Assembly: GCA_905221615.1 (NCBI GenBank)
Contig: CAJNDT010001278.1
Span: 1-64,000 of the forward strand
DNA: 64,000 bases
Reading direction: 5' to 3'
Source: Symbiodinium sp. CCMP2592
Taxonomy: Eukaryota > Sar > Dinophyceae > Suessiales > Symbiodiniaceae
In this document: in pieces, positions 1-64,000 of the stretch
How the letters are laid out: the number at the start of each line of letters is the position of its first letter
How positions within the stretch are numbered: the first letter of the stretch is position 1
The notes under the pieces: generated by a model
What the model was told of the DNA's origin: nothing
Seen by the model: only the letters and a program-made list of their open reading frames with translations
The model's database searches: none
Position numbers and translations under genes: made by a program

Positions 1-192
1 TTGCAGCCGCCGTTGCCGCCGCCGTTTAATTATGATAATTTCAATTGGCGTCGCTTTTCAAGTCTGGAAATGAAGTCCCCCAGTTTTTGCTTGGCCTTGG
101 CTGAGAAGACTTGACTCAATTGTGTTACACTCCCCAATTGTGGAAACACTTCAGCAACATTTAGCTCCTGCTGTGGTCTGAGGCGAACCAGC

Positions 193-441
193 TTGAGAAG
201 AGCACTTGGCCGGGGCCCAGAACTCACAACTGTTGTGTGTGATTCATATATTGCATTTGATCTGCTGTCTAAGTCTATTCAAGTCCTGCAAGATTGGCGG
301 TGTGGACCTCTGTCTGGGTTTGTTTCACATGTTGTCAGTTACTCTAGAGAATCTGATGGTGCTGTTGAGATTGCTCCAAAAACCATCAGAGCATCACAAG
401 AGGAAACAGTATGGGCAGTCATCCAGTGGGACTTTGCCTGA
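193..441 (+). CDS. exon-like ORF, unknown
   Basis: An open stretch of about 82 codons beginning at a TTG, so it is probably an internal exon rather than a complete gene. The translation is of mixed, protein-like composition with no low-complexity bias, but I recognise no family. An overlapping +2-frame ORF covers the same bases and cannot be excluded. It shares its strand with all the better-supported exons of the left 19 kb. No promoter or splice site could be fixed. Confidence 0.25.
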   Translation: MRRALGRGPELTTVVCDSYIAFDLLSKSIQVLQDWRCGPLSGFVSHVVSYSRESDGAVEIAPKTIRASQEETVWAVIQWDFA

Positions 442-601
442 CTAAACAGTGTCAGTGCAAAGAGCATCATCTGGAATGGCACAGCTCTCCTTCAAGGTCA
501 TGAGTGCAATTGTCCTGCAGGCTTCTTCCGACCTGGACACCCAGAAGCTCTTCTTCGCCGTGTCCTAAGCAGCCAAGCCTAGTTCAGACTGTCAAACCCG
601 G

Positions 602-1009
602 ATGCATGTTGGCAAATTGTATTGGGAGCTGTCAGGCTCAGAATGCAGTTTCACAATAGTTTTCGAAGTATCACATGACATGACTGAAGCCATGTTGAAA
701 CAGCGAAAGCGAAAGGCTGCAGAAGCGGGTCTGACCTTTGCCGTACAAAACTTTCGGGTGGATATTGTTATGGATCCTGATTGGGTGAACAATTTCCAAG
801 GATATTCGAGTCACTTGGTGGTTTCGAGTACGGACTTGATCGACCGAGTCAAGTACAAGATTGCAACAGAGCTCTGGACTATTCACCACAGGTGGCTGAA
901 GCCGGACACATTCCATCTTGTACAATGTGAGATTCATCTGCCATACTACGTTCCGGTGACAAGCTATGCCACAGGTCATGTTGTGAGAATTGTTCGTAGT
1001 AATCCTTAG
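602..1009 (+). CDS. hypothetical protein exon (135 codons)
   Basis: This ORF starts at ATG 602 and ends with TAG. The translation has balanced composition: a basic stretch (KQRKRKAAEAG) near residue 38, then alternating hydrophobic and aromatic residues including VDIVMDPDWVNNF and HHRWLKPDTFHLV. It looks more like coding sequence than the other five frames here. A GT that could act as donor lies near 992, so the TAG may fall in an intron. I do not recognise the family. Confidence 0.4.
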   Translation: MHVGKLYWELSGSECSFTIVFEVSHDMTEAMLKQRKRKAAEAGLTFAVQNFRVDIVMDPDWVNNFQGYSSHLVVSSTDLIDRVKYKIATELWTIHHRWLKPDTFHLVQCEIHLPYYVPVTSYATGHVVRIVRSNP

Positions 1010-1555
1010 ATTGACAAGGTTTCACTGCCACTGATGAATGTCTGTGTGTGCAAAACAGAATTGGCAGAAGAGTGTAGTTCGGCAAATTGTGCATGTCTGC
1101 AGATGTGTTCGAGTTAATAGTCGTGCAGCTCGGCAGCAGAAGTCTGGCCCTACCAAGAGGGGTGACCACACGCTCCAGTCACCCTTTCACACCGCTGGCC
1201 GGGTGTGGGGCACCCAGGGCCTGTGCTAATAAGCACAGCACTGCTGTGGCCAACAGGTTGGGGGGGCAACCTGAGCAGGACAATGAGCTAATGTGCTTGC
1301 TGGCAGTGCTTCCACAATGAGTGTGGGAACCCACACCGTGGCGGCCCTTGGGTTAGTTTGGGAGGCCGTTCTGCATGATTATTAAGTCTGGCTTGTTGGT
1401 TTTTGTTTCATTGTGTCCCAATAAATAATGCAGTGTATAGTCTCCTGTTCAAATTTCTTGACCTGCCGGTAATGCTTTGGTATGTGAGTGGAATTGAACC
1501 ATTCTGCAGGTTTGTGGCTTCAAGCGTATTGCCAGTCCTACTTAGTGAGCACAGC

Positions 1556-1867
1556 ATGTCGCAACATTCAGTGGAGAGGGTTCTGGAGAGGAGAGCAGAG
1601 CGTGCCGACGCTATTCTGCGGGTCTTGGCGGAGGTGGCGACAGAATCTCCTGCGTCTGAGTCATCAGCTGTGTCATCGAATAGCCCGGGCTTTGTTGAAT
1701 TTGGCAACAACCCACAATTTTGGCGATTGCTGAGTGAGTTCATCACAAGCACTGATGAAGCCATTATTTTCTTACGGAATCGTGTCACACAATTGGAAGC
1801 AATTGTCAGCTGTGACACAGCATCTCAACGAGATGAAGTTCAATCTGATGTTCATCTGAGTGAATGA
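1556..1867 (+). CDS. small hypothetical coiled-coil-like protein or terminal exon
   Basis: The frame is open from 1403; I chose ATG 1556 because the translation turns protein-like there. It begins MSQHSVERVLERRAERAD, a charged segment with heptad-like spacing, followed by a Ser-rich linker and a second amphipathic stretch (RLLSEFITSTDEAIIFLRN). It ends at TGA 1867. Length is about 103 codons. No known domain was recognised. The start upstream at 1403 gives a less protein-like extension. Confidence 0.35.
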   Translation: MSQHSVERVLERRAERADAILRVLAEVATESPASESSAVSSNSPGFVEFGNNPQFWRLLSEFITSTDEAIIFLRNRVTQLEAIVSCDTASQRDEVQSDVHLSE

Positions 1868-2179
1868 ACTTAGACCTTGCAGAGGTTTCCAAAACACTTC
1901 AATGTTTCTTTTCAGTCACTTGCTTTCGCAGTGTGGACCAGACCAGGAGAACAGTTCCAGAGAGAGTGTGTGCGTGTTTGTCAAAAAGTCTGTGATGTGT
2001 ACAATTCTTCAGGAAGATGTGCCATGCTTGAGCGGAGACCAGTTGAGTGCTCTCAGAATGTTAAATAGGACACTGTCACCTGTCGGTCTGTGCTGATTCG
2101 CAGCATTACTATTTGTCAAGTGAGTCAGTGAAGCGTCTTTGCAATAGGGCTACTTGCTGCTGCTGGTTCGCCCATTGCA
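1868..2179. other. no supported gene
   Basis: About 310 bases without a convincing exon. Only short overlapping frames are present, and I see no repeat structure. Confidence 0.4.
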
Positions 2180-2455
2180 ATGGGGAACCGATTTTGTCCA
2201 CACCGAGCAGGAGCTTCTTTGTCTCCCGGTGGTCATCGCGATTGTGGAGGAAGCTGTTTGTTCAATTGTGAGATGCACGATCAACTTTGCATGAGAACAA
2301 AATGGGGACACCAAGTCCATTATTGCACACTGTGCATAGTGGATTGGTACAACGAGACGGATATAAGGCGTACCACCCTTGACGACGTCAGACGGAGGTC
2401 CACAGCTGATTCCCAACCACGTGGTGAATTAAATGGAGAAGGTGATGAGGATTGA
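2180..2455 (+). CDS. Cys/His-rich exon, possible zinc-binding segment
   Basis: An ORF of 91 codons starting at ATG 2180. Cysteines and histidines are closely spaced (CPHR, HRDCGGSCLFNC, CEMHDQLC, HYCTLC), which suggests a metal-binding fold although the spacing fits no family I know. The C-terminal third is charged and ends GEGDED before TGA. A comparable Cys/His-rich run is found in another frame at 6606-6850, so this may be a locally repeated protein feature. Function unknown. Confidence 0.35.
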   Translation: MGNRFCPHRAGASLSPGGHRDCGGSCLFNCEMHDQLCMRTKWGHQVHYCTLCIVDWYNETDIRRTTLDDVRRRSTADSQPRGELNGEGDED

Positions 2456-3320
2456 TTCCGTTTCACTGATTCTGCTGGCATCTTGTGGCATTGCTGGCAA
2501 AACATCTCTTTGTGTTGCAAGGCTTCACATCTTTGACAGTGCTTGTGATTTGTAAATCCCTGTTATCCAGAGCTTTGTGTGATAGACAGACAAGCCCTGC
2601 ACACAGATTTGCATTGTGGAGCTGGGTGTGTGTGTGTGTGTTCTTTTCCTAAATGCGCCCGCACTTGTACTAAGGAGATGATGCAAATCGTCAGTGGGCC
2701 GGCCCCCAGCAAAACAGATTGAATGTACAGCATGTTGTGACAATTCCAAACATGATTTTCAGTGGATGCTGGCTTGTTCTGTTTGATGTTTTTGTCATCG
2801 GTGTGCTTCATGTCAATGTCATCACTCGCAATATCACAATGTTCCTGCAGTGTTTTGGTTCAAGAGGAGGAGCACTCTTTGTAGCAAGTCGAGCTGCAAC
2901 ATGGGCGATGAGGCGGTTTTGACTTGATGAGCTGCCTGGTTCCACGCCCAATGCTTGGAGAAAGAAAACAAGAGTGGGAGGATAAGGTCTACAACTTCAA
3001 AGCGCTCATGAAACTCAATCCTTCCGCCTCGCAGCTGATGGGGCTTGTCCTCCATGCTGCAATATTGGCAATGCTTGCACAGCAATGATTCTCAATTTGT
3101 AATTCGATCAATTCAGCCAGCTGCCTGATTCGTGACCAAAACAATTGTGCAGATGCCCATTGAGAGTTGCATGTGAGCTTCACTGTCATGTTCCACCTTG
3201 CAGACAAGTTGAAGAAAGCAGCAGACGTGGTGTTGCATTGCACAGTCATGTGGTTCCATGATGACTGTGTTCGGAGAAAGAGTCTCAGTCCTATCCTTGT
3301 CTCGTTCTGAATTACAACTG
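2456..3320. other. no supported gene; short GT microsatellite
   Basis: About 860 bases between exon-like ORFs. A (TG)n run sits near 2625-2641. ORFs occur on both strands but none looks coding to me. Confidence 0.4.
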
Positions 3321-3420
3321 ACAAGTGGATGAAGGAGTTGTGATGGTGGTCTCGGCTGTGACCAAATACATTTGTCATAATTCCAACCAATATTTGATGT
3401 ATTCAACACCTGCAAGACAG

Positions 3421-4260
3421 GATGTCAAAGTGCATTTTGACAACAGTTCCAGCACAACTGGATGCATTTCGTCTGTTATTTCGGTTTGCTTGCAATGCAT
3501 TTCGGATCCAAAACGGACGTCCAAACCTTCATTTCAAATGCATTACCAGCTCACAGAATGCAGATGCTGGATGCATTCAACATGTGCCAGACAGCATCTC
3601 AAAGTGCATTTTGACAACAGTTCCAGCACAACTGGATGCATTTCGTCTGTCATTTCGGTTTGCTTGCAATGCATTTCGGATCCAAAACGGACGTCCAAAC
3701 CTTCATTTCAAATGCATTTCCAGCTCACAGAATGCAGATGCTGGATGCATTCAACATGTGCCAGACAGCATCTCAAAGTGCATTTTGACAACAGTTCCAG
3801 CACAACTGGATGCATTTCGTCTGTCATTTCGATTTGCTTGCAATGCATCTTGGATCCAAAACGGACGTCCAAACTTTCATTTCAAATGCATTTCCAGCTC
3901 ACAGAATGCAGATGCTGGATGCATTCCACATGTGCCAGACAGCATCTCAAAGTGCATTTTGACAACAGTTCCAGCACAACTGGATGCATTTCGTCTGTCA
4001 TTTCGGTTTGCTTGCAATGCATCTCGGATCCAAAAACGGACGTCCAATCCTTCATTTCAAATGCATTACCAGGTCACAGAATGTAGATGCAGGATGCATT
4101 CAACATGTGCCAGACAGCATCTCGAAGTGCACTTTGACAACAGTTCCAGCACAACTGGATGCATTTCGTCTGTCATTTCGGTTTGCTTGCAATACATTTG
4201 TAGTCCAGAAAAGCGTGCACCAATTTGATTTCAATGCAACATCGGCCCGCCAGAAATGCA
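3421..4260. repeat. 174-bp tandem repeat (satellite), about 4.7 copies
   Basis: The landmark AAAGTGCATTTTGACAACAG recurs at 3427, 3601, 3775 and 3949, and as GAAGTGCACT at 4124. The period is therefore 174, 174, 174 and then 175 because of one extra A near 4034. Units differ by only a few bases. Because 174 is divisible by 3, two + frames stay open through the array and produce long repetitive ORFs, which I regard as by-products. The last copy decays after about 4200. The unit is close to nucleosome length. Confidence 0.95.
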
Positions 4261-4493
4261 TTTCGAGGAAGTGTTCAATGCATTTACATTCTCGCTGAAC
4301 CTGTCTCAAATGTGCACATCGTTGTCGGCAGACCTGCATTTGCATCATTCCAGAAGGACTGGCTGATTGCCAAACACTCTTAAAAGCACGTGTTCTGCTT
4401 CAATTCTGGTTTCAATTCTGAAACCAATGCATTTTGCAGTCAGCTTCTTTGCATGAAAGCTCAGCTACCAATGGCTCCGATACCAATTTGCAT

Positions 4494-4710
4494 GCAAGAC
4501 CAAAGCTCCGCTACCAATACAAACCCCTAGAAACACCTGAGTCAAGCCACTTCTGAATGCAAACGTAATCATTCTCTCCAAACAGTTTGGTCCAGAAGTA
4601 CACGAAATTGTGTAGCAAGGGAGGAAGGTATCCTCTAAAAAACAGACCAAAGCTCAGCTACCAATGCAAACCCCTAGAAACATTTGAGTCAAGCCACCCC
4701 TGAATGCATC
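4494..4710 (+). repeat. diverged direct repeat, offset about 152 bp
   Basis: The segments at about 4494-4560 and 4646-4710 share the core ACCAAAGCTC, then TACCAAT, CAAACCCCTAGAAACA and TGAGTCAAGCCAC, and both end in CTGAATGCA. A third short piece with CAGCTACCAATG lies near 4463. No coding function seen. Confidence 0.75.
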
Positions 4711-4879
4711 GACTTTGTATATAGCCATCACCAATACAATCAATGCACGTCCTGTGGCAGGCAGGCAAACTCTGAAAAAACCCCAAACCCGAAGCTACCA
4801 ATGGAAACCGGAGCCAGAAGCTGCAAGCATTGGAATTACATTTCTGTCACCTTCCAAAATAGCAAAAACTACATTTCTG

Positions 4880-5050
4880 TCAACCTCGAAAATATCAAAA
4901 AGTCATCAAAAGTTCTCAAAAGTTCATCAAAAGTTCATCAAAATGTCATCAAAATGTCATCAAACCGTCGAAAATATCAAAAGTTCTCAAAAGTTCTCAA
5001 AAGTTCATCAAAAGTTCATCAAAAGTTCATCAAAAGTTCATCAAAAATGT
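4880..5050 (+). repeat. short A/T-rich tandem repeat, unit about 11 bp
   Basis: Repeated AAAAGTTCATC and variants (AAAAGTTCTC, AAAATGTCATC) run through this stretch. The Lys/Ser-rich frames across it are repeat by-products. The two halves, about 4900-4940 and 4980-5045, are near copies separated by a less regular AACCGTCGAAAATAT segment. Confidence 0.85.
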
Positions 5051-5148
5051 ATAGAAACCTGTTAAGGGAACAGTTTTAGACTGTATTTCACTGATGAACA
5101 AGCTGAGAATTGTCAATTTGGAACACAATTGCTGTTGCACTTTCAATC

Positions 5149-5197
5149 TACTCATGCGCGCATGTGCGCGCGCGCCCGCGCGCATTCGCGCGCGAGT
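5149..5197. repeat. alternating CG/CA purine-pyrimidine tract
   Basis: A roughly 45-base run made almost entirely of alternating pyrimidine and purine, with several CGCGCGCG-like blocks. It lies between an A-rich simple repeat and the 205-bp satellite. Such tracts can adopt Z-form DNA; that is an inference from composition only. Confidence 0.7.
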
Positions 5198-5388
5198 ATC
5201 TGAAGAGAACGTTCATTGATGTGCATCTGGACAGAGAAGAGCTGGGGCTTTTCACAGGTTCTCTTTGATGACAACTGCATTTGCCTTGCATTTGCTCTCA
5301 AGTGGAAGATTGAGCAGAAACAAGAGTTCACCGTTTCAAATGCATGGTGGCTTGAAATGTATCAACAATTCCTTGCATTTGCAATGTT

Positions 5389-6590
5389 TCAAATTGGCCC
5401 ATAATGCAAGAATGTTTGTGTGAAAATGCATTGGAACAAGATTTTTGCATGGGTAAAACTAAATCTTTGCATGGAAGCTTGCATTTGGGATGTTTCAAAA
5501 TTCGCCTGTAATGCAAGAATGTCTGTGGGAAAATGCATTGGAACAAGAGTTTTTGCATGGGTGGAGCGAAATCTTTGCATGGAAGCTTGCATTTCGAATG
5601 TCTCCAAATTGGCCCACAATGCAAGAATGTCTGTGTTAAAATGCATTGGTTGCATGGGTGGGACTAAATCTTTGCATGGAAGCTTGCATTTGGGATGTTT
5701 CAAAATTCGCCTGTAATGCAAGAATGTCTGTGGGAAAATGCATTGGAACAAGAGTTTTTGCATGGGTGGAGCGAAATCTTTGCATGGAAGCTTGCATTTC
5801 GAATGTCTCCAAATTGGCCCACAATGCAAGAATGTCTGTGTTAAAATGCATTGGTTGCATGGGTGGGACTAAATCTTTGCATGGAAGCTTGCATTTGGGA
5901 TGTTTCAAAATTCGCCCGTAATGCAAGAATGTCTGTGTAAAAATGCATTGGAACAAGAGTTTTTGTATGGGTGGAGCAAAATCTTTGCATGGAAGCTTGC
6001 ATTTCGAATGTCTCCAAATTGGCCCACAATGCAAGAATGTCTGTGTTAAAATGCATTGGTTGCATGGGTGGGTCTAAATCTTTGCATGGAAGCTTGCATT
6101 TGGGATGTTTCAAAATTCGCCCGTAATGCAAGAATGTCTGTGGGAAAATGCATTGGAACAAAAGTTTTTGCATGGGTGGAGCGAAATCTTTGCATGGAAG
6201 CTTGCATTTGGGATGTTTCAAAATTCGCCCGTAATGCAAGAATGTCTGTGTAAAAATGCATTGGAACAAGAGTTTTTGTATGGGTGGAGCAAAATCTTTG
6301 CATGGAAGCTTGCATTTCGAATGTCTCCAAATTGGCCCACAATGCAAGAATGTCTGTGTTAAAATGCATTGGTTGCATGGGTGGGACTAAATCTTTGCAT
6401 GGAAGCTTGCATTTGGGATGTTTCAAAATTCGCCTGTAATGCAAGAATGTCTGTGTGAAAATGCATTGGAACAAGAGTTTTTGTATGGGTGGAGCAAAAT
6501 CTTTGCATGGAAGCTTGCATTTCGAATGTCTCCAAATTGGCCCACAATGCAAGAATGTCTGTGTTGAAATGCATTGGTTGCATGGGTGAG
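5389..6590. repeat. dimeric satellite, 205-bp higher-order unit (97 + 108 bp monomers)
   Basis: The landmark GGAAGCTTGCATTT appears at 5473, 5581, 5678, 5786, 5991, 6088, 6196, 6304, 6401 and 6509, with another near 5883. Spacings alternate 108 and 97. A-type monomers continue CGAATGTCTCC and B-type monomers continue GGGATGTTTC. The alternation is broken once: two B-type monomers stand next to each other at 6088 and 6196. Each unit carries a HindIII-type AAGCTT and many TGCAT motifs. Long ORFs on both strands are by-products of the array. Confidence 0.95.
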
Positions 6591-6703
6591 TCTTAATTTC
6601 TTTGCATGGGCACAGTCATGAAAATGGCAATTTCCCTTTTTCAAACAAAGTCCATATTGGTTGCTGTGTTGTGTGAGCAGGACAATTGTTTGCATTGCCC
6701 GAA

Positions 6704-6716
6704 CATTTTGGCTCAA
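6704..6716 (+). other. 13-nt match to the dinoflagellate spliced leader
   Basis: CATTTTGGCTCAA is identical to an internal 13-nt segment of the 22-nt spliced leader; the flanks do not match. It could be a worn relic of a retroposed mRNA or chance. Confidence 0.2.
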
Positions 6717-6844
6717 CTCTGTGAATTGCATGAACATTGTGCTGGCTGTCTAACATTTCATGTTCTCAATTGTCGAACAAGACCAGGTCAACATTGTGGT
6801 GGCTGTGTAGCTCATATTTCCTTTTGCCATCCTGGACATCAAAC

Positions 6845-7669
6845 ATGTGGGTTCATGTCAATGGATGGGTCAAGCTTCCGCCTGGAGCACAGGTCTGGCA
6901 TGAGGCTGAGTCGGGTGCACGCAACAAGCGGACTTGGGAAGCCCCAAGCCAAAGCAGCGAAGACCCCACACCACATGAGACTACGTATTGGGCAGGTCGT
7001 GGCTGGCGGAACTACGATCAAACAGAAGGAGTTGCCATCCAGTCAAGTCAGGACACTCCAGTGGACATGGAAGAAGACAACGACCGTCCGATTCAGCAAA
7101 AGAGCAAACACCAGAAGATGACATATCCTTGCGACTCCTGGGAGGCAGACTCCTGGGATAATCCAAAAGACTCCTGGTGGAAGTGGAAAGGCTGGCATGA
7201 TTGGAATGAGTCCTACCCGTCTGCGCTGGTTGACTCCACGGCAGAGGCCAACCCGGGTGAGGTCAACCCGAACCCGGAGGCCAACCTGAACGCGGAGGGT
7301 GCCAGTTACACAAGTCTTCAAGGAGAGGAGTCAGTGGACGCAAAAATGGCAGGTGCTGTGCAGTCAATGCAATTGAGTTCAGAGATTCCATTGCCTCCAT
7401 TGCCTTCAGATTCCAATGCAGCTTTGCTCTTGCCGAATCCGAATGTGATCGCTTCTGATGCTCCGGACTTGGTTCTTCCAGCAGCAACAGCAGCAGCAGC
7501 TGCCTCGAGCTCTTCAGGGGATTTGGCTCTGAGTCCAACCCGGTCTGAATCTCAGTTGCCAATGGCCAGTGGCGATGGTGTGCACACTAAATTCAAGTTG
7601 CAGCTTCTGAAACATAAGAACAACGAGTCCAAAAAGAGGAAGAGCCAAAGGAATGACAAGCACAAGTGA
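6845..7669 (+). CDS. Trp-rich, acidic/basic hypothetical protein
   Basis: The open frame begins at 6737, but ATG 6845 gives the first protein-like sequence (MWVHVNGWVKLPPGAQVWH). The protein is about 274 aa. It has a Trp-rich central block at about residues 105-125 (WEADSWDNPKDSWWKWKGW), an Asn/Pro/Glu linker, an Ala/Ser low-complexity run (codons near 7480-7515) and a strongly basic C-terminus ending NDKHK before TGA. No enzymatic motif is visible. The composition resembles disordered proteins of large dinoflagellate gene families, but I cannot name one. The upstream Cys/His-rich frame at 6606-6840 may be an earlier exon or a different gene. Confidence 0.5.
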   Translation: MWVHVNGWVKLPPGAQVWHEAESGARNKRTWEAPSQSSEDPTPHETTYWAGRGWRNYDQTEGVAIQSSQDTPVDMEEDNDRPIQQKSKHQKMTYPCDSWEADSWDNPKDSWWKWKGWHDWNESYPSALVDSTAEANPGEVNPNPEANLNAEGASYTSLQGEESVDAKMAGAVQSMQLSSEIPLPPLPSDSNAALLLPNPNVIASDAPDLVLPAATAAAAASSSSGDLALSPTRSESQLPMASGDGVHTKFKLQLLKHKNNESKKRKSQRNDKHK

Positions 7670-7931
7670 CAAATTTTGAACAACTGTATAAAGGATCAAG
7701 CAAGTTGAATTCACTACTTGTGCTGTATTGCAGAATTGCAGCAGCACCGTGCTCAATAACAGCTTCTTCCTTTGCCATGTGTATAGATTATGTTGGCTTT
7801 TTTTGCATAGGGGCAAGCACGATTGTGACATTCATGTCAAAATTCCAGTGCGGTTCTTTGGGATGTTACTTGTTCAATTGCTTTGCCACCACTGTCAGCG
7901 AGGTCAGGCCATGTGATGTCCTCCATGATTT

Positions 7932-8303
7932 GTGCATATCTTGGCTCAAGGCAGAAACATGACTTTGGCTGAAGAACAGCAATGGGCTTTGGAAGCAGTG
8001 CAGGCTCTACCGCCTACTTGGCCGGAGGTGGAAGGAAACCAAGTCAGTGATTGCTTGTTACATTTGTTGCAGTGTGACCTGCCATTGGCCTGGTCTCATC
8101 GATTGCTTCTCTTCAAAGCCAAGACCATGTTGGCGGCTCTCATAGCTCCGTCACCCCATGATGTGCCAGCAAACAATTCTGACGATGATGATACACTTCT
8201 GACAGCTGATTCATTTCAATTGAGGTGGCATTGTGTCAGTGCCTTCAGAGCAATCATCCTGATGTGTTTGTCCTTTGAACAAAACCGCTGTGTTGTTTGT
8301 TAA
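7932..8303 (+). CDS. hypothetical protein exon
   Basis: An ORF of 123 codons. From about residue 10 (MTLAEEQQWALEAVQALPP, ATG near 7959) the translation is protein-like and probably helical: TWPEVEGNQVSDCLLHLL, then a Leu-rich stretch LLLFKAKTMLAALIAP and an acidic patch NSDDDDTLL. It ends at TAA 8303; an AATAAAG sits near 8322. No family recognised. The sequence just upstream contains TTGGCTCAAG, which I treat as chance. Confidence 0.4.
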   Translation: MHILAQGRNMTLAEEQQWALEAVQALPPTWPEVEGNQVSDCLLHLLQCDLPLAWSHRLLLFKAKTMLAALIAPSPHDVPANNSDDDDTLLTADSFQLRWHCVSAFRAIILMCLSFEQNRCVVC

Positions 8304-8354
8304 ATCATAACACATAACCATAATAAAGTGTTGCTGCCCCACTGAGGTCACTAC

Positions 8355-8552
8355 GTGCTGGAGGATCTGCAGGTGCTCTGTGACTTGGAGATTGACATTT
8401 CCGATTCACGGTCAACATGGCAACAAGTGAGGACTCTCTTGGCTGACTGCTTTCAGTCAAATTCAATTTCGCAATGTTCACACCCGGGCCAGAAAGGGTC
8501 GGGCAAAACCAAAAGTGAGATTCGGCAGTGGTACAAGGACAATGTTTACTAG
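8355..8552 (+). CDS. short hypothetical exon
   Basis: An ORF of 65 codons with mixed charged and hydrophobic residues (LEDLQVLCDLEIDIS, TWQQVRTLLADCF), ending at TAG. It could be an exon of a gene containing the 7.9-8.3 kb ORF or of the RING gene that follows. No motif recognised. Confidence 0.3.
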   Translation: MLEDLQVLCDLEIDISDSRSTWQQVRTLLADCFQSNSISQCSHPGQKGSGKTKSEIRQWYKDNVY

Positions 8553-8775
8553 CTCGCTTGTTTCTGCTAATACGGTGTGGACCAACACGGCTCGGAATGG
8601 CTGCAACAAATAAGAAGCTCTGTGCTTTTCGGAGCTTTCTGTACTGTAGTCAGCTGTATGTCCTGCAGTGTTGCTTCAACTTTGAATTGTCAATTGTGTT
8701 TGCCTGAATTGCTCAAGGGTTCGGTTTGAAGTACCATTGCTACAGGAACACCAATTGCCTGTAGTTGCAGAAGCC

Positions 8776-10882
8776 ATGGCAGGGCTTATTCCCCGACGCC
8801 ACAAGCGGGCCCGTCTTGCGGATTCCAGGAATGGCAATGGACAGCACATGGTCATGACAGGCCAGATGCAGCCGACCATGCCCCCAATGATGTTTCCAGC
8901 TCATCCTTACATGACCATGAACCCCGGCACATTGATGGGCATGAACCCGGGTATGAACATGCCCATGATGCACCCATGCACTGGCATGCAGAATATGTCG
9001 ATGCCCATGCACGGTTCGGCAAACCCGGCTGCTGCGATGCAGGGCAATCCGATGATGAATGCCCAGATGAATATGATGCCAGGATTCTCCCCCCCCCAGG
9101 TGAATGAGGTGGATGACGATTCGGAACAGGAAGAGGAGGAGGAATCCGACAGGGCCACAGCACAACATCAGCAGGTGGTTCCGGAAGTTCCATCAGCATC
9201 GGGCTCGGGAAATGAAGTGCCTCAGGGCCCTGTGACAGTTCCTGCTCATCCTGTGCAGCCCCTCCCACCACCCACAGTCGGCTATGTTTACAACAAGGGG
9301 GAGGATGCCACAATCACAGGGAGCACAACAGTATTGAAAGGTCTTCCAAGGACAAGGCTTGTGGCCAGCTTGGAGAAATTGTACGGTGAGCTGGAGGCGG
9401 GACAGGAATTCCCATTTGTGTCACTTGTTTTTGTTTGTGCATTTGACAATTTGTCTAACATGATGAGAAGATGCTATGAACGCTGAGGCTGGGTACCTCA
9501 GTCAATTGAGCCAAAGGGGACTCTTGGTACTTCTGTGGATGCTGACGAGGCTCAGGCCAAGTAGCCGGCTCTCTTATCTCCGTGACTTGTCAGATGTTAT
9601 TGCCAGGACACTATAGAGGAAATGTCATTTTGGGTCAGTGAATGATCATGCCATTACGGGTTGTTCGTCTGGTCGGTTTTTTCAGCTTTATTATTCATAA
9701 GAACATTCAATTGAGACTTCATCTTTGGCTGTGCAGGTGTGATATCCTACGAAGACTTGCACATGCGGTTCCAAACGGCATTCAATCGTGTCCGACGGTG
9801 CGAACCACAGTTCATGGAACAGTTGGCCTCGAAGCTGCCCCTGAATTTGACAGACGCTGCAATAGAGGAGATTGCTCGCCCTCTGGGCTGGCAGGACTCA
9901 TTCATGAAGCCTGTCAGCATCTGTTTTGCGAAAGCTCCAACCTCAGGTGACGTTGGCATGATTTTGCAGGCAGGGGCGAAAGCAACAATGCCGCCAGCAC
10001 GTGCCCGCCCAGCACCTGTGGCAGTAAGTGCAACTGCAAGCCCACCACCTGCACCGGCAAAGGCGCCTCTGCCGGCACATGCCAAGGCTGTCACACCTGC
10101 CCCGATCCGGGTCCCACCTGTGCGAGCAACGTCTGGGCCACCTCAGCCCGCAGCCCCTGCAGCACCCCGGGTGCCCCCTCCGCCCAAGCAGGCCGGCCAT
10201 GCAGCAATGCCAACAATGCCTTCGGCAGAACCATCAACAAACACATCCCCTGCTGTGGCTCCCAAGGCTATGCATACTTTGAGCAAAGCAATGCCAGCGA
10301 TGCCCCCCGCATCCCCTGATCATGTTGTGCCTCCAGCCAACCCTCCCACAATTGAGCCCGAGACATTGGAGCATGCTGTGGTTGAACCAGTTGTGGCAGC
10401 AACACCCCGCGAGCATCCACCCGCTCCCGATGCAGCAGCCGGACCCCCAGCCACCCTTGCAGCTGGAACAGTTCAGCAGGACCAGCAAGAGATCCAAGCA
10501 GAGTCAGAGGCCATTGAGCTTCCCATATGTCTCATTTGCCAGGACGGAATGGATCCCACGAGTGTTGCTTGCTTCAGCTCCATCTCCAGTGTAGACCTTG
10601 TGAGTGTTGTGATGTCCTCATTTGACAATTTGTTTTGGTTGCCAGGACACCATGGATGAGGGGGAACAAGTCTTGCTCCGGCTCCACTGCGGGCATTGGT
10701 TTCACGAAGACTGCATCCTGCGCTGGGCGGAATCGACAAACACCAGACCGGGAAGTCGTTGCCCACTACGTTGCTCGATTCCGGAGCCGATGGACGTGGA
10801 TGAGGGAAATCGCAATGGTCAGGAGGCCGACCATGGCTTCGAGATCCTGGAGAACACTGAACCCAATACAATTTTTGCTTGA
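8776..10882 (+). CDS. RING-H2 finger protein (putative E3 ubiquitin ligase), 3 exons
   Basis: Proposed exons are 8776-9385 (or -9400), 9737-10542 and 10646-10882. The start is ATG 8776 (MAGLIPRRHKRARLAD). The N-terminal part is unusually Met/Pro-rich (about 8840-9090), followed by an acidic block and a Pro/Val linker. Exon 2 begins with VISYEDLHMRF and continues into a long Ala/Pro-rich disordered region. The RING is split by the last intron. CLIC is at 10528-10539; exon 3 supplies the spacer, then LHCGHWFHEDC and CPLRC. This gives Cys-Cys-Cys-His-His-Cys-Cys-Cys ligands as in RING-H2 E3 ligases. The last pair is C-x3-C rather than the usual C-x2-C. The first intron may use donor GTGAGC at 9386 or GACAGG at 9401; both keep frame. 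Substrate is unknown. Confidence 0.75.
10543..10645 (+). other. intron inside the RING domain, apparent GA-AG boundary
   Basis: TTTGCCAG is followed by GACGGAATGG on the left, and GTTGCCAG is followed by GACACCATGG on the right. Removing these 103 bases joins CLICQ to DTMDEGEQV and restores the RING. A pyrimidine/T-rich run precedes the AG. No GT placement was found that keeps the frame. Confidence 0.65.
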
Positions 10883-11373
10883 GTGGCAGTAACTCAGTAG
10901 ATCAATTCAGCAGTTGCACAGCATTTCATTGTCTTGCATGGGTATGGATGGCACATTAAAGTGACAACCAATTCAATCCTAAATACAATTTTCACAGGGA
11001 GCCCAAAGCACGCCAATGGCTGTTGCACTGATGACGATTACTGGATGCTGCATTGCCGATTGCGGCTCATTTCAGTTCCGACACAAGGCTGTCTTCAAAT
11101 CCGTGAGGGGTTCGCGGAACAAGGGCGAAAAAAATTGCAATTGCACTCATGGCCAATAGCTTCACAAGTTCTCATGTGGTTGTTCTCTGTTCGGTGCAGA
11201 CATTTTGTCATGTTTCTGTAGCTTCAATTTCGCCTGGGATGTTCCACCTAAATAATAAGAGGGACATTTCCCCCCACGTTAAGGCAATGTGTGAACTGTA
11301 AAATTACATGGCTCAACATTTGTGCAATAGGACTTTGACATTTCAAATCGCAAAGTTACAGTACACATAATAT
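10883..11373 (+). other. intergenic, no gene seen
   Basis: About 490 bases between the RING gene and the next multi-exon gene. The track is A/T-rich with several CAATT motifs. No exon-like frame convinced me, although 10934-11221 is open for 95 codons. Confidence 0.4.
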
Positions 11374-11379
11374 GTGACC

Positions 11380-14300
11380 ATGGCTGAGCCATGTTTCCAG
11401 CATGTGCCCGCAAATGCAGACTCTTTGGTCATGGAAGGTCTTGCTGTGGCTTTTGGCCCGGTGGCATATCGCAATCCTGATGATTCCCAGCTGTACTGGG
11501 ATCTGCAATATGTCATGGACAAGCTTATGGAGAATGGCGAGCAAAACGCTCTGACGAAACATGCCAAAACACTGAAAGACCTTTGCTTGTCCGAGGATAT
11601 CCTGACAGAGAAAGATTTGCATTATCGTTCAATGAACCTCAGGCCACGAACCTCAACTCTACAAGTTATGAAATCCTTGACAGTACATGTATGCACACAC
11701 ATACTCAAATACTTGGCAAAAGTGGCCCTGGTTCAGGACAAGTATGTTGAATTGCAATTGTGCCAGTACCATGCTGCTGATGATGTTCTTTGCAAAGCTA
11801 CTGGACAAAAGCCAAACTGCAGCCAAGTCGACCTACCTCTGGGATATGTTCCGGAAAATCTCAGCAGAGGCTACAACCCAGGCATACGCGGCTGGACAGC
11901 ATGGCTTGAGCATCGATGTGCATGGCACTGCTGGGAACCATGTCCTCATGTTGCAGCCCAATGGAATGGTCTTGGGAGTGCAAGACTTTCTTTCCTCACT
12001 ACATGCTTCAGTTCTGGAGTCTTGGAGAAAGGTTTGGGGCAACATGTACTCAGAAGCTGTACTGTCAGGCCCTTGGCAGGGAGAACTTCTGTTTTTGGAT
12101 GTGCTCGCTTTTGTCCTCAATGCTGCGAAGGTCCGTCGATCCAGAAACATGTCACCCTGGAAAAACCATAGCTTGGCTGCTCTGCAACAATTGCGAGCCA
12201 CTGTCTTCCAGATTTTGCATGGAGCTATGGCCCACAGCATTTTGGAGCATGTAGAGGCAAACCAAGCGTTGGAGAGAGCAGTTCCTTCACGACGACTGTC
12301 AGGGCGAGGAAGGAGGTTGGCTGTTGGGTAAGGTTGATTTCTGCATTCAGGAGTCCGGGGGCATCATTTCATTTGAAATCAATTTGTCAAGTGAGTTAAG
12401 TTATGAAGTTGCAGTTGCATTGCTCGCAGGTCTGCTGATGATGGAGAAGACCCTCGCCGGAAAATGTCCGTTCACCGGATTTGGGACTTCATTGAACAAG
12501 CACGCAACACAAAGGTCTCGATGATGAAGTTGGCTGAGATCAGAGAGACGGACAGAGATGGCGGTGTCAGGCCTGGCTCTGTTTCTCTGTGGCAGCGGAA
12601 GATGCTGAGCTTGTACAAGCAAGAAAGCTCCTTGTCATTTCTCAATGTTCGGAAGCTGACCATGGTCACTGATTCTTCCCACCACAGCACGAAAGATTGG
12701 CTTGTGAGTCTTTTTTACAACAGTTCTGCCAATTGTTTTGCCCATGCCACTGCTCAATTTGTGAACTCGGCCAAAATCCTTCGCCCGGGACAATATGACC
12801 TTATGCCGGAAGTCGAACGTTTGGCGGCACGTCGAGAAATTGAGAGACTTTCGACCCTGAAGTTTTTCCAGGCTGTCAGCAGTCAGTGCTTCAAAATCGC
12901 CGGGTTGCAAATAACCGATTTCCAGCCGGACTCTCAGCTGCTGTCCATGTTGGCCCCATTGAACCCGGGAGACCAAGCAACTTTTCGTGGTGCAGAATGG
13001 GAAGTCATCCGTACAGAGGATCCAGCCACAGTGCACAGTATGAGTTTTGACGCACAGTCTGCAGACATGATTCCGATGTTGCACATATTGATGGATCAAG
13101 GCAGCATCGGGTGTGCCGCCAACGCATTTTCCTTGGACCAGAACTTGCTCGTACATTACAGTTACGACAAAATCCATCGCCTGCATAGGGATATCAAGGG
13201 GCCGCTCAGAGGACAACTCCACAAAAATGTCCTCCTAACGACGTTCATGTGGACCCTGAACTACAAGCCCTTCGGCTCTGGCGGCTTCTTTGCAGAGAAA
13301 CAGGACGCACTCGAAAGTTTTCTGCAGTCCAACAACGAGGCCAGGCTTTTCCAATTCTCAATATTGTACAATTCATATAATAATATAGTCAGTATTTGTT
13401 TAACCAATACAATTCTAGTTGTACCTCAGCCAGGAAAGCGAAATCTTCGACAAGTACAAGACTCGCATTGCTTTCGAGTTTAACATGAGGGGAGCCTCAG
13501 ACCACGATGTCTGGACCGCGCTTCCGGAAAAAATGAGATCCTGGAAAGTCAAGGGGGGATGCACGAAACCGTCTCGGTGGTTTTCGTGGAATGAGGCTGC
13601 TGCGGAAAATCTGTCCGAGTTTACGGCCTCCCGAATGGTTTTGGAGTGGTACCTTCGTTCCGAGCAAGGTCCGGATGACATCAACCAACCTCAATTGTGT
13701 TTCAAAGAAGCTAAAGGACTGAAACTGGCCTATCTGGGCCATTCATGGGTGACTTGGGAGAACGCACACATTATTGCACGGCTGCAGGAGCCTTGCTGGG
13801 ACTACTACAGTGCACAACTCCACGAGATCAAAACTGTCGAGGACGCTTTGACCGAGACACAGGTCATGAGCACTAGCTGGAACCAGCACTGGAGTTTGAG
13901 AGGAATTGCGGCAATCATGGTTTCCGAAGAGACTTGGGATGATTTGCTGTTTTGGGTCCAGGAGTCTGAAACATTCATAACGAAAGTCATGGATTATGGC
14001 TTGGAGATGCTGGCGAATCGGTGTGCAACATTTTCCAAGTATGGCTCCCCTCCGGAGTGTTACACCCAAGTGCTGAGTGGTCCTTCTCCCCATGCCATCA
14101 ATGCCATGAAACTGATGAAGACAGATTGGCTTTGCTTGCAAAGCCTGGAATGCAGTGGCGCGCCTAAGGCTCGCATGCTGAGTGCAGATCTCAGGTTGAC
14201 TTTTGATCCTTGCATGCGCTACACTGCCCTTCAGTTTCAGTCAGTTGGCTGGCGTTTGAATTACCAAGCAGGACTAGATTTGTTGCGCTTTCTCACAGCC

Positions 14301-16523
14301 ACATTTCCGGACAGCAAGATCGTCGAGGATTGTCACCAACTCTTACGAACAGCCACAGGTCCGAAAGCACACCAAAAACTCACGGGGACATGTATCCAGC
14401 AGCTGCTGACCAACTCCGACATATTGGAGTGTCGGGGCATGGCTCACCCTGCCAAGTTGAGCAGAGAGAAGTTCCTGAGGTACTGGCACAAGGCCAAGGA
14501 TGATTTCAGAGCCAATCCAGAATTTGTTGCCGCACATCACAAGCTCCCCAAGGAAATGTCGAAAGTCCTAGCAACCAAAACGTGGGACACCATTTCTGAA
14601 CAACAATTGGTTGTTTCTGCAGCATCATGGTCCTTCCTGCGCTACTATTCGCAGAACAACTTGAGCACGCAGAACGTGAAATTGAAGGCCTGGGGTGAAT
14701 CAGCAAAGTAGCGGTCTGTGATTGAATAGCTCTGTTCTAAGAACAACATGTTCCTGAGGACGGCTTGTGGGCTGTGTTTGCCCAGTTTGGGCAAATCATT
14801 ACTTTGCGCAATGTGGAAGAGACCTACATTGTTCTGGGATCCTTCAAATGGGCAGTGTTGGCATGGCGGTTGTCCGAAGTTCATGAGGGCGGCAGGTGCT
14901 CGGGCTGGCAGTTGCAAGTGGAGGCCGGTTGCTCATGGCAGTTCCTTCACAACCCTGAGGAATGGGAAGCATGTGAAGCCACTCCGAAATTGTCAACACA
15001 GGCAGGACTCTATTTCAAAGCCACGTGTGGTTGGGAACCACTTGTGCAAAACACTTTGCGCTCCGGGCACAAAAGGACCTTTGCGGAGTTGACATTGATG
15101 GCGGACTACTTGAATGTGACACAACCCCACAAGAATTCCAAGAAGGAGTTGTTGAAACAGTGTCAGGAGTGTTTCGGAGAAGAGTTTGCAGAAGCTTGCC
15201 GTGAAGCTGCAGAGTCAGACACTCAGAAGGCTCCTGATGCAGATATGCCTGATGGTTTTCTATCAGCATTGTTGGACAACATGGAGCCCTCAGATAAACA
15301 GGATTTCCAGGACTTGGAGAAAGCCCTGATGCGACAGGAACAGCAGGCCGAGCAACAACGTTGGCAAAACATGTGGGATGAGAAGGTTGCAGAACAAAAG
15401 GCACCCTGGCAAGACCTTCCAGTGAGTTTCTGAGCTAGGCTTAGACTCAATTGTTGTGATTCAAATGTGACTCAATTGTGACTCAATTGTGATTCGATTG
15501 CAGGCCAAAAGAGCGAGGAGAGCTGTGGCAAAAGCCAAAGCAAAGTCAAAACCGTGTGCCAAAGCAAAATGCAAAGGCAAGGGCAAAGGAAAAGGCAAAG
15601 GCCGTGGAAAAGGCAATGGGTTTGGAAGAGGCACAGCTTTGGGCTTGCAAGGGCTGGCTCGCAGGCAAGCAGCGTCACGAAAACGCAAGGAGCAGGTGCT
15701 CGAACAAATGCCCGGACCAGCAGTGGAAGAAGATCCAGATATCGCTGAACTCAAAGAGGAGTTGGAAAGCCAGCTGTTGGACATGAATGTCATGGACGAT
15801 CGAACAAATCCTGATTCATTGCCGGCAGAGCCTTGTGTCCATGCTCCCAGTCCAAGAGAGCCCGCCCCCTCACCGGAGCCTTGCGCCCATCCTCCCAGTC
15901 CACACACTGGTGAAGGAGAGCCCGCCCCCCCGGCGGAGGAGCCCTGTGTCGATGCTTCCCGTCCACACTCTGTGCTTGGTGGTGCCGGGGTCGCACACGA
16001 GGAAACAAAAGTGCAAGCACAGCCATCCAATGGGACCTTGCCGGATCCAATATCCGGGCCAAGGGACAGTGGAATGGCACAGGCCTCGTCCTCGAGCGGA
16101 TCAGCCCCTGAGCAGGTCCTTGATGATGCTGCACATCGTGGCCAGGCATCGCAACGTGCTCCGCGCGAGCATGGTCCACACTTGAATAACACTCCCGACT
16201 TCCTGTCGGAGTTGGATCCACCCGAAGACTTCAAGTTGCGTCTCAGCTTCAACGATCATCGCTTCAAAGCCGAGATCATGACAAAACAGTATGTGTCAAG
16301 TGAGGGGAAAAAGTCTTGCAGCAAAAGCTTTGCTAACGACAGATCAGACTGGAAGCAAGCACTGGCTCAAGTGCATCGCTGGGCGTGGACAGAGTGGGAG
16401 AAGGCCAAACCTGAAAGGCAACTGCCGCCTCATTGTCAGCCTGGCACTATCCCTGAGGCTGTCCTGGAACGCCTTGCCCCGATTATCGACGCAATGCCTC
16501 CGCCCACAAAGTATGCCAAGTAG
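11380..16523 (+). CDS. large multi-exon protein of unknown family
   Basis: Exon chain, joined by eye: ATG 11380 to about 11770; about 11800-12327; 12430-13339; 13419-14687; 14759-15421; 15504-16523 (TAG). Four junctions keep frame: a GT-AG intron at 12328-12429 (GTAAGG), a GC-AG at 13340-13418, a GC-AG at 14688-14758 and a GT-AG at 15422-15503 (GTGAGT). The first junction is unresolved. The protein would be about 1,500 aa. The body has globular-looking sequence (examples STYLWDMFRKISAEA, FRGAEWEVIRTEDPA, LRYYSQNNLSTQN). A charged coiled stretch follows (EKALMRQEQQAEQQRWQN). Exon 6 opens with a Lys/Gly-rich tail (KCKGKGKGKGKGRGKGNG) that may bind nucleic acid. The C-terminal part is disordered and then ends with a folded-looking domain (PEDFKLRLSFNDHRF). 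I do not recognise the family. It sits directly upstream of a methyltransferase-like gene on the same strand. Confidence 0.6.
12328..12429 (+). other. intron (GT-AG, 102 bp)
   Basis: Donor GTAAGG follows RRLAVG; acceptor CTCGCAG precedes GTCTGCTGATGATGG. Splicing gives RLAVG then SADDGEDPRRKMSVHR in frame (phase 2). Confidence 0.7.
13340..13418 (+). other. intron (GC-AG, 79 bp)
   Basis: Donor GCCAGG after the codons for QSNNE; acceptor AATTCTAG before TTGTACCTCAGC. The join is phase 0 and gives SNNE followed by LYLSQESEIF. The intron is A/T-rich, unlike the flanking exons. Confidence 0.6.
14688..14758 (+). other. intron (GC-AG, 71 bp)
   Basis: Donor GCCTGG after TTGAAG; acceptor TTCCTGAG before GACGGCTTGTGG. 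The phase-0 join reads NVKLK then DGLWAVFAQFG. Confidence 0.6.
15422..15503 (+). other. intron (GT-AG, 82 bp) with CAATTG repeats
   Basis: Donor GTGAGT after CAAGACCTTCCA; acceptor GATTGCAG before GCCAAAAGAGCG. The interior contains three near copies of GTGACTCAATTGTGA-like sequence. Phase 0. Confidence 0.75.
16023..16082 (+). repeat. coding motif copy 1 (TLPD ... GMAQ)
   Basis: Within exon 6 of the large gene, the segment encoding PSNGTLPDPISGPRDSGMAQ. It is clearly similar in DNA and protein to two copies at 18904-18967 and 19137-19199. Confidence 0.75.
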
Positions 16524-17067
16524 CCTCTTCAGTTTTTTTTGGTGATAAACACATCACAGGGGAAAACATGTCAGCAGGTTGCAGATTTCTGTCAATGTCA
16601 TGTATGCAAGTATCGTGTTCTTAGCTTCAAGTCTTCGGTCGATTCAAGAAGTCACAGGGAGTGAGTTCATCCAGCCGAGTCCAATGTGTGTGAATCTGCT
16701 CCTGCTGTCATAGCGGCAACATGTTCGATTCACAATTTTGGCTTCAGCTTGTGCGCAGTTGCTGTTCATTCTGTGATTGAGTCTTTACAGTTACGTTGCA
16801 ATTACAGTTGCTGAATGCCTGAAGTGTGCAATTGAAGATGACATGACATGAATCATGAAGTCTCACCATAGTTATGCTGCAGATTGCTCGGGGAGAAAGC
16901 GATCAGCAAAAACAAGCCTTCCTGACATTGTGTCCTGTTAGTTTGTGGAATGTGCTTGATATGCCAGGCAAGCATTGAATCCATTTGTTGCTCAAGTTGG
17001 ACCAGAGGTATGGTTTAAAGTTATGTGGGACAACAAATCAATGTATTGATGTCAGTGAATCACCAAC
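16524..17067. other. intergenic, no gene seen
   Basis: About 540 bases between the large gene and the methyltransferase-like gene. An inverted pair TGTGAATC / GATTCACA lies at about 16688-16736. No exon-like ORF. Confidence 0.45.
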
Positions 17068-18426
17068 ATGTCCAATTTCCAGTGGCCGTGCCAGCATGTG
17101 CTGGGATCATCGCTGGTCTTCAGTGGTAGTGCTGGGCCTGTGAAGCCAGCACGCAAGAAATGCAAAAGGAAAAAGAATGCTGCAGAGTCATTTGAGTTGG
17201 GAGGTAGATCAGTGGAGCGCCCGTGTACTCTTCCTGCCTTGAATTTTACCGATACAGTTTCAAGCACAGGAACTGATGAAATTGATGATCGGTTTGACAC
17301 TTGGGTAGAGGACGTCTTCGAGCAAACATCGCGATTGCAATGTTCGCATTTCCTTCCGTTTGCTTCCTTGTCTTTCTCCCCAAGGCCGGAGTCTGTTCAA
17401 GTGTTATGGGTCACAGATTTTGTTATAATTTGAATTTTTCATTAATGTAATACTACATAAACTTATCATCATCCTCAATTGATCTTGCTGGCCAGGTCCA
17501 CAGAGCCTTGGTGTCACAGGCTCATGGTTGCAAGGATTTTGGTGCAAAATTTCTTGCGCTACGACCAGGACTTCAATGTGGGCAGAGTGGCCATGAAATG
17601 GCATGGGCTGATTGGATTGGCTTATCCCGCATTGAAGAACCGAACCATCGAGTGTCAGCTGATGTGCATCATTAGCCGTAGCTATGACAACAGAGCCAAG
17701 ATTGAAGCAGCTTCAATCGATGTGGGACCCCATCAATGTGCGGGGTTGCTGCAATACATTGAATACTATGCAGGGAGCGCCAAACTTTCGAAGAAATTGA
17801 TCGAATCCGGTCTCCGTGGGTGCAGCTTTGACATACTCTACAATGACGAACACAACATGTTGCTAGCGAAAGGGTTGCGTTTGTTTCTGGATGCAGCCAC
17901 AGCGTGTGAGAAGAAGGCTTTGCATTGGTGGGGCACTCCGTGCTCTTCTTTTGTCATTATGTGCTCATTTCGTTCCCAACGTGCTGAAAGCAACGGCTGG
18001 GAAGGCGCATGGACTGAGCGGGACTTTGTATTGCAGGGAAATTGTCAGGCCCTTGTTTGCTCACTTGGGATTTTCCTGGGATGGGCATGTGAGTGCTGCC
18101 CTGTGGTGGAACAGCCCCTCAGCTCCTGTATGCCGCACCTCGAGTGTGTCAAAACAGTTCTATCCTTTTGTGGCTTCGAAAAGACTTGCACCTACATGGG
18201 TGCCTTTAACGGAAAGTCAGTGAAGCCCTTGCAACTGTGGCATTTGCCTGGGTTTCATTTTGAGAACCTGGCCAGGCCCAAACCAGATCATAATGCTTTC
18301 ATTGGTCTGGTAAACCGAGGCGAAGACGGCCGTTTCACCGGTGTGCCAGCAGATGTACAGGCTAGTGGGGAATACACTTCGATGTTCGGGGAAGCAGTTG
18401 CGCAGATTGTCCGGAATCTATTGTGA
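17068..18426 (+). CDS. C5-methyltransferase-like protein, 2 exons, dinoflagellate-type family
   Basis: Proposed exons are 17068-17390 and 17496-18426, joined phase 2 across donor GTCTGT and acceptor CTGGCCAG, giving about 417 aa. The first exon carries a basic patch (KPARKKCKRKKN). The second has three blocks in the order of cytosine-C5 methyltransferases: EYYAGSAKLSKKLIESG near residue 197 (like the SAM-binding motif I), HWWGTPCSSFV near 252 (Pro-Cys as in the catalytic motif IV), and VVEQPLSS near 311 (Glu as in motif VI). The end (TSMFGEAVAQIV) recalls a protein group I associate from memory with Symbiodiniaceae. Classical PCQ and ENV signatures are not exact, so enzymatic activity is unproven; a catalytically altered or repurposed fold is possible. 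It follows the unknown large gene on the same strand. Confidence 0.6.
17391..17495 (+). other. intron of the methyltransferase-like gene (105 bp)
   Basis: Donor GTCTGT after AGGCCGGA; acceptor GCTGGCCAG before GTCCACAGAG. The join reads SPRPE then STEPWCHRL. Other donors cannot be excluded. Confidence 0.5.
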
Positions 18427-18902
18427 CGATCCGCTTCGTCAGCCAAAATACGTTTCATAGCTTACTGAGCTGCATGCTTTTTATTATTCAAGCCAATCTG
18501 CTGTGACTGGTTTTTGGGGTGTGAATGCTGTGACACAACAGCAACAGCAGGCCATGCAGCAACACAGGTAAAACAGTGCGATGACTGATGAGAAGGTTGC
18601 ATAACAATTGAGACACAAGTCTGATTTGCTTGCAGCCTTATGTCGATGTGGCTGTCTCAGTGAACACACTTGGAGGAACAGAATTGATATGGCTCTTTCA
18701 GTGAATGAGTATGCGCCGGCAAATCAGGGCCTTGGACGTCGTGCTTGCCTTCTTTGCCCCACTTGAGGAGGATTCCTCAAGATTTCCTCAATTCGAATCG
18801 TCAACCTTGCCAAGCAATGCCATGCTGACTCAAGATTTCCTCAACCTTGCAGCAACCTGTTTAAGTTGACAGGTTGTTCTGAGCAGTGTGAGGAAACAAT
18901 AG
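18427..18902. other. intergenic, short direct repeats
   Basis: No gene seen. CAAGATTTCCTCAA appears twice (about 18777-18791 and 18832-18845) and AGTGAA(C/T)(A/G)-type motifs recur near 18658 and 18699. Confidence 0.4.
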
Positions 18903-19241
18903 ATGCCATCCACTGTGACCTTGCCCGATGTGCCCATGTCGGTGCAAGGGGTCAGTGGCATGGCACAAGTGAACACACTTGAGGAACAATTTCTTGTTGA
19001 CAATTTGGGAGTCACACCTTTGCAGCTTCTGCCGGCTCTTGCACAGACGTCCTCAGCCTTGCGAAAACCTGTTGGTGTTGCCGGGCTCTCACCCGAAGAG
19101 CCATCAAGTTTCCTTGCTTGGGGACACAAAGGCCAGCCATCTAGTGTGACCTTGCCCGACGTGCCAATGTCGGTGCAAGGGGTCACTGGAATGGCACAGC
19201 TTCCGGTTGCTCTGTTCACACACCGGCTTGGACAGAAATAA
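18903..19241 (+). CDS. short hypothetical protein with an internal motif repeat
   Basis: ORF of 112 codons with ATG 18903 and TAA. Its N-terminus reads MPSTVTLPDVPMSVQGVSG and the motif returns near residue 79 as PSSVTLPDVPMSVQGVTG, both followed by MAQ. The intervening 50 residues (LLPALAQTSSALRKPVGVAG) are not repetitive. The same motif in diverged form occurs in the large gene at 16023-16082. It may be a terminal exon of that family or a fragment. Function unknown. Confidence 0.45.
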   Translation: MPSTVTLPDVPMSVQGVSGMAQVNTLEEQFLVDNLGVTPLQLLPALAQTSSALRKPVGVAGLSPEEPSSFLAWGHKGQPSSVTLPDVPMSVQGVTGMAQLPVALFTHRLGQK

Positions 19242-19422
19242 TACTACATTTTTTCATGGTTTTCTCAACAATTTTCAGTGTCTGCAAATCTCCAGTTACA
19301 TTAATTCTGGACAAACCTACCGTGTCGTAACGTATCCAATAAGTCTTTGTTCAGGTTGACTTCTGATTTTGATAACTTTGGTTTTTGCCAAGCCCACTGA
19401 TCCAGCCCCCGCGGATCCAACC

Positions 19423-22400
19423 CTACAAACGAGCATATTGAATCATTCCACATTCACCTGCATGTTTTGTGGGGTGGCTCCTGATGTGATCTCCGCAGTA
19501 TCGGCACTTCACACTGCTAAGGGCCAGGTTTTTCCTATTAGCCTTTGCACGGCGTCGGGCCAGCTGCAAGTAGGGCACTGCCCATGCATGATGAGCTTGC
19601 ATATGGAGTGTGATGCCACGTGCTTGTATTAGCCACTGCCCGCAGATTGGGCAATACCGGAAACAGTCTGCCTTTTGCGCCTGCAAGGTCAATGCTACCT
19701 TTTCCCATCCCTTGCCAGCCAGTTCTTGAATCTCCAAACGCCAGTAGGGTGGAAGTGGATTGGGAGGGGTCTGACTAGGGAGAAGAGTTACCGAGTCAGG
19801 GAAGAGAATTTCACATGATCTGGTAAGGATGTGAATTTTCAGTTCCTCCCAATTTCGACATGCCCTCTGACAATGGCGGCACATGCACAGGCCTAGGTGG
19901 GCATGGAGCCATGAAAATCTTGTCTGCGGATCCGCTCCATGGAGACAGGCAGGCAGTCCCTTCGTAAGAAGGTCGTCGGCAGCATGATACCCTACATTCC
20001 TTCGGCTAATGGCTTTATGCTGTGCCCTTTCCTGGCGCTGTTTGGCAATACGGGCCTTAAAGGAGCGCTTGGTTTCCTTGTTACGAGTGACAGGGGTAGA
20101 ATGGCCCGGTTCGGCACGCTCGGGTTGATGCTCAGTGGGGGCTTCGAGGAGTTCATGCTTGGCCTTATGATGCACTCTGAGTGCCGCTAGTGACGAGAAC
20201 TCCTGCCTGCAGACTGGACATGTGAGGGTCCGTGGTGCATGTGCACTACGATCCGTGTAGGAGGAGGTCTTATCCAGGGCATGTTGGTCAGGAGGTTTGG
20301 ATGACGGAAGCAGCGGGGTGGGCTGAGGATCAGTAGGGAGCAGCACCATAGGCGTCTCAGAGAAGATGCCACTCAGGGTTCGTCGCCATTCCTGATGAGC
20401 CGCTGTTATCACCAGTGATTCAGGCCATCGGCTAAGCGTGAACTGTTGGCAAAGGGATGTCCAAGGATCAGGCAAGTCAAGGCGGTGCAGAATTTCAGGC
20501 GAGGTGACATGCCAGAGGTGAGCTGGTGATCTGGCTATCATGCGCAGTTGTCTATGAATGGCTTGCCGGATGATCTGGTGTCCATGTGGGGGAAGGCCTA
20601 CGCTATGAAGGGAGTATCTTAGGACACTCAGGACACATGCTTGCCAGAGCCTGACTCGGAGACGAAGACTGAGGGATCGGCTGATGAGCAGATGATGTAG
20701 CCTCCAGTAAGAACCCCAGGCAGTGTGGAGGCGATGTTGGAGATTGAGTTTTTCGAAGCCGTGGTAGGAAAGTTTTGCCCCCAAGTATTTGTGGGACTGG
20801 ACAATTCGGAAGTGGTAGCGTTGCTGTCCTACTCTGATCTCCAGATGCGGCACTGATTGAATGACCCTCCTATACTTGCTTAGCACCGAGCCTAAACTGG
20901 TACCTTTTGCCGCTAACAGAATGACCGTCTTTTCAGGACTAAGCTGGAGGCCTGCTTCCTGTAGCGTGTGTATCAGTACTCCCATTGCTTGTAGCGCGTG
21001 GCTGAGAGCTTCCTGGCTTTTAAACATCCAGCTACTGAAGAAGTCATCTGCAAAAATGTTGGTGAGTCCTTCCGAGAGACCCTGGATTCGCAGCTTTCGG
21101 CAGTATTCCCTGTAGATGCGTCCTGTGGCTAGGGCCCAGAGGATGGGAGAAAGGGAGCATCCCTGCCGAATTCCTGTGCCAAGGAAAACCTGCGCCTTGT
21201 GAGTATGGGAACCGATTTGCATGCAGGCTTGGGAGTGCAAGTGGAGGATGAGGGCGATTTCGGCTTCCTCAAATTGCGCTTCTCTCATGGCTGCTTCGAG
21301 GTAAGAATGAGACAGGCTGTCAAATGCCTTCCGGATGTCCAAACTGAGAGATAGGCCTCCGAGCAGCTTCGGTGGTTGGTGACCTTGAAAGCGCTGTAGG
21401 AGTGAGCAGCTGTGTTTGCTGAGCATATCACGGACGGAGTGTAGGTGGGAGCATACCGATTCCAGCGCTTGGGCGGTTGATCGGCCGGGGAGGTAGGCCC
21501 ACTGAGGGGCCGATGCAAGGTAGGCCATTGCTTTAGGAAGAATCTTATCTGCTATCATTGTTGCTAACAACTTGTTTGCCGGGTGAAGTAGGGCTATGGG
21601 TCGTAGCGACTTCGGTTCCTTGACAATGGCTATCTTGGGAATAAGGTGGAGTTGGACCTTATGCCAAGCTTCCAGGAGCTGTGATGATTGCAGGTTCATG
21701 CATGGCAATAGGGCAGGACCGACAATGTCTGGAACCAGCTTCCAGAGTCGGGCTGGGGCAAAGGCGGAGGGCAAAGCTTTGCCAGCACTCAGTTTCCCAA
21801 GCGCTTTCTGGACATCTTCCAGAGCGAATTGTATACCTGTGATCGGATTTACAGGGGGAGGGCAAGTGATGTCCTGGCTGTGGTATACCTGCCTCAGATA
21901 TTGGGCTATGCAGGTGGACTCTGCTACGCCAACCAGCAGTTGCCCTGTCGGGCCACGAAGTTGTATTCTCATGTGCCGGGTTTTGGGCGCCAGCCTACGA
22001 ACTACGCTGAAGATGGCAGAGGGTCTGTTGGTGGCTTCGGCTTCCTTAAGAAGCGTTTCTACCCTTTCTCTCTTGTGCTGCAGGTAGTGCTTTTTGAGGT
22101 GTCTTTGCAGTCTCTGTATGCGGGCCGTCATGAGCCAACTTTGTAGGACTGAGGCTGTGGCTGAAGCATGGCGGCAGGCCTTGCGTAAAGCCCACAGTTT
22201 GCGTAGTAGTCCTGGAGGTTCTTCCGGGGAGGAGAGGCCAGGCGGAGGTGCTGGAAAAACCTCCTGCCAGGCCTTCTGAAGTAGATTGTTGATGGTCTCG
22301 GCCGGATCCTGACAGCTCGGGAGCTTTGCAGCTAGTCTGCGGGCAGCTGAAAACGAGTGGCTAGTTGGGGGTCGGCGAGTAGCTGTTTGGTGGTTGTGGC

Positions 22401-22605
22401 TGCGTTGATTTGTGGCGATTGGGATGGGCGAGGGGTTTTTGGTGGAGTAGGTCGGGGCAGCGAGGCAAAAACTGGATAGTGTCGCATTCCTGTAGTGGGG
22501 ACAAAAGGTGCCATAATAGTGTGCGAGGACTTGGCTAGTGAGTCCGCCTGATGGGTGCGAAGGAAAATGAAGTCGATCTGCGTCTTCTGAGTTCCAGTTT
22601 TGCAA
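19423..22605 (-). CDS. LINE reverse transcriptase with C-terminal zinc fingers
   Basis: The open frame is 1,060 codons, but roughly the first 85 are an out-of-frame shadow of the endonuclease ORF; genuine sequence starts about 22350 (ARRLAAKLPSCQDP). Reverse transcriptase blocks are visible: KSLRPIALLHPANKLL near residue 330, YLPGRSTAQALE, LSLDIRKAFDSLSHS with the first catalytic Asp, GTGIRQGCSLSPILW, FADDFFSSW near 515 with the Asp pair, and LSPEKT. The C-terminal 270 residues hold Cys/His fingers: CPVCRQEFSSLAALRVHH near 795, CRHCQRAC, CPICGQW and CRYCGDHIRSHPTKHAGEC at the end. It copies element RNA at a nicked target. The frame differs from the endonuclease ORF, so expression needs a frameshift or the copy is mutated. 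Confidence 0.9.
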   Translation of the reverse strand: MQNWNSEDADRLHFPSHPSGGLTSQVLAHYYGTFCPHYRNATLSSFCLAAPTYSTKNPSPIPIATNQRSHNHQTATRRPPTSHSFSAARRLAAKLPSCQDPAETINNLLQKAWQEVFPAPPPGLSSPEEPPGLLRKLWALRKACRHASATASVLQSWLMTARIQRLQRHLKKHYLQHKRERVETLLKEAEATNRPSAIFSVVRRLAPKTRHMRIQLRGPTGQLLVGVAESTCIAQYLRQVYHSQDITCPPPVNPITGIQFALEDVQKALGKLSAGKALPSAFAPARLWKLVPDIVGPALLPCMNLQSSQLLEAWHKVQLHLIPKIAIVKEPKSLRPIALLHPANKLLATMIADKILPKAMAYLASAPQWAYLPGRSTAQALESVCSHLHSVRDMLSKHSCSLLQRFQGHQPPKLLGGLSLSLDIRKAFDSLSHSYLEAAMREAQFEEAEIALILHLHSQACMQIGSHTHKAQVFLGTGIRQGCSLSPILWALATGRIYREYCRKLRIQGLSEGLTNIFADDFFSSWMFKSQEALSHALQAMGVLIHTLQEAGLQLSPEKTVILLAAKGTSLGSVLSKYRRVIQSVPHLEIRVGQQRYHFRIVQSHKYLGAKLSYHGFEKLNLQHRLHTAWGSYWRLHHLLISRSLSLRLRVRLWQACVLSVLRYSLHSVGLPPHGHQIIRQAIHRQLRMIARSPAHLWHVTSPEILHRLDLPDPWTSLCQQFTLSRWPESLVITAAHQEWRRTLSGIFSETPMVLLPTDPQPTPLLPSSKPPDQHALDKTSSYTDRSAHAPRTLTCPVCRQEFSSLAALRVHHKAKHELLEAPTEHQPERAEPGHSTPVTRNKETKRSFKARIAKQRQERAQHKAISRRNVGYHAADDLLTKGLPACLHGADPQTRFSWLHAHLGLCMCRHCQRACRNWEELKIHILTRSCEILFPDSVTLLPSQTPPNPLPPYWRLEIQELAGKGWEKVALTLQAQKADCFRYCPICGQWLIQARGITLHMQAHHAWAVPYLQLARRRAKANRKNLALSSVKCRYCGDHIRSHPTKHAGECGMIQYARL

Positions 22606-25600
22606 TCAAACTGGTAAGTATGACAGTGTTTCTTACGACCCCAGGTATTTAATGCCGTCAAGCCATGATGGGTAATGATGTGCTGGAACCGATGTTGGTC
22701 TTTTTGACGCACAGTTTCGGGGGTGGCCATGACACTGTTTCCCACATGTGGGTGATGAGGGAGGCATGGGGCATTGAAATCGCCCAGTAGGAGTAGTTGC
22801 GAACGCCATGGGACAGCTCGCACCAGTTGTGCAAGTTGTGTCCAGAGTTTTTCTCGATTTGCCATGGTCTCTTCCAGTTGTCGTCCATCGTTCCAGACAT
22901 GCTGATAAATGGCGAAAATATGCACACTAGGCTCCGTATCCAGCTTGATCTGCAGAAGGCGGCCCTCTATGGGGGTGTTCATCCTGATTTGGGAGGCTGA
23001 AACGACACTCCTGTGAATCAAGGCTAAAATTCCTGCCTGTCTGCTGTTCTGGCCGGTATGTACGACATGATAGGAGGCCGTCGCCCACTCAGAGTCGAAT
23101 GCCCAATGTGTCTCTAAGAGAAGGCATATGTGAATTGTCTGTCCCCGGGAGTGGCTTAAGTCAAGCCATGCTTCTACTTCTTTGAGCTTGACCGTGGTGA
23201 GGCCTCCAGCGTTCCAGGAGATCACCTTCAATCGGGGCGGTTGCCTGGCTGGTCGGGAGCTGTTTGGGATATGCGGAGGGGAACCTCCGTGATCCTGTTG
23301 GGGTTGGTGGGAGACTCCCAAGGATTGCAGGGTATGCTGACGGCCCTTGTATTGGACCGTGCCTTTGAGGCGGGCAGTTTTGACTGCTCTGTGGAATGAT
23401 CGTTTTCCAGTCTTTGTAAGCTGCGTGTAAACAGTTCCTAGGATGGGTGCGCTTGATCTAGGAAGGTGTCTAGGTTCACTAGGCTTCGCTGGCCTGATTG
23501 GAACCTGGTGGGAGCTTCTTGTGCTAGCTCCTGAGGGCCTCGTGACTATGCCCTCAACCCTCGCGTCTGCAGGCATGATGGTGGAGGTCTGAATGCTTTG
23601 CATGAACAGGCTGTAGACCAGCAGTCTGCTCCGGGACTTGGGACCCGGACGGCTCGAAACTGAAGGCTCGCTATGTGGTCGGGGGGGAGTAGGTGAGCTC
23701 AGCACTTCGTGGGGAATGGGAGGCGCTATCCTGGGGTGGCGGGATTTAACCTGGTTGTCCGACTCTGGTCTGTGCTGAATAGCTTGGAGGTGCTGGTATG
23801 CGGCTTGAAGCAGGGCTCTGAAATTTATTCGCAGCACCTTCCACACTGGTTTCTTGCCTCGGTGGGGGCTAGACCTAGGCTTGACATGGCTGAATTTCTG
23901 ACCCCATTGAGTGGCATCATGAACCCCCAGCTGTGGCCTGACGTTGGATGGTCCGGTAGAGCTGGAGTCCTGACCGCAGGTAGGAGGGGAGCACAATGTT
24001 GCGGCAGAGTGGGGAATGCCTGAGTCTCCCGGGACCCAAGACGTGCTGATCAGACAGGCATGGGGCTTAAGGAGCAGAGGAACTGATGCTGAATCTGGCC
24101 TGAAAGGCAGTGGCTGGCTAGACAGATCGCACTTCGGGCTGTCCGGAGGTTGTTTCAAACACTGGCAGCGGTCATCGACGGTCTGAGCAGCAGTGGCCCT
24201 GATTTTGAAACAGATTCCACACCGAAATCCTGAGCGTATCAGCATCTTTGCACAAGCTGTGCTACGGCTGGGCCTTGTCCTCTCGGTGGTCGAGATTGGC
24301 TGTTCAGACAGAGAGGAGGAGGAAGTGGGTAAAAGGTCGCCTGGTAGAAGATCGCCAACAGGATCTGTCGCTGTCGCAGGGTCCTCGATGGCTTCTCTCG
24401 CGGTTTGCCGGCCTTCGGGTGGACTCATCGGGGAGGCGGTCGCTCCCGCACATGTAGAGGCGGCTGCACTGATGTGAGGAGCCATGCTGGGACGCGGCCT
24501 TGGCTCGGTGCCCTGGCTTCGTCCCGTCCTCTTGCGATTGCGAGAGCGATCCAAACCTGAGGATGGTTCAGTCAACCCAGTCGAACCAGAGGAGATTTCA
24601 GCATGAGGTTCTCTGCGATGGCCTGGAATTCGAGAGAGAAGCTCTCCCACCGGTGTGCCTGCTTGGGGTGGTACATGAGGGCTGTCTGGTCGGCTTGCCG
24701 TAGTCAGGATCGGAGCAGCATCGCCGTCATTGGGAAGAGATCCCTCTCCAGTGTGTGGGGGGGAGGTCGCATCCCCATAGATGAAGTCCTCGAGTTCCGA
24801 GCTGTTCGGAGCAGGGTGTTCCAGGTCAGAGTCATCACTCAGGCTCATCTTGCTATGCTCTGGCAGGACTGCACACGGGAGCCAGATGGCTGTTGGAGGG
24901 AAGTTGTGTGAGGTGGAGCATGAAGGAGCTGGCTGACACCTAAGGTGGTTGTTTCTGTCCCTATGGTGTCCGAACCCTCGACAGTGATGGTCGGTCCTTG
25001 GTGGGAGCGCATCTGAAGTCGAAATCCGCTGGACAGGCCTCAGCAGTTGTGGAAGTCCGACAGCTGGGCAGATCGCATCTAGAGTGATAGGAGAGGCTTG
25101 CTGGGGTAGGGTGAGAAGCATGTTGGCGCTGCAGAGCTTAGGGCGGAGGATGGGGAGAACCTCCGGAGGACTAGGTAATGAGGGTGTGGGTGGCAGTTGA
25201 GAAGACTGTAACTGATTAGCAGCCAGACACTGAAAGGCACACATCGCTTTGCATAACGTGTTGGCTGAGTGCCCCTGCCGTGATCGCATCTGCCAGATCC
25301 TGCACCGGGAAGCAGTACTATTACAGACATGTGAGGCTGAGGCAGGGGTAGGAGTGGGGGTGGGGAACAGCTGGTGGCACACCTCGTGAGAGTGAGCATG
25401 AGCCGAGCTCTGCATGTAATCACTCGCTGGCTTCTGGTCTGTGTCTGTCGGCGGCTGCACAGTGGCTACCGTGCTACGTCTGGCACGTTTCCTATGAGGT
25501 GGCTGTGGCGCCGGCTCTGTGGGTCGCCTCTCTAAAGCCTTCCGGATCCATTCTGGCATGTCGAGCACAGGCGTCGGCTCAGGATTGGATGGAGTCGTCA

Positions 25601-26375
25601 GAAACCACTGCCTGTGACCGGTGTCCGGGTTAGCCTCGTCATCCTGGGTGAGGGTCCCGATTCTGGTGAACTCCACATCTCCAGGTGTGTCGGCCGAAGG
25701 AGTGGGAAGCACAACCTCCAGTTCCGGAGGAATGGCAGTGTCTTGTGCCTCCGCCGTTGGTGCGGAGGAGGGCTCGGAGGGAATGCAACCTCCGCGGTCA
25801 GCAGACTGCTGCTGCTTCTTCTCATCAGCTGAGGACTCCACGTTCTCATCTTCTTCAGGCCGCGGTATTGTGAGCGACTTTGGTGGCTTGCTTTTGCTCT
25901 TGACAGCCGTGGACTTCTTGATGATCGCTCTGGCCTGTCCCGGTGAGAGCCGCAGTCTTGTGGGCTTTCTGGCCTGAGACTGTAGTGCCTGCTGCTGACG
26001 TTGGAAACGACCAATGGAGCCCTTGGCGAACTTCCGGCGGGGCTCCTCCTGCTCGGGTAGCACAGGTTGGGCCATCTGCGCTGTTTGGTCCGATGTCTCT
26101 TCCTGCTTGACAGCAAGGTCGCTTTGACTTTGAGGCACCCGGAGTCCAAGGGTAGGCATGGCTTTTGGTTTGGGTTCAAGACGCGGTGCCTCACCCGCGG
26201 GTGCAGAGGTCTCGGCCAGCAAGGAGGTCGCAACAGGTGAAGGCGTTCGCGGCATTGGTCTCGGTGGTGAGTCCTCAATCTCCACTTCAATGAGTACATC
26301 CTCGGTGTCGGCAGCTGTATGATTTGCATCCGGAGAGGGTGTCCTTGGTTCCGGGATAGGGACGAACTCATTCAC
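22332..26375 (-). CDS. LINE ORF with AP-endonuclease domain
   Basis: ORF of 1,347 codons starting at ATG 26375. About the first 1,000 residues are Pro/Ser/Arg-rich and low in structure. An exonuclease-endonuclease-phosphatase domain follows from about residue 1047: KVISWNAGGLTT, CLLLETHWAF (metal-binding Glu), LLLGDFNAPCLPHHPH (Asp and Asn), QIDFIFLR and MRHYPVFASL, where His stands in the position of the usual SDH. This enzyme nicks target DNA to prime reverse transcription. The frame ends at 22332 just where the reverse transcriptase frame takes over. A TTTT run at about 22358 (CGTTTTCA on the sense strand) lies where a -1 shift would join the frames, or one base has been lost. Confidence 0.85.
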   Translation of the reverse strand: MNEFVPIPEPRTPSPDANHTAADTEDVLIEVEIEDSPPRPMPRTPSPVATSLLAETSAPAGEAPRLEPKPKAMPTLGLRVPQSQSDLAVKQEETSDQTAQMAQPVLPEQEEPRRKFAKGSIGRFQRQQQALQSQARKPTRLRLSPGQARAIIKKSTAVKSKSKPPKSLTIPRPEEDENVESSADEKKQQQSADRGGCIPSEPSSAPTAEAQDTAIPPELEVVLPTPSADTPGDVEFTRIGTLTQDDEANPDTGHRQWFLTTPSNPEPTPVLDMPEWIRKALERRPTEPAPQPPHRKRARRSTVATVQPPTDTDQKPASDYMQSSAHAHSHEVCHQLFPTPTPTPASASHVCNSTASRCRIWQMRSRQGHSANTLCKAMCAFQCLAANQLQSSQLPPTPSLPSPPEVLPILRPKLCSANMLLTLPQQASPITLDAICPAVGLPQLLRPVQRISTSDALPPRTDHHCRGFGHHRDRNNHLRCQPAPSCSTSHNFPPTAIWLPCAVLPEHSKMSLSDDSDLEHPAPNSSELEDFIYGDATSPPHTGEGSLPNDGDAAPILTTASRPDSPHVPPQAGTPVGELLSRIPGHRREPHAEISSGSTGLTEPSSGLDRSRNRKRTGRSQGTEPRPRPSMAPHISAAASTCAGATASPMSPPEGRQTAREAIEDPATATDPVGDLLPGDLLPTSSSSLSEQPISTTERTRPSRSTACAKMLIRSGFRCGICFKIRATAAQTVDDRCQCLKQPPDSPKCDLSSQPLPFRPDSASVPLLLKPHACLISTSWVPGDSGIPHSAATLCSPPTCGQDSSSTGPSNVRPQLGVHDATQWGQKFSHVKPRSSPHRGKKPVWKVLRINFRALLQAAYQHLQAIQHRPESDNQVKSRHPRIAPPIPHEVLSSPTPPRPHSEPSVSSRPGPKSRSRLLVYSLFMQSIQTSTIMPADARVEGIVTRPSGASTRSSHQVPIRPAKPSEPRHLPRSSAPILGTVYTQLTKTGKRSFHRAVKTARLKGTVQYKGRQHTLQSLGVSHQPQQDHGGSPPHIPNSSRPARQPPRLKVISWNAGGLTTVKLKEVEAWLDLSHSRGQTIHICLLLETHWAFDSEWATASYHVVHTGQNSRQAGILALIHRSVVSASQIRMNTPIEGRLLQIKLDTEPSVHIFAIYQHVWNDGRQLEETMANREKLWTQLAQLVRAVPWRSQLLLLGDFNAPCLPHHPHVGNSVMATPETVRQKDQHRFQHIITHHGLTALNTWGRKKHCHTYQFDCKTGTQKTQIDFIFLRTHQADSLAKSSHTIMAPFVPTTGMRHYPVFASLPRPTPPKTPRPSQSPQINAATTTKQLLADPQLATRFQLPAD

Positions 26376-26482
26376 TGCTGTTGCCGTTGGCTCTCCACGG
26401 CGAGCACGAGGAGGCGGAGGTGGCTGCCGATTTCCACGTCGTTGTGGTCCATGGTGAGCTCTCCTGGCCTGTGAAAACAGTG

Positions 26483-27802
26483 TCAGAGGGGGCTGCGTCC
26501 TTTGTGCCGTCCTTCTAGTCCCTCTGGGGCCTGCCGAGCTTGATGACGGATGCCTCTGGTTGCTAGGTCCACTCTCAGCTGGGTCGTCATTGGGTTGTTG
26601 ACCTGACTCTGCCAGTTCCTTGAGCCGGAGTCTGGTCCTTTTGTCGGGACGTCGGGCTTCTCGAATGTAGTCTCGCTCCGTTTTATCCTGTGGCTCATGG
26701 CTGCTGAAGCCTGAGCCTCTACTGAAGCATCTGAAGGCTTGAGAGGAAGCACCCCGTCAGGCATGGCAGTATGTCCTAATGACGTGGTGTCACTGCTACG
26801 TCGGCAGACTGGGCAGAGAACTGGGCATGGCGGTCCTCGTGCCTGAGGGAGAGTGCACAAAGTTGCCCCGTGTAGGAGGGCCCCAATGACCTGGTGCCGG
26901 GGTGTTTTGCACAGGAAGGGCGGAGGGGAACCTCCACGCATGGGTTGTGTCATCGGCATAAAGCAGGTTGGGAATGTTGTAGGGATGGCAAGGGGAGTGC
27001 AGATGTTCGGAGGGGAACCTCCAGTGACGTTGCAAGTGTGCGTGCTAGGTACCGAGGGGGTTGAGGGCTCTGGGGCTCCCGTCCAAACAGGTGTACGATT
27101 TCCTACCGGCTGGTGCTCTGAGGTCGCGGCCGTTGGCAGGATGTGACCCTGTAGCAGTAGGCAAAGAGGTATGCACAATCTCAGGATCCTGTGTTTCGGG
27201 CACCGAGGGATCCGAGCACGGTATCGCCCATCACCCCTGTGAGATGGTGGGCCTAAGATGTCTGGCAGTTTGCTCTGTCGATGTTGCGTTTCATCCACCG
27301 TGCTAGAGCTGTAGCTGTCCTGGCAGAAGGAATGTAGGGTGTTAATCCAATGCTTCAAGGTCAGCTGCCCTACCGATTCGTGAGGCATAGGCGGCATCCA
27401 GAACACTTGCAGCAAAATCTGAATCAAGCTGGTAAGTGCGATCCAGAAAATCCACGCGCTGTTCCGGAGAAAGCCATGTCCAGGTTTCTTGCCATATACA
27501 GAAAGAGGATGTACGCAGCCATGATATTCCGTACAGATTCTGCAGGCTGAGTCTGGAGCTAAAGGGCAGGGGTCGAAGGGCCAGAAGCAAAAACTCAGTG
27601 GCCAACTGTCTGACGTGAAATTCAGTCGAAGTTTCCCATCGCCACCACGTAGCCCGAAGCGGTATTTTATTTGCGCCATGTGGAGCGCACAGTGCCATGT
27701 CCATGTCATTCCCTGAATCCCTGAAGACAGTGGGGCAAAGGTGAAGGGATGAGTGGGGAGAGAGCCTGATGTGGCTATGAGGGGAGGGGAGACGAAAACC
27801 AC
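26483..27802 (-). CDS. LINE 5' region, possible ORF1-like segment
   Basis: An open frame of 439 codons upstream of the endonuclease ORF, in a different frame. It is Pro/Ser/Thr/Cys-rich without a recognised RRM, coiled coil or CCHC knuckle. A second minus frame at 27342-27704 is more protein-like in its last 50 codons (SPEQRVDFLDRTYQL, DAAYASRIGRAADLEALD). The region may be a decayed ORF1 or a 5' untranslated region. Confidence 0.35.
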   Translation of the reverse strand: MVFVSPPLIATSGSLPTHPFTFAPLSSGIQGMTWTWHCALHMAQIKYRFGLRGGDGKLRLNFTSDSWPLSFCFWPFDPCPLAPDSACRICTEYHGCVHPLSVYGKKPGHGFLRNSAWIFWIALTSLIQILLQVFWMPPMPHESVGQLTLKHWINTLHSFCQDSYSSSTVDETQHRQSKLPDILGPPSHRGDGRYRARIPRCPKHRILRLCIPLCLLLQGHILPTAATSEHQPVGNRTPVWTGAPEPSTPSVPSTHTCNVTGGSPPNICTPLAIPTTFPTCFMPMTQPMRGGSPPPFLCKTPRHQVIGALLHGATLCTLPQARGPPCPVLCPVCRRSSDTTSLGHTAMPDGVLPLKPSDASVEAQASAAMSHRIKRSETTFEKPDVPTKGPDSGSRNWQSQVNNPMTTQLRVDLATRGIRHQARQAPEGLEGRHKGRSPL

Positions 27803-27833
27803 CCCCGGGCGCGTCGTTGCGAGCCGAGACGCT

Positions 27834-28070
<237 letters not shown>

Positions 28071-28143
28071 GGTAGTAGCAGTAGCAGCAGCAGTAGCAGT
28101 AGGAGTAGGAGTAGGAGCAGGTATAGTTAGTTGTTTGGGGTAG

Positions 28144-29070
28144 TTGGGAGGTCGTACTTCGTAGATCGTGCTTCGTATTAAGTAGGTAGGAGGTAGCAGC
28201 TAACAGCAAGTAACTCTTGTAGCAGTATAGCCTATAGCAGCAGTGGCAGTGGTGGTGGTCGTCGTCGCGGCAGCGGTGGTAGGGCTGGCAGCGGTAGCGA
28301 TATTGGCAGAAGCACCCAGTAGTGGTAGTACATCTCCGACTCAGACCACTGCTGCCGCTGCTCCTGTTACTTGTACTGGTACTTCTGCTACTGCTGCTAC
28401 GGCAACTCATCCGTCCTTGCATTTCAACACCCTCTCCGATCTTCAACACGGACATCTCTCTGACAGACTCCTTCAAGTCCCCGCCCCCTCCCCTCCCGTT
28501 CCCGAACTCCGACAGAAGACAAAGAGGGAGCCAAGGAGATCAAGGCTTCGGGCCCATGGAAGAGGTTCGGAAGCCCTGCGATGGGCACGGGCTCTATGAA
28601 GCGCTTGGCATCCCAGTCCTGGCGTCGCGAGGTGCGCTTCTTTGCTTTGCTACGTTCTAGCAGCTTAGGACCGGGTAAGCGACGCAGGTCGCCCCGGCTT
28701 CCGACCTTCCTAGAACGATAAGGATGACCCGAGCGGCTGGGTGAAAGCCTCAGAGTCTCTGCAAACCATCATGAACAGAAAACTCCAACCCGTAACCTCT
28801 TTTTAGTTTGAGCAGGGACTGCAATGCACTGACTCCAGACGCCAGCCCTTATGGTTGAGAACCCGTAACCACTAAACCCTAAAACCTCTTCGGAAACTCA
28901 TAGGGACAACCTCTGGTTCTCCTCTGGTTCGGGTCCCCTTGTTTTTTATCCTGAAGCTCCCACGCCATTCACTGCGGAGTTCGAGAACCTCCCACCTGGG
29001 TCATTCCACGAATCCTTTGGGGTAGATTGCCCGCGGGGTGCTCAGTTACAAGAAGAACACGAGATTCGGG
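28144..29070. other. no supported gene; start of the right-hand sequence style
   Basis: Past the microsatellite the sequence changes in character: CCTAAACCC-type motifs appear (near 28870) and + strand exon-like frames cease. The ORF at 28243-28599 is Ala/Thr-rich repeat decay. Confidence 0.4.
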
Positions 29071-29401
29071 ACTCGGGTTTGGCCCCACACGCCGGAGCCT
29101 CGGATGCAACAAACTCATTCGGGTTGATCCGTAAGCCGAAGTCTTCCCAGCCTCTGCCGGGATGTTCTTTAACATCTCTGCAACCAGCACCTGAACGAAT
29201 GCAAATATCCGTGCAATGTGCGCAGGGCCCTGAATTTTCCAACTCGCAGCTACACGCTGAGTGTATCATGCGCACAGCTCCTCAACCCTATGCGTCCATA
29301 ACTTTGGATATACAATCAGAAGGTATACCTTTCCACATCAATACCGCCATCAACTTCAAGGCTCCAACATGCAACGACTCCAGGCAAGGCGTCTGTCAGT
29401 G

Positions 29402-29470
29402 TGAGGGTGTGTGTGTGTGTACATGCGTGTGTATGCGTGCGTAAGTGTATGTGTGCATGCATGTGTGCAG
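29402..29470 (+). repeat. (TG)n / TGCG-rich simple repeat
   Basis: Runs of GTGTGTGTGT, TGCGTG and TGCATG over about 70 bases. Confidence 0.85.
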
Positions 29471-29709
29471 ATGCTCGAGCCCCGCCACTCTCTTCAAAAT
29501 TTCGATAAAATTTCACTATGCCGGCATTACAATTACCGATTCGCCCTGACTGATGGTCGCTCATGGCGAAGCCAGACCGCAAGAATGCTGATGATCATGA
29601 TGATGCTGCTGCCGATGACCCTGATGCTGGATATCATGGTTCACAAAGATGGGGGTGATGCTTACGATTGTCATGAAGCCTGGACGACGAAGAGAATGTT
29701 GATGGTGTA

Positions 29710-30342
29710 GTGGAGATCATGATTCTGAAAACAGCAGCCGCGAGCCTCTCTGCTATCACCCCCTCTTGGCATCAGACCGGGCAGTCGGTGGTCACCGTGA
29801 AGGGGTTGGGCAGGTCAGGCACTGCGCCTGATCGGCCACAACCATCCACAGCCTACCCCGAACCAGCTCTCGGTGCAAATAAGTTCTGTTTGCGCGGCGC
29901 AACGACTGCGGTAGCGGTTCTCGGGCTCCCACACAAAATCTCTGATGCCTCCACGGCCGCCCGCTTAGCAGCAAGTGGTGTGATGGTCCCGAGTCTGAGG
30001 AGCACACCTAGCTTCCCACAGATGCTGGGATCCGGCCTGGTGGCAGCAGGTGCAGCTCAGCTTTTTCGTTTGTCCTCCCTTACTAGCATCACCACAACAG
30101 CAACAGCGAACCGCGACGACAACAACGACGTCAGCGACAGCGACAGCAGGATAAGTAGCAACAGCAGCAACAGCTATAGCAACTTTCCGCAGTATTCAGA
30201 ACCATCTGAATGCTACCGACCACATCACCCACCACCACCACCACCTCCATCATCGTCATCGTACGATCATCGCCATCGACCATCCCCCAGAATGCCTCAT
30301 CCTCGTCACCACCATCTGGACCTGCGGCTCACCACTTCCTGA
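29710..30342 (+). other. open frame of low-complexity content, coding status doubtful
   Basis: The frame is open for 210 codons. The first half is mixed but the second half encodes Asn/Ser runs and Pro/His/Ser runs from CAA/CAG/ACC-type simple repeats (about 30100-30265). It lies on the strand opposite to the recognisable right-hand genes. I do not call it a gene. Confidence 0.2.
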
Positions 30343-30710
30343 GTCTGGCACACCGCCTGTCCCACCTCCGATCGTTTGCCGCGCTGTTGCCACACCTGGC
30401 ACATCTCTTAGAACGGGCCCGGGGCCCCTCAATGAAACTTTCGGGCAGACTCATGACCCTGAAGCCCCATCCAAATCGAAACCCTACGCCGAAATGCACG
30501 AGCCCCAAGACTCTCGGCTTCAGATAACTTCGGTTATAATCACAGTTACCCTACTTATAACCCCACTCAAAACTACCCCTGAACTCCAGGTCTTCAAATG
30601 CCCCCACAGCTGCTCCACCGTGGCCTCGGAGCCGTTGATCTGCAAGGCTCGGCACGTGAGGCTCGCCGCCCCAGACTTTCCTCCCAGGTCAGGAGGTGTC
30701 GGCTGTTCCA

Positions 30711-30787
30711 TATAGTGGCCTTAATTATTAGAACAAGGTTTTGGGGTATATTACACTACGATAATAACTATGTTTAGGCCCCTATAT
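30711..30787. mobile_element. foldback element family A, copy 1
   Basis: Begins TAGTGGCCTTAATTATTAG and ends TTTAGGCCCCTA, which are inverted repeats of each other, with TA on both outer sides. Interior contains AAGGTTTTGGGGTAT. See the other family A copies. Confidence 0.7.
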
Positions 30788-30999
30788 TAGACTATGGGGT
30801 GTGGGGATGTTTGTTGACGCTTGAGGCTTACTCTCGGATAAGTCCAGATACGGGCTGAAGACGAAGCTGAGAAAACTCACAATACAATCAGACTTGGAGT
30901 ATTCTAGGGTTTCGGAATGGTTGAGTTGAGATTCTCCGTTGTGCTTTTCCCAACCTCCTGCCCTCAAACAAAACAGCGCTCAACGCACCCTGTTCCAAA

Positions 31000-32380
31000 C
31001 GTGCCCCCCAAAACACGAATCTCAAGGCCAGGCCAGGCCAAACAGCTCGAACCATGTGATGCCAGCACATAATCTTACACAGCTTACACAGCTGAGCTAA
31101 TCACCGCAATCACAAGGTCGCATGAGGCGTCAGGGTGGCTGACCGGTTGGAAGTTGATGGCCTCTTGGGTACACAGTACGGGGCCTTGCCCAGCGCATTG
31201 CCAATGCATTTGGATCCAAACGAAGCAGAGAAGCCTCAAACCCCGCAAGCAAGACGAGGCTCAAGATGTTTCACGCCTGAGGCACTAGGCCATACCGTGC
31301 GAAATCGGAGCAGTACCTTCTATACAATGAAGCCTTATATACTATCGGGTCAATAAGAGTTGGGGTAGCTTTTTGCTGTATATCTGTATTCAAGCATAAT
31401 GGGAACTCTAACCATCCAAACCCACAGGCCCTTCCTGGCGAGCTCTGGAAGTGCTCCGGCAAGGCCACCTCACCGAGAGCCTGGCCCATCAGGGTTTCGG
31501 CAGCCACAACTCGGGCGCGGATGTCTCTACAGGCTTCTAGGCTTCCGGGCAAGCCCCAAAGCTCCAGCAAAAAAGCCTGCCTTTTTGATGCTCTCTCCAG
31601 TTTCCACTCACTGGTTCCAGAACAGCAGTTGCCAGGTTTTTTTTGAACGCCTTTTTCCACCTAGCAGTTAAGGTCGGCGAAACCCACGGTTGTGGGAGGC
31701 AGTTGCCAGGGTTTAGGGCTGAGGGTTCTTCTCGACAAAAGTTTTGTGGTCGAAGCTACAGAAAGTCTCAGACAGAAGACAGGAGCAGCCAAAAGCTGCT
31801 TCCCGCTTCCGAGAAAATCTAGGAGCCTGCCTGATCAGAATCGTGCTCCGGGTATATTAGAAGAACTCAAAAAAGGCTATAGGGACTATAAAGGGGATGC
31901 TGCTACTGCCGATTCAGGCCCTCACATTGCTTGTAATTTCGATCTCGTCACAAGAGATTTTTCGACTCGGTGAGCACTCCTGAACTCTACACCCTAGGGA
32001 CCTACCAGTTGGAACATGGTTTCGGGGCATAGTATTAGTATTAGACAGTATTAGTCGAGTCTGGCATAAGAAATGGCATAAGGAAACAGCAGTCTTAACT
32101 GTTCAGGCTTCTACCTTACTTGTCAAGCTCGCTGCGCTCTACTCAACCAAAGCATCGGCAGCATTGGCGAAGCTTGAAATCACGCGACTTGAAAATCTAA
32201 AAGCACATGGTGCTCCGAATGCCCCAAGCTATAAATCCCTGCAAACCCTTTCATCTCGCAAAAAAACCCTCAAAGCCCAAAAAGGTCGATCTCAGCCTCC
32301 TGCAAGCGCTCTTGGGCGACAGACCGCGGCAACTCGGACGGAGCCAGGGGCGCGGTCTCCACCCGGGCCCCACCCTGGCA
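31000..32380. other. no supported gene
   Basis: Short ORFs on both strands (for example 31271-31660 minus, 31692-31973 plus) with no recognised motif. I see no satellite here. Confidence 0.35.
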
Positions 32381-32384
32381 GATC

Positions 32385-32495
32385 TGGGTGGTTGTCAATA
32401 TTAGGGTCCCTTTTTGGGTCCTGATTATAATACGGCACCTACTATTTAGTGCACCCCAAAAGAGACCCTAATCTTGACAACTACCCATCTGTGCT
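32385..32495. mobile_element. foldback element family D
   Basis: Left arm CAGATCTGGGTGGTTGTCAA continues ATTAGGGTCCCTTTTTGGG; the right arm is CCCCAAAAGAGACCCTAAT followed by TTGACAACTACCCATCTGTG. The arms are about 40 bases with few mismatches, the loop about 35 bases. One copy in the window. Confidence 0.7.
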
Positions 32496-33130
32496 TCGGG
32501 GATCATCGTAGTTTGACTCGCTTGGCAGGTAACGCACGTCTGTAGCTTTGTCTTACTATGACAGTAGTTGTAGGGTTACTATCATTTTGTATTCGTAGTC
32601 GTGCAGCTACTGTTTCTTAGTATCATTCTGGCTATAGGAATGGTTCTTGCGAGTTGTTTGTTATCTTGACCGTTGACATGACCACTGCATGCTAGCGTTT
32701 TCAGTTGGAACCTCAAGCTAACTCCGTGCTGCACGGGTCATTGAAGAAAAGGGACCTCTTCAAGGCAGGTAGGCAAACCAGTCGAGCTACGATTTGGGTT
32801 TCGGCACTCGCACTCGGACAGGTTTGGGTTTAGGACCAAAGTTTAAAGTTTAGGGGGTTTTAGGGTTTCGACTCACCGGTCGTCAGCCACGATCCAAACA
32901 TTCCAACCACAGCCAGTTCTCATAAACCCCAAACCCTGAGCCCTTGCACAGCCCACCACAAAACCCCTAAATCCTACACCCGCAAAGCCCTTAAAGGACC
33001 CCTTTTCAGCCCTCCAGATCTGAGCCGGCCGTTCTTGATAGCACAAGCATGTCCTGCCTGGAAACAAAGCACGGCAATGTTCATATCATGTTCATTCTAC
33101 AAGTCGTAGAATAGATTTTACTGAAGTACT

Positions 33131-33152
33131 AACTTATATATATATATATATA
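33131..33152. repeat. (TA)n microsatellite
   Basis: About ten TA units. Confidence 0.9.
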
Positions 33153-33592
33153 TGCACATACAACCACATGCAGACGCCATCATACGTGCAGACACTGCTG
33201 TGGCAGTTTGGTTACACACAACCCTAAACCCTAAATTAGATTCTGCAGGCATGCATCCACTGCCACCCTGTTGCCGCCGGCCTGCTCACTCTGCCCAGTC
33301 AGAGACAAGGCATCAAGATACCTCGGATCGGAGGGATGCTAACTAACACCCGATCGAGCCCCCACGGCCCTGCACATCCTACAAAACATTGTGTTGCAAT
33401 GTATAATACACCTTATTACAATTATCGCATAGTAAACCTTATTATCACTATAGTAAGCCCTAAACCCCCGAAGCCCCACACAGTACTGTGTCACCAACCC
33501 GCCCAAGGTTCCTTCACAGCCATGCACTAGCTTCCGTCCGAGGAGCGAGGTGAGAGATGCAAGCTGCCTCGGGTGTTCACAGGGATGAAAAT

Positions 33593-33690
33593 GGGCTCAT
33601 GTTAACGAATAAGGTTTTGGGGCCCATTCTACTATAAATATAATAAGGAACCCCCAGAATATAGGTAATTGTTGAAGCCCCTGTATTCCC
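33593..33690. mobile_element. foldback element family A, copy 2
   Basis: Core GAATAAGGTTTTGGGGCCCATT, then ATAATAAGGAACCCCCAGAA and AATTGTTGAAGCCCCTGTAT at the right end. The left arm is degraded relative to other copies. Confidence 0.6.
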
Positions 33691-33885
33691 CCAGGAGCCC
33701 GCAAAGTTTACCCCTGAAAGCCCAACACCCAACCTCTTAGCTCTAAGCTGTCCGAGCGTCACCGGATAGCCCGCCGTCTTCACCTGGGCCTGGTCCAGGT
33801 CTAACCTGGCGGCGGGGACATCGAAATAGCATGTTGAATTATAAACCGGTCTGAGGAGTTGTTTAATTGTCTTTGTTAGACAAAT

Positions 33886-34012
33886 TGGGTTATATGGGAG
33901 TTTCCGAAAATAGGGGACCCCAATATTCCTAATCGAGTACCCTAAATAGTAGGATCCTGATTAGAAGGACCCCAAAATAAGGTACCCCTAAATTTCGGAA
34001 ACTCCCATATAA
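33886..34012. mobile_element. foldback element family B, copy 1 (near-perfect arms)
   Basis: Left arm starts ATATGGGAGTTTCCGAAAAT followed by AGGGGACC; right arm is GGTACCCCTAAATTTCGGAA followed by ACTCCCATAT. Arms are about 29 bases. The interior holds TAAATAGTAGGATCCTGAT. A lone right half (ACCCCTAAATTTCGGAAACT) lies at 34053-34075. Confidence 0.85.
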
Positions 34013-34240
34013 TCATTCTTATGGTAGCCCTTATAACCCTTATAGGAACCCTAGGTACCCCTAAATTTCGGAAACTCAGCTTGTCCCTCGCAGACTCGCA
34101 GAAAGAATAGAACCTCGCGAAACAGCTGGTCCCGGTTCCCGAAAAGCTCTATAGGGTTTAAGGCCAAGGGTGGCTGAGGCGATACGGCAATTACTGATGA
34201 GCGATTGGTGCAAGAAAAACGGCAGGCGACATGGACACTT

Positions 34241-37200
34241 TCAGATCTCTTGAAGATTTCGCCACTCTGCTTCCCAGCGCTTCCAGCCCACGGCCGGCAG
34301 CACAGCATCAATGCACACCTGCCACTTTTCAACTGCTGTGAATTGGAGAGTCAGAAGGCGGGTGACATGCGCAAATTCCGACTGTACGTGCACCTGCGCC
34401 GTCTTTGAGTCGCCGTCCTCTTCGATGGACAGTGATTCTTGATCCACCGCGCCGTTCTTGTGAAGAAAGGCCATCACCTGAGGCAAACGCGGCGCATGAG
34501 AACCTCTGTACCAACTGCCGACACGACTTGAAACAACTCACCAACAGAAGGGTGGCGAATGGCGGCGATGGAAGATCACGAAGAGAGAGGGATACAAAAA
34601 CAGGTCACTCGCCTGTGGCATGAGCTGCTGAGGAAACTTCACCGTTCGCCGCTGCTTGTCGAGCTGGGCGCCTATAACCTCAGGCGATCTACCACAAGTA
34701 TGCGATTTCGCATCCCGCAACATGTAAAACAGCATGTGGGGAATCAAGTCAAGCAGACGGCTGCTCGGAACGAGGCTCGTGGACGTGAGTGCAAAACGCC
34801 CATAAGCAATGCAGAGTCTGAACGCACCAGCTAGGCCACACGACGGCGAATATATCGAATATTCCGATGTCCCAGTCAAATCAACGAAACCATTCGACAA
34901 CCGATCCCTTTCGGCCCAAGCAGCAGCATCCAGGACGTGGAGCAGGTCGTCCACCCCGGTGCCGTCCGCCGCGCAGATGGGCACGGCTTCTGGAGGCACA
35001 TAGCTCAGAGAGCTCAGGAGGTCGATCTTGTTCCACACCTTCAATGCACGAGTGTGACCGACTAGGGGATATCGGGAAGTACTTTACGAGTTGAGTATGA
35101 ATGAGACATCAAAGGCGACCTCGGTGAGCGTGAATGATACACGAATGACGCATGAAGGGCAGCACCACAAGCATCAGATAGCTTCAGTATTCGGCCTCGA
35201 GTGCCGGGAATGGCAGCTGTTGGTTCGCTGTCGATGTTGAAAAAGCTAGTGATGTCCACCCGACGGCGCACGTGCCATGTCTACATACACATGATGTGTG
35301 TATATGTATTCATGTTCGCATGCACGAGTGCATGTATGGAAGACTGCATGTATGCATGTACAGTTGTAATTAATCTGTACATATACAATATATATATATA
35401 TATATAAACATGTACATATCATGCTTGAGGCGTGTATACATGGGCGTACATGCGTACGCCATGCATACTTCTGTGTCCATCTCCGTCTGCACACTGCCAG
35501 TGTGCAGGCAAAACGACATACCGATGATGTTGCGCAGTCGCGCCTCGATCACCGAGGACTGCAGCTTGTTCTCAGGCATTCCAGCGCTACGCAGCGTCTT
35601 CAGCACGATGTCCTTCCTTGTCGCCAAGAGTCATGGATGGCTGAGGGCTGGAGGATGTTGTGGGTCTTGAGTTTCGACAGTGTCCCTAGGCAACACGGGG
35701 CAAATACTCCACATCCCAAATCGGGGCCCGGCGACTGCATGGTGCGCTGGGGATGTGCAATGTCCCTGACATGCCTCGGCTTTTACGGCCATTACGATGC
35801 TGCTGTGGACGCTGTGCTTTGTACCATGCGGCAATATGCAGGTCAATGCATTCCGAAACAGATCATAACCACCCAAGATGCAGTAGCACGTCGCAGCTCA
35901 CGATCTCGTCTAGTGTTGACTGGAAAGCCGCAAAGAGATTGTGCGGCAAGTGCTGGATGAAGCCAATGCTGTCAGCAATGATTGCATGCCTCATTTGCAG
36001 ACTTTCGACAGGACCTGGCAACATTGACGGCAAGCAGAAAGTTCACCAATGCATTGAAGCTGCCCGCCGGAAGGCAGCTTGACCCTCCTCATTGTTGTAT
36101 CCAGGGTCTGGAACAGGAGGTCTCTTTCACGTAGGCCTTCCCACAGGAAACGGAAGCTGGCAGGGGAATATACCTCGGCATACCTCACAAATGCCCGCAC
36201 GCAGTTTCCAGAAGCCGTCGGGCAAGTAAAGCTTCAAGTCTAATTAAAAAACTTTAAGTCATAAAGTTTCACCCCCTTTCTCCTTGCCAGAAGTGTTGCA
36301 CTCACCCCCTTAACTTTTGGTCGCGAAGTACGGGAGAGTTCCATACCGCACCGGCGTAAAGTCTATGTACTAGGTTCCTGGGATTGTCCAGGATATTAAT
36401 TATTAACCCGTTGCTGCGGCGGGAACGCACCCTCAAATGTTACTTCCCTCCCGTCCCAGCCCTGCAAATCCGCGGCTGCCCGTAAAATCCCTAAAAAAGG
36501 AGGCTTTCCGGGCCCTGCTGAGCAGAAAGTCCTCAACCTCGGTGTATTTCTAGCATCGGGGCCCTCTTCCGCTCTCAGCCTTTTCCCAAACTGGAAGACC
36601 CTCCATCACTCAGACACTCGTTAAAAGCCTCCAAAGGTCAAGCAGAATCCGAACTCTCGACTCCCACCTGCATCGGTGAGGCGGTTCATCAGAGAGGTCT
36701 TCCCTGCACAGCAAAAGCTTTCAGGCCCAAGCCCAGCCGCCCAGGATCGAAATAGCGGGTGCAAAAACCAAATTCTCTGGGGCTGTTCGGACCCCGACAA
36801 ATCATCTAAAGCTGGGCGCTCCAATGCCTCAGACTGAGCTGTCTTGGGTGTGAATTCATGCTTTGGCTGTTGGTGCTGCTGTGTCGATCACTGTGACGAA
36901 GGAGGTTGACCCGTTCTACGACCACTCCTGCCGACAGAAGGCAGTCCCAGCAATGTATATACGACACAGAACCCTCAACCCAAGGCTGCCGTTTCAGTGC
37001 GCCGGAGGTTTTAGCATAGCCGCGCACCTGCTTGAACCTCCCGGGGCTTCCAGTTCCCCGAAACCATGCTGCAAGATCGAAGCACGAGTCTATCGTAGAG
37101 ATTCCAATGTAATAATCATGAAGGCCTGCGTTCGTGTATCCCACGATGCCGATAGTTGGCACACCCTCGCGGTTTATGCGCTGCAGCTTCCGCGACCTCT

Positions 37201-40200
37201 TCTCCTGAACTGCATGGCAGCAACAGGAAGTCTACGTAAGTTCGGTGTCCCCACTTCCCGTCTACACTGTATGGGCGCAGCCCGAGAAGATCTGATAAAA
37301 AGTCAGAAACCGGCTTCAAATTTCCTGCGAGTCTCCGTCTCCAGAAACTTCTTCATACGCGCTTGCGCGATGCGTAGGAGTGTCCGCTCTGTTTCAAACG
37401 GCGTCGTCTCGTAGTGGTACTGAATCTCCACGTCGCTCTTGAAGCCAGTGACCTGGCGAATCTGGGTCTTTTCCTGCCTCCGCAAGGAAACTCAAACCTA
37501 TACAAGCCCAGGATATCCCAGGTTTCAACCCTCAAGTTTCAATTAGAATAAAAAGCCGTCAACCTACCAAAAAAAAAGGTTGGGCCCCCAAGAACACCTC
37601 TGTCCCAATCCACGCCATCCATCCCGTATCAAACTAGCTCGTCATCTTCGTCATGACGCCATGGGTGTCATTGTTGTCTATTACTACCATTATAAGTACT
37701 ATTACCTCTGCTCTTGGTATAACTTATACCCTAAACCCTATGGCTGTTTGTTGTTAAGCTTCTTACTGTGCTAGCTGGCCTCTCATGACTAGGGAAGGGA
37801 AGGTCAGAACCACAATCAGCACTGCACATCATCCGCGGCATACCACTACTTACGAAGGGAAGGAGGACAGTACGAACCAAAAAGGAAAAGCCTTGGACCC
37901 CAACAGGGTCACGCACACACACGCACACACATACATACATGCGTACGTACGTACATGCATACATGCATGCATACCTGCGTGCCTGCCTGACATGCATGCA
38001 TGCAGACGGGTGTGTATACACATACATATATGTGTATATGTATACATGCACACATATACATATATATGGTTGTGCACTGTGCGTTCTCGCCCCCCCCCCC
38101 CCCAATGGTATCCCCCCCACCTACACGGGCCTGAAGCCTCGAGGCAGGGCTTCCGTGTGAGCAATAAGCAAAATGTTCTAGGCAACACTCAGCAAGATTA
38201 TTGGTGTCCCAAAATATCCAAGAAAGACTATGTCAAATGCCTTAAAAAACGGGTTCCAGGCAATACTTTGTAACATGATTCACGTACCGAGGGGCTCTAA
38301 GCAAGGTTCTAATGTAAAAGTCGTAGTAAAGGGGTTCTAGGCAATACTTCGTCGGATTATTCGTGCAGTTAAGGGCTTCTAGGCAATGCTTCGTCAGATG
38401 ATTCGTGCAGTTAAGGGGTTCTCGGCAATACTTCGATAGAATATTCGTGCAGTTAAGGGGTTCTAGGCAATACTTCGTTAGATTATTCGTGCAGTTAAAG
38501 GGTTCTAGGCAATACTTCGATAGATTCGTCGTGCGATTAAGGGGTTCTAGGCAATACTTGGCTAGATAATTCGTGTTCCAAGGGGTAGTAGTTCACAAGT
38601 TCCAGGCCATACCCAGCCTTCGTCTGAATCATAGTAAAAGTGATCGAAGCAATCCTTACGAAGACTATTCGCCTTCCGAGGGGGTTGTAAGCAACTTGTC
38701 GTATGAATAGTAGTAAAAGGGTTCGGTGCAATACTCGCTAACCTTTCGTATGAGCAGTAGTAACAAGGTTCTTGGTGATGCTTAGTAAGATTATTCGTGT
38801 TGCGAGGGATTTTAAACAAAATTTGGTCAAAGCAATACAGGGTAATACGTGACTATGCCTGTTATGGAGGGCTCTAAACAAGGTTGCGCAAGGGGGGTGC
38901 TAAACAGGTTCTACGCAGTATTTACGATGACTACTGCTTAGAACCTGGGGGGCCCAGAAATTAGTAGCGCTTACATCATCAAATCAGAAAGTGCAAAACC
39001 CTTCTGCTATTAAAAAGCTTTAACAGCATGGCGCTCGCCACTGTTTCTTGCAGGAGCTACGAGTCCACAGCAGGCTGCTTTGCTCTCGCCATGCTCTTGG
39101 GCCTGCATGAAGGGGCCGTTTGCGTCGCCCGCGTCTGCGGAGACAGCTTTCGGGAGCAACTTCAAGTCGCCCTCGTGTCGGAGAAGGATGTCCCCTGTAT
39201 TGATGGCTTGAATTTTCACGATGCCCCCGTTGTTTTCAACTACTGTAAAATCCGGCGCTTTACCCTCGTTACACATGAATTTACCGCCACCGCTCTTGCT
39301 GGTGTACTGCGAATTCTTGGCTAGGACGCGATCGCCTGAGACTGGCACTATGTCCTGTGCTGCTCGTTTGCGCTTGCGGAAAATATCTTTCTTGAGAGCT
39401 GCACGCATGTGTGCATTCTCGACTGCAGCCTGAGTGGGCTGCAGTCGGCGATGGTACTCATCGGCGTGCTTCTGATAGTGGTCAGGGCCCAGATCCTCAT
39501 CCTTGTCCAAGAAATGAAACCATTCCTCATCTGCTATCTCCGTCTCTTTTGAAAGGATCTGTGGGAGGCCCACATTGCGCCAACCGGATTGCGGCTGTCG
39601 CATGACTCGCCACAGGGTCTCTGGTGCAACCCCAAATTTCCTCAAATGCGATTTGTTGTAAGCGAGAACCGCAGCAGGCAGGCGGGCACGGACCCCACCA
39701 TGTGCGAAGTCTAGCACCTTGTTCATACACTCTGTCAAGCCATTGGCTTGAAGGTGGCCAGGCGGGATTGTCCTGGTCCGTAGCCCAATCGCTTGCTCGA
39801 GTGCCTCGATGTCAGCCGTGTTTACTCAAAACACTGTTGTTCACTATAACTAGGCCGAGCGATAGGAATCGTTGCAGCGGGATTCGGTGCGCGCGGAGTG
39901 CAGCGAAAGTTCTGCGGAAGTTGGACCGCATTTTATGGAGGGGGTTGCAGGATGTATGGTTGAGACTCGAACGTTCTCAACTTAGTTGTGGCTTGAAGAA
40001 GTTGAAAGCATATGTGTATTAAAGTTAATTTTGTTGACCCGTGCCCCCGGGTGGTCTCACCACTTCACCCTGCCTGTAGAGGGTAAGAGTCAACAAAAAT
40101 CGCTAGAACCCAGAACCAGGAAACCATACCGCAGCCTACGCCCTAAAGCACCGCAGCCTAGACCCTAAAGTACATGTCACCAAAACCGATTTCGTTCGCC

Positions 40201-41456
40201 CGTGCCCCCGGGTGGTCTCACCATTTCACCCTCCCTGTAGAGGGCACGAGTGAAGATATCTTTACACCCGAGAATAGCTACGGGAATACAGGATGGAGGG
40301 GGTTGCAGGATGTATGGTTGAGACTCGAACGTTCTCAACTTAGTTGTGGCTTAAATTTGAAAGTATATGTGCATTAGGACTTAATTTGTTCACAAGTGCC
40401 CCCACGTGGTCTCACTATTTCACCCGCCCTGTAGAGAGCAAGAGTGAACAAAAATCACTAGAACCCAGCAAAAAACAGGTAGTATCCGACAGCGACCGAA
40501 AGTTCCTACCACCATGTGAGTAGGATACTCAGCGAAGTTCAGGCTCAAATTCCTTCCAGAAGAAAGAAGCGCTTAAACCGCACTGTGCATGCAGTGGAAT
40601 GCGAACGCTCGACCGAAATTCACGCTCTGCAGACACAAACAAAACCAGGTCTCCTGTGAGAGGTTCTGGTCACCCACTGATTGATTCGTCAGCTTAAGAC
40701 TGTCGACTTCACAAGCTTTCGACATGAGGGTTCAGAACACAAGGTTCAGCATGGATTGACTGATAAATGTTCCACAGTTCTACTTCCCCCCTGGCCCGCA
40801 CGCACAGTTGGAAATAGGGCAAACCATCCTGCTGCACAGGGGGGTGGGTGGGGGGGATAGAATGGCCATATATTCAGAAAGACATGGTGTGTGTGTGTGT
40901 ATGGCACAAGGGAAAACCATCTCGTTCCACAGTTCTACTTCCTCCCTGGCCCGCACGCACAGTTGGAAACAGGGCAAACCATCCTGTTCCACGGGGGGGG
41001 GGGGAGGGGGGATAGAATGGCCATACATTCAGAAAGACATGGTGTGTGGGTGTGTGTGTGTGGCAAAAGGGAAAACCATCCCGTTCCACAGTTCTACTTC
41101 CTCCCTGGCTCGCACGCACAGTTGGAAATAGGGCAAACCATCCTGTTCCACAGGGGGGGGGCGGGGAAATAGAAAAGGCAAACCATGCCGTTCCACAGGG
41201 GGGGGGCGGGGAGAGGGGGGGGGGAAATAGCGAAGGCAAACCATGCCGTTCCAAAGGAGGGGGGGCGGAGAGAACACACGTCCATTCCTTGGGCAAACAT
41301 ATACGAGTACATATAACAGGATACCATAGGGGGGAGGGGGCGGCCGCCGGGGTGCAACCATATATACATGCATACATACATACATACATATATGTATATA
41401 TAATTATATATACGTATACATATATACACCTGCAACGCATGCACACACACACACAC

Positions 41457-41492
<36 letters not shown>

Positions 41493-44400
41493 ACACGCAC
41501 GGAGATAAGGAGTCCATCAGGACAATTCCACTCGATTCCATTTCTAAATACGAGGTAGATCTTCGAGACCGTCCATAATCCTTAAAGACCGTCAACCTGT
41601 GGCAAGAACTGGCAGGATCAGACGCGACTGAAGCAAACATGTTGAATCTCACTGCTCCGATACACGATGGCAACAATGTACAGCGATAATTGTCACTCCG
41701 AATTGATCGAAACGGCAGGTACGTGAGCTAGGCGTCCCCAGCTCATATCAGTGATCTGTAACAGCCTCTTCGTTGGACCGTCACTGTTACAGACCAGACG
41801 GTCCCCCTGCCACAAATCCTGTATTGTTCCAGAAACCCTTAGCTTAGAATCAGGGTGTACACACACACACACACCCCTCCACAGAGGGGATAAGCGTCCT
41901 GAGGCTCGCTTTTTCTTCCTTAGTATGGTCATCGTCGTCATCGTCGTCGTCGGAGAGAAAAGGAGAGAAGGCGAGAAAAGAAGACGATAGCTCGGCTGAC
42001 AGACGACTAGAAAGAGGAAAGAGGGGGGAGAGAGCGAGAAAAGATGACGATAGCTCGGCTGACGGACTGAGAAGACAAGCGGTCCTTAGTCCCTGAAGGC
42101 AGTACTCACGGCTCCTTCTCTCTGCAACGGCTCCATGTTAACAGCGCGAAAGGTAGCTACAAACCGCAAAACAAGCCAAGATGCTGCCAGGTCCATTTAG
42201 GCCACGTAAGCCCATCACCTGACCAATCGGGGCACCATTGTTCCGATTGCTCGCTAGGAGCACTTAGACCCATCACCTGACAAGAAAGGGCCACTCTTTA
42301 CAATGCCTTTGCACTATTGACCTGTCCCGAAGGAGTACGGCCTGTTATGGTACCATCATGGGCCGCAAAACGTACCCTGGCAGTCCGCAGGAGCGGTTGT
42401 TGCCGTTGGCGACAAGGCCACACACGGAGATAAGGAGTCCATCAGGACAATTCCACTCGATTCCATTTCTAAATACGAGGTAGATCTTCGAGACCGTCCA
42501 TAATCCTTAAAGACCGTCAACCTGTGGCAAGAACTGGCAGGATCAGACGCGACTGGAGCAAACATGTTGAATCTCACTGCTCCGATACACGATGGCAACA
42601 ATGTACAGCGATAATTGTCACTCCGAATTGATCGAAACGGCAGGTACGTGAGCTAAGCGTCCCCAGCTCATATCAGTGATCTGTAACAGCCTCTTCGTTG
42701 GACCGTCACTGTTACAGACCAGACGGTCCCCCTGCCACAAATCCTGTATTGTTCCAGAAACCCTTAGCTTAGAATCAGGGTGTACACACGCACACACACA
42801 CACACACACACCCACACACGCACACACGCACACACGCACACACGCACACACGCACACGCACACGCACACGCACACGACTGCCTCTTTGAAGGGGCCCACT
42901 TGCTCGTGTAGCAGCTTGATCGTTTCCCGCAGGCGCGCTTTGGTGCCCAAGGTAAGCCGAGTCTTCAGATACCTTGGCTCTGGGTCCTGCCGCCACCCTG
43001 TAACAGTCTATATGGCGGGGTCATACTAAGGGCTATACACGATTATACTACAAATTACTACAATTACCCATCCTTGGCTCGCTGCCACCTCGAAAGGTTC
43101 TACTCTGATATGGGCTGCGGACGTAGGTATTGTTGCATCTTTAGTTCGCTAGCCAAAGCTGGTCGGCGAGCTGGACCCAACTCTGCAAGTTTTAGATTTC
43201 AGGTGTCCCCCCTCTCTGTGTCTCTAAGCCCATGCCGGCTTGTTCTGCAGAACCACAGGTCAACAATGCCCTCCAAGCCCTAAAGACCCACCGGCATTCC
43301 AACCTATGAGCCTTACCAGCCTTACTAACTAGAATAGGGTTTCAGGGTATGTTATCGTACTTATTGATCAACAAATTTTGAGGCCCCCATATCATCCCCC
43401 AGCCTTCCCGCTCAAGCGCTCAAGGCACGCCAAGTCACTCCAGCCGGGCCAGCCCCACCTTTAGGGTTTCGGCGCTCACACTCGGACAGTCCTTTAGGGT
43501 TTGGGGTTAAGGGTTTTTAGGGTTCATTGGAGTTGCAAACAAACACGCGGCCTCAATAGAGACTAGGTTCTTGTTTTGAAGCTCGAAGTTTGTTCAAAAA
43601 ATCTAGGACAATATGAATTCTGACTTTCTGTGGGGTCCTTTTTCGTCTAAGGACCACGAAGCAAGCTTCCCTACTTTTTCAACCCCACCTGCACTTTGGC
43701 CTGCGGTGTGCGAGCTCGTAGGCTGAAGATCTCTAGTACCTCCGTGGGTTAAGGTTTTGGGCTTCTTGGGGGTCAGGGGTTTTGAGGTTTTGGGTTTGAA
43801 ATCTCATCGGGGTGGTTCGGGCTTTTTGGGCTTCAAGGTTTCGGGTTTGGGGATTCCGTTTCTTTGGCTTCGGAATCTAAGAATTAGGGCTTAGTGGATT
43901 CTCTGGCTCTAGCTTTGGGGGATCATATTGGCAAGCATTCAGGCCGACAAATTGCTTCCGCTCCGGGCCTCTCTCTCTCTCTCTCTCTTTCTTTCGCCAG
44001 GGCTATGGGCAAGAGGTTTGACCCCCTTGCCCGCGCGCTCGTGCGCCCCCGACTGTTGGGAGGTGAGCATCGACAATCTGCTACCCCCGGCTCTTGCAAG
44101 TGGAAAAAGGAACTCGCATCGCTCAGCAACTGCAATTCGAGAAGCCACAACTAACGATCAGGGCCTGTAGTATGGCAATAACGAATAAAACTGCCTTGAG
44201 TTGCTGATTCGGGGATGTTCCCCGTGCAAGAAGTTCACATTTTGCCGGGTAAGAAAAGTGGGTCGGGTCGCAACAGAGCATGTATATAGGAGATGACAGA
44301 GAAGGGCAAAGCCTGGAAACATACTCACATACAACGGAGGGCAGACACTCGACCCTGGGGACGTCTCCCCGCGCTTGTCAAGGATACACATCCTTGTTCA

Positions 44401-45532
44401 AGGCCTTGCCTGGAACTTCCTGCTGCGTCCGCTATCGGGGGACGTCCCATGTAACAATAACATCCTTCCTGGAACTTCTGGACGGTGCAGCAAAATCACA
44501 ACCCTGGCGTACTCGTGACTGCATTTGTGTGTACTGTTCAATCTTTTCTTTGTTGATTCCTTCTCCTGGCCAGGCTAAGTAAAAAAGGAGATGCTGCGCG
44601 TGTAGATGCAGAGCTTGTAGTGGGCCCTGACAAGACCCCTCCACACCGAACTAGGCTTCTTGACTGGTCCCTTTTATGTTTGTACCGAAGTTGAATCGGG
44701 CTTGTGAGCGATCTTGTTGAAGCTTTCCACGTCATCGCGAGACACTGCATCATAGAGGACCCCTCCGCGCTCCTTGTAGATCAATCCGGCTTCTCCTTTG
44801 ATGAGCAGCGTTAGGTAGGGTGGCGACACTCTTCCATGATACAGGATAGCTTGAACCTCCGTCGCCACATCTGCCATGCTTGCATTTTTCATGAAGGAGT
44901 TCAAGACATGTGAGCTAGTTACGATGGCAATGCAGCGAAGCTTTCCATTGTTCGCGAGTTGTGATCCCTCTTCGATTGCTCTCTTGAGCTCGCCCGTGGT
45001 GAAGACCGGGTTGTCAAGTAGCACAATATCCTCATGTCGCATCGCCTCAACTGCGAAATTTTGCATTCGAGTGTTTCGATCGAATCGTCGCACCAAAGTC
45101 ATCCCATTTGCGAGGGCATCAGGAACTGCCTTGGAAATACGCGATGTGACCGCTAACTCAAGGGTAGCGTCTCGACCGATAGCTGTGCTTGAGGCGATTG
45201 CATTGATGACGTATTGCATACCACCGTTGTCACCCGGCTCGGCTTTTTCATCAACTTTTTGAGAGAGCTCCAGGGCCGCTTTCGCTAGTGCCAGAGTCAG
45301 GGCACCGCGCTCATCCTTCGACATCTGCTGCGTCACTTCAGCCAGAAATGACTCCGCCGTTGGGAGGTTGTCCTTTTCATGGACTTCGTCCTTGTTCCTT
45401 GATGCGTGCTTAGCGTAGACTCGTGCGAAGGAGGCAATCGCTCGGGCCCCTGACTGGCTAGACATCGCAGCAGAGAAGAGGCTGATCTCAAAGTTGCTGT
45501 TGATCTTGTCTGGGTGTGGCTTGAGCCAAAAT

Positions 45533-45567
<35 letters not shown>

Positions 45568-47414
45568 GGGCATAGGGGTCGGTTAGGACCCCCGGGCTTC
45601 AAGCCCACCCGCATGTTTGTTATGCGAGTTTTTTTTTGGGGGGGGCGGGGTGAGGAACGAGCATAAGTCCCCGGCAAGTGCTAAAGCTGAATAAATGCAA
45701 TGGAAACTAGTGGGAGGAATGTATACTCTCAAAGACAAGATCTCTCCCTCTCTCTGCCGTGCCATCATCAAGTGTCTCGCAATGCAAGGGCACGAAAAAG
45801 CAGGCCAGAATATCAGGAGGCATAGCTCAAAGACAAGATGTCCAACAGCAGTGTCTGTCTCTCTCTCTCTCTCTCTCTGTGTCTCTGTGTCTCTGTGTCT
45901 GTGTGTCTCTCTCTCTCTCTCTCTCTCTCTGCATCCAACAGGTCAACGACCGCAACCACGACCGACGCGCTTGCGATATGAGTTTAATGCTGTCAGTACT
46001 CTTCATAGAGAAGATGAATTTAATGGTCTGCTCTTACCATGGAAGTTTCTGGTTTGGAAACAGCGAGCTTGGGGCCATCATTTGAAGCTCAGTCAAAATT
46101 GAAATGCCAATGGAAAGTAAGTCCTCAACTGGCGACCCTGCTGCTGCGCACGAGAAGGTTGCACGCTATCAAAACTTGAGTCTCGTTAACCGTTAACTAA
46201 CACCGATAAACTTTATTTGGCAATCTGCAACTGCTCCGAGTCGCCAAGCGGTTGCGGTCGATGACCTGCACGAAGGCACTACGATTCAACATGCTTCAGT
46301 TTTAAGTTTCAAGCCGGTGAACTTGCTGGGTTTCCTAAGTCCTCAGCATTGCGCAAGCATCCGATTGGACCGGAGTGTGGAGTGTCAATGCCAAGATTTC
46401 AATATGGCCAACTTCCTCTCAAACAGGATTCAACCTTCTCAATCCTTGCGACTCAGCACCATGCGCTGCCTCTACAGAGGCCTTGCTGCCCCCTTTTGGG
46501 ACTGCCAAGCCCTGCTCACGCCGCTCGTTTGCGTCCCCTGCTGCCACGGCATTGTTGAATACCTGGACACACTCTTACTTTTTGCAGTTTCGGATTTGCT
46601 ATGACATGCAGATGGGCCAACTCAACGGGCCTTCGTGCTTTACGTTATGTAGCAGTACTCACAATACAAACTTCACTGAGCGACATCTTGCACAGCATGT
46701 TAGATGTGGAAAGTGCGCTTCTTGCTCGGCGGTACCCGACTCAAGGCCAAAGCTAAATGCAGAAGTATACATGCCAGACTACTATGCAGCACTATCGACA
46801 GATGGAATGGAAACAACGAAGCTTGAACAAGCATGAGCTTAGAGCTTCGGGAAGAACCGTCCCGAAGTTAAGTTCACTCAGACGGCAGGCTGGACCAAGC
46901 CCAAACCTACGCACACCCACAATCGAAACCGCGTGACGACCCCAGCGACAAGCCGAAACAGCCTCAACACTAATACCGTCCAGGTGCTGGCACGAACACC
47001 TATCCGCAATTTGATATTTTTGACACGCACACTCGGACAGCAGCAGGCAAGTTCTGCAACTTAACATTAAGGTAAGCTTCCGTCTCCAGATTGCGCGTCT
47101 GGTTCGGTGTCAGCGTCGTGTTGATGAAGACATAGCTACATGGATTCTCGGCCAAATACAAAGCCAGCTCGGTGACCTGGCGGTTTCCAAAAATAGAGAC
47201 CCCTGAAATAGTACCCCAAATAGTGGATCCTGAACATAAGGACTCCAACCTAAACAAGGTTCCCCTAATTTTCGGAAACACCCACCTTGCCCTTGCCGAA
47301 GAAGGTGTTTGGATCTATCTGCCGGACCTTCTGGATGCAAGTCTCTGCCCATTGTCTCTTCACCTTGCCGTTTTTCCAGGCCGCTTCATGTATGTCATAC
47401 TCGTCATCGCTCTC
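34241..47414 (-). CDS. hflX: HflX/GTPBP6-type ribosome-associated GTPase, multi-exon
   Basis: Exons in transcript order: 47286-47414, 47094-47176, (one or more unfound), 42879-42972, 37359-37452, 37126-37209, 36668-36703, 36061-36136, 35882-35989, 35736-35774, 35544-35616, about 34950-35038, about 34613-34668, and 34477 to an uncertain end at or above 34241. Family landmarks occur in order: RQIDPNTFFGKGK, YVFINTTLTPNQTRNLE, VPTIGIVGYTNAG with KTSLMNRLTDAG (P-loop, G1), RDLLFQTLDTTMRRVKLP (G2 region), ADSIGFIQHLPHNLFAAF (G3), DVLLHVRDIAHP, VWNKIDLL (NKxD, G4) and VPICAADGTGVDDLLHVLD (G5 region). HflX proteins bind the large ribosomal subunit and split stalled or immature ribosomes; eukaryotic ones usually act in organelles, but the N-terminus is not visible here. 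The central exons join with consistent phases. Donors are GT or GC; exons resume with G. Confidence 0.88.
35388..35408. repeat. (TA)n microsatellite in an HflX intron
   Basis: About ten TA units within the intron 35039-35543, which also holds TGCATG/TACATG-rich sequence. Confidence 0.9.
35544..37209 (-). CDS. hflX: HflX G-domain exon cluster (six exons)
   Basis: Exon lengths are 84, 36, 76, 108, 39 and 73 bases. Introns (in + coordinates) are 36704-37125 (GC-AG), 36137-36667 (GT-AG), 35990-36060 (GC-AG), 35775-35881 (GC-AG) and 35617-35735 (GT-AG). The P-loop GYTNAGKTS is itself split between the first two exons. All joins preserve frame and no in-frame stop appears, so this part of the gene looks functional. 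The short exons (36 and 39 bases) are easily missed by gene finders. Confidence 0.88.
37460..38165. other. HflX intron sequence, simple repeats and a C-run
   Basis: Contains ACACACACGCAC and TGCATGCATG-type repeats (37905-38065) and an uninterrupted run of about 15 C at 38089-38103. ORFs here are repeat by-products. Confidence 0.6.
38170..38830 (+). repeat. tandem repeat with 42-bp core period
   Basis: GGCAATACTTCG and close variants start at 38340, 38382, 38424, 38466, 38508 and 38550, exactly 42 bases apart. Each is followed by GATTATTCGTGCAGTTAAGG-like sequence. Flanking units on both sides (38178, 38250; 38606, 38730, 38775) are diverged and of different length. No coding meaning. Confidence 0.9.
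39010..39830 (-). mobile_element. LTR-retrotransposon integrase fragment
   Basis: The ORF is 39010-39738 and the frame stays open upstream to about 39830. That upstream part encodes RTIPPGHLQANGLTECMNKV, matching the H-x-Q-x-N-G-x-x-E signature around the third catalytic residue of retroviral-type DDE integrases. LPAAVLAYNKSHLRKFG follows as in integrase C-terminal halves, then a basic segment (FRKRKRAA) and a small beta-rich stretch (GDRVLAKNSQ, GDILLRHEGDLKLL). The first two catalytic Asp residues and the reverse transcriptase are absent, so this is a 5'-truncated relic in an HflX intron. No LTR was identified. Confidence 0.65.
39934..40112. repeat. SINE-like repeat copy 1
   Basis: Starts ATGGAGGGGGTTGCAGGATG; includes GAGACTCGAACGTTCTCAAC, TGCCCCCGGGTGGTCTCAC and ends CAACAAAAATCGCTAGAACC. 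A close second copy lies at 40290-40469 and a partial one at 40170-40289. The minus strand contains GTTCGAGTC, like a tRNA B box, but no complete tRNA-like promoter was found. Confidence 0.7.
40290..40469. repeat. SINE-like repeat copy 2
   Basis: The first 60 or so bases are identical to copy 1; the rest differ by small changes (ACGTGGTCTCAC for CGGGTGGTCTCAC). Ends CAAAAATCACTAGAACCCAG. Confidence 0.7.
40760..41280 (+). repeat. G-rich tandem repeat, unit 155-159 bp, with G runs
   Basis: CCACAGTTCTACTTCC recurs at 40772, 40927 and 41086. Each unit includes GCAAACCATCCTG, a long G run, GATAGAATGGCCATA and a (TG)n tract. After 41150 only the G-run part is repeated, twice. Many runs of four to twelve G on one strand could form quadruplexes. 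Confidence 0.9.
41350..41500. repeat. (TACA)n, (TA)n and (CA)n microsatellites
   Basis: Successive simple repeats: CATACATA to about 41425, then (CA)n with CG interruptions to about 41500. Confidence 0.95.
41499..41875. repeat. direct repeat, copy 1 (about 370 bp)
   Basis: Starts CACGGAGATAAGGAGTCCAT and ends AGAATCAGGGTGTACACAC. Nearly identical to 42423-42795; the differences I noticed include GAAGC/GAGC near 41630 and CTAGGC/CTAAGC near 41727. Offset is 924 bases. (CA)n lies at the left edge of copy 1 and at the right edge of both copies. Confidence 0.93.
42423..42795. repeat. direct repeat, copy 2 (about 370 bp)
   Basis: Partner of 41499-41875. The 550 bases between the copies contain a duplicated GACGATAGCTCGGCTGAC motif (41982 and 42047) but no integrase, reverse transcriptase or clear primer-binding site. 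A (CA)n/(CG)n tract follows to 42874. Confidence 0.93.
42879..42972 (-). CDS. hflX: probable middle exon of HflX
   Basis: A 94-base stretch encodes YLKTRLTLGTKARLRE and continues IKLLHEQVGPFKEA. It is preceded by acceptor AGCCAAG and followed by donor GTCGTG. It would join in phase 0 to the exon starting VTGFKSDVE at 37452. Its position matches the region between the N-terminal domain and the helical linker in HflX. The assignment rests on position and phase rather than a strong motif. Confidence 0.55.
43318..43394. mobile_element. foldback element family A, copy 3
   Basis: GCCTTACTAACTAGAATAGG and GTTTCAGGGTATGTT at the left, TTTTGAGGCCCCCATAT at the right. Confidence 0.6.
43400..44670. other. 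no supported gene; (CT)n tract and TTTAGGG-like words
   Basis: TTTAGGGTTTCGG, TTTAGGGTTTGGGG and similar words at 43460-43530; (CT)n at 43970-43990. Short ORFs only. Confidence 0.4.
44674..45465 (-). CDS. intronless 263-aa protein behind a spliced-leader relic (retrogene)
   Basis: ATG 45465 (MSSQSGARAIASFARVY) to TAA at 44674-44676, uninterrupted. I chose this start because the sequence upstream is a 54-base leader directly preceded by the spliced-leader relic; the longer open frame to 45573 only reads through that relic and a (CT)n tract. The protein is soluble-looking, mixed alpha/beta: KAALELSQKVDEKAEPGDNG, MQYVINAIASSTAIGRDA, LRCIAIVTSSHVLNSFM, YLTLLIKGEAGLIYKERGG. I see no signal peptide or membrane segment and do not recognise the family. 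No poly(A) remnant was evident within 100 bases of the stop. The gene lies inside the large HflX intron on the same strand, consistent with insertion of a reverse-transcribed mRNA. Confidence 0.75.
   Translation of the reverse strand: MSSQSGARAIASFARVYAKHASRNKDEVHEKDNLPTAESFLAEVTQQMSKDERGALTLALAKAALELSQKVDEKAEPGDNGGMQYVINAIASSTAIGRDATLELAVTSRISKAVPDALANGMTLVRRFDRNTRMQNFAVEAMRHEDIVLLDNPVFTTGELKRAIEEGSQLANNGKLRCIAIVTSSHVLNSFMKNASMADVATEVQAILYHGRVSPPYLTLLIKGEAGLIYKERGGVLYDAVSRDDVESFNKIAHKPDSTSVQT
45520..45536 (-). other. relic of the dinoflagellate spliced leader
   Basis: On the minus strand this reads AGCCATTTTGGCTCAAG, identical to the last 17 bases of the 22-nt leader that is trans-spliced to dinoflagellate mRNAs. 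The missing five bases are replaced by an (AG)n tract. The leader should not be encoded in front of an ordinary gene, so its presence marks a former mRNA copied into DNA. Confidence 0.88.
45537..45567. repeat. (CT)n microsatellite
   Basis: About 15 CT units abutting the spliced-leader relic. Confidence 0.95.
45855..45932. repeat. (TC)n / (TG)n microsatellite
   Basis: TCTCTCTCTCTC blocks separated by TGTGTCTCTGTG-type variants. Confidence 0.95.
45940..47090. other. no supported exon, HflX intron
   Basis: At least one HflX exon, covering the segment after NQTRNLE, should lie between 47094 and 42972. I could not find it in this stretch. Confidence 0.4.
47177..47285 (-). mobile_element. foldback element family B acting as an intron (candidate introner)
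   Basis: On the sense (minus) strand the exon ends GGCAAG; the intron starts GTGGGTGTTTCCGAAAATTA followed by GGGGAACC, and ends GGTCTCTATTTTTGGAAACC followed by GCCAG. The two ends are inverted repeats of family B type, and their splice sites coincide with the element ends. Splicing joins FFGKGK to VTELALYLAENP, as expected for HflX. AGGT stands at both junctions, compatible with a target duplication supplying a splice site. Length is 109 bases. Confidence 0.85.
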
Positions 47415-48012
47415 CTGCACGGCGATGAAAGGTTACCCTACAACCTTCCGCTTCTGGCCATGCCTCGTGGCATTGAAATCTCAGTTTCGCAGCTGGGCTC
47501 TTAGCGTCAGCCACCAATCCGAAAAAACCCTAAAGATCCTCTCGAAAGGCGAACCCTGAGATCGCCCAAATCAATATGCAGGGGCCTGAATATGGCTTGG
47601 GCTATGCTAGACATTGGGGCCGCAAAGCATGTACTATATTGCAATTATTTAGAACCCTACGGTACCATCTTTGGTCTCCTCCTCTCCGCGGTCGAGGTGC
47701 CAGCCTTTCCAACAAGCTCGGGAGCGCGGACGTCTCAACAACTGCAGGTGCCTTCATATTCCGTTTGGGGGTGTCGACATAAGTCCCAGGCACTCGGGTA
47801 CAAAGAATCGTACCTGCTGCAAGCCCCAAAACCTCAAGACCCCGAGAAGAGCATACACCCCGCATGAACCATGTAACACCAGTGTGCATAAGTACATGTA
47901 CAAGGATGTGTGTGGGCAACCCACCTAGAGAAGAACCTCAAATCTGCACACTTACATACCCTATAAAGAGCAGCCCTAAACCCCAGACCCTGTAGACCCT
48001 ATAGACCCTAAA

Positions 48013-48113
48013 CTGTGCCTTAGTAATTAGAATAGGTTTTTCGTGCATACTATACTATATAGTTATAATAAGGAGCCCCAAAATAGTATAGGTAATTCAT
48101 TCAGGCCAATGTG
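48013..48113. mobile_element. foldback element family A, copy 4
   Basis: TGCCTTAGTAATTAGAATAG on the left, ATAATAAGGAGCCCCAAAAT inside, TTCATTCAGGCCAATG on the right. A CCCTAAACCCTAAACG word follows at 48134. Confidence 0.65.
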
Positions 48114-48261
48114 CAGTGCGTTTATCTTTCCAGGTAAACCCTAAACCCTAAACGCGAAGCTCTCTCCAGGAACTCCCGGCGGCTTGAGCCTTCAGGCGCC
48201 GACCAGGCACCCGAGGCCTGGCGTCGAAGCAGGTCCTCGCGATGAGATCCCCTAATGTAGA

Positions 48262-48362
48262 GCCTTACCCTAAGGCCCTAAGGCCCCCAAAGTAGTTCCT
48301 TTTTGGGGGATATATAAAATGCTATAAGGTCATCCCAAAAAGGAACTACTTTGGGGCCTATG
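48262..48362. mobile_element. foldback element family C, copy 1
   Basis: Left arm GGCCCCCAAAGTAGTTCCTT followed by TTTGGGGGAT; right arm ATCCCAAAAAGGAACTACTT followed by TGGGGCC. The arms of about 30 bases are almost perfect around a loop of about 30 bases. Confidence 0.85.
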
Positions 48363-48445
48363 GGTAATAATTAGAATAGGGTCTTGGTGGTGCCTTATTT
48401 TGATTTTAGGAGCATATGCCCCCAAACCCTATTCTAATTATGAAG
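48363..48445. mobile_element. foldback element family A, copy 5, abutting family C
   Basis: TAATAATTAGAATAGGGTCT at the left is inverted as AAACCCTATTCTAATTATGA at the right. The element starts directly where the family C copy ends. Confidence 0.75.
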
Positions 48446-49655
48446 GACACTACAGTACGGGATCTCGGTTACGGGCTTGAGCGGACGGGGTTTAGGGGTT
48501 TCAGGGTTCAGGGGGTTTAGGGGTTTAGGGCTTTTCCCCTCTCACATGGCTAGGGATCTACTGCTCGGACGTTCCAGGCAAGGCATGTGTCGTTTGCATG
48601 TTTCGGTTCAAACCGTGAACCTAGTAACTTTTGGGTGCGGAGGAAGGAGTTCGGATTTTGTGGAGACGATCCAGGCACTGGACTTGGCCTACTGCTAAAG
48701 TGCTGCTAAACAGGCGGATGAAACCGTCGAGCTCAGTGAGTTGAAACTCAATGCTGAGCTAGATTTCAGCTCAGGGTCAAGAGTTCCGGCTTTAGCTTGA
48801 CATGACCTGGTTCTCTCTGTCGCTCGCATGGCTCGGACTTCAAGATTCTAACTAGTACGAACCAGGAAGCTCCTTCCTGCTTTACTGAACCTCCACAGGT
48901 CGCTTAAACTCCGAATTGAGGGACTTGGCTTCTCTGACTCTGCCTGTCTTAGATGCCTTTCATTTCTTCATCCCTGAACCCAAAAGGCATATGAACCCAA
49001 GCGTTAAACACGTAAAACGGCAACATGTGTTCCCATGCTGCCCTCTGAGCACCGCCACCCAGCGTCTGCCTCTAGTGAACAGCCTTAAGCGACACCTGCG
49101 GTATCCAGCTCCTAGGTGTGCTGGAAGACACCTTGAACCCTGATGTCCTGAAAGCCCTAAACTTGTGCAAAATCCCATCAGCCCCTTTGCATCCAGGCCT
49201 ATTACGACTGCCGGGTACCCCTGAAGAAAAGAAACTGAGGGCCACCCAAGAGCCCTGGAAGCTTCCAACTCGAAGAAACCAAGCGCACTTAGTATTAATA
49301 TTCTTCATATTCATAACTATTCATAACAATAACAATGGCGTGCCATGTGGGTGACAAAAAAATTATTAAGACCAAGTCACTTCTGCCTCAGCAGCCGCAA
49401 AAGCCTTGACAAGGAAGTGATGGCGTAGCACAGACAAAACGACGACGGGTTTAGAGCCTCTTCAAGCCTCCCACTTCGCGAGGACGAGCCCGCATGGCAG
49501 GGTTAGACAAGTCGGACAAGGAACGAGATTCACGTTGTGACTTTGTGCAAAACTAGAGCTTCCGAACTTCGAGGATCTTACCCACACCCTTCGCCAGTTG
49601 CCACCAGGTTTTGGAGTTGGGCAGATTATGGAGATTTATGGGTTCAGGGTTCACG

Positions 49656-49752
49656 ATTTCCCAGAGGCCCATTAGTAGTTCCTTTTTGGGATCACCTTAT
49701 AAACTTCTACATATGAACCCCCAAAAGGAACTAGTATGGTGCCCATGGGTAC
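49656..49752. mobile_element. foldback element family C, copy 2
   Basis: GGCCCATTAGTAGTTCCTTT then TTGGGATCACCTTATA at the left; CCCCCAAAAGGAACTAGTAT then GGTGCCCATGGG at the right. Confidence 0.75.
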
Positions 49753-49759
49753 CGCAGAG

Positions 49760-52110
49760 GGCTCAAAGGTTCAGCTTGCAGGGTTGTTGGTGATTGCCCT
49801 GTTTGCTTGCTCAGCTATAGTGTAAACTGTGGGGCACAGCCGGTCTCGGGCTGGTCCTGCGGATATCACCAAACTATATACTCAACAGTGTTTGATAGTA
49901 TTCGCAGGGCTCTTTAGCCGGAACAGACAGGCCGTTTGCAGAAGGTCACCACTGGTGTTGAGATCTGTTGCCCGAAGAGCCGGCAAAGCAGAATCTCTTC
50001 CAATAACAACTCTCGATTCCCCAGACCTACATGAACAAGACTAACAAGACTAGTCGTACTACTTGTACTACTATCACCAGTACCATTTTTTTGCACCATC
50101 AGTACCGCTAACCCCGAATGCCCGCAGACGCGGCCCCGCTAGCAAACCTCACTCCACCTCAAACCCTAAACTACTTTAAACCCTTTTGCCTTCTTCCCTA
50201 AAGCCCTAAACTTTAGCCCCAAACGCTGAAACCCTTGCACCCTGAACTTTAAGCTCTTTTTTCCATCATGCCTTGTGCAATCGCCTGCACGTCTGAGCAA
50301 CACGGAAGCGCTCATGACTGATCTTCCATGCCTTGCTCAAAACCCCGCAGGGACAAACTCGAAAACCCAAACAACCCCAAAACATCCCGAAACCATGAGC
50401 ACCACATAGCACCACCCTTGCTTCCAAGGGGCCTCGTGGTCCCAGCCCCCAGAAGGCTCGCCGTTTGGTCCTTTGCAGGACACGGCGTGTCTCAGTTCCA
50501 TGGAGCAGGCAGAAGACCCAACGTGGAGTACCAGGTGAACCGTTGCCAGGCCCGTTTTGGCTGTGAGAAAGAACTTCTCCCTGCAGAGCATGGCATCATC
50601 GTGCTGCTGGGGCTGAAACGTCCAGGCATGATTACGCATTCCTCGCTCCCGGGCCCCAAAAATGTGCCCAAAACCCGCGGCTTCATGGCACAGGGGTTTA
50701 GGATGATTCTGCTGAAGCTCTCTATATGTTGATGTTAGTTACTAAACCCTGCGCCCTCAACCCCAGAGCATCATCGCTGAGCACCCTGGGCACAGAGCCC
50801 ACCTGGCAGTAAGTCCCATCGGTTGGCTCTCGCCAGGCCCAGTGCCTTCGAAGGAAGGTTCATGAATCTAACTAATAGCCTTGCGGCGCAGAACCGCCGC
50901 GTGCAACATAACTAATATATGGCATGTGTATGCATAAAGATATACCAGTAGTAAGGTATGTATACATATTTGTCCTATGGAACGGATGGTATAAGATATA
51001 AGATGACATAAGAAAGGCGATAAAACATGATAAACACTATGGTGAGCCCTATAAGGGAGTTTGAGCTTTTTGCTGGATTCCCGTTCCGTCTGCCAGGTTG
51101 GGTCGTATTTTGCCTCCTCCTTCTTGTGCTAAACCCTAAACTTAAAGCGAAACTGTCTTCCCCTTCAGGGATCCGTCTGACCGGAACTGTGCCAGGCTAC
51201 TTGTACCTACCAATGTTGGTAAAGATCGTTTGCTTTTCCTGTGCTTCTTTGGGAGTTCTGGGTCGGTTTCGGCAGTTGAGCACTACACTCTAAGTCATAT
51301 ACCGTAGGATCTAAACCTTACTTGAGAACACTCTTGCAAAACATACGGTCTGCTCTGAGAACAGGTGCAAGCTGTTTTCCTCCTCGAACGAAGACTGGCA
51401 GTCTGTAGCAATTGCGTCCTGCCATGTAGGGGGCTTCAAAAAGTCGCGCGATCGATGATATCTCAACAAGTCCTCCGCGACAGAATCAAGCCTTTGGAGC
51501 CCCTCTATTCTGCATCCGGGCGCGCTAAGGCCGTGCTTCCGAAAGGAAAGCCGCTGAAACAGGTGCTAAAGACCTGCTGTGCCCAGTGCCCGCCAAAGCC
51601 CCAGAGGCAAGAGCAAAGGTAAAGCGAAAGAAAACACACACTGACATGCAATGCCAAGCTGTAACAAGCTGTTACTCATGGACTACCACGCTTTCGCTTC
51701 TCTGCGCCTCGGGGAATGCTTGGAACTTCAATGAATTCGCGAAGCAAATTCGGGATGCAAAGTAGAGGCCACAAACTTGGAAGGTAGAACAACGCAGGTA
51801 GTACGTTTCATGTCCCAATGTGATGGATATGTGCATGAATGGGGTGCTTTCTGGCTTCTACTGTACAGCTCCAGCTCTGTGGCACGATAACGGCAAAACA
51901 CCCATCTGTGGTGTCGAGCTGCTTGAGGAAGTCATGCAAGGCTGTTAACCGAATCGTTCCAGGAGTTGTGTTCCAACTTGTCCATGGCACGATCAATGTA
52001 TTTGCCTCATGTTGTGCTCTCATGCAGAAAGATCTCCGAAGCTTTCCCTAAGTGCTCGGATTGCAATGCTCGCGGCGTATGAGGACACGACTGCTCGAAT
52101 CCAGTCGGGT
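49760..52110. other. no supported gene
   Basis: Many short ORFs on both strands without recognised motifs. CCCTAAACT-like words at 50165-50250. The + ORF at 50328-50732 and its minus counterpart are of doubtful coding value. Confidence 0.35.
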
Positions 52111-52114
52111 GCCC

Positions 52115-52519
52115 TCATCTCGGCCAAAAGGCCTTCCAAGTCTCGACCTTTCCTATCCTTGCAAGTCGGGTTAGCCCCAGGAGCAGGAGTTTAACCATGC
52201 GCCAGTCCTTCTTCTGAGCTGCCTTGTGCAGCGGGTACGTGCGCTGGAACCCAAATGCATGCGTCTTCGGCGTGTTCAGGTCCAGATCCTCACGGCAGTT
52301 GCTGAAGCCGTGCATCCTTAAGAAGTCCAATACGTCGGACTTGGAGTCAGCCAACTGCCATCTTTCCATGCGGCGAAATGTGCCGTCTCGATGCTTCTTC
52401 GCTGCCTCGAGGGCAGCGGCCACCGCCACAGCCCCGAAGCAGCTTCTGAATTCATCATCTGCCTCCAGCTTGAAGCGGCCGCCGATCTTCTGAAAGACGA
52501 GGTTTGAGGCGAAGGCCAT
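52115..52519 (-). CDS. ankyrin-repeat protein exon
   Basis: ORF of 134 codons from ATG 52519. The N-terminal half (FQKIGGRFKLEADDEF, AAALEAAKKHRDGTFRR) is not recognised. From about residue 66 it reads DVLDFLRMHGFSNCREDL and then YPLHKAAQKKDWRMVKLLLL, which is the first helix pair of an ankyrin repeat (PLHxAAxxxDxxMVxLLL). The exon probably ends near 52175, just after LLL, since the remaining residues (TRLARIGKVETWK) do not continue the repeat. Further repeats would be on exons at lower coordinates, which I could not locate. Ankyrin repeats mediate protein binding; a partner cannot be inferred. Confidence 0.6.
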   Translation of the reverse strand: MAFASNLVFQKIGGRFKLEADDEFRSCFGAVAVAAALEAAKKHRDGTFRRMERWQLADSKSDVLDFLRMHGFSNCREDLDLNTPKTHAFGFQRTYPLHKAAQKKDWRMVKLLLLGLTRLARIGKVETWKAFWPR

Positions 52520-52807
52520 GAGGCCACGAGCCGCGCTTGGCGAGGTGAGATGAGCTTGAGAAACAAAAACCTGCGAGCGGCGACAAAGGCCCTCTTCGGT
52601 GCCCTGGCACAGAAACTTGTCGGGGCACTTCTCAACCTAGAAGCTATCAGCACCTATCGTGAAGGCACATATGGGGCCCTAGCGGCCTCTGTATCGGGTA
52701 TGAGCTCTCACCAGCATTCCCTTTATTTCGTTACCCACATGTGGTCAGGTCACCCTGTCCACACACATCCACACACTGATGCATAAGTTTGCACATGTAT
52801 ATATACA

Positions 52808-52810
52808 TGA

Positions 52811-52845
<35 letters not shown>

Positions 52846-52860
52846 CATATACACACACAT
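52808..52860. repeat. (TA)n microsatellite
   Basis: TATATATATA runs followed by CACACATGCA-type repeats. Confidence 0.9.
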
Positions 52861-52869
52861 GCATAAACA

Positions 52870-55010
52870 TAGGCATGCATGTGCACATACAAACACATGT
52901 ATGTGGGTAGGTATGGTCACAGCTGCCTGTGATCCACCCAGCCTGTTCCTCTATCTTTGCATGCTGTCTTTTCGACAAAGGACTATCGGTGTTCATAGTG
53001 CTTGTTCGGTGCACCAATACTTTCCTGTACTTCTTTTTTGTTGCGTGTACTCATTGGGGTCTGATGGCGGTTTGTGACATGTGGACTGGAAAGCATTCGA
53101 CGAAGCAACACTACCCTGCTCATCTAAAACCGACAACACAAAGTTCTGGGTAGTTCGTGGTGTGCTCCTCGTTTTAGTTCGAATTCTCTCATTGCAGAGA
53201 AACAAGAAGGCGCCTTCAGCCATTGCCAGTGGAGAGAACAACACAGACTTCGCATGGTATTACCAAAATTACCATTTGTAGCTGGAGAAAAGATTAACCT
53301 GAGCACATACATACCTGCTGCTCCTTCCATTGTATCTTAAACACATTCGATAACGTCGCGCGTTCAAAACGGAACTAGAAGAAATGCTGTTTTTTCCATC
53401 TCATCTGCACTAGTAACAGCAGCAAGCATAATGACAGCGTGCCAGCAACAAGAATAAGAAACGACGTGCTACTACTTTCCTACTTTCTGTGAAAGAGGCC
53501 TCCTCAGCATCCCAGAGGATTTGTTGCCAAGGTTTCCCCCAGCCAGCAGCGCCGGCCGTCAGAACGGGATGGATGACCACCTTATGTGGGTACGATTGTG
53601 TTGGCAAGGGAAACAGTAACAGCGCAGCATTCCCTGCCAATGCTTTCTTCTAATCCGAGGCACAGCTTGTGGTTTTGGGCCATGCAAGCGGAAAGCCAGG
53701 GTGTCCTGGTGCAGGTGACCAACTCATGTCGCAGAACCGGCAGAGAAACACAAAGCTGACCACGCCCTTCGACGACGACAACGACCACGACCAGCACGAC
53801 GGCAACCATCATCTTGTTCATCTTCACCAGGGGAGGCATCATCATCTTCTTCAGCAGTAGCACTATCAACATATTAGTAACATATTCGCCATCGTCATTT
53901 AAGCTCTGTGTCGTTTACAGATCTGAACATGCCTTTCGGTTGCAACATATGCTGTGCGAAGCCCCTAGCCCTCAAACGCTAGCGGAAACCCCAACTCGCG
54001 TCCTCGTACGAGAAGTGCCGCCGGCCGACCACCGACAACCGCCAAGTGGTGCAGCGCAGGCCAAGCACAGCTCGCATCTGGGTTGGTGCTTGAGGCGGTC
54101 TACTCAATGCAGGCCCTTTCTCCCAGGGTAGCTTCTGTGTGGGAGATGTGTGTAAAACTGCAGCAAAGCTTGCTCCTTACGGCTGCCAACAAGGCGAAGC
54201 CTGAGCATGGCTGACCCAATGTGTTCCAGAGGGGAAGCTGTCGCTACTGCATTCGTCGACAACGCATCTTTCGAGCACTGATTATGAGTCTTTTGTCGAC
54301 CTGCAGCGGCCTGTCCTAGTGCATCGATCAGCTATTGATCCGAAGCAACAACGATTCGAACATGGCCATGATATGTAGTGTGGAGCCTGTTCGATTCGCA
54401 GCAAAAGAAAGACTGAGAACCACATCAAAAAACGAACAATGGCAATCAGAAGCATAAGAACCATGATCGCTGATCTACTCTCTGGCTGCTTGCTCTCCTT
54501 TTCAACATCTCCCATGGTTCCACTCCGTCCTACGCCTCTACACTGCCTAACCCCCTTTTTAAGCACACAACCCTAAACCCAGCCAGCAGGACGAGCTCCT
54601 TTGCAGAACCTTGCCATTCGCCGTGTCTTCCCTGAAAGGCAGAAGGAGTAGCTGAGATGTCTTGCAGGCTTGGGACCACGTTTTGGCTCCAGGTGCACAG
54701 AGCTTGAACGGGGGGGGTGGGGGTAGCGCTCTGAGGCACGGACCAATTCTGCGCGAGCCTGGCTTCTTCTCTACAGTTCTCACAGGCATTCCCTATGGTT
54801 TAACAGAGGGTACCGAAACGAGCACCAAGTGCTGTTCATACTGTCAGCGCCCTCTGGCCCCGAAAAGCTAAGCCAGGGAACTCCCATGCTCCTTCATTCA
54901 GATCCAGACTTTTTGTTAAAGCAGGGCTACCCCCCTCCTTCGACCCTGAGCTCATATCCAGACTAATGTTACGAAGGTTCTCACGAGCACCACCTTTGCA
55001 AGCACATCTC
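52870..55010. other. no supported gene
   Basis: Low-complexity minus-strand frame at 53582-53872 (Val/Met-rich, from a GAC/ACC-type tract). A minus-strand ORF at 54282-54566 has one hydrophobic stretch (MVLMLLIAIVRFLMWFSVFL) that could be a membrane helix, but nothing else supports it. A G run lies at 54710. Confidence 0.35.
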
Positions 55011-55016
55011 TCAAAA

Positions 55017-55133
55017 GGAGTTTCCGAGGATGGGGTTCCCTGATATACTACCTGGTTACCTTAAATAGTAGGATCCTTATAATAAGGACGCCAAGAGAAG
55101 GTATCCCTCGTTTTGGGAAACTTCCATATGACT
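55017..55133. mobile_element. foldback element family B, copy 4
   Basis: GGAGTTTCCGAGGATGGGGT at the left, TATCCCTCGTTTTGGGAAAC followed by TTCCATAT at the right, with TAAATAGTAGGATCCTTAT inside. Confidence 0.75.
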
Positions 55134-55140
55134 CAAACCA

Positions 55141-55253
55141 TTTGGGAGTTTCCGAAAATGAGGGGTACCTGATTTTGGGGTCCTTATGATAAGGATCCTA
55201 CTATGTAGGGTAGTAGATTAGGGTCCCCTATTTTCGGAAACCCCATTTGGCAC
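55141..55253. mobile_element. foldback element family B, copy 5, opposite to copy 4
   Basis: GGGAGTTTCCGAAAATGAGG at the left, CCCCTATTTTCGGAAACCCC at the right. CCATTTGG is present at both outer edges. The interior carries ATAAGGATCCTACTATGTAG, the reverse of copy 4. Confidence 0.8.
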
Positions 55254-55326
55254 TGAGAAAAGCTTTTCTTGGCCAGCCTGCTCAGGACAGTCGTTCGTCT
55301 GAACCTTCGAAAACTCACTCCTTCCT

Positions 55327-55445
55327 GACATACTATAGGGGCCTTAATGATTAGAAGAGGGTTTGGGGGTATATGATTATGACTGTAATATGGAACCGTT
55401 AGATAGTATGAGGGAATTAGTTATTCAGGCCCATATAGTATCCGG
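55327..55445. mobile_element. foldback element family A, copy 6
   Basis: Left end ACATACTATAGGGGCCTTAA followed by TGATTAG; right end TTATTCAGGCCCATATAGTA. The ends are inverted repeats of about 20 bases. Confidence 0.75.
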
Positions 55446-55721
55446 TTTCTTGTGTGTGTGTGTGTGTATTCCTTCACCGTGGGCCAACCTCACATATTGG
55501 CAGCGTTTGGACGGCAAACTTTCAGTGAAAGCCGGAAAGTTGGAAGATGCGCATCTTAACTTCCAACACCCGAAACACATGGACAAAAATCTTCCAACCT
55601 TGCAATCCCAAACTAGCTTGCAGCTTGCAAACAAAGAAACCCGCCCACTTCCCGAGTGATGCCGGGAAAGGAAGACTTGCTGTGTTGTGGCCATCCCTTC
55701 TTCAAGGGTGTGGCATGGATC

Positions 55722-55751
55722 TTTTGGGGGTGGGGGGGGGGGGGGGGGGCT
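55722..55751 (+). repeat. long G run
   Basis: TTTTGGGGGTGGGG followed by about 14 further G. Confidence 0.95.
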
Positions 55752-55759
55752 CGGCGGGG

Positions 55760-58140
55760 CGTGTTCCGCATGAAAGAGTCTACAAACAAACAATCACAGT
55801 TGAAAGACCCCTCAAAGCTTCCGTGATCTTGCCGCGAGTGCGGGAAAGCCGGGTGTTGCAAAAAAGCAAAGTTTGAAGATCCAATTCCGGGCCAACCGTT
55901 CCATTTCCGAGCTTCCAACTTTCAGGCGTTTTCATATCTTCGGCAGTTCAGGACAAGCACGTTGGGCTAACCAACACAGTTTCTGTCTGTGAAAGGAGTT
56001 CCGGTGATACCTCATGCGGCAACTGCGATACGATTTTCGCCTGGCGGATGAACTTTCCGCATCAAAACCTCTCTCTCCGAACTCTTGTTTTGGAATCTGT
56101 GTTCAAGGGTTAGGGATGAGACAGCCACAAGAGGAGGTGCAGCCGCGTTCAGCTCATCTGCGTCTTCGCATGTTCAACTTCCGGTTCACTTCTGCGGAGA
56201 TTCCGTGCTCCCATATTTTCGCAGAAGAGTGAGACCCTGCTCTTGAACTTGCATCGCGAATGAGTGTACTGTCTAAGGCACTTGCCGCATGCCATCTTCA
56301 CACGGCCATGCGAAGTGCTTTTCAGGATGCTTACATGGAGAGCATCACTTTTATCCTACTTTTCCTTGAAATTTTCAAGCCTCGGTGTTGAGCTGCCTTT
56401 GCTTGGGGCTGGGGAAGGAAACTCCCGGAAAGGCTTCGCGAGCATCTAAACGCTTAAGGCCCTGAGCCCGAAAGCTGAACAGGTACTGAAGCGCCGTCCG
56501 CCAAGACTGCACATGCCAGTGCCGCTTCAAGTCGGCAGAGACATGGCTCAGACCTCGAAACAGACTGGGTGGGTGTACATGCGTACTGGTATCTATTCGC
56601 ATAGAAGTACCAGTAATACTATTCCTGGTAACATATTGCAAACATAATAGTAATGGACAAAATAATGGCAACACTTGTCTTCATCCACACAATTCTAACC
56701 ACACGTAATCATATTCATAATGATCAAAACACTCAGTGTAGTAACAATGAGAAAACTACTTGATTTCTGTTGCTTTTGACATGATGATACTATTCAGAAT
56801 TTTCTGGTCTTTGAAAAGTGACGCATCCATGCCTGGCTTTCTTTTGTTCGCTTCCGCCGTGCCGCGTAGATTTGCTTCGCTGAAGGATTTGCAGGGCTTT
56901 CGCTTGGAGCTTTCCGGACATCTGCTTCGACTGGGGCATTAATCCTGCATGTCCTGGCAAGAAGAAACATCATCTCGGCGGAGCGCTGCGTGGGGGAGGC
57001 TGGAAAGCCGCCTCGGCGCCAGCCTCGGTCAACAAACCTACCACTTCACATCTGGGCAGGACTCACCCTGCGACTCAAAATAGCCCAGAAGCTTTAGAAC
57101 TTTAGATCTTATGGCTGTTGTGGTCTTCGGGCCCAAACGCCTCAAAAAATGGGTCCTCAGAGCTTTAGGGTCAGGGTTGAGCTTGAGATTCTCTAAGGCT
57201 CAAAGGGCCAGGGCCGGCTTCGCTTGGAATCGCCGAGGCGAGGGCGGTGGCTGCGAGGCCGCTACTTCGAGGCTCCTCGCGACCTGAGGTCCGTTTGTCG
57301 TGGACTGAAGGGTTTAGGGGTTAGGGTTTAGGGTTTAGGGTTTAGGTGAATTACTCTGTCCGTCTGAAATGCATAGCTTGGCTCTCAGCCTTTTATACTG
57401 CTGCTTGTGCCGTAATTGGCCGGCTTGGTCGGTTGCTGCCAATCCTAGGTCCCTGACGAACAGGTTTCAGGTCTTGCCGAGCCCGAAAGTCTATCCCAAA
57501 CCTGCAAGTTCCTACACTCCCAACTCCAGCAGGCTCCGGCAGCTAGCATTCCGAACAATCGAAAGCCATCCAGCAAGCAAACTCTAATCAAACTCGACGA
57601 TCCTCTACACAAACCCCAAGAGACCGAGCATTCGACACGCGAAAAAACTACTTAGAAATTCCGAAGCAAATAACCCAGCCCCAAAACTCCAGGTGGCTAA
57701 ACCCCAACAGCTGGGAAACCTCTTGTCCTCGACCTGATACCCTCAACACTTAACCATGGCACCCTACCCCCCGAAGAACCAAAATCTTAACTTAAGCCGC
57801 AGGAACAACAGAGCCCAAAGCACCCTAACAAACCGCCCTTTTTGCTACTGCACTCGCCTCAAGTCTAGCCAGTCTACGACCCTAACAAACCGCCCGAAAC
57901 CCTAAGCTCTATAACCTATAAATCCTGTAAACCCCATAAACCCTAGACCCAACCCCCAAACCCCCAAAAACTCTCTGCCTGGTCCCGGTGCGGCTTCTTC
58001 ATCGCTATCGGGAACTTCAGCGATGGGCGGGCGCCAGAAGTCGAAGCCTGGTGCTGGGTTCAGGGTTCAGGGGTTACTTGGTAGAAGGGCTTCAGGGCTT
58101 AGGGTTGTGGGTTTGGGGTTCTGGGTTCGGCTCACTTCGG
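55760..58140. other. no supported gene; telomere-like words
   Basis: Short ORFs only. TTTAGGG-type tract at 57308-57345 is listed separately; CCCTAAC/CCCAAAC words occur at 57880-57970. Confidence 0.4.
57308..57345 (+). repeat. interstitial telomere-like (TTTAGGG)n tract
   Basis: GGGTTTAGGGGTTAGGGTTT followed by AGGGTTTAGGGTTTAGG: about five units of the plant/dinoflagellate-type telomere repeat, one imperfect. Confidence 0.85.
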
Positions 58141-58144
58141 GCAG

Positions 58145-58275
58145 CTGTGCAAAGCTGTCAGGTGTCCCTACTTGGAAGTTCATGGGTAGCTATAAGTGGA
58201 GTTATGAGGTCACTATAATTATGACCTACATTAGGGGACTTTTAACACCGCTCATAAGTACCCATGAACCTCCAA
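58145..58275. mobile_element. foldback element family E
   Basis: CTACTTGGAAGTTCATGGGT followed by AGC at the left, ATAAGTACCCATGAACCTCC followed by AAGTA at the right. An inner TTATGAGGTCACTATAATTA is self-complementary with its neighbour ATGACCTACAT. Single copy here. Confidence 0.65.
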
Positions 58276-58762
58276 GTACATAACGCAAACATGGGCATGC
58301 GCTACTACCTGTACTTACCTTCTTGCAGAAAACCAAACCAATCGCACGGGCATGTGTGCTCACACACACCCTCACACACCCAAACATAAACAGACTCACT
58401 GCAGTTTTACTTGAACCTATGCGCGGCTTCTAGTGTTTGTCCGGACACGGCCACGGCAGCACGCCTACTGCTGCTATCAGAAGTCATGGAAGAAAAGCCC
58501 TAGTATAACATGCTTACCATGAGCAATGTGAACCGTGAACCATCGTGCTCATCATCACTTTCCGGAAATTCTCATCATAAAGGACTACCACTAGCACCTG
58601 GTAGCACAGAACATAGCACAACTGTCTCAGGACAGTCCGGGCGCCAAACCAAGACAAATTTGCTATGCCCACCCCAAGCGAAGCTCGTGCTTTTCCACTG
58701 AAATGTCGTGTCCGACTCGGATGATGATGACCGGTCGGCACCCAACGACGACGAATAACATG

Positions 58763-58878
58763 AGGGCCTTAAAGATTAGAACAGGGTTTTAGGGACATCA
58801 TTCTACTACTATGATAATGATAATAATAACAATAAGGCACCCCCAAAATAGAATTGGCAAGTAATATTGTCCCTATAT
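58763..58878. mobile_element. foldback element family A, copy 7
   Basis: GAGGGCCTTAAAGATTAGAA and CAGGGTTTTAGGGAC at the left; ACAATAAGGCACCCCCAAAA inside; the right end (GTCCCTATATTACG) is degraded. Contains a (GATAAT)n-like run. Confidence 0.6.
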
Positions 58879-59004
58879 TACGCCAGTCCCTGACTCCCCC
58901 CACCGGAGCCTGGAGCCATGGCTCGGCATCGGAACTCCGAAGGGTGCAGGGTTCTTGGAAAGCTGGTAGGTTGGCTCTTGCGGGCTTCCTCTGACGCTCT
59001 TTAC

Positions 59005-59095
59005 CCATAGGCTCCATAGTAGTTCCTTGTCGGGATTACCTTATAGGATTCGAAATATGAACCACAAAAAGGAACTATGTGGAGCCCCTGGGCAC
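59005..59095. mobile_element. foldback element family C, copy 3
   Basis: CCATAGGCTCCATAGTAGTT followed by CCTTGTCGGGATTACC at the left; CACAAAAAGGAACTATGTGG followed by AGCCCCTGGG at the right. Confidence 0.75.
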
Positions 59096-59099
59096 TGAC

Positions 59100-60785
59100 T
59101 GTAGTGTGCTTGGTGAATCTGGATACGTATGGCTGCGGCATTGAATCGCGATCTGATGCTTGAAACTGTGACGGACTCGAGTTTTTTGGACTGTCGCAAA
59201 TGCCAGGGACTCCATCCGTTCGCTGCCCTTGAGACTTACTAGGCTCTGAAAAACTTCAAGGGGGTTTAGGCTCACTTGTGTCTGCAAGTGTGGTGTCACT
59301 TGTGATATTTTTGCTGGTGTCGGTTGTGTCGTTCTTTCTGGTGGCGCTTGTGCCTTTTTGCTAGTTTCGGCGCAACATTCTCGAGCGGAAACCCTTTTTC
59401 CCGCCTTGCTGGCTCAGGGGCAAGGGGTTCTGACAGGTCATTCTTGGGGGCTTCCGGTTTGGGCTTCGGGGCTTGCGGTGATGCCGGTCTTGGTGTTGGA
59501 TTTGGTGAGCGGGCTTCCGGTTTGGGATGAGGGGTGGTGGCTTCATTCCATAAGGGCTTTCGGCTCCCGGTTTGGGGCTTCCGCCTGGGAGGTAAAGGAT
59601 GGGGTTCACTCTGCAGGGGGTTCGACTTGAGCTTACGGGCGGGTTCCCTTGGGTGTTTTCGGTTTTTGGGTCTTTCGCAGGGGTTTTGGTTTAGGGTCAC
59701 GGGTTCAGGGTTGGCTTAGTGTGAAAGAGTGGTGTGCGGTACAAAAGAAGGTCCTCGGCTTCCCATTTGGGGTGGGGTGAGGGGGGGTGAGTTCATTCCA
59801 TCGGCTTTTCGACCCCGCGGGCTGCCGGCTTCTGCTTTAGGGCATGGGGTTGGGCTCATTCTGTAGTTGTTTTTGGCTTTTGCTCTGAACTTTCTCACCT
59901 TCGACAATCCAATACCCTAAATCCCCTAGTAGAAACTAATTAAATTCATGGCAGAAACAGTAACACGAGGAAATACAAGAAGTCTTGATCACGATTGGGG
60001 CTCGTACCCAGTCAACTCTTTATTTTGCCGGTTGCTGAAACTATGCTGAAGATGCGGAAGACTGTGATTGGTCGGCTTTTCAGACATGTGCTGGCCAGAA
60101 CCGATGAAACCAGACAGTTCACTTGTGTCTGTGTAACGTTGCCCCATAGCACTTTGGAGACGTTTGATGTTCAATCAGAGAAGCGAAATGCCGTTCCTTT
60201 CGTGTCCGGTCTCTTGTTGCAGACTGTTGTTCCCAACTGCTTGAAAAGACACAAGCGACACGCACACACACACACAACACAGACACAGAAAAAATACAAT
60301 AAAACGATGCCCCTTCCAGCTGGAAGCCAGTCGTAGGTAGTCCCGGATAACTGCTGCGAAAACTTGGCGGCACAATCCTCATACCCTGCTACTAGCGTGA
60401 ATCACTGTGTTTGTTTCAGTTTAAACGTTCGCTCTAGCATCTGATGTTTTGTGGATTCCATCCCACTTCGGCCGTTTTAATTCCTGCTTGTCGCCATTTC
60501 TGGCACTGTTAACCTTTTTCATCATCCAGAGAAACTCGAATCTTGGAGATGCTTGCACTAGGCAGTTCAAGCGTGGCTGTCTGCATGCGAACCCACACAG
60601 CTAGTTCACGGAACAAGCTCCCATCGCGGCATGCTGTCTTCTCAACTCTTAGAAACCCTTTGTCATCATGGTCTTCTTCACAGCCGGCAGACGAGCACGG
60701 GAGTTAGATAAAGCTAATATTTCCTGCATTCAGGGTCTAAGCAATTTGCCAAATTCGTCCGGGCCCTGGCCGGAACCAGCATCTA
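59100..60785. other. no supported gene
   Basis: Pro/Lys-rich minus ORF at 59296-59700 arises from CCAAACC/GGTTTCGG-type word repetition and I do not call it a gene. A short (CA)n at 60258-60283. Confidence 0.4.
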
Positions 60786-60788
60786 AAG

Positions 60789-60865
60789 TAGGGGCCTTAA
60801 TAATTAGAATAGGGTTTGGGGGCCCATTGTACTAGAGTTATATTACGGAACCCCGAACATAGTAG
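60789..60865. mobile_element. foldback element family A, copy 8
   Basis: TAGGGGCCTTAATAATTAGA and ATAGGGTTTGGGGGCCCATT, then ATTACGGAACCCCGAACATA. The right inverted end is missing or degraded. Confidence 0.65.
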
Positions 60866-61221
60866 TTTGCACAGTTAGCTCTGGACAATCATCGAACAAT
60901 GTCCGAGCGTCTTGGTTTAATTTTGAGATTGCCTGAACTTCTTAGCTCCGGGGCCGGATACTCAGCACTCTCGGGCTCTGTTGTGTTTTCGGGCCTACCC
61001 TTTCAGTCTCTCAAAGCCACAAATCTTCGGCAGCTGAGCAGAGTAAATAATTAGCTTCTTCTAGCGTTCTGTAGCTTTGTCTGGCGTTCTGTAGCTCTAC
61101 CTGGCTTTCTCTAGCCGCTATCCGCTCTTGTAAAGCTTTTTTCCTGTGGCTGTGAACCCGACAGCGGCGAAGCCACCACCGGTGTGTTCGTATGATCAAC
61201 GCTGTCTGCGCAAACCGGCCA

Positions 61222-62120
61222 TCACGCTGTCTGCACGCGGCCTGACAACAGAGTATGGAAGAACTCCAAACACCATACAGCAACCCCCGACACACGCTTG
61301 ACCATGTTGCTGAAAGTTGCTGAAGTGCTTGCAGAGGGGCCGCTCTCTGCCTGGCTATAGCACTCGCGACAGGAATCATGAGAGACATTGAAGGTGATCA
61401 AATTCCTGTGGAAAACCTCCAACGCGGCATCGTAAACCACCCTATCAACGTCATCATGCCAGCCGCTGAGCTCAGATACATCATAGTCCACATGCGCAGA
61501 CTTTGCTGCAGAGCTCGGTCTCGTATCTTCGAAATCCGATGCCTGGCAAGCTCCCCCAAACATCTTGTGGAGCAGGCATATTGACAAGTCCCACTCCTCA
61601 GTGATGCCCACAAAAGCGAAGCCTTCCCGCACCCTCCGAGCCGCTTCCTCTGCATCCTCACGCGTCATCTCGGGCCGGTGAGGGTCGAGCGTCTGCGCTG
61701 TCGGGTGCTCGACGTTGTGCTCGACCACCAGCTGGTATGTCATGCTTCCCTTCCATCTTTCAGCAAACTCCAACACAGGCACCTTCTGCTTCTGCACGAC
61801 CAGCTCACGGCATACCGACATGTTAAGCGATCCACTGGCATACATGGCAAGCATGTCCTGAAAATGGTCTTCAAAGTCCACCGCCGAAAAGTAGTCGGCG
61901 TCGTCGTGGTAGGCGGACAGAAGGCGTTGCTCGGGATCTCGGAACAGCCCCACCAGTTTACCTGCTCGTGCACGTGCTCTCAACTCGGGTATGTCATGCA
62001 GCGCACGGGCTACTGGGCTATGTACATACGCTACAGCTCCTGCAAGACTTTTCGGGGAACAGAACGGGCGTCGATGCGCCCCGATTTCTATCCCTGCCCT
62101 CGGACCAATAGGCCTAGACG
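61222..62120 (-). CDS. sulfotransferase-like protein, C-terminal exon(s)
   Basis: The frame is open from about 62120 to the TGA at 61222; the first in-frame start candidate is TTG 61983, so the N-terminal part is on another exon or lost. AYVHSPVARALHD is followed by KLVGLFRDPEQRLLSAYH, the R-x(7)-S pattern that binds the 3'-phosphate of PAPS in sulfotransferases. Near residue 120 of the 61983 frame, GFAFVGITEEWDLSICLLH appears, a segment I associate with large algal sulfotransferase-like families. The 5'-phosphosulfate loop (PKxGTT-type), expected further N-terminal, is not in view. The protein would transfer sulfate from PAPS to an unknown acceptor. Upstream sequence past 62240 is satellite, so the remainder of the gene lies beyond the array or is missing. 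Confidence 0.7.
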
Positions 62121-62250
62121 CTGGCTAGCTTCCGTGTCGGTACTGACGCTGCTTGGAGATATTCGAAGCTTGCTTTCACTTGCACATTTCTTCTGTGAGG
62201 ATAGGGAGGCTTCTCAGAAGGGTACTTCTCAGTGTGTTTAACCCTATTCA

Positions 62251-62640
62251 ACAATATTCAGAAATGTTTGAATTTCTGCTTAAATATTCGGAAATATTAC
62301 GTTTTCTTCGGTAAACTTCCATAATATTCTTCATTCTTCCAGGTTCTTCACCATTATTCTTAGATCTTCGTAAAAATTCGAAATTATTCGAAACTATTCG
62401 AAATTATTCGAAATTATTCCAAATTATTCCAAATTATTCGTTGTATCTGCGGAGAACTTCAAACACTTTTCTAGACCATTCTTCTCAGATCTTCGTAAAT
62501 CTTCGAAATTCTTCCAAATTCTTCGTTGTATCTGCGGAGAACTTCAAACACTTTTCTAGACCATTCCTCTTAGATCTTCGTAAATCTTCGAAATTCTTCG
62601 TTGTATCTGCGGAGAATTCAAACACTTTTCTAGACTTCTG
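62251..62640 (+). repeat. A/T-rich TTCGAAATTATTC repeats and a 75-85 bp unit
   Basis: AAATTATTCG/AAATTATTCC 10-mers at 62370-62440, then TTGTATCTGCGGAGAACTTC units starting at 62441, 62526 and 62601 with ACTTTTCTAGACC. This precedes the 97-bp array. Confidence 0.88.
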
Positions 62641-62650
62641 CTTGTTTCCC

Positions 62651-64000
62651 CCAGCTGAAACCGCCAGCTCGCACCCTGTTCGGAAATACATATCCTATAG
62701 GAAATTACAATTCGCACCCTTGTTTTTCTTGGATTCCAAGCACAAATCCTATGGGAAATTACAATTCGCACCCTGTTCGGAAATACATATCCTATGGGAA
62801 ATTACAATTCGCACCCTTGTTTTTCTTGGATTCCAAGCACAAATCCTATGGGAAATTACAATTCGCACCCTGTTCGGAAATACATATCCTATGGGAAATT
62901 ACAATTCGCACCCGTGTTTTTCTTGGATTCCAAGCACAAATCCTATGGGAAATTACAATTCGCACCCTGTTCGGAAATACATTAAGTAGACTCTGTTTCT
63001 TGGCATCCAGGTACAGCATCCTATGGGAAATTACAATTTGCACCCTTGTTTTTCTTGGATTCCAAGCACAAAATCCTATGGGAAATTACAATTCGCACCC
63101 TGTTCGGAAATACATTAAGTAGACTCTGTTTCTTGGCATCCAGGTACAGCATCCTATGGGAAATTACAATTCGCACCCTTGTTTTTCTTGGATTCCAAGC
63201 ACAAATCCTATGGGAAATTACAATTCGCACCCTGTTCGGAAATACATATCCTATGGGAAATTACAATTCGCACCCGCTCGCACCCTGATTAGCGCTTGTG
63301 TTTCTTGGATTCCAAGTACAAATCCTATGGGAAATTACAATTCGCACCCTGTTCGAAAATACATTAAGTAGACTCTGTTTCTTGGCATCCAGGTACAGCA
63401 TCCTATGGGAAATTACAATTCGCAGCCTTGTTTTTCTTGGATTCCAAGCACAAATCCTATGGGAAATTACAATTCGCACCCTGTTCGGAAATACATATCC
63501 TATGGGAAATTACACTTCGCACCCTTGTTTTTCTTGGGTTCCAAGCACAAATCCTATGGGAAATTACAATTCGCCCCCTGTTCGGAAATACATATCCTAT
63601 GGGAAATTACAATTCGCAGCCTTGTTTTTCTTGGATTCCAAGCACAAATCCTATGGGAAATGACAATTCGCACCCTGTTCGGAAATACATATCCTATGGG
63701 AAATTACAATTCGCACCCTTGTTTTCTTGGATTCCAAGCACAAATCCTATGGGAAATTACAATTCGCACCCTGTTCGGAAATACATATCCTATGGGAAAT
63801 TACAATTCGCACCCTTGTTTTTCTTGGATTCCTAGCACAAATCCTATGGGAAATTACAATTCGCACCCTGTTCGGAAATACATATCCTATGGGAAATTAC
63901 AATTCGCAGCCTTGTTTTTCTTGGACTCCAAGCACAAATCCTATGGGAAATGACAATTCGCACCCTGTTCGGAAATACATATCCTATGGGAAATTACAAT
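62651..64000 (+). repeat. dimeric satellite, 97-bp unit (about 43 + 54), runs off the window
   Basis: TCCTATGGGAAATTACAATT with CGCACCC alternates between two spacers: GTTCGGAAATACATA and TTGTTTTTCTTGGATTCCA with AGCACAAA. GCACCCTGTT occurs at 62671, 62768, 62865 and 62962, exactly 97 apart. Variant units around 62980, 63110 and 63365 carry TTAAGTAGACTCTGTTTCTT and GGCATCCAGGTACAGCA. A junction near 63275 duplicates CGCACCCGCTCGCACCC. ORFs in all frames are by-products. Confidence 0.96.

Follow-up and report, generated by a model that had tools for sequence, protein, structure and literature searches.

A short inverted-repeat element as the probable origin of a complete predicted intron in a Symbiodinium HflX gene

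Can a short repeat that enters a coding sequence become, with nothing added but the duplication of its target, a complete intron? The question is raised by an HflX gene in a stretch of 64,000 nucleotides of Symbiodinium-type dinoflagellate DNA, the whole of which was analysed and is called the window below. An earlier note had reported a 109-base intron in this gene at 47177..47285, bounded by the inverted arms of a foldback repeat family, family B, and both the coordinates and the arms proved correct. We put at about 0.9 the probability that this intron is an introner derived from a short, non-autonomous (MITE-like) DNA element with terminal inverted repeats (TIRs), which inserted in the HflX coding sequence and duplicated the target AGGT.

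The HflX gene and its 109-nt intron

Spliced alignment gave a complete model of HflX on the minus strand, with 25 exons and an open coding sequence of 605 codons (605 aa). The product contains the Pfam domains GTP-bdg_N and MMR_HSR1, and 171 of 175 residues are identical to those of an HflX fragment from S. necroappetens. The accepted model has 24 introns, namely the focal one and 23 others, of which the shortest is 74 nt. The alignment script had proposed a 25th intron of 42 nt (34366-34325), which was dropped, the frame staying open through that segment; counts over 25 introns in this text include it, counts over 24 exclude it, and it was left out of the terminal-repeat test as being shorter than 60 nt. 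The coordinates of the features discussed are collected in Table 1.

Table 1. Positions of HflX, of the focal intron with its parts, and of related repeats in the window
Feature	Position	Strand	Description	Basis
HflX gene	34241..54077	-	Start codon 54077; stop codon 34241	tblastn with ten homologs, spliced alignment, open coding sequence, Pfam domains
Focal intron	47177..47285	-	109 nt, GTGGGT...CGCCAG, phase 0	Gene model, homolog alignments, stop on retention
Inserted element (family B copy)	47179..47283	-	105 bp; tips GGGTGTTTCC / GGAAACCGCC, 8/10 complementary	Profile match; tips and flanks
Left AGGT copy	47284..47287	-	AG, exon end; GT, predicted splice donor	Tips and flanks
Right AGGT copy	47175..47178	-	AG, predicted splice acceptor; GT, exon start	Tips and flanks
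Family B, 33.9-kb copy	33896..34006	-	Downstream of HflX stop codon; tips GGGAGTTTCCGA matching 12/12; duplication ATAT/ATAT	
Family B, 55.15-kb copy	55144..55244	+	Upstream of HflX start codon; duplication ATTT/ATTT; right tip one base short	
Family B, 55.02-kb copy	55016..55125	-	Upstream of HflX start codon; tips eroded; duplication not intact (ATAT/TTTG)	
Partial family B arm	34038..34077	-		nhmmer E=5.5e-05
Diverged relative (32.4 kb)	32386..32486	+	Tips GGGTGGTTGTCA / GGGTAGTTGTCA; duplication ATCT/ATCT	nhmmer E=7.5e-05 and 6.1e-06; scan for inverted tips and duplication
Other HflX intron	43459..43688	-	AGGTGGGG repeated at its two junctions; weak candidate for an earlier insertion of this type	

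The focal intron lies between exons 9 and 10, between the HflX codons for ...FFGKGK and VTELAL..., and has canonical GT-AG splice sites in the gene model. Excision of the 109 nt restores the frame and yields the 605-codon open reading frame, while retention brings translation to a stop at codon 175. The protein alignment is ungapped across the junction in all seven homologs aligned there, which were picked from 120 listed, and a separate homolog alignment at the junction gave weak support. With the frame restored and no gap against the homologs, the predicted splicing keeps the coding message unchanged at the level of the sequence, and the sites at 47285 and 47177 are probably those used by the spliceosome. 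Among the 24 HflX introns of at least 60 nt, a clear terminal inverted repeat is confined to the focal intron, where none of 300 shuffles did as well; for the next-best intron the figure was 16 of 300. Predicted folding of the focal intron as RNA pairs its two ends, at -35.8 kcal/mol (z -2.14; 5 of 200 shuffled sequences did as well). This foldback follows from the inverted repeats and was not counted as evidence; a role for it as the key to splicing was set aside on the same ground.

A profile built from the three family B copies outside the coding sequence, with the HflX copy left out, matches the focal intron with E=1.1e-16 over profile positions 2-107, which upholds the claim that a single family copy makes up the whole intron. 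Its arms are GTTTCCGAAAATTAGGGG at 47279-47262 and CTATTTTTGGAAAC at 47196-47183 on the minus strand, and the former has six matches in the window at no more than three mismatches, against 0.04 expected by chance. The tips of the element are of the GGG...CCC type, the outermost ones of the HflX copy being imperfect (GGGT/CGCC). The element extends beyond the arms described in the earlier note, its limits being 47179 and 47283. The splice sites had been said to coincide with the element ends; they are near them, lying 2 bp outside, within the target duplication. Thus 105 of the 109 nt are element, and the other four are the GT and the AG contributed by the AGGT duplication. With so small a remainder an earlier intron is not needed. 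Transposons are frequent in introns and HflX has 23 others, so that the element could in principle have entered an ordinary intron, the rest of which was later lost; but the four remaining nucleotides are exactly half of each direct-repeat copy and the smallest other intron has 74 nt, a double coincidence that makes such a history very unlikely.

Copies of family B and the duplications at their ends

Family B has four full-length copies in the window, at 47279-47183(-), 34002-33900(-), 55148-55241(+) and 55121-55020(-), and these are 75-89% identical in pairwise comparison, so that they do not represent a fresh burst. Terminal inverted repeats are seen in the family at the 33.9-kb tips as well as in the focal intron. 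Of the four copies, one alone forms an intron in a recognised gene. The other three, which the earlier note had called intergenic, do lie outside the HflX coding sequence, in DNA where UTR, intergenic sequence and an intron of another gene are not distinguishable. A scan demanding both inverted tips and a 4-bp target-site duplication (TSD) recovered one of the four copies and the diverged relative, and missed the focal copy. Pattern searches for further copies returned 1, 0, 1 and 116 stretches in viral contigs (80 of the 116 listed) and 0 in genome contigs; since a profile search of 118 records, with the E. coli record left out, found no family B element at E 0.01 or better, the viral matches look like chance. 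A further comparison showed an 18-base match in L002. A pattern search for a relative's DNA matched 38 genome-contig and 8 viral-contig stretches, none of which encodes a relative.

Perfect 4-bp direct repeats stand at the GGG/CCC-type ends of the HflX copy (AGGT), the 33.9-kb copy (ATAT), the 55.15-kb copy (ATTT) and the 32.4-kb relative (ATCT). The constant length is therefore found in three of the four family B copies, one of them with a missing tip base, and in the relative, and is absent at 55.02 kb; every intact duplication reads ANNT. The element ends were set after the flanks had been inspected, and only one of 81 end choices tested in the HflX copy gives a repeat of at least 4 bp, the 33.9-kb copy also having one there; for a random pair of sites, the probability of a chance match is 0.0085 with two right offsets allowed. 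When the ends are set as in HflX, two of the three other family B copies have a perfect 4-bp duplication and the third has none. A longer repeat, CCATTTGG, is also available at the 55.15-kb copy. This 8-bp reading was not adopted, since the TGG and CCA within it correspond to tip sequence in the other copies and since the 4-bp reading suits three of the four copies.

The presence of AGGT at both junctions had been taken earlier as a suggestion that a target duplication supplied a splice site. This idea gains from the duplications at two of the other copies, and AGGT in itself is a weak argument that we rejected as stand-alone proof, junction repeats of at least 4 bp being common in HflX. They occur in 12 of 25 introns versus 171 of 600 mismatched donor/acceptor pairs, with a mean shared run of 3.44 versus 2.90, and both groups alike are inflated by the spliced-alignment script, which rewarded an AG preceding the donor and a G following the acceptor, and also favoured acceptors followed by G. 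Such frequencies would suit the view that AGGT is simply the usual AG|GT...AG|G exon context and that the element came in otherwise, for instance by reverse splicing of a spliced-out copy. Copies between ATAT, ATTT and ATCT, however, cannot be GT-AG introns, yet their ends, set in the same way, are flanked by duplications that are likewise 4 bp long; reverse splicing leaves these unexplained, while the inverted repeats suit a DNA transposon, and we therefore give this view little credence. Origin of the intron through tandem duplication of exon sequence bounded by AGGT, of which AGGT at both ends is said to be the usual sign, deserves practically no weight, since what the intron matches is not a copied exon segment but a repeat family that recurs at other places in the window. 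The best reading of the duplications is that family B duplicates ANNT and that an AGGT target alone would supply both donor and acceptor.

A model for the origin of the intron

In the preferred reading, the element would have inserted in an HflX coding sequence reading ...GGCA AGGT CACC..., and the ancestor was probably intron-less at this site. Insertion would duplicate the 4-bp target, the left copy becoming exon-AG|GT-donor and the right copy acceptor-AG|GT-exon, and the spliceosome would then cut out GT, element and AG and restore the original message exactly. The GGG...CCC tips would lengthen the splice sites, the typical family form being GTGGG(A) / (C)CCAG and the form here GTGGGT / CGCCAG. 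Either orientation of the element should work, because the tips are inverted repeats. At ATAT or ATTT in family B, or at ATCT in the relative, no GT-AG pair would arise and the copy would remain an ordinary MITE. Movement of the element was presumably due to a transposase acting in trans.

A wider reading, which we hold tentatively and at somewhat less than even odds, is that family B is a general MITE and not a dedicated intron-maker, with a palindromic ANNT target and a 4-bp duplication. It would then turn passively into a perfect intron at any target that happens to read AGGT, whichever way round the element lies, since the duplication by itself provides the two splice sites and the GGG/CCC tips lengthen them. 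Many of the AGG(T) repeats at Symbiodinium intron ends, such as those of the HflX intron at 43688-43459, could be fossil traces of this process. The junctions of that intron share 8 bp exactly, or 10 matches with one mismatch; it matches the family B profile at E=0.066 only, and its terminal inverted repeat, equalled in 168 of 300 shuffles, is not significant.

Relation to known introners

Introner gain in dinoflagellates was already known, and the novelty attached to the present case in the earlier note was overstated, since introners with 4-bp TSDs and TIRs have been published for Symbiodinium microadriaticum (Gozashti et al. 2022, PMC9860276). As far as the text and legends cited here describe them, these resemble the HflX element in genus (by protein similarity), size, TIRs, 4-bp TSD and TSD-derived donor; the example in the Fig. 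2B legend, which spans 86725-86839 (115 bp), has its own 3' splice site, whereas in HflX the donor GT and the acceptor AG would both come from the TSD (PMC9860276). Family B may already be catalogued among the published families, with which it is compared here by description. In a survey of Symbiodiniaceae genomes, 3.2-6.3% of genes are reported to contain introner elements (PMC10522408). Polarella glacialis is credited with 12,253 introner-made introns, 15 families having at least 100 introns each (Roy et al. 2023, via PMC11453091); these dinoflagellate introners and the HflX element are likened by description, as introner-made introns. The introner elements of Amoebophrya likewise have inverted repeats near the intron ends, fold back, and show direct repeats of 3-5 nt across their boundaries (Farhat et al. 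2021, PMC7789003). In the account cited they were defined within the set of non-canonical introns, and family-specific inverted-repeat motifs were not found for them, whereas the HflX intron belongs to a recognisable family and is GT-AG in the gene model, with no non-canonical splice site (PMC7789003).

Family B is like MITEs in being about 100 bp long, with TIRs, a TSD and a foldback structure, and too short to encode a transposase; unlike them, it yields a complete predicted spliceosomal intron where it has an AGGT target. The TIR introners of Micromonas and Aureococcus, studied by Huff and colleagues in 2016, are reportedly DNA-transposon-like, with a TSD that contributes to the splice sites. 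They belong to other lineages than the Symbiodinium HflX element, and one Aureococcus introner has an 8-bp TSD (Fig. 2F legend, PMC9860276).

The general phenomenon being published for Symbiodinium, the advance made here is one of mechanism and detail, not of discovery. Within about 21 kb, family B is present as ordinary repeats flanked by duplicated ATAT or ATTT and as a complete predicted intron with AGGT, cause beside product, and the step of intron birth appears unusually clear at the HflX locus. A simple rule is thereby offered, in which elements target ANNT and the AGGT subset would give rise to introns, so that introners may arise without splice sites of their own. If family B is indeed a general MITE, many of the AGG(T) repeats at Symbiodinium intron ends would be the fossils of past insertions.

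HflX gene model and the focal intron

The window derives from the nuclear genome of a Symbiodinium-type dinoflagellate, and its HflX protein matches an HflX fragment of Symbiodinium necroappetens at 171 of 175 residues; the best of the matches listed include named proteins from Durusdinium trenchii, Prorocentrum cordatum and Polarella glacialis. We placed the exons by tblastn with ten homologs as queries, and spliced alignment gave 25 introns, of which one of 42 nt was removed because the frame stays open through its sequence. The protein carries the Pfam domains GTP-bdg_N (E=6.8e-16) and MMR_HSR1 (E=1.5e-14), together with a GTP-bdg_M match under the curated cut-off. Donors are GC in 12 introns, GT in 8 and GA in 4, in agreement with Symbiodiniaceae donor usage as given in a review (PMC11453091). 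A G directly follows the acceptor in 24/24 introns, a count affected by the preference that our alignment script gave to such acceptors.

The length of the focal intron is not divisible by three, and its retention leads to a stop at codon 175. The junction between FFGKGK and VTEL lacks an insertion in all seven HflX homologs aligned across it, which were selected out of the matches listed (at least 120); two of the seven, P0004 and P0005, are encoded by 520 and 513 codons, respectively, on contigs roughly 1.8 kb long. HflX chains of solved structures span the junction weakly (best E=0.07). Of the 24 HflX introns of at least 60 nt, none has a terminal inverted repeat as strong as that of the focal intron (score 12, equalled by 0/300 shuffles); for the next best, 16/300 shuffles were as good.

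Coordinates of HflX, family B elements and neighbouring features
Feature	Position	Strand	Remarks
HflX final model	54077-34241	-	ATG to stop; 25 exons, 24 introns; unbroken 605-codon frame
HflX introns (24)	54002-34478	-	final gene model
Focal intron	47285-47177	-	109 nt, GTGGGT...CGCCAG, phase 0; from spliced alignment
Intron with repeated junctions	43688-43459	-	AGGTGGGG at both junctions
HflX copy	47179-47283	-	flanks AGGT/AGGT, duplication
33.9-kb copy	33896-34006	-	flanks ATAT/ATAT, duplication
55.15-kb copy	55144-55244	+	flanks ATTT/ATTT, duplication if one base is missing in right tip
55.02-kb copy	55016-55125	-	flanks ATAT/TTTG, without duplication
32.4-kb relative	32386-32486	+	flanks ATCT/ATCT, duplication
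Partial arm	34038-34077	-	
299-aa ORF	45573-44674	-	intronless; in HflX intron 46244-43740
Spliced-leader match	45535-45520	-	overlaps 299-aa ORF
242-aa ORF	39738-39010	-	in 5.4-kb HflX intron 42881-37453
134-aa ORF	52519-52115	-	in HflX intron 53499-50846
Overlapping ORFs	26375-19423	-	1347 and 1060 aa
Other foldbacks	48285-48356, 49660-49749, 58169-58278		different sequence

Family B copies and their target duplications

The earlier note held that the whole focal intron is an element of the foldback family B, and a profile made without the HflX copy bears this out by recovering it at E=1.1e-16. The same profile also matches the partial arm and the diverged 32.4-kb relative. The four full-length copies in the window share 75-89% pairwise identity. 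The copies at 55.15 and 55.02 kb are found roughly 1 kb upstream of the HflX start codon, and the copies near 34 kb, the partial arm included, at most 0.35 kb downstream of its stop codon. The arms described earlier are present, but the tips reach four bases further (GGGA...TCCC in the best-preserved copy).

AGGT does occur at both focal junctions, as had been put forward as a sign of target duplication, but it says little alone because junction repeats of at least 4 bp are common, being found in 12/25 HflX introns (before pruning) versus 171/600 mismatched donor/acceptor pairs. What carries weight is that in other copies these ends are likewise flanked by duplications, at sites where a GT-AG intron is impossible. 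All four intact duplications have the form ANNT, a candidate target rule that rests on five elements from one window, with ends set after inspection of the flanks. In the HflX copy, 1/81 end choices gives a repeat of at least 4 bp; in the 33.9-kb copy two do, one of them identical to the HflX choice. For a random site pair with two right offsets allowed, the chance match rate is 0.0085. Scanning the window for 4-bp duplications with inverted tips (10-of-12) gave 13 matches, whereas five shuffled windows gave 2, 1, 5, 2 and 1. The 33.9-kb copy and the 32.4-kb relative, both seen earlier by profile search, were among the 13; the focal copy and the two copies at 55 kb, which have less perfect tips, were not.

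Intron 43688-43459 has an 8-bp exact junction repeat (10 matches with one mismatch), a length reached by 2/600 control pairs. It shows no significant inverted repeat, and the family B profile reaches only E=0.066. It is possibly an older introner insertion, which is suggestive at most since 25 introns were tested.

Other features in and near HflX

The 299-aa ORF, on the same strand as HflX, has no matching Pfam family. Overlapping it is a 16/16 match to the end of the dinoflagellate spliced leader, an apparent relic of it; together they resemble a processed mRNA that was trans-spliced, then retrocopied into the genome, where it is nested in the intron. By eye, the 242-aa ORF resembles a retroelement integrase region (Pfam search without match), and the two long overlapping ORFs a LINE-type endonuclease/reverse transcriptase element. 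The 134-aa ORF has a weak ankyrin-repeat match under the curated cut-off (E=0.0086). Of the other short foldback elements, 48285-48356 has 23-nt arms with 100% complementarity.

Relation to known introners

That introner-type intron gain is known in dinoflagellates, as the earlier note stated, agrees with PMC9860276, PMC10522408 and PMC10666404. Elements of this kind are thus already known: they are described in Amoebophrya (PMC7789003), reported in Prorocentrum cordatum (PMC10666404), and present in 3.2-6.3% of genes in the Symbiodiniaceae examined (PMC10522408). Listings of openly available papers on introners, and on MITEs in Symbiodinium, together with excerpts of some of them, showed neither family B nor an ANNT target rule; family B may already be catalogued.

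The probable course of events is that the element inserted at GGCA-AGGT-CACC and duplicated AGGT, giving AG/GT-element-AG/GT; the spliceosome could then excise GT, element and AG, and AAGGTC would be restored. Only the element's GGG and CCC-type tips adjoin the splice sites. In the S. microadriaticum introners described by Gozashti et al. 2022 (PMC9860276), which have TIRs and 4-bp target duplications, the 5' splice site is supplied by the duplication and the 3' site by the introner itself; the paper also mentions cases where the duplication or neighbouring exon provides all or part of both sites. Unlike the published example with its own 3' site, the HflX element brings neither GT nor AG.
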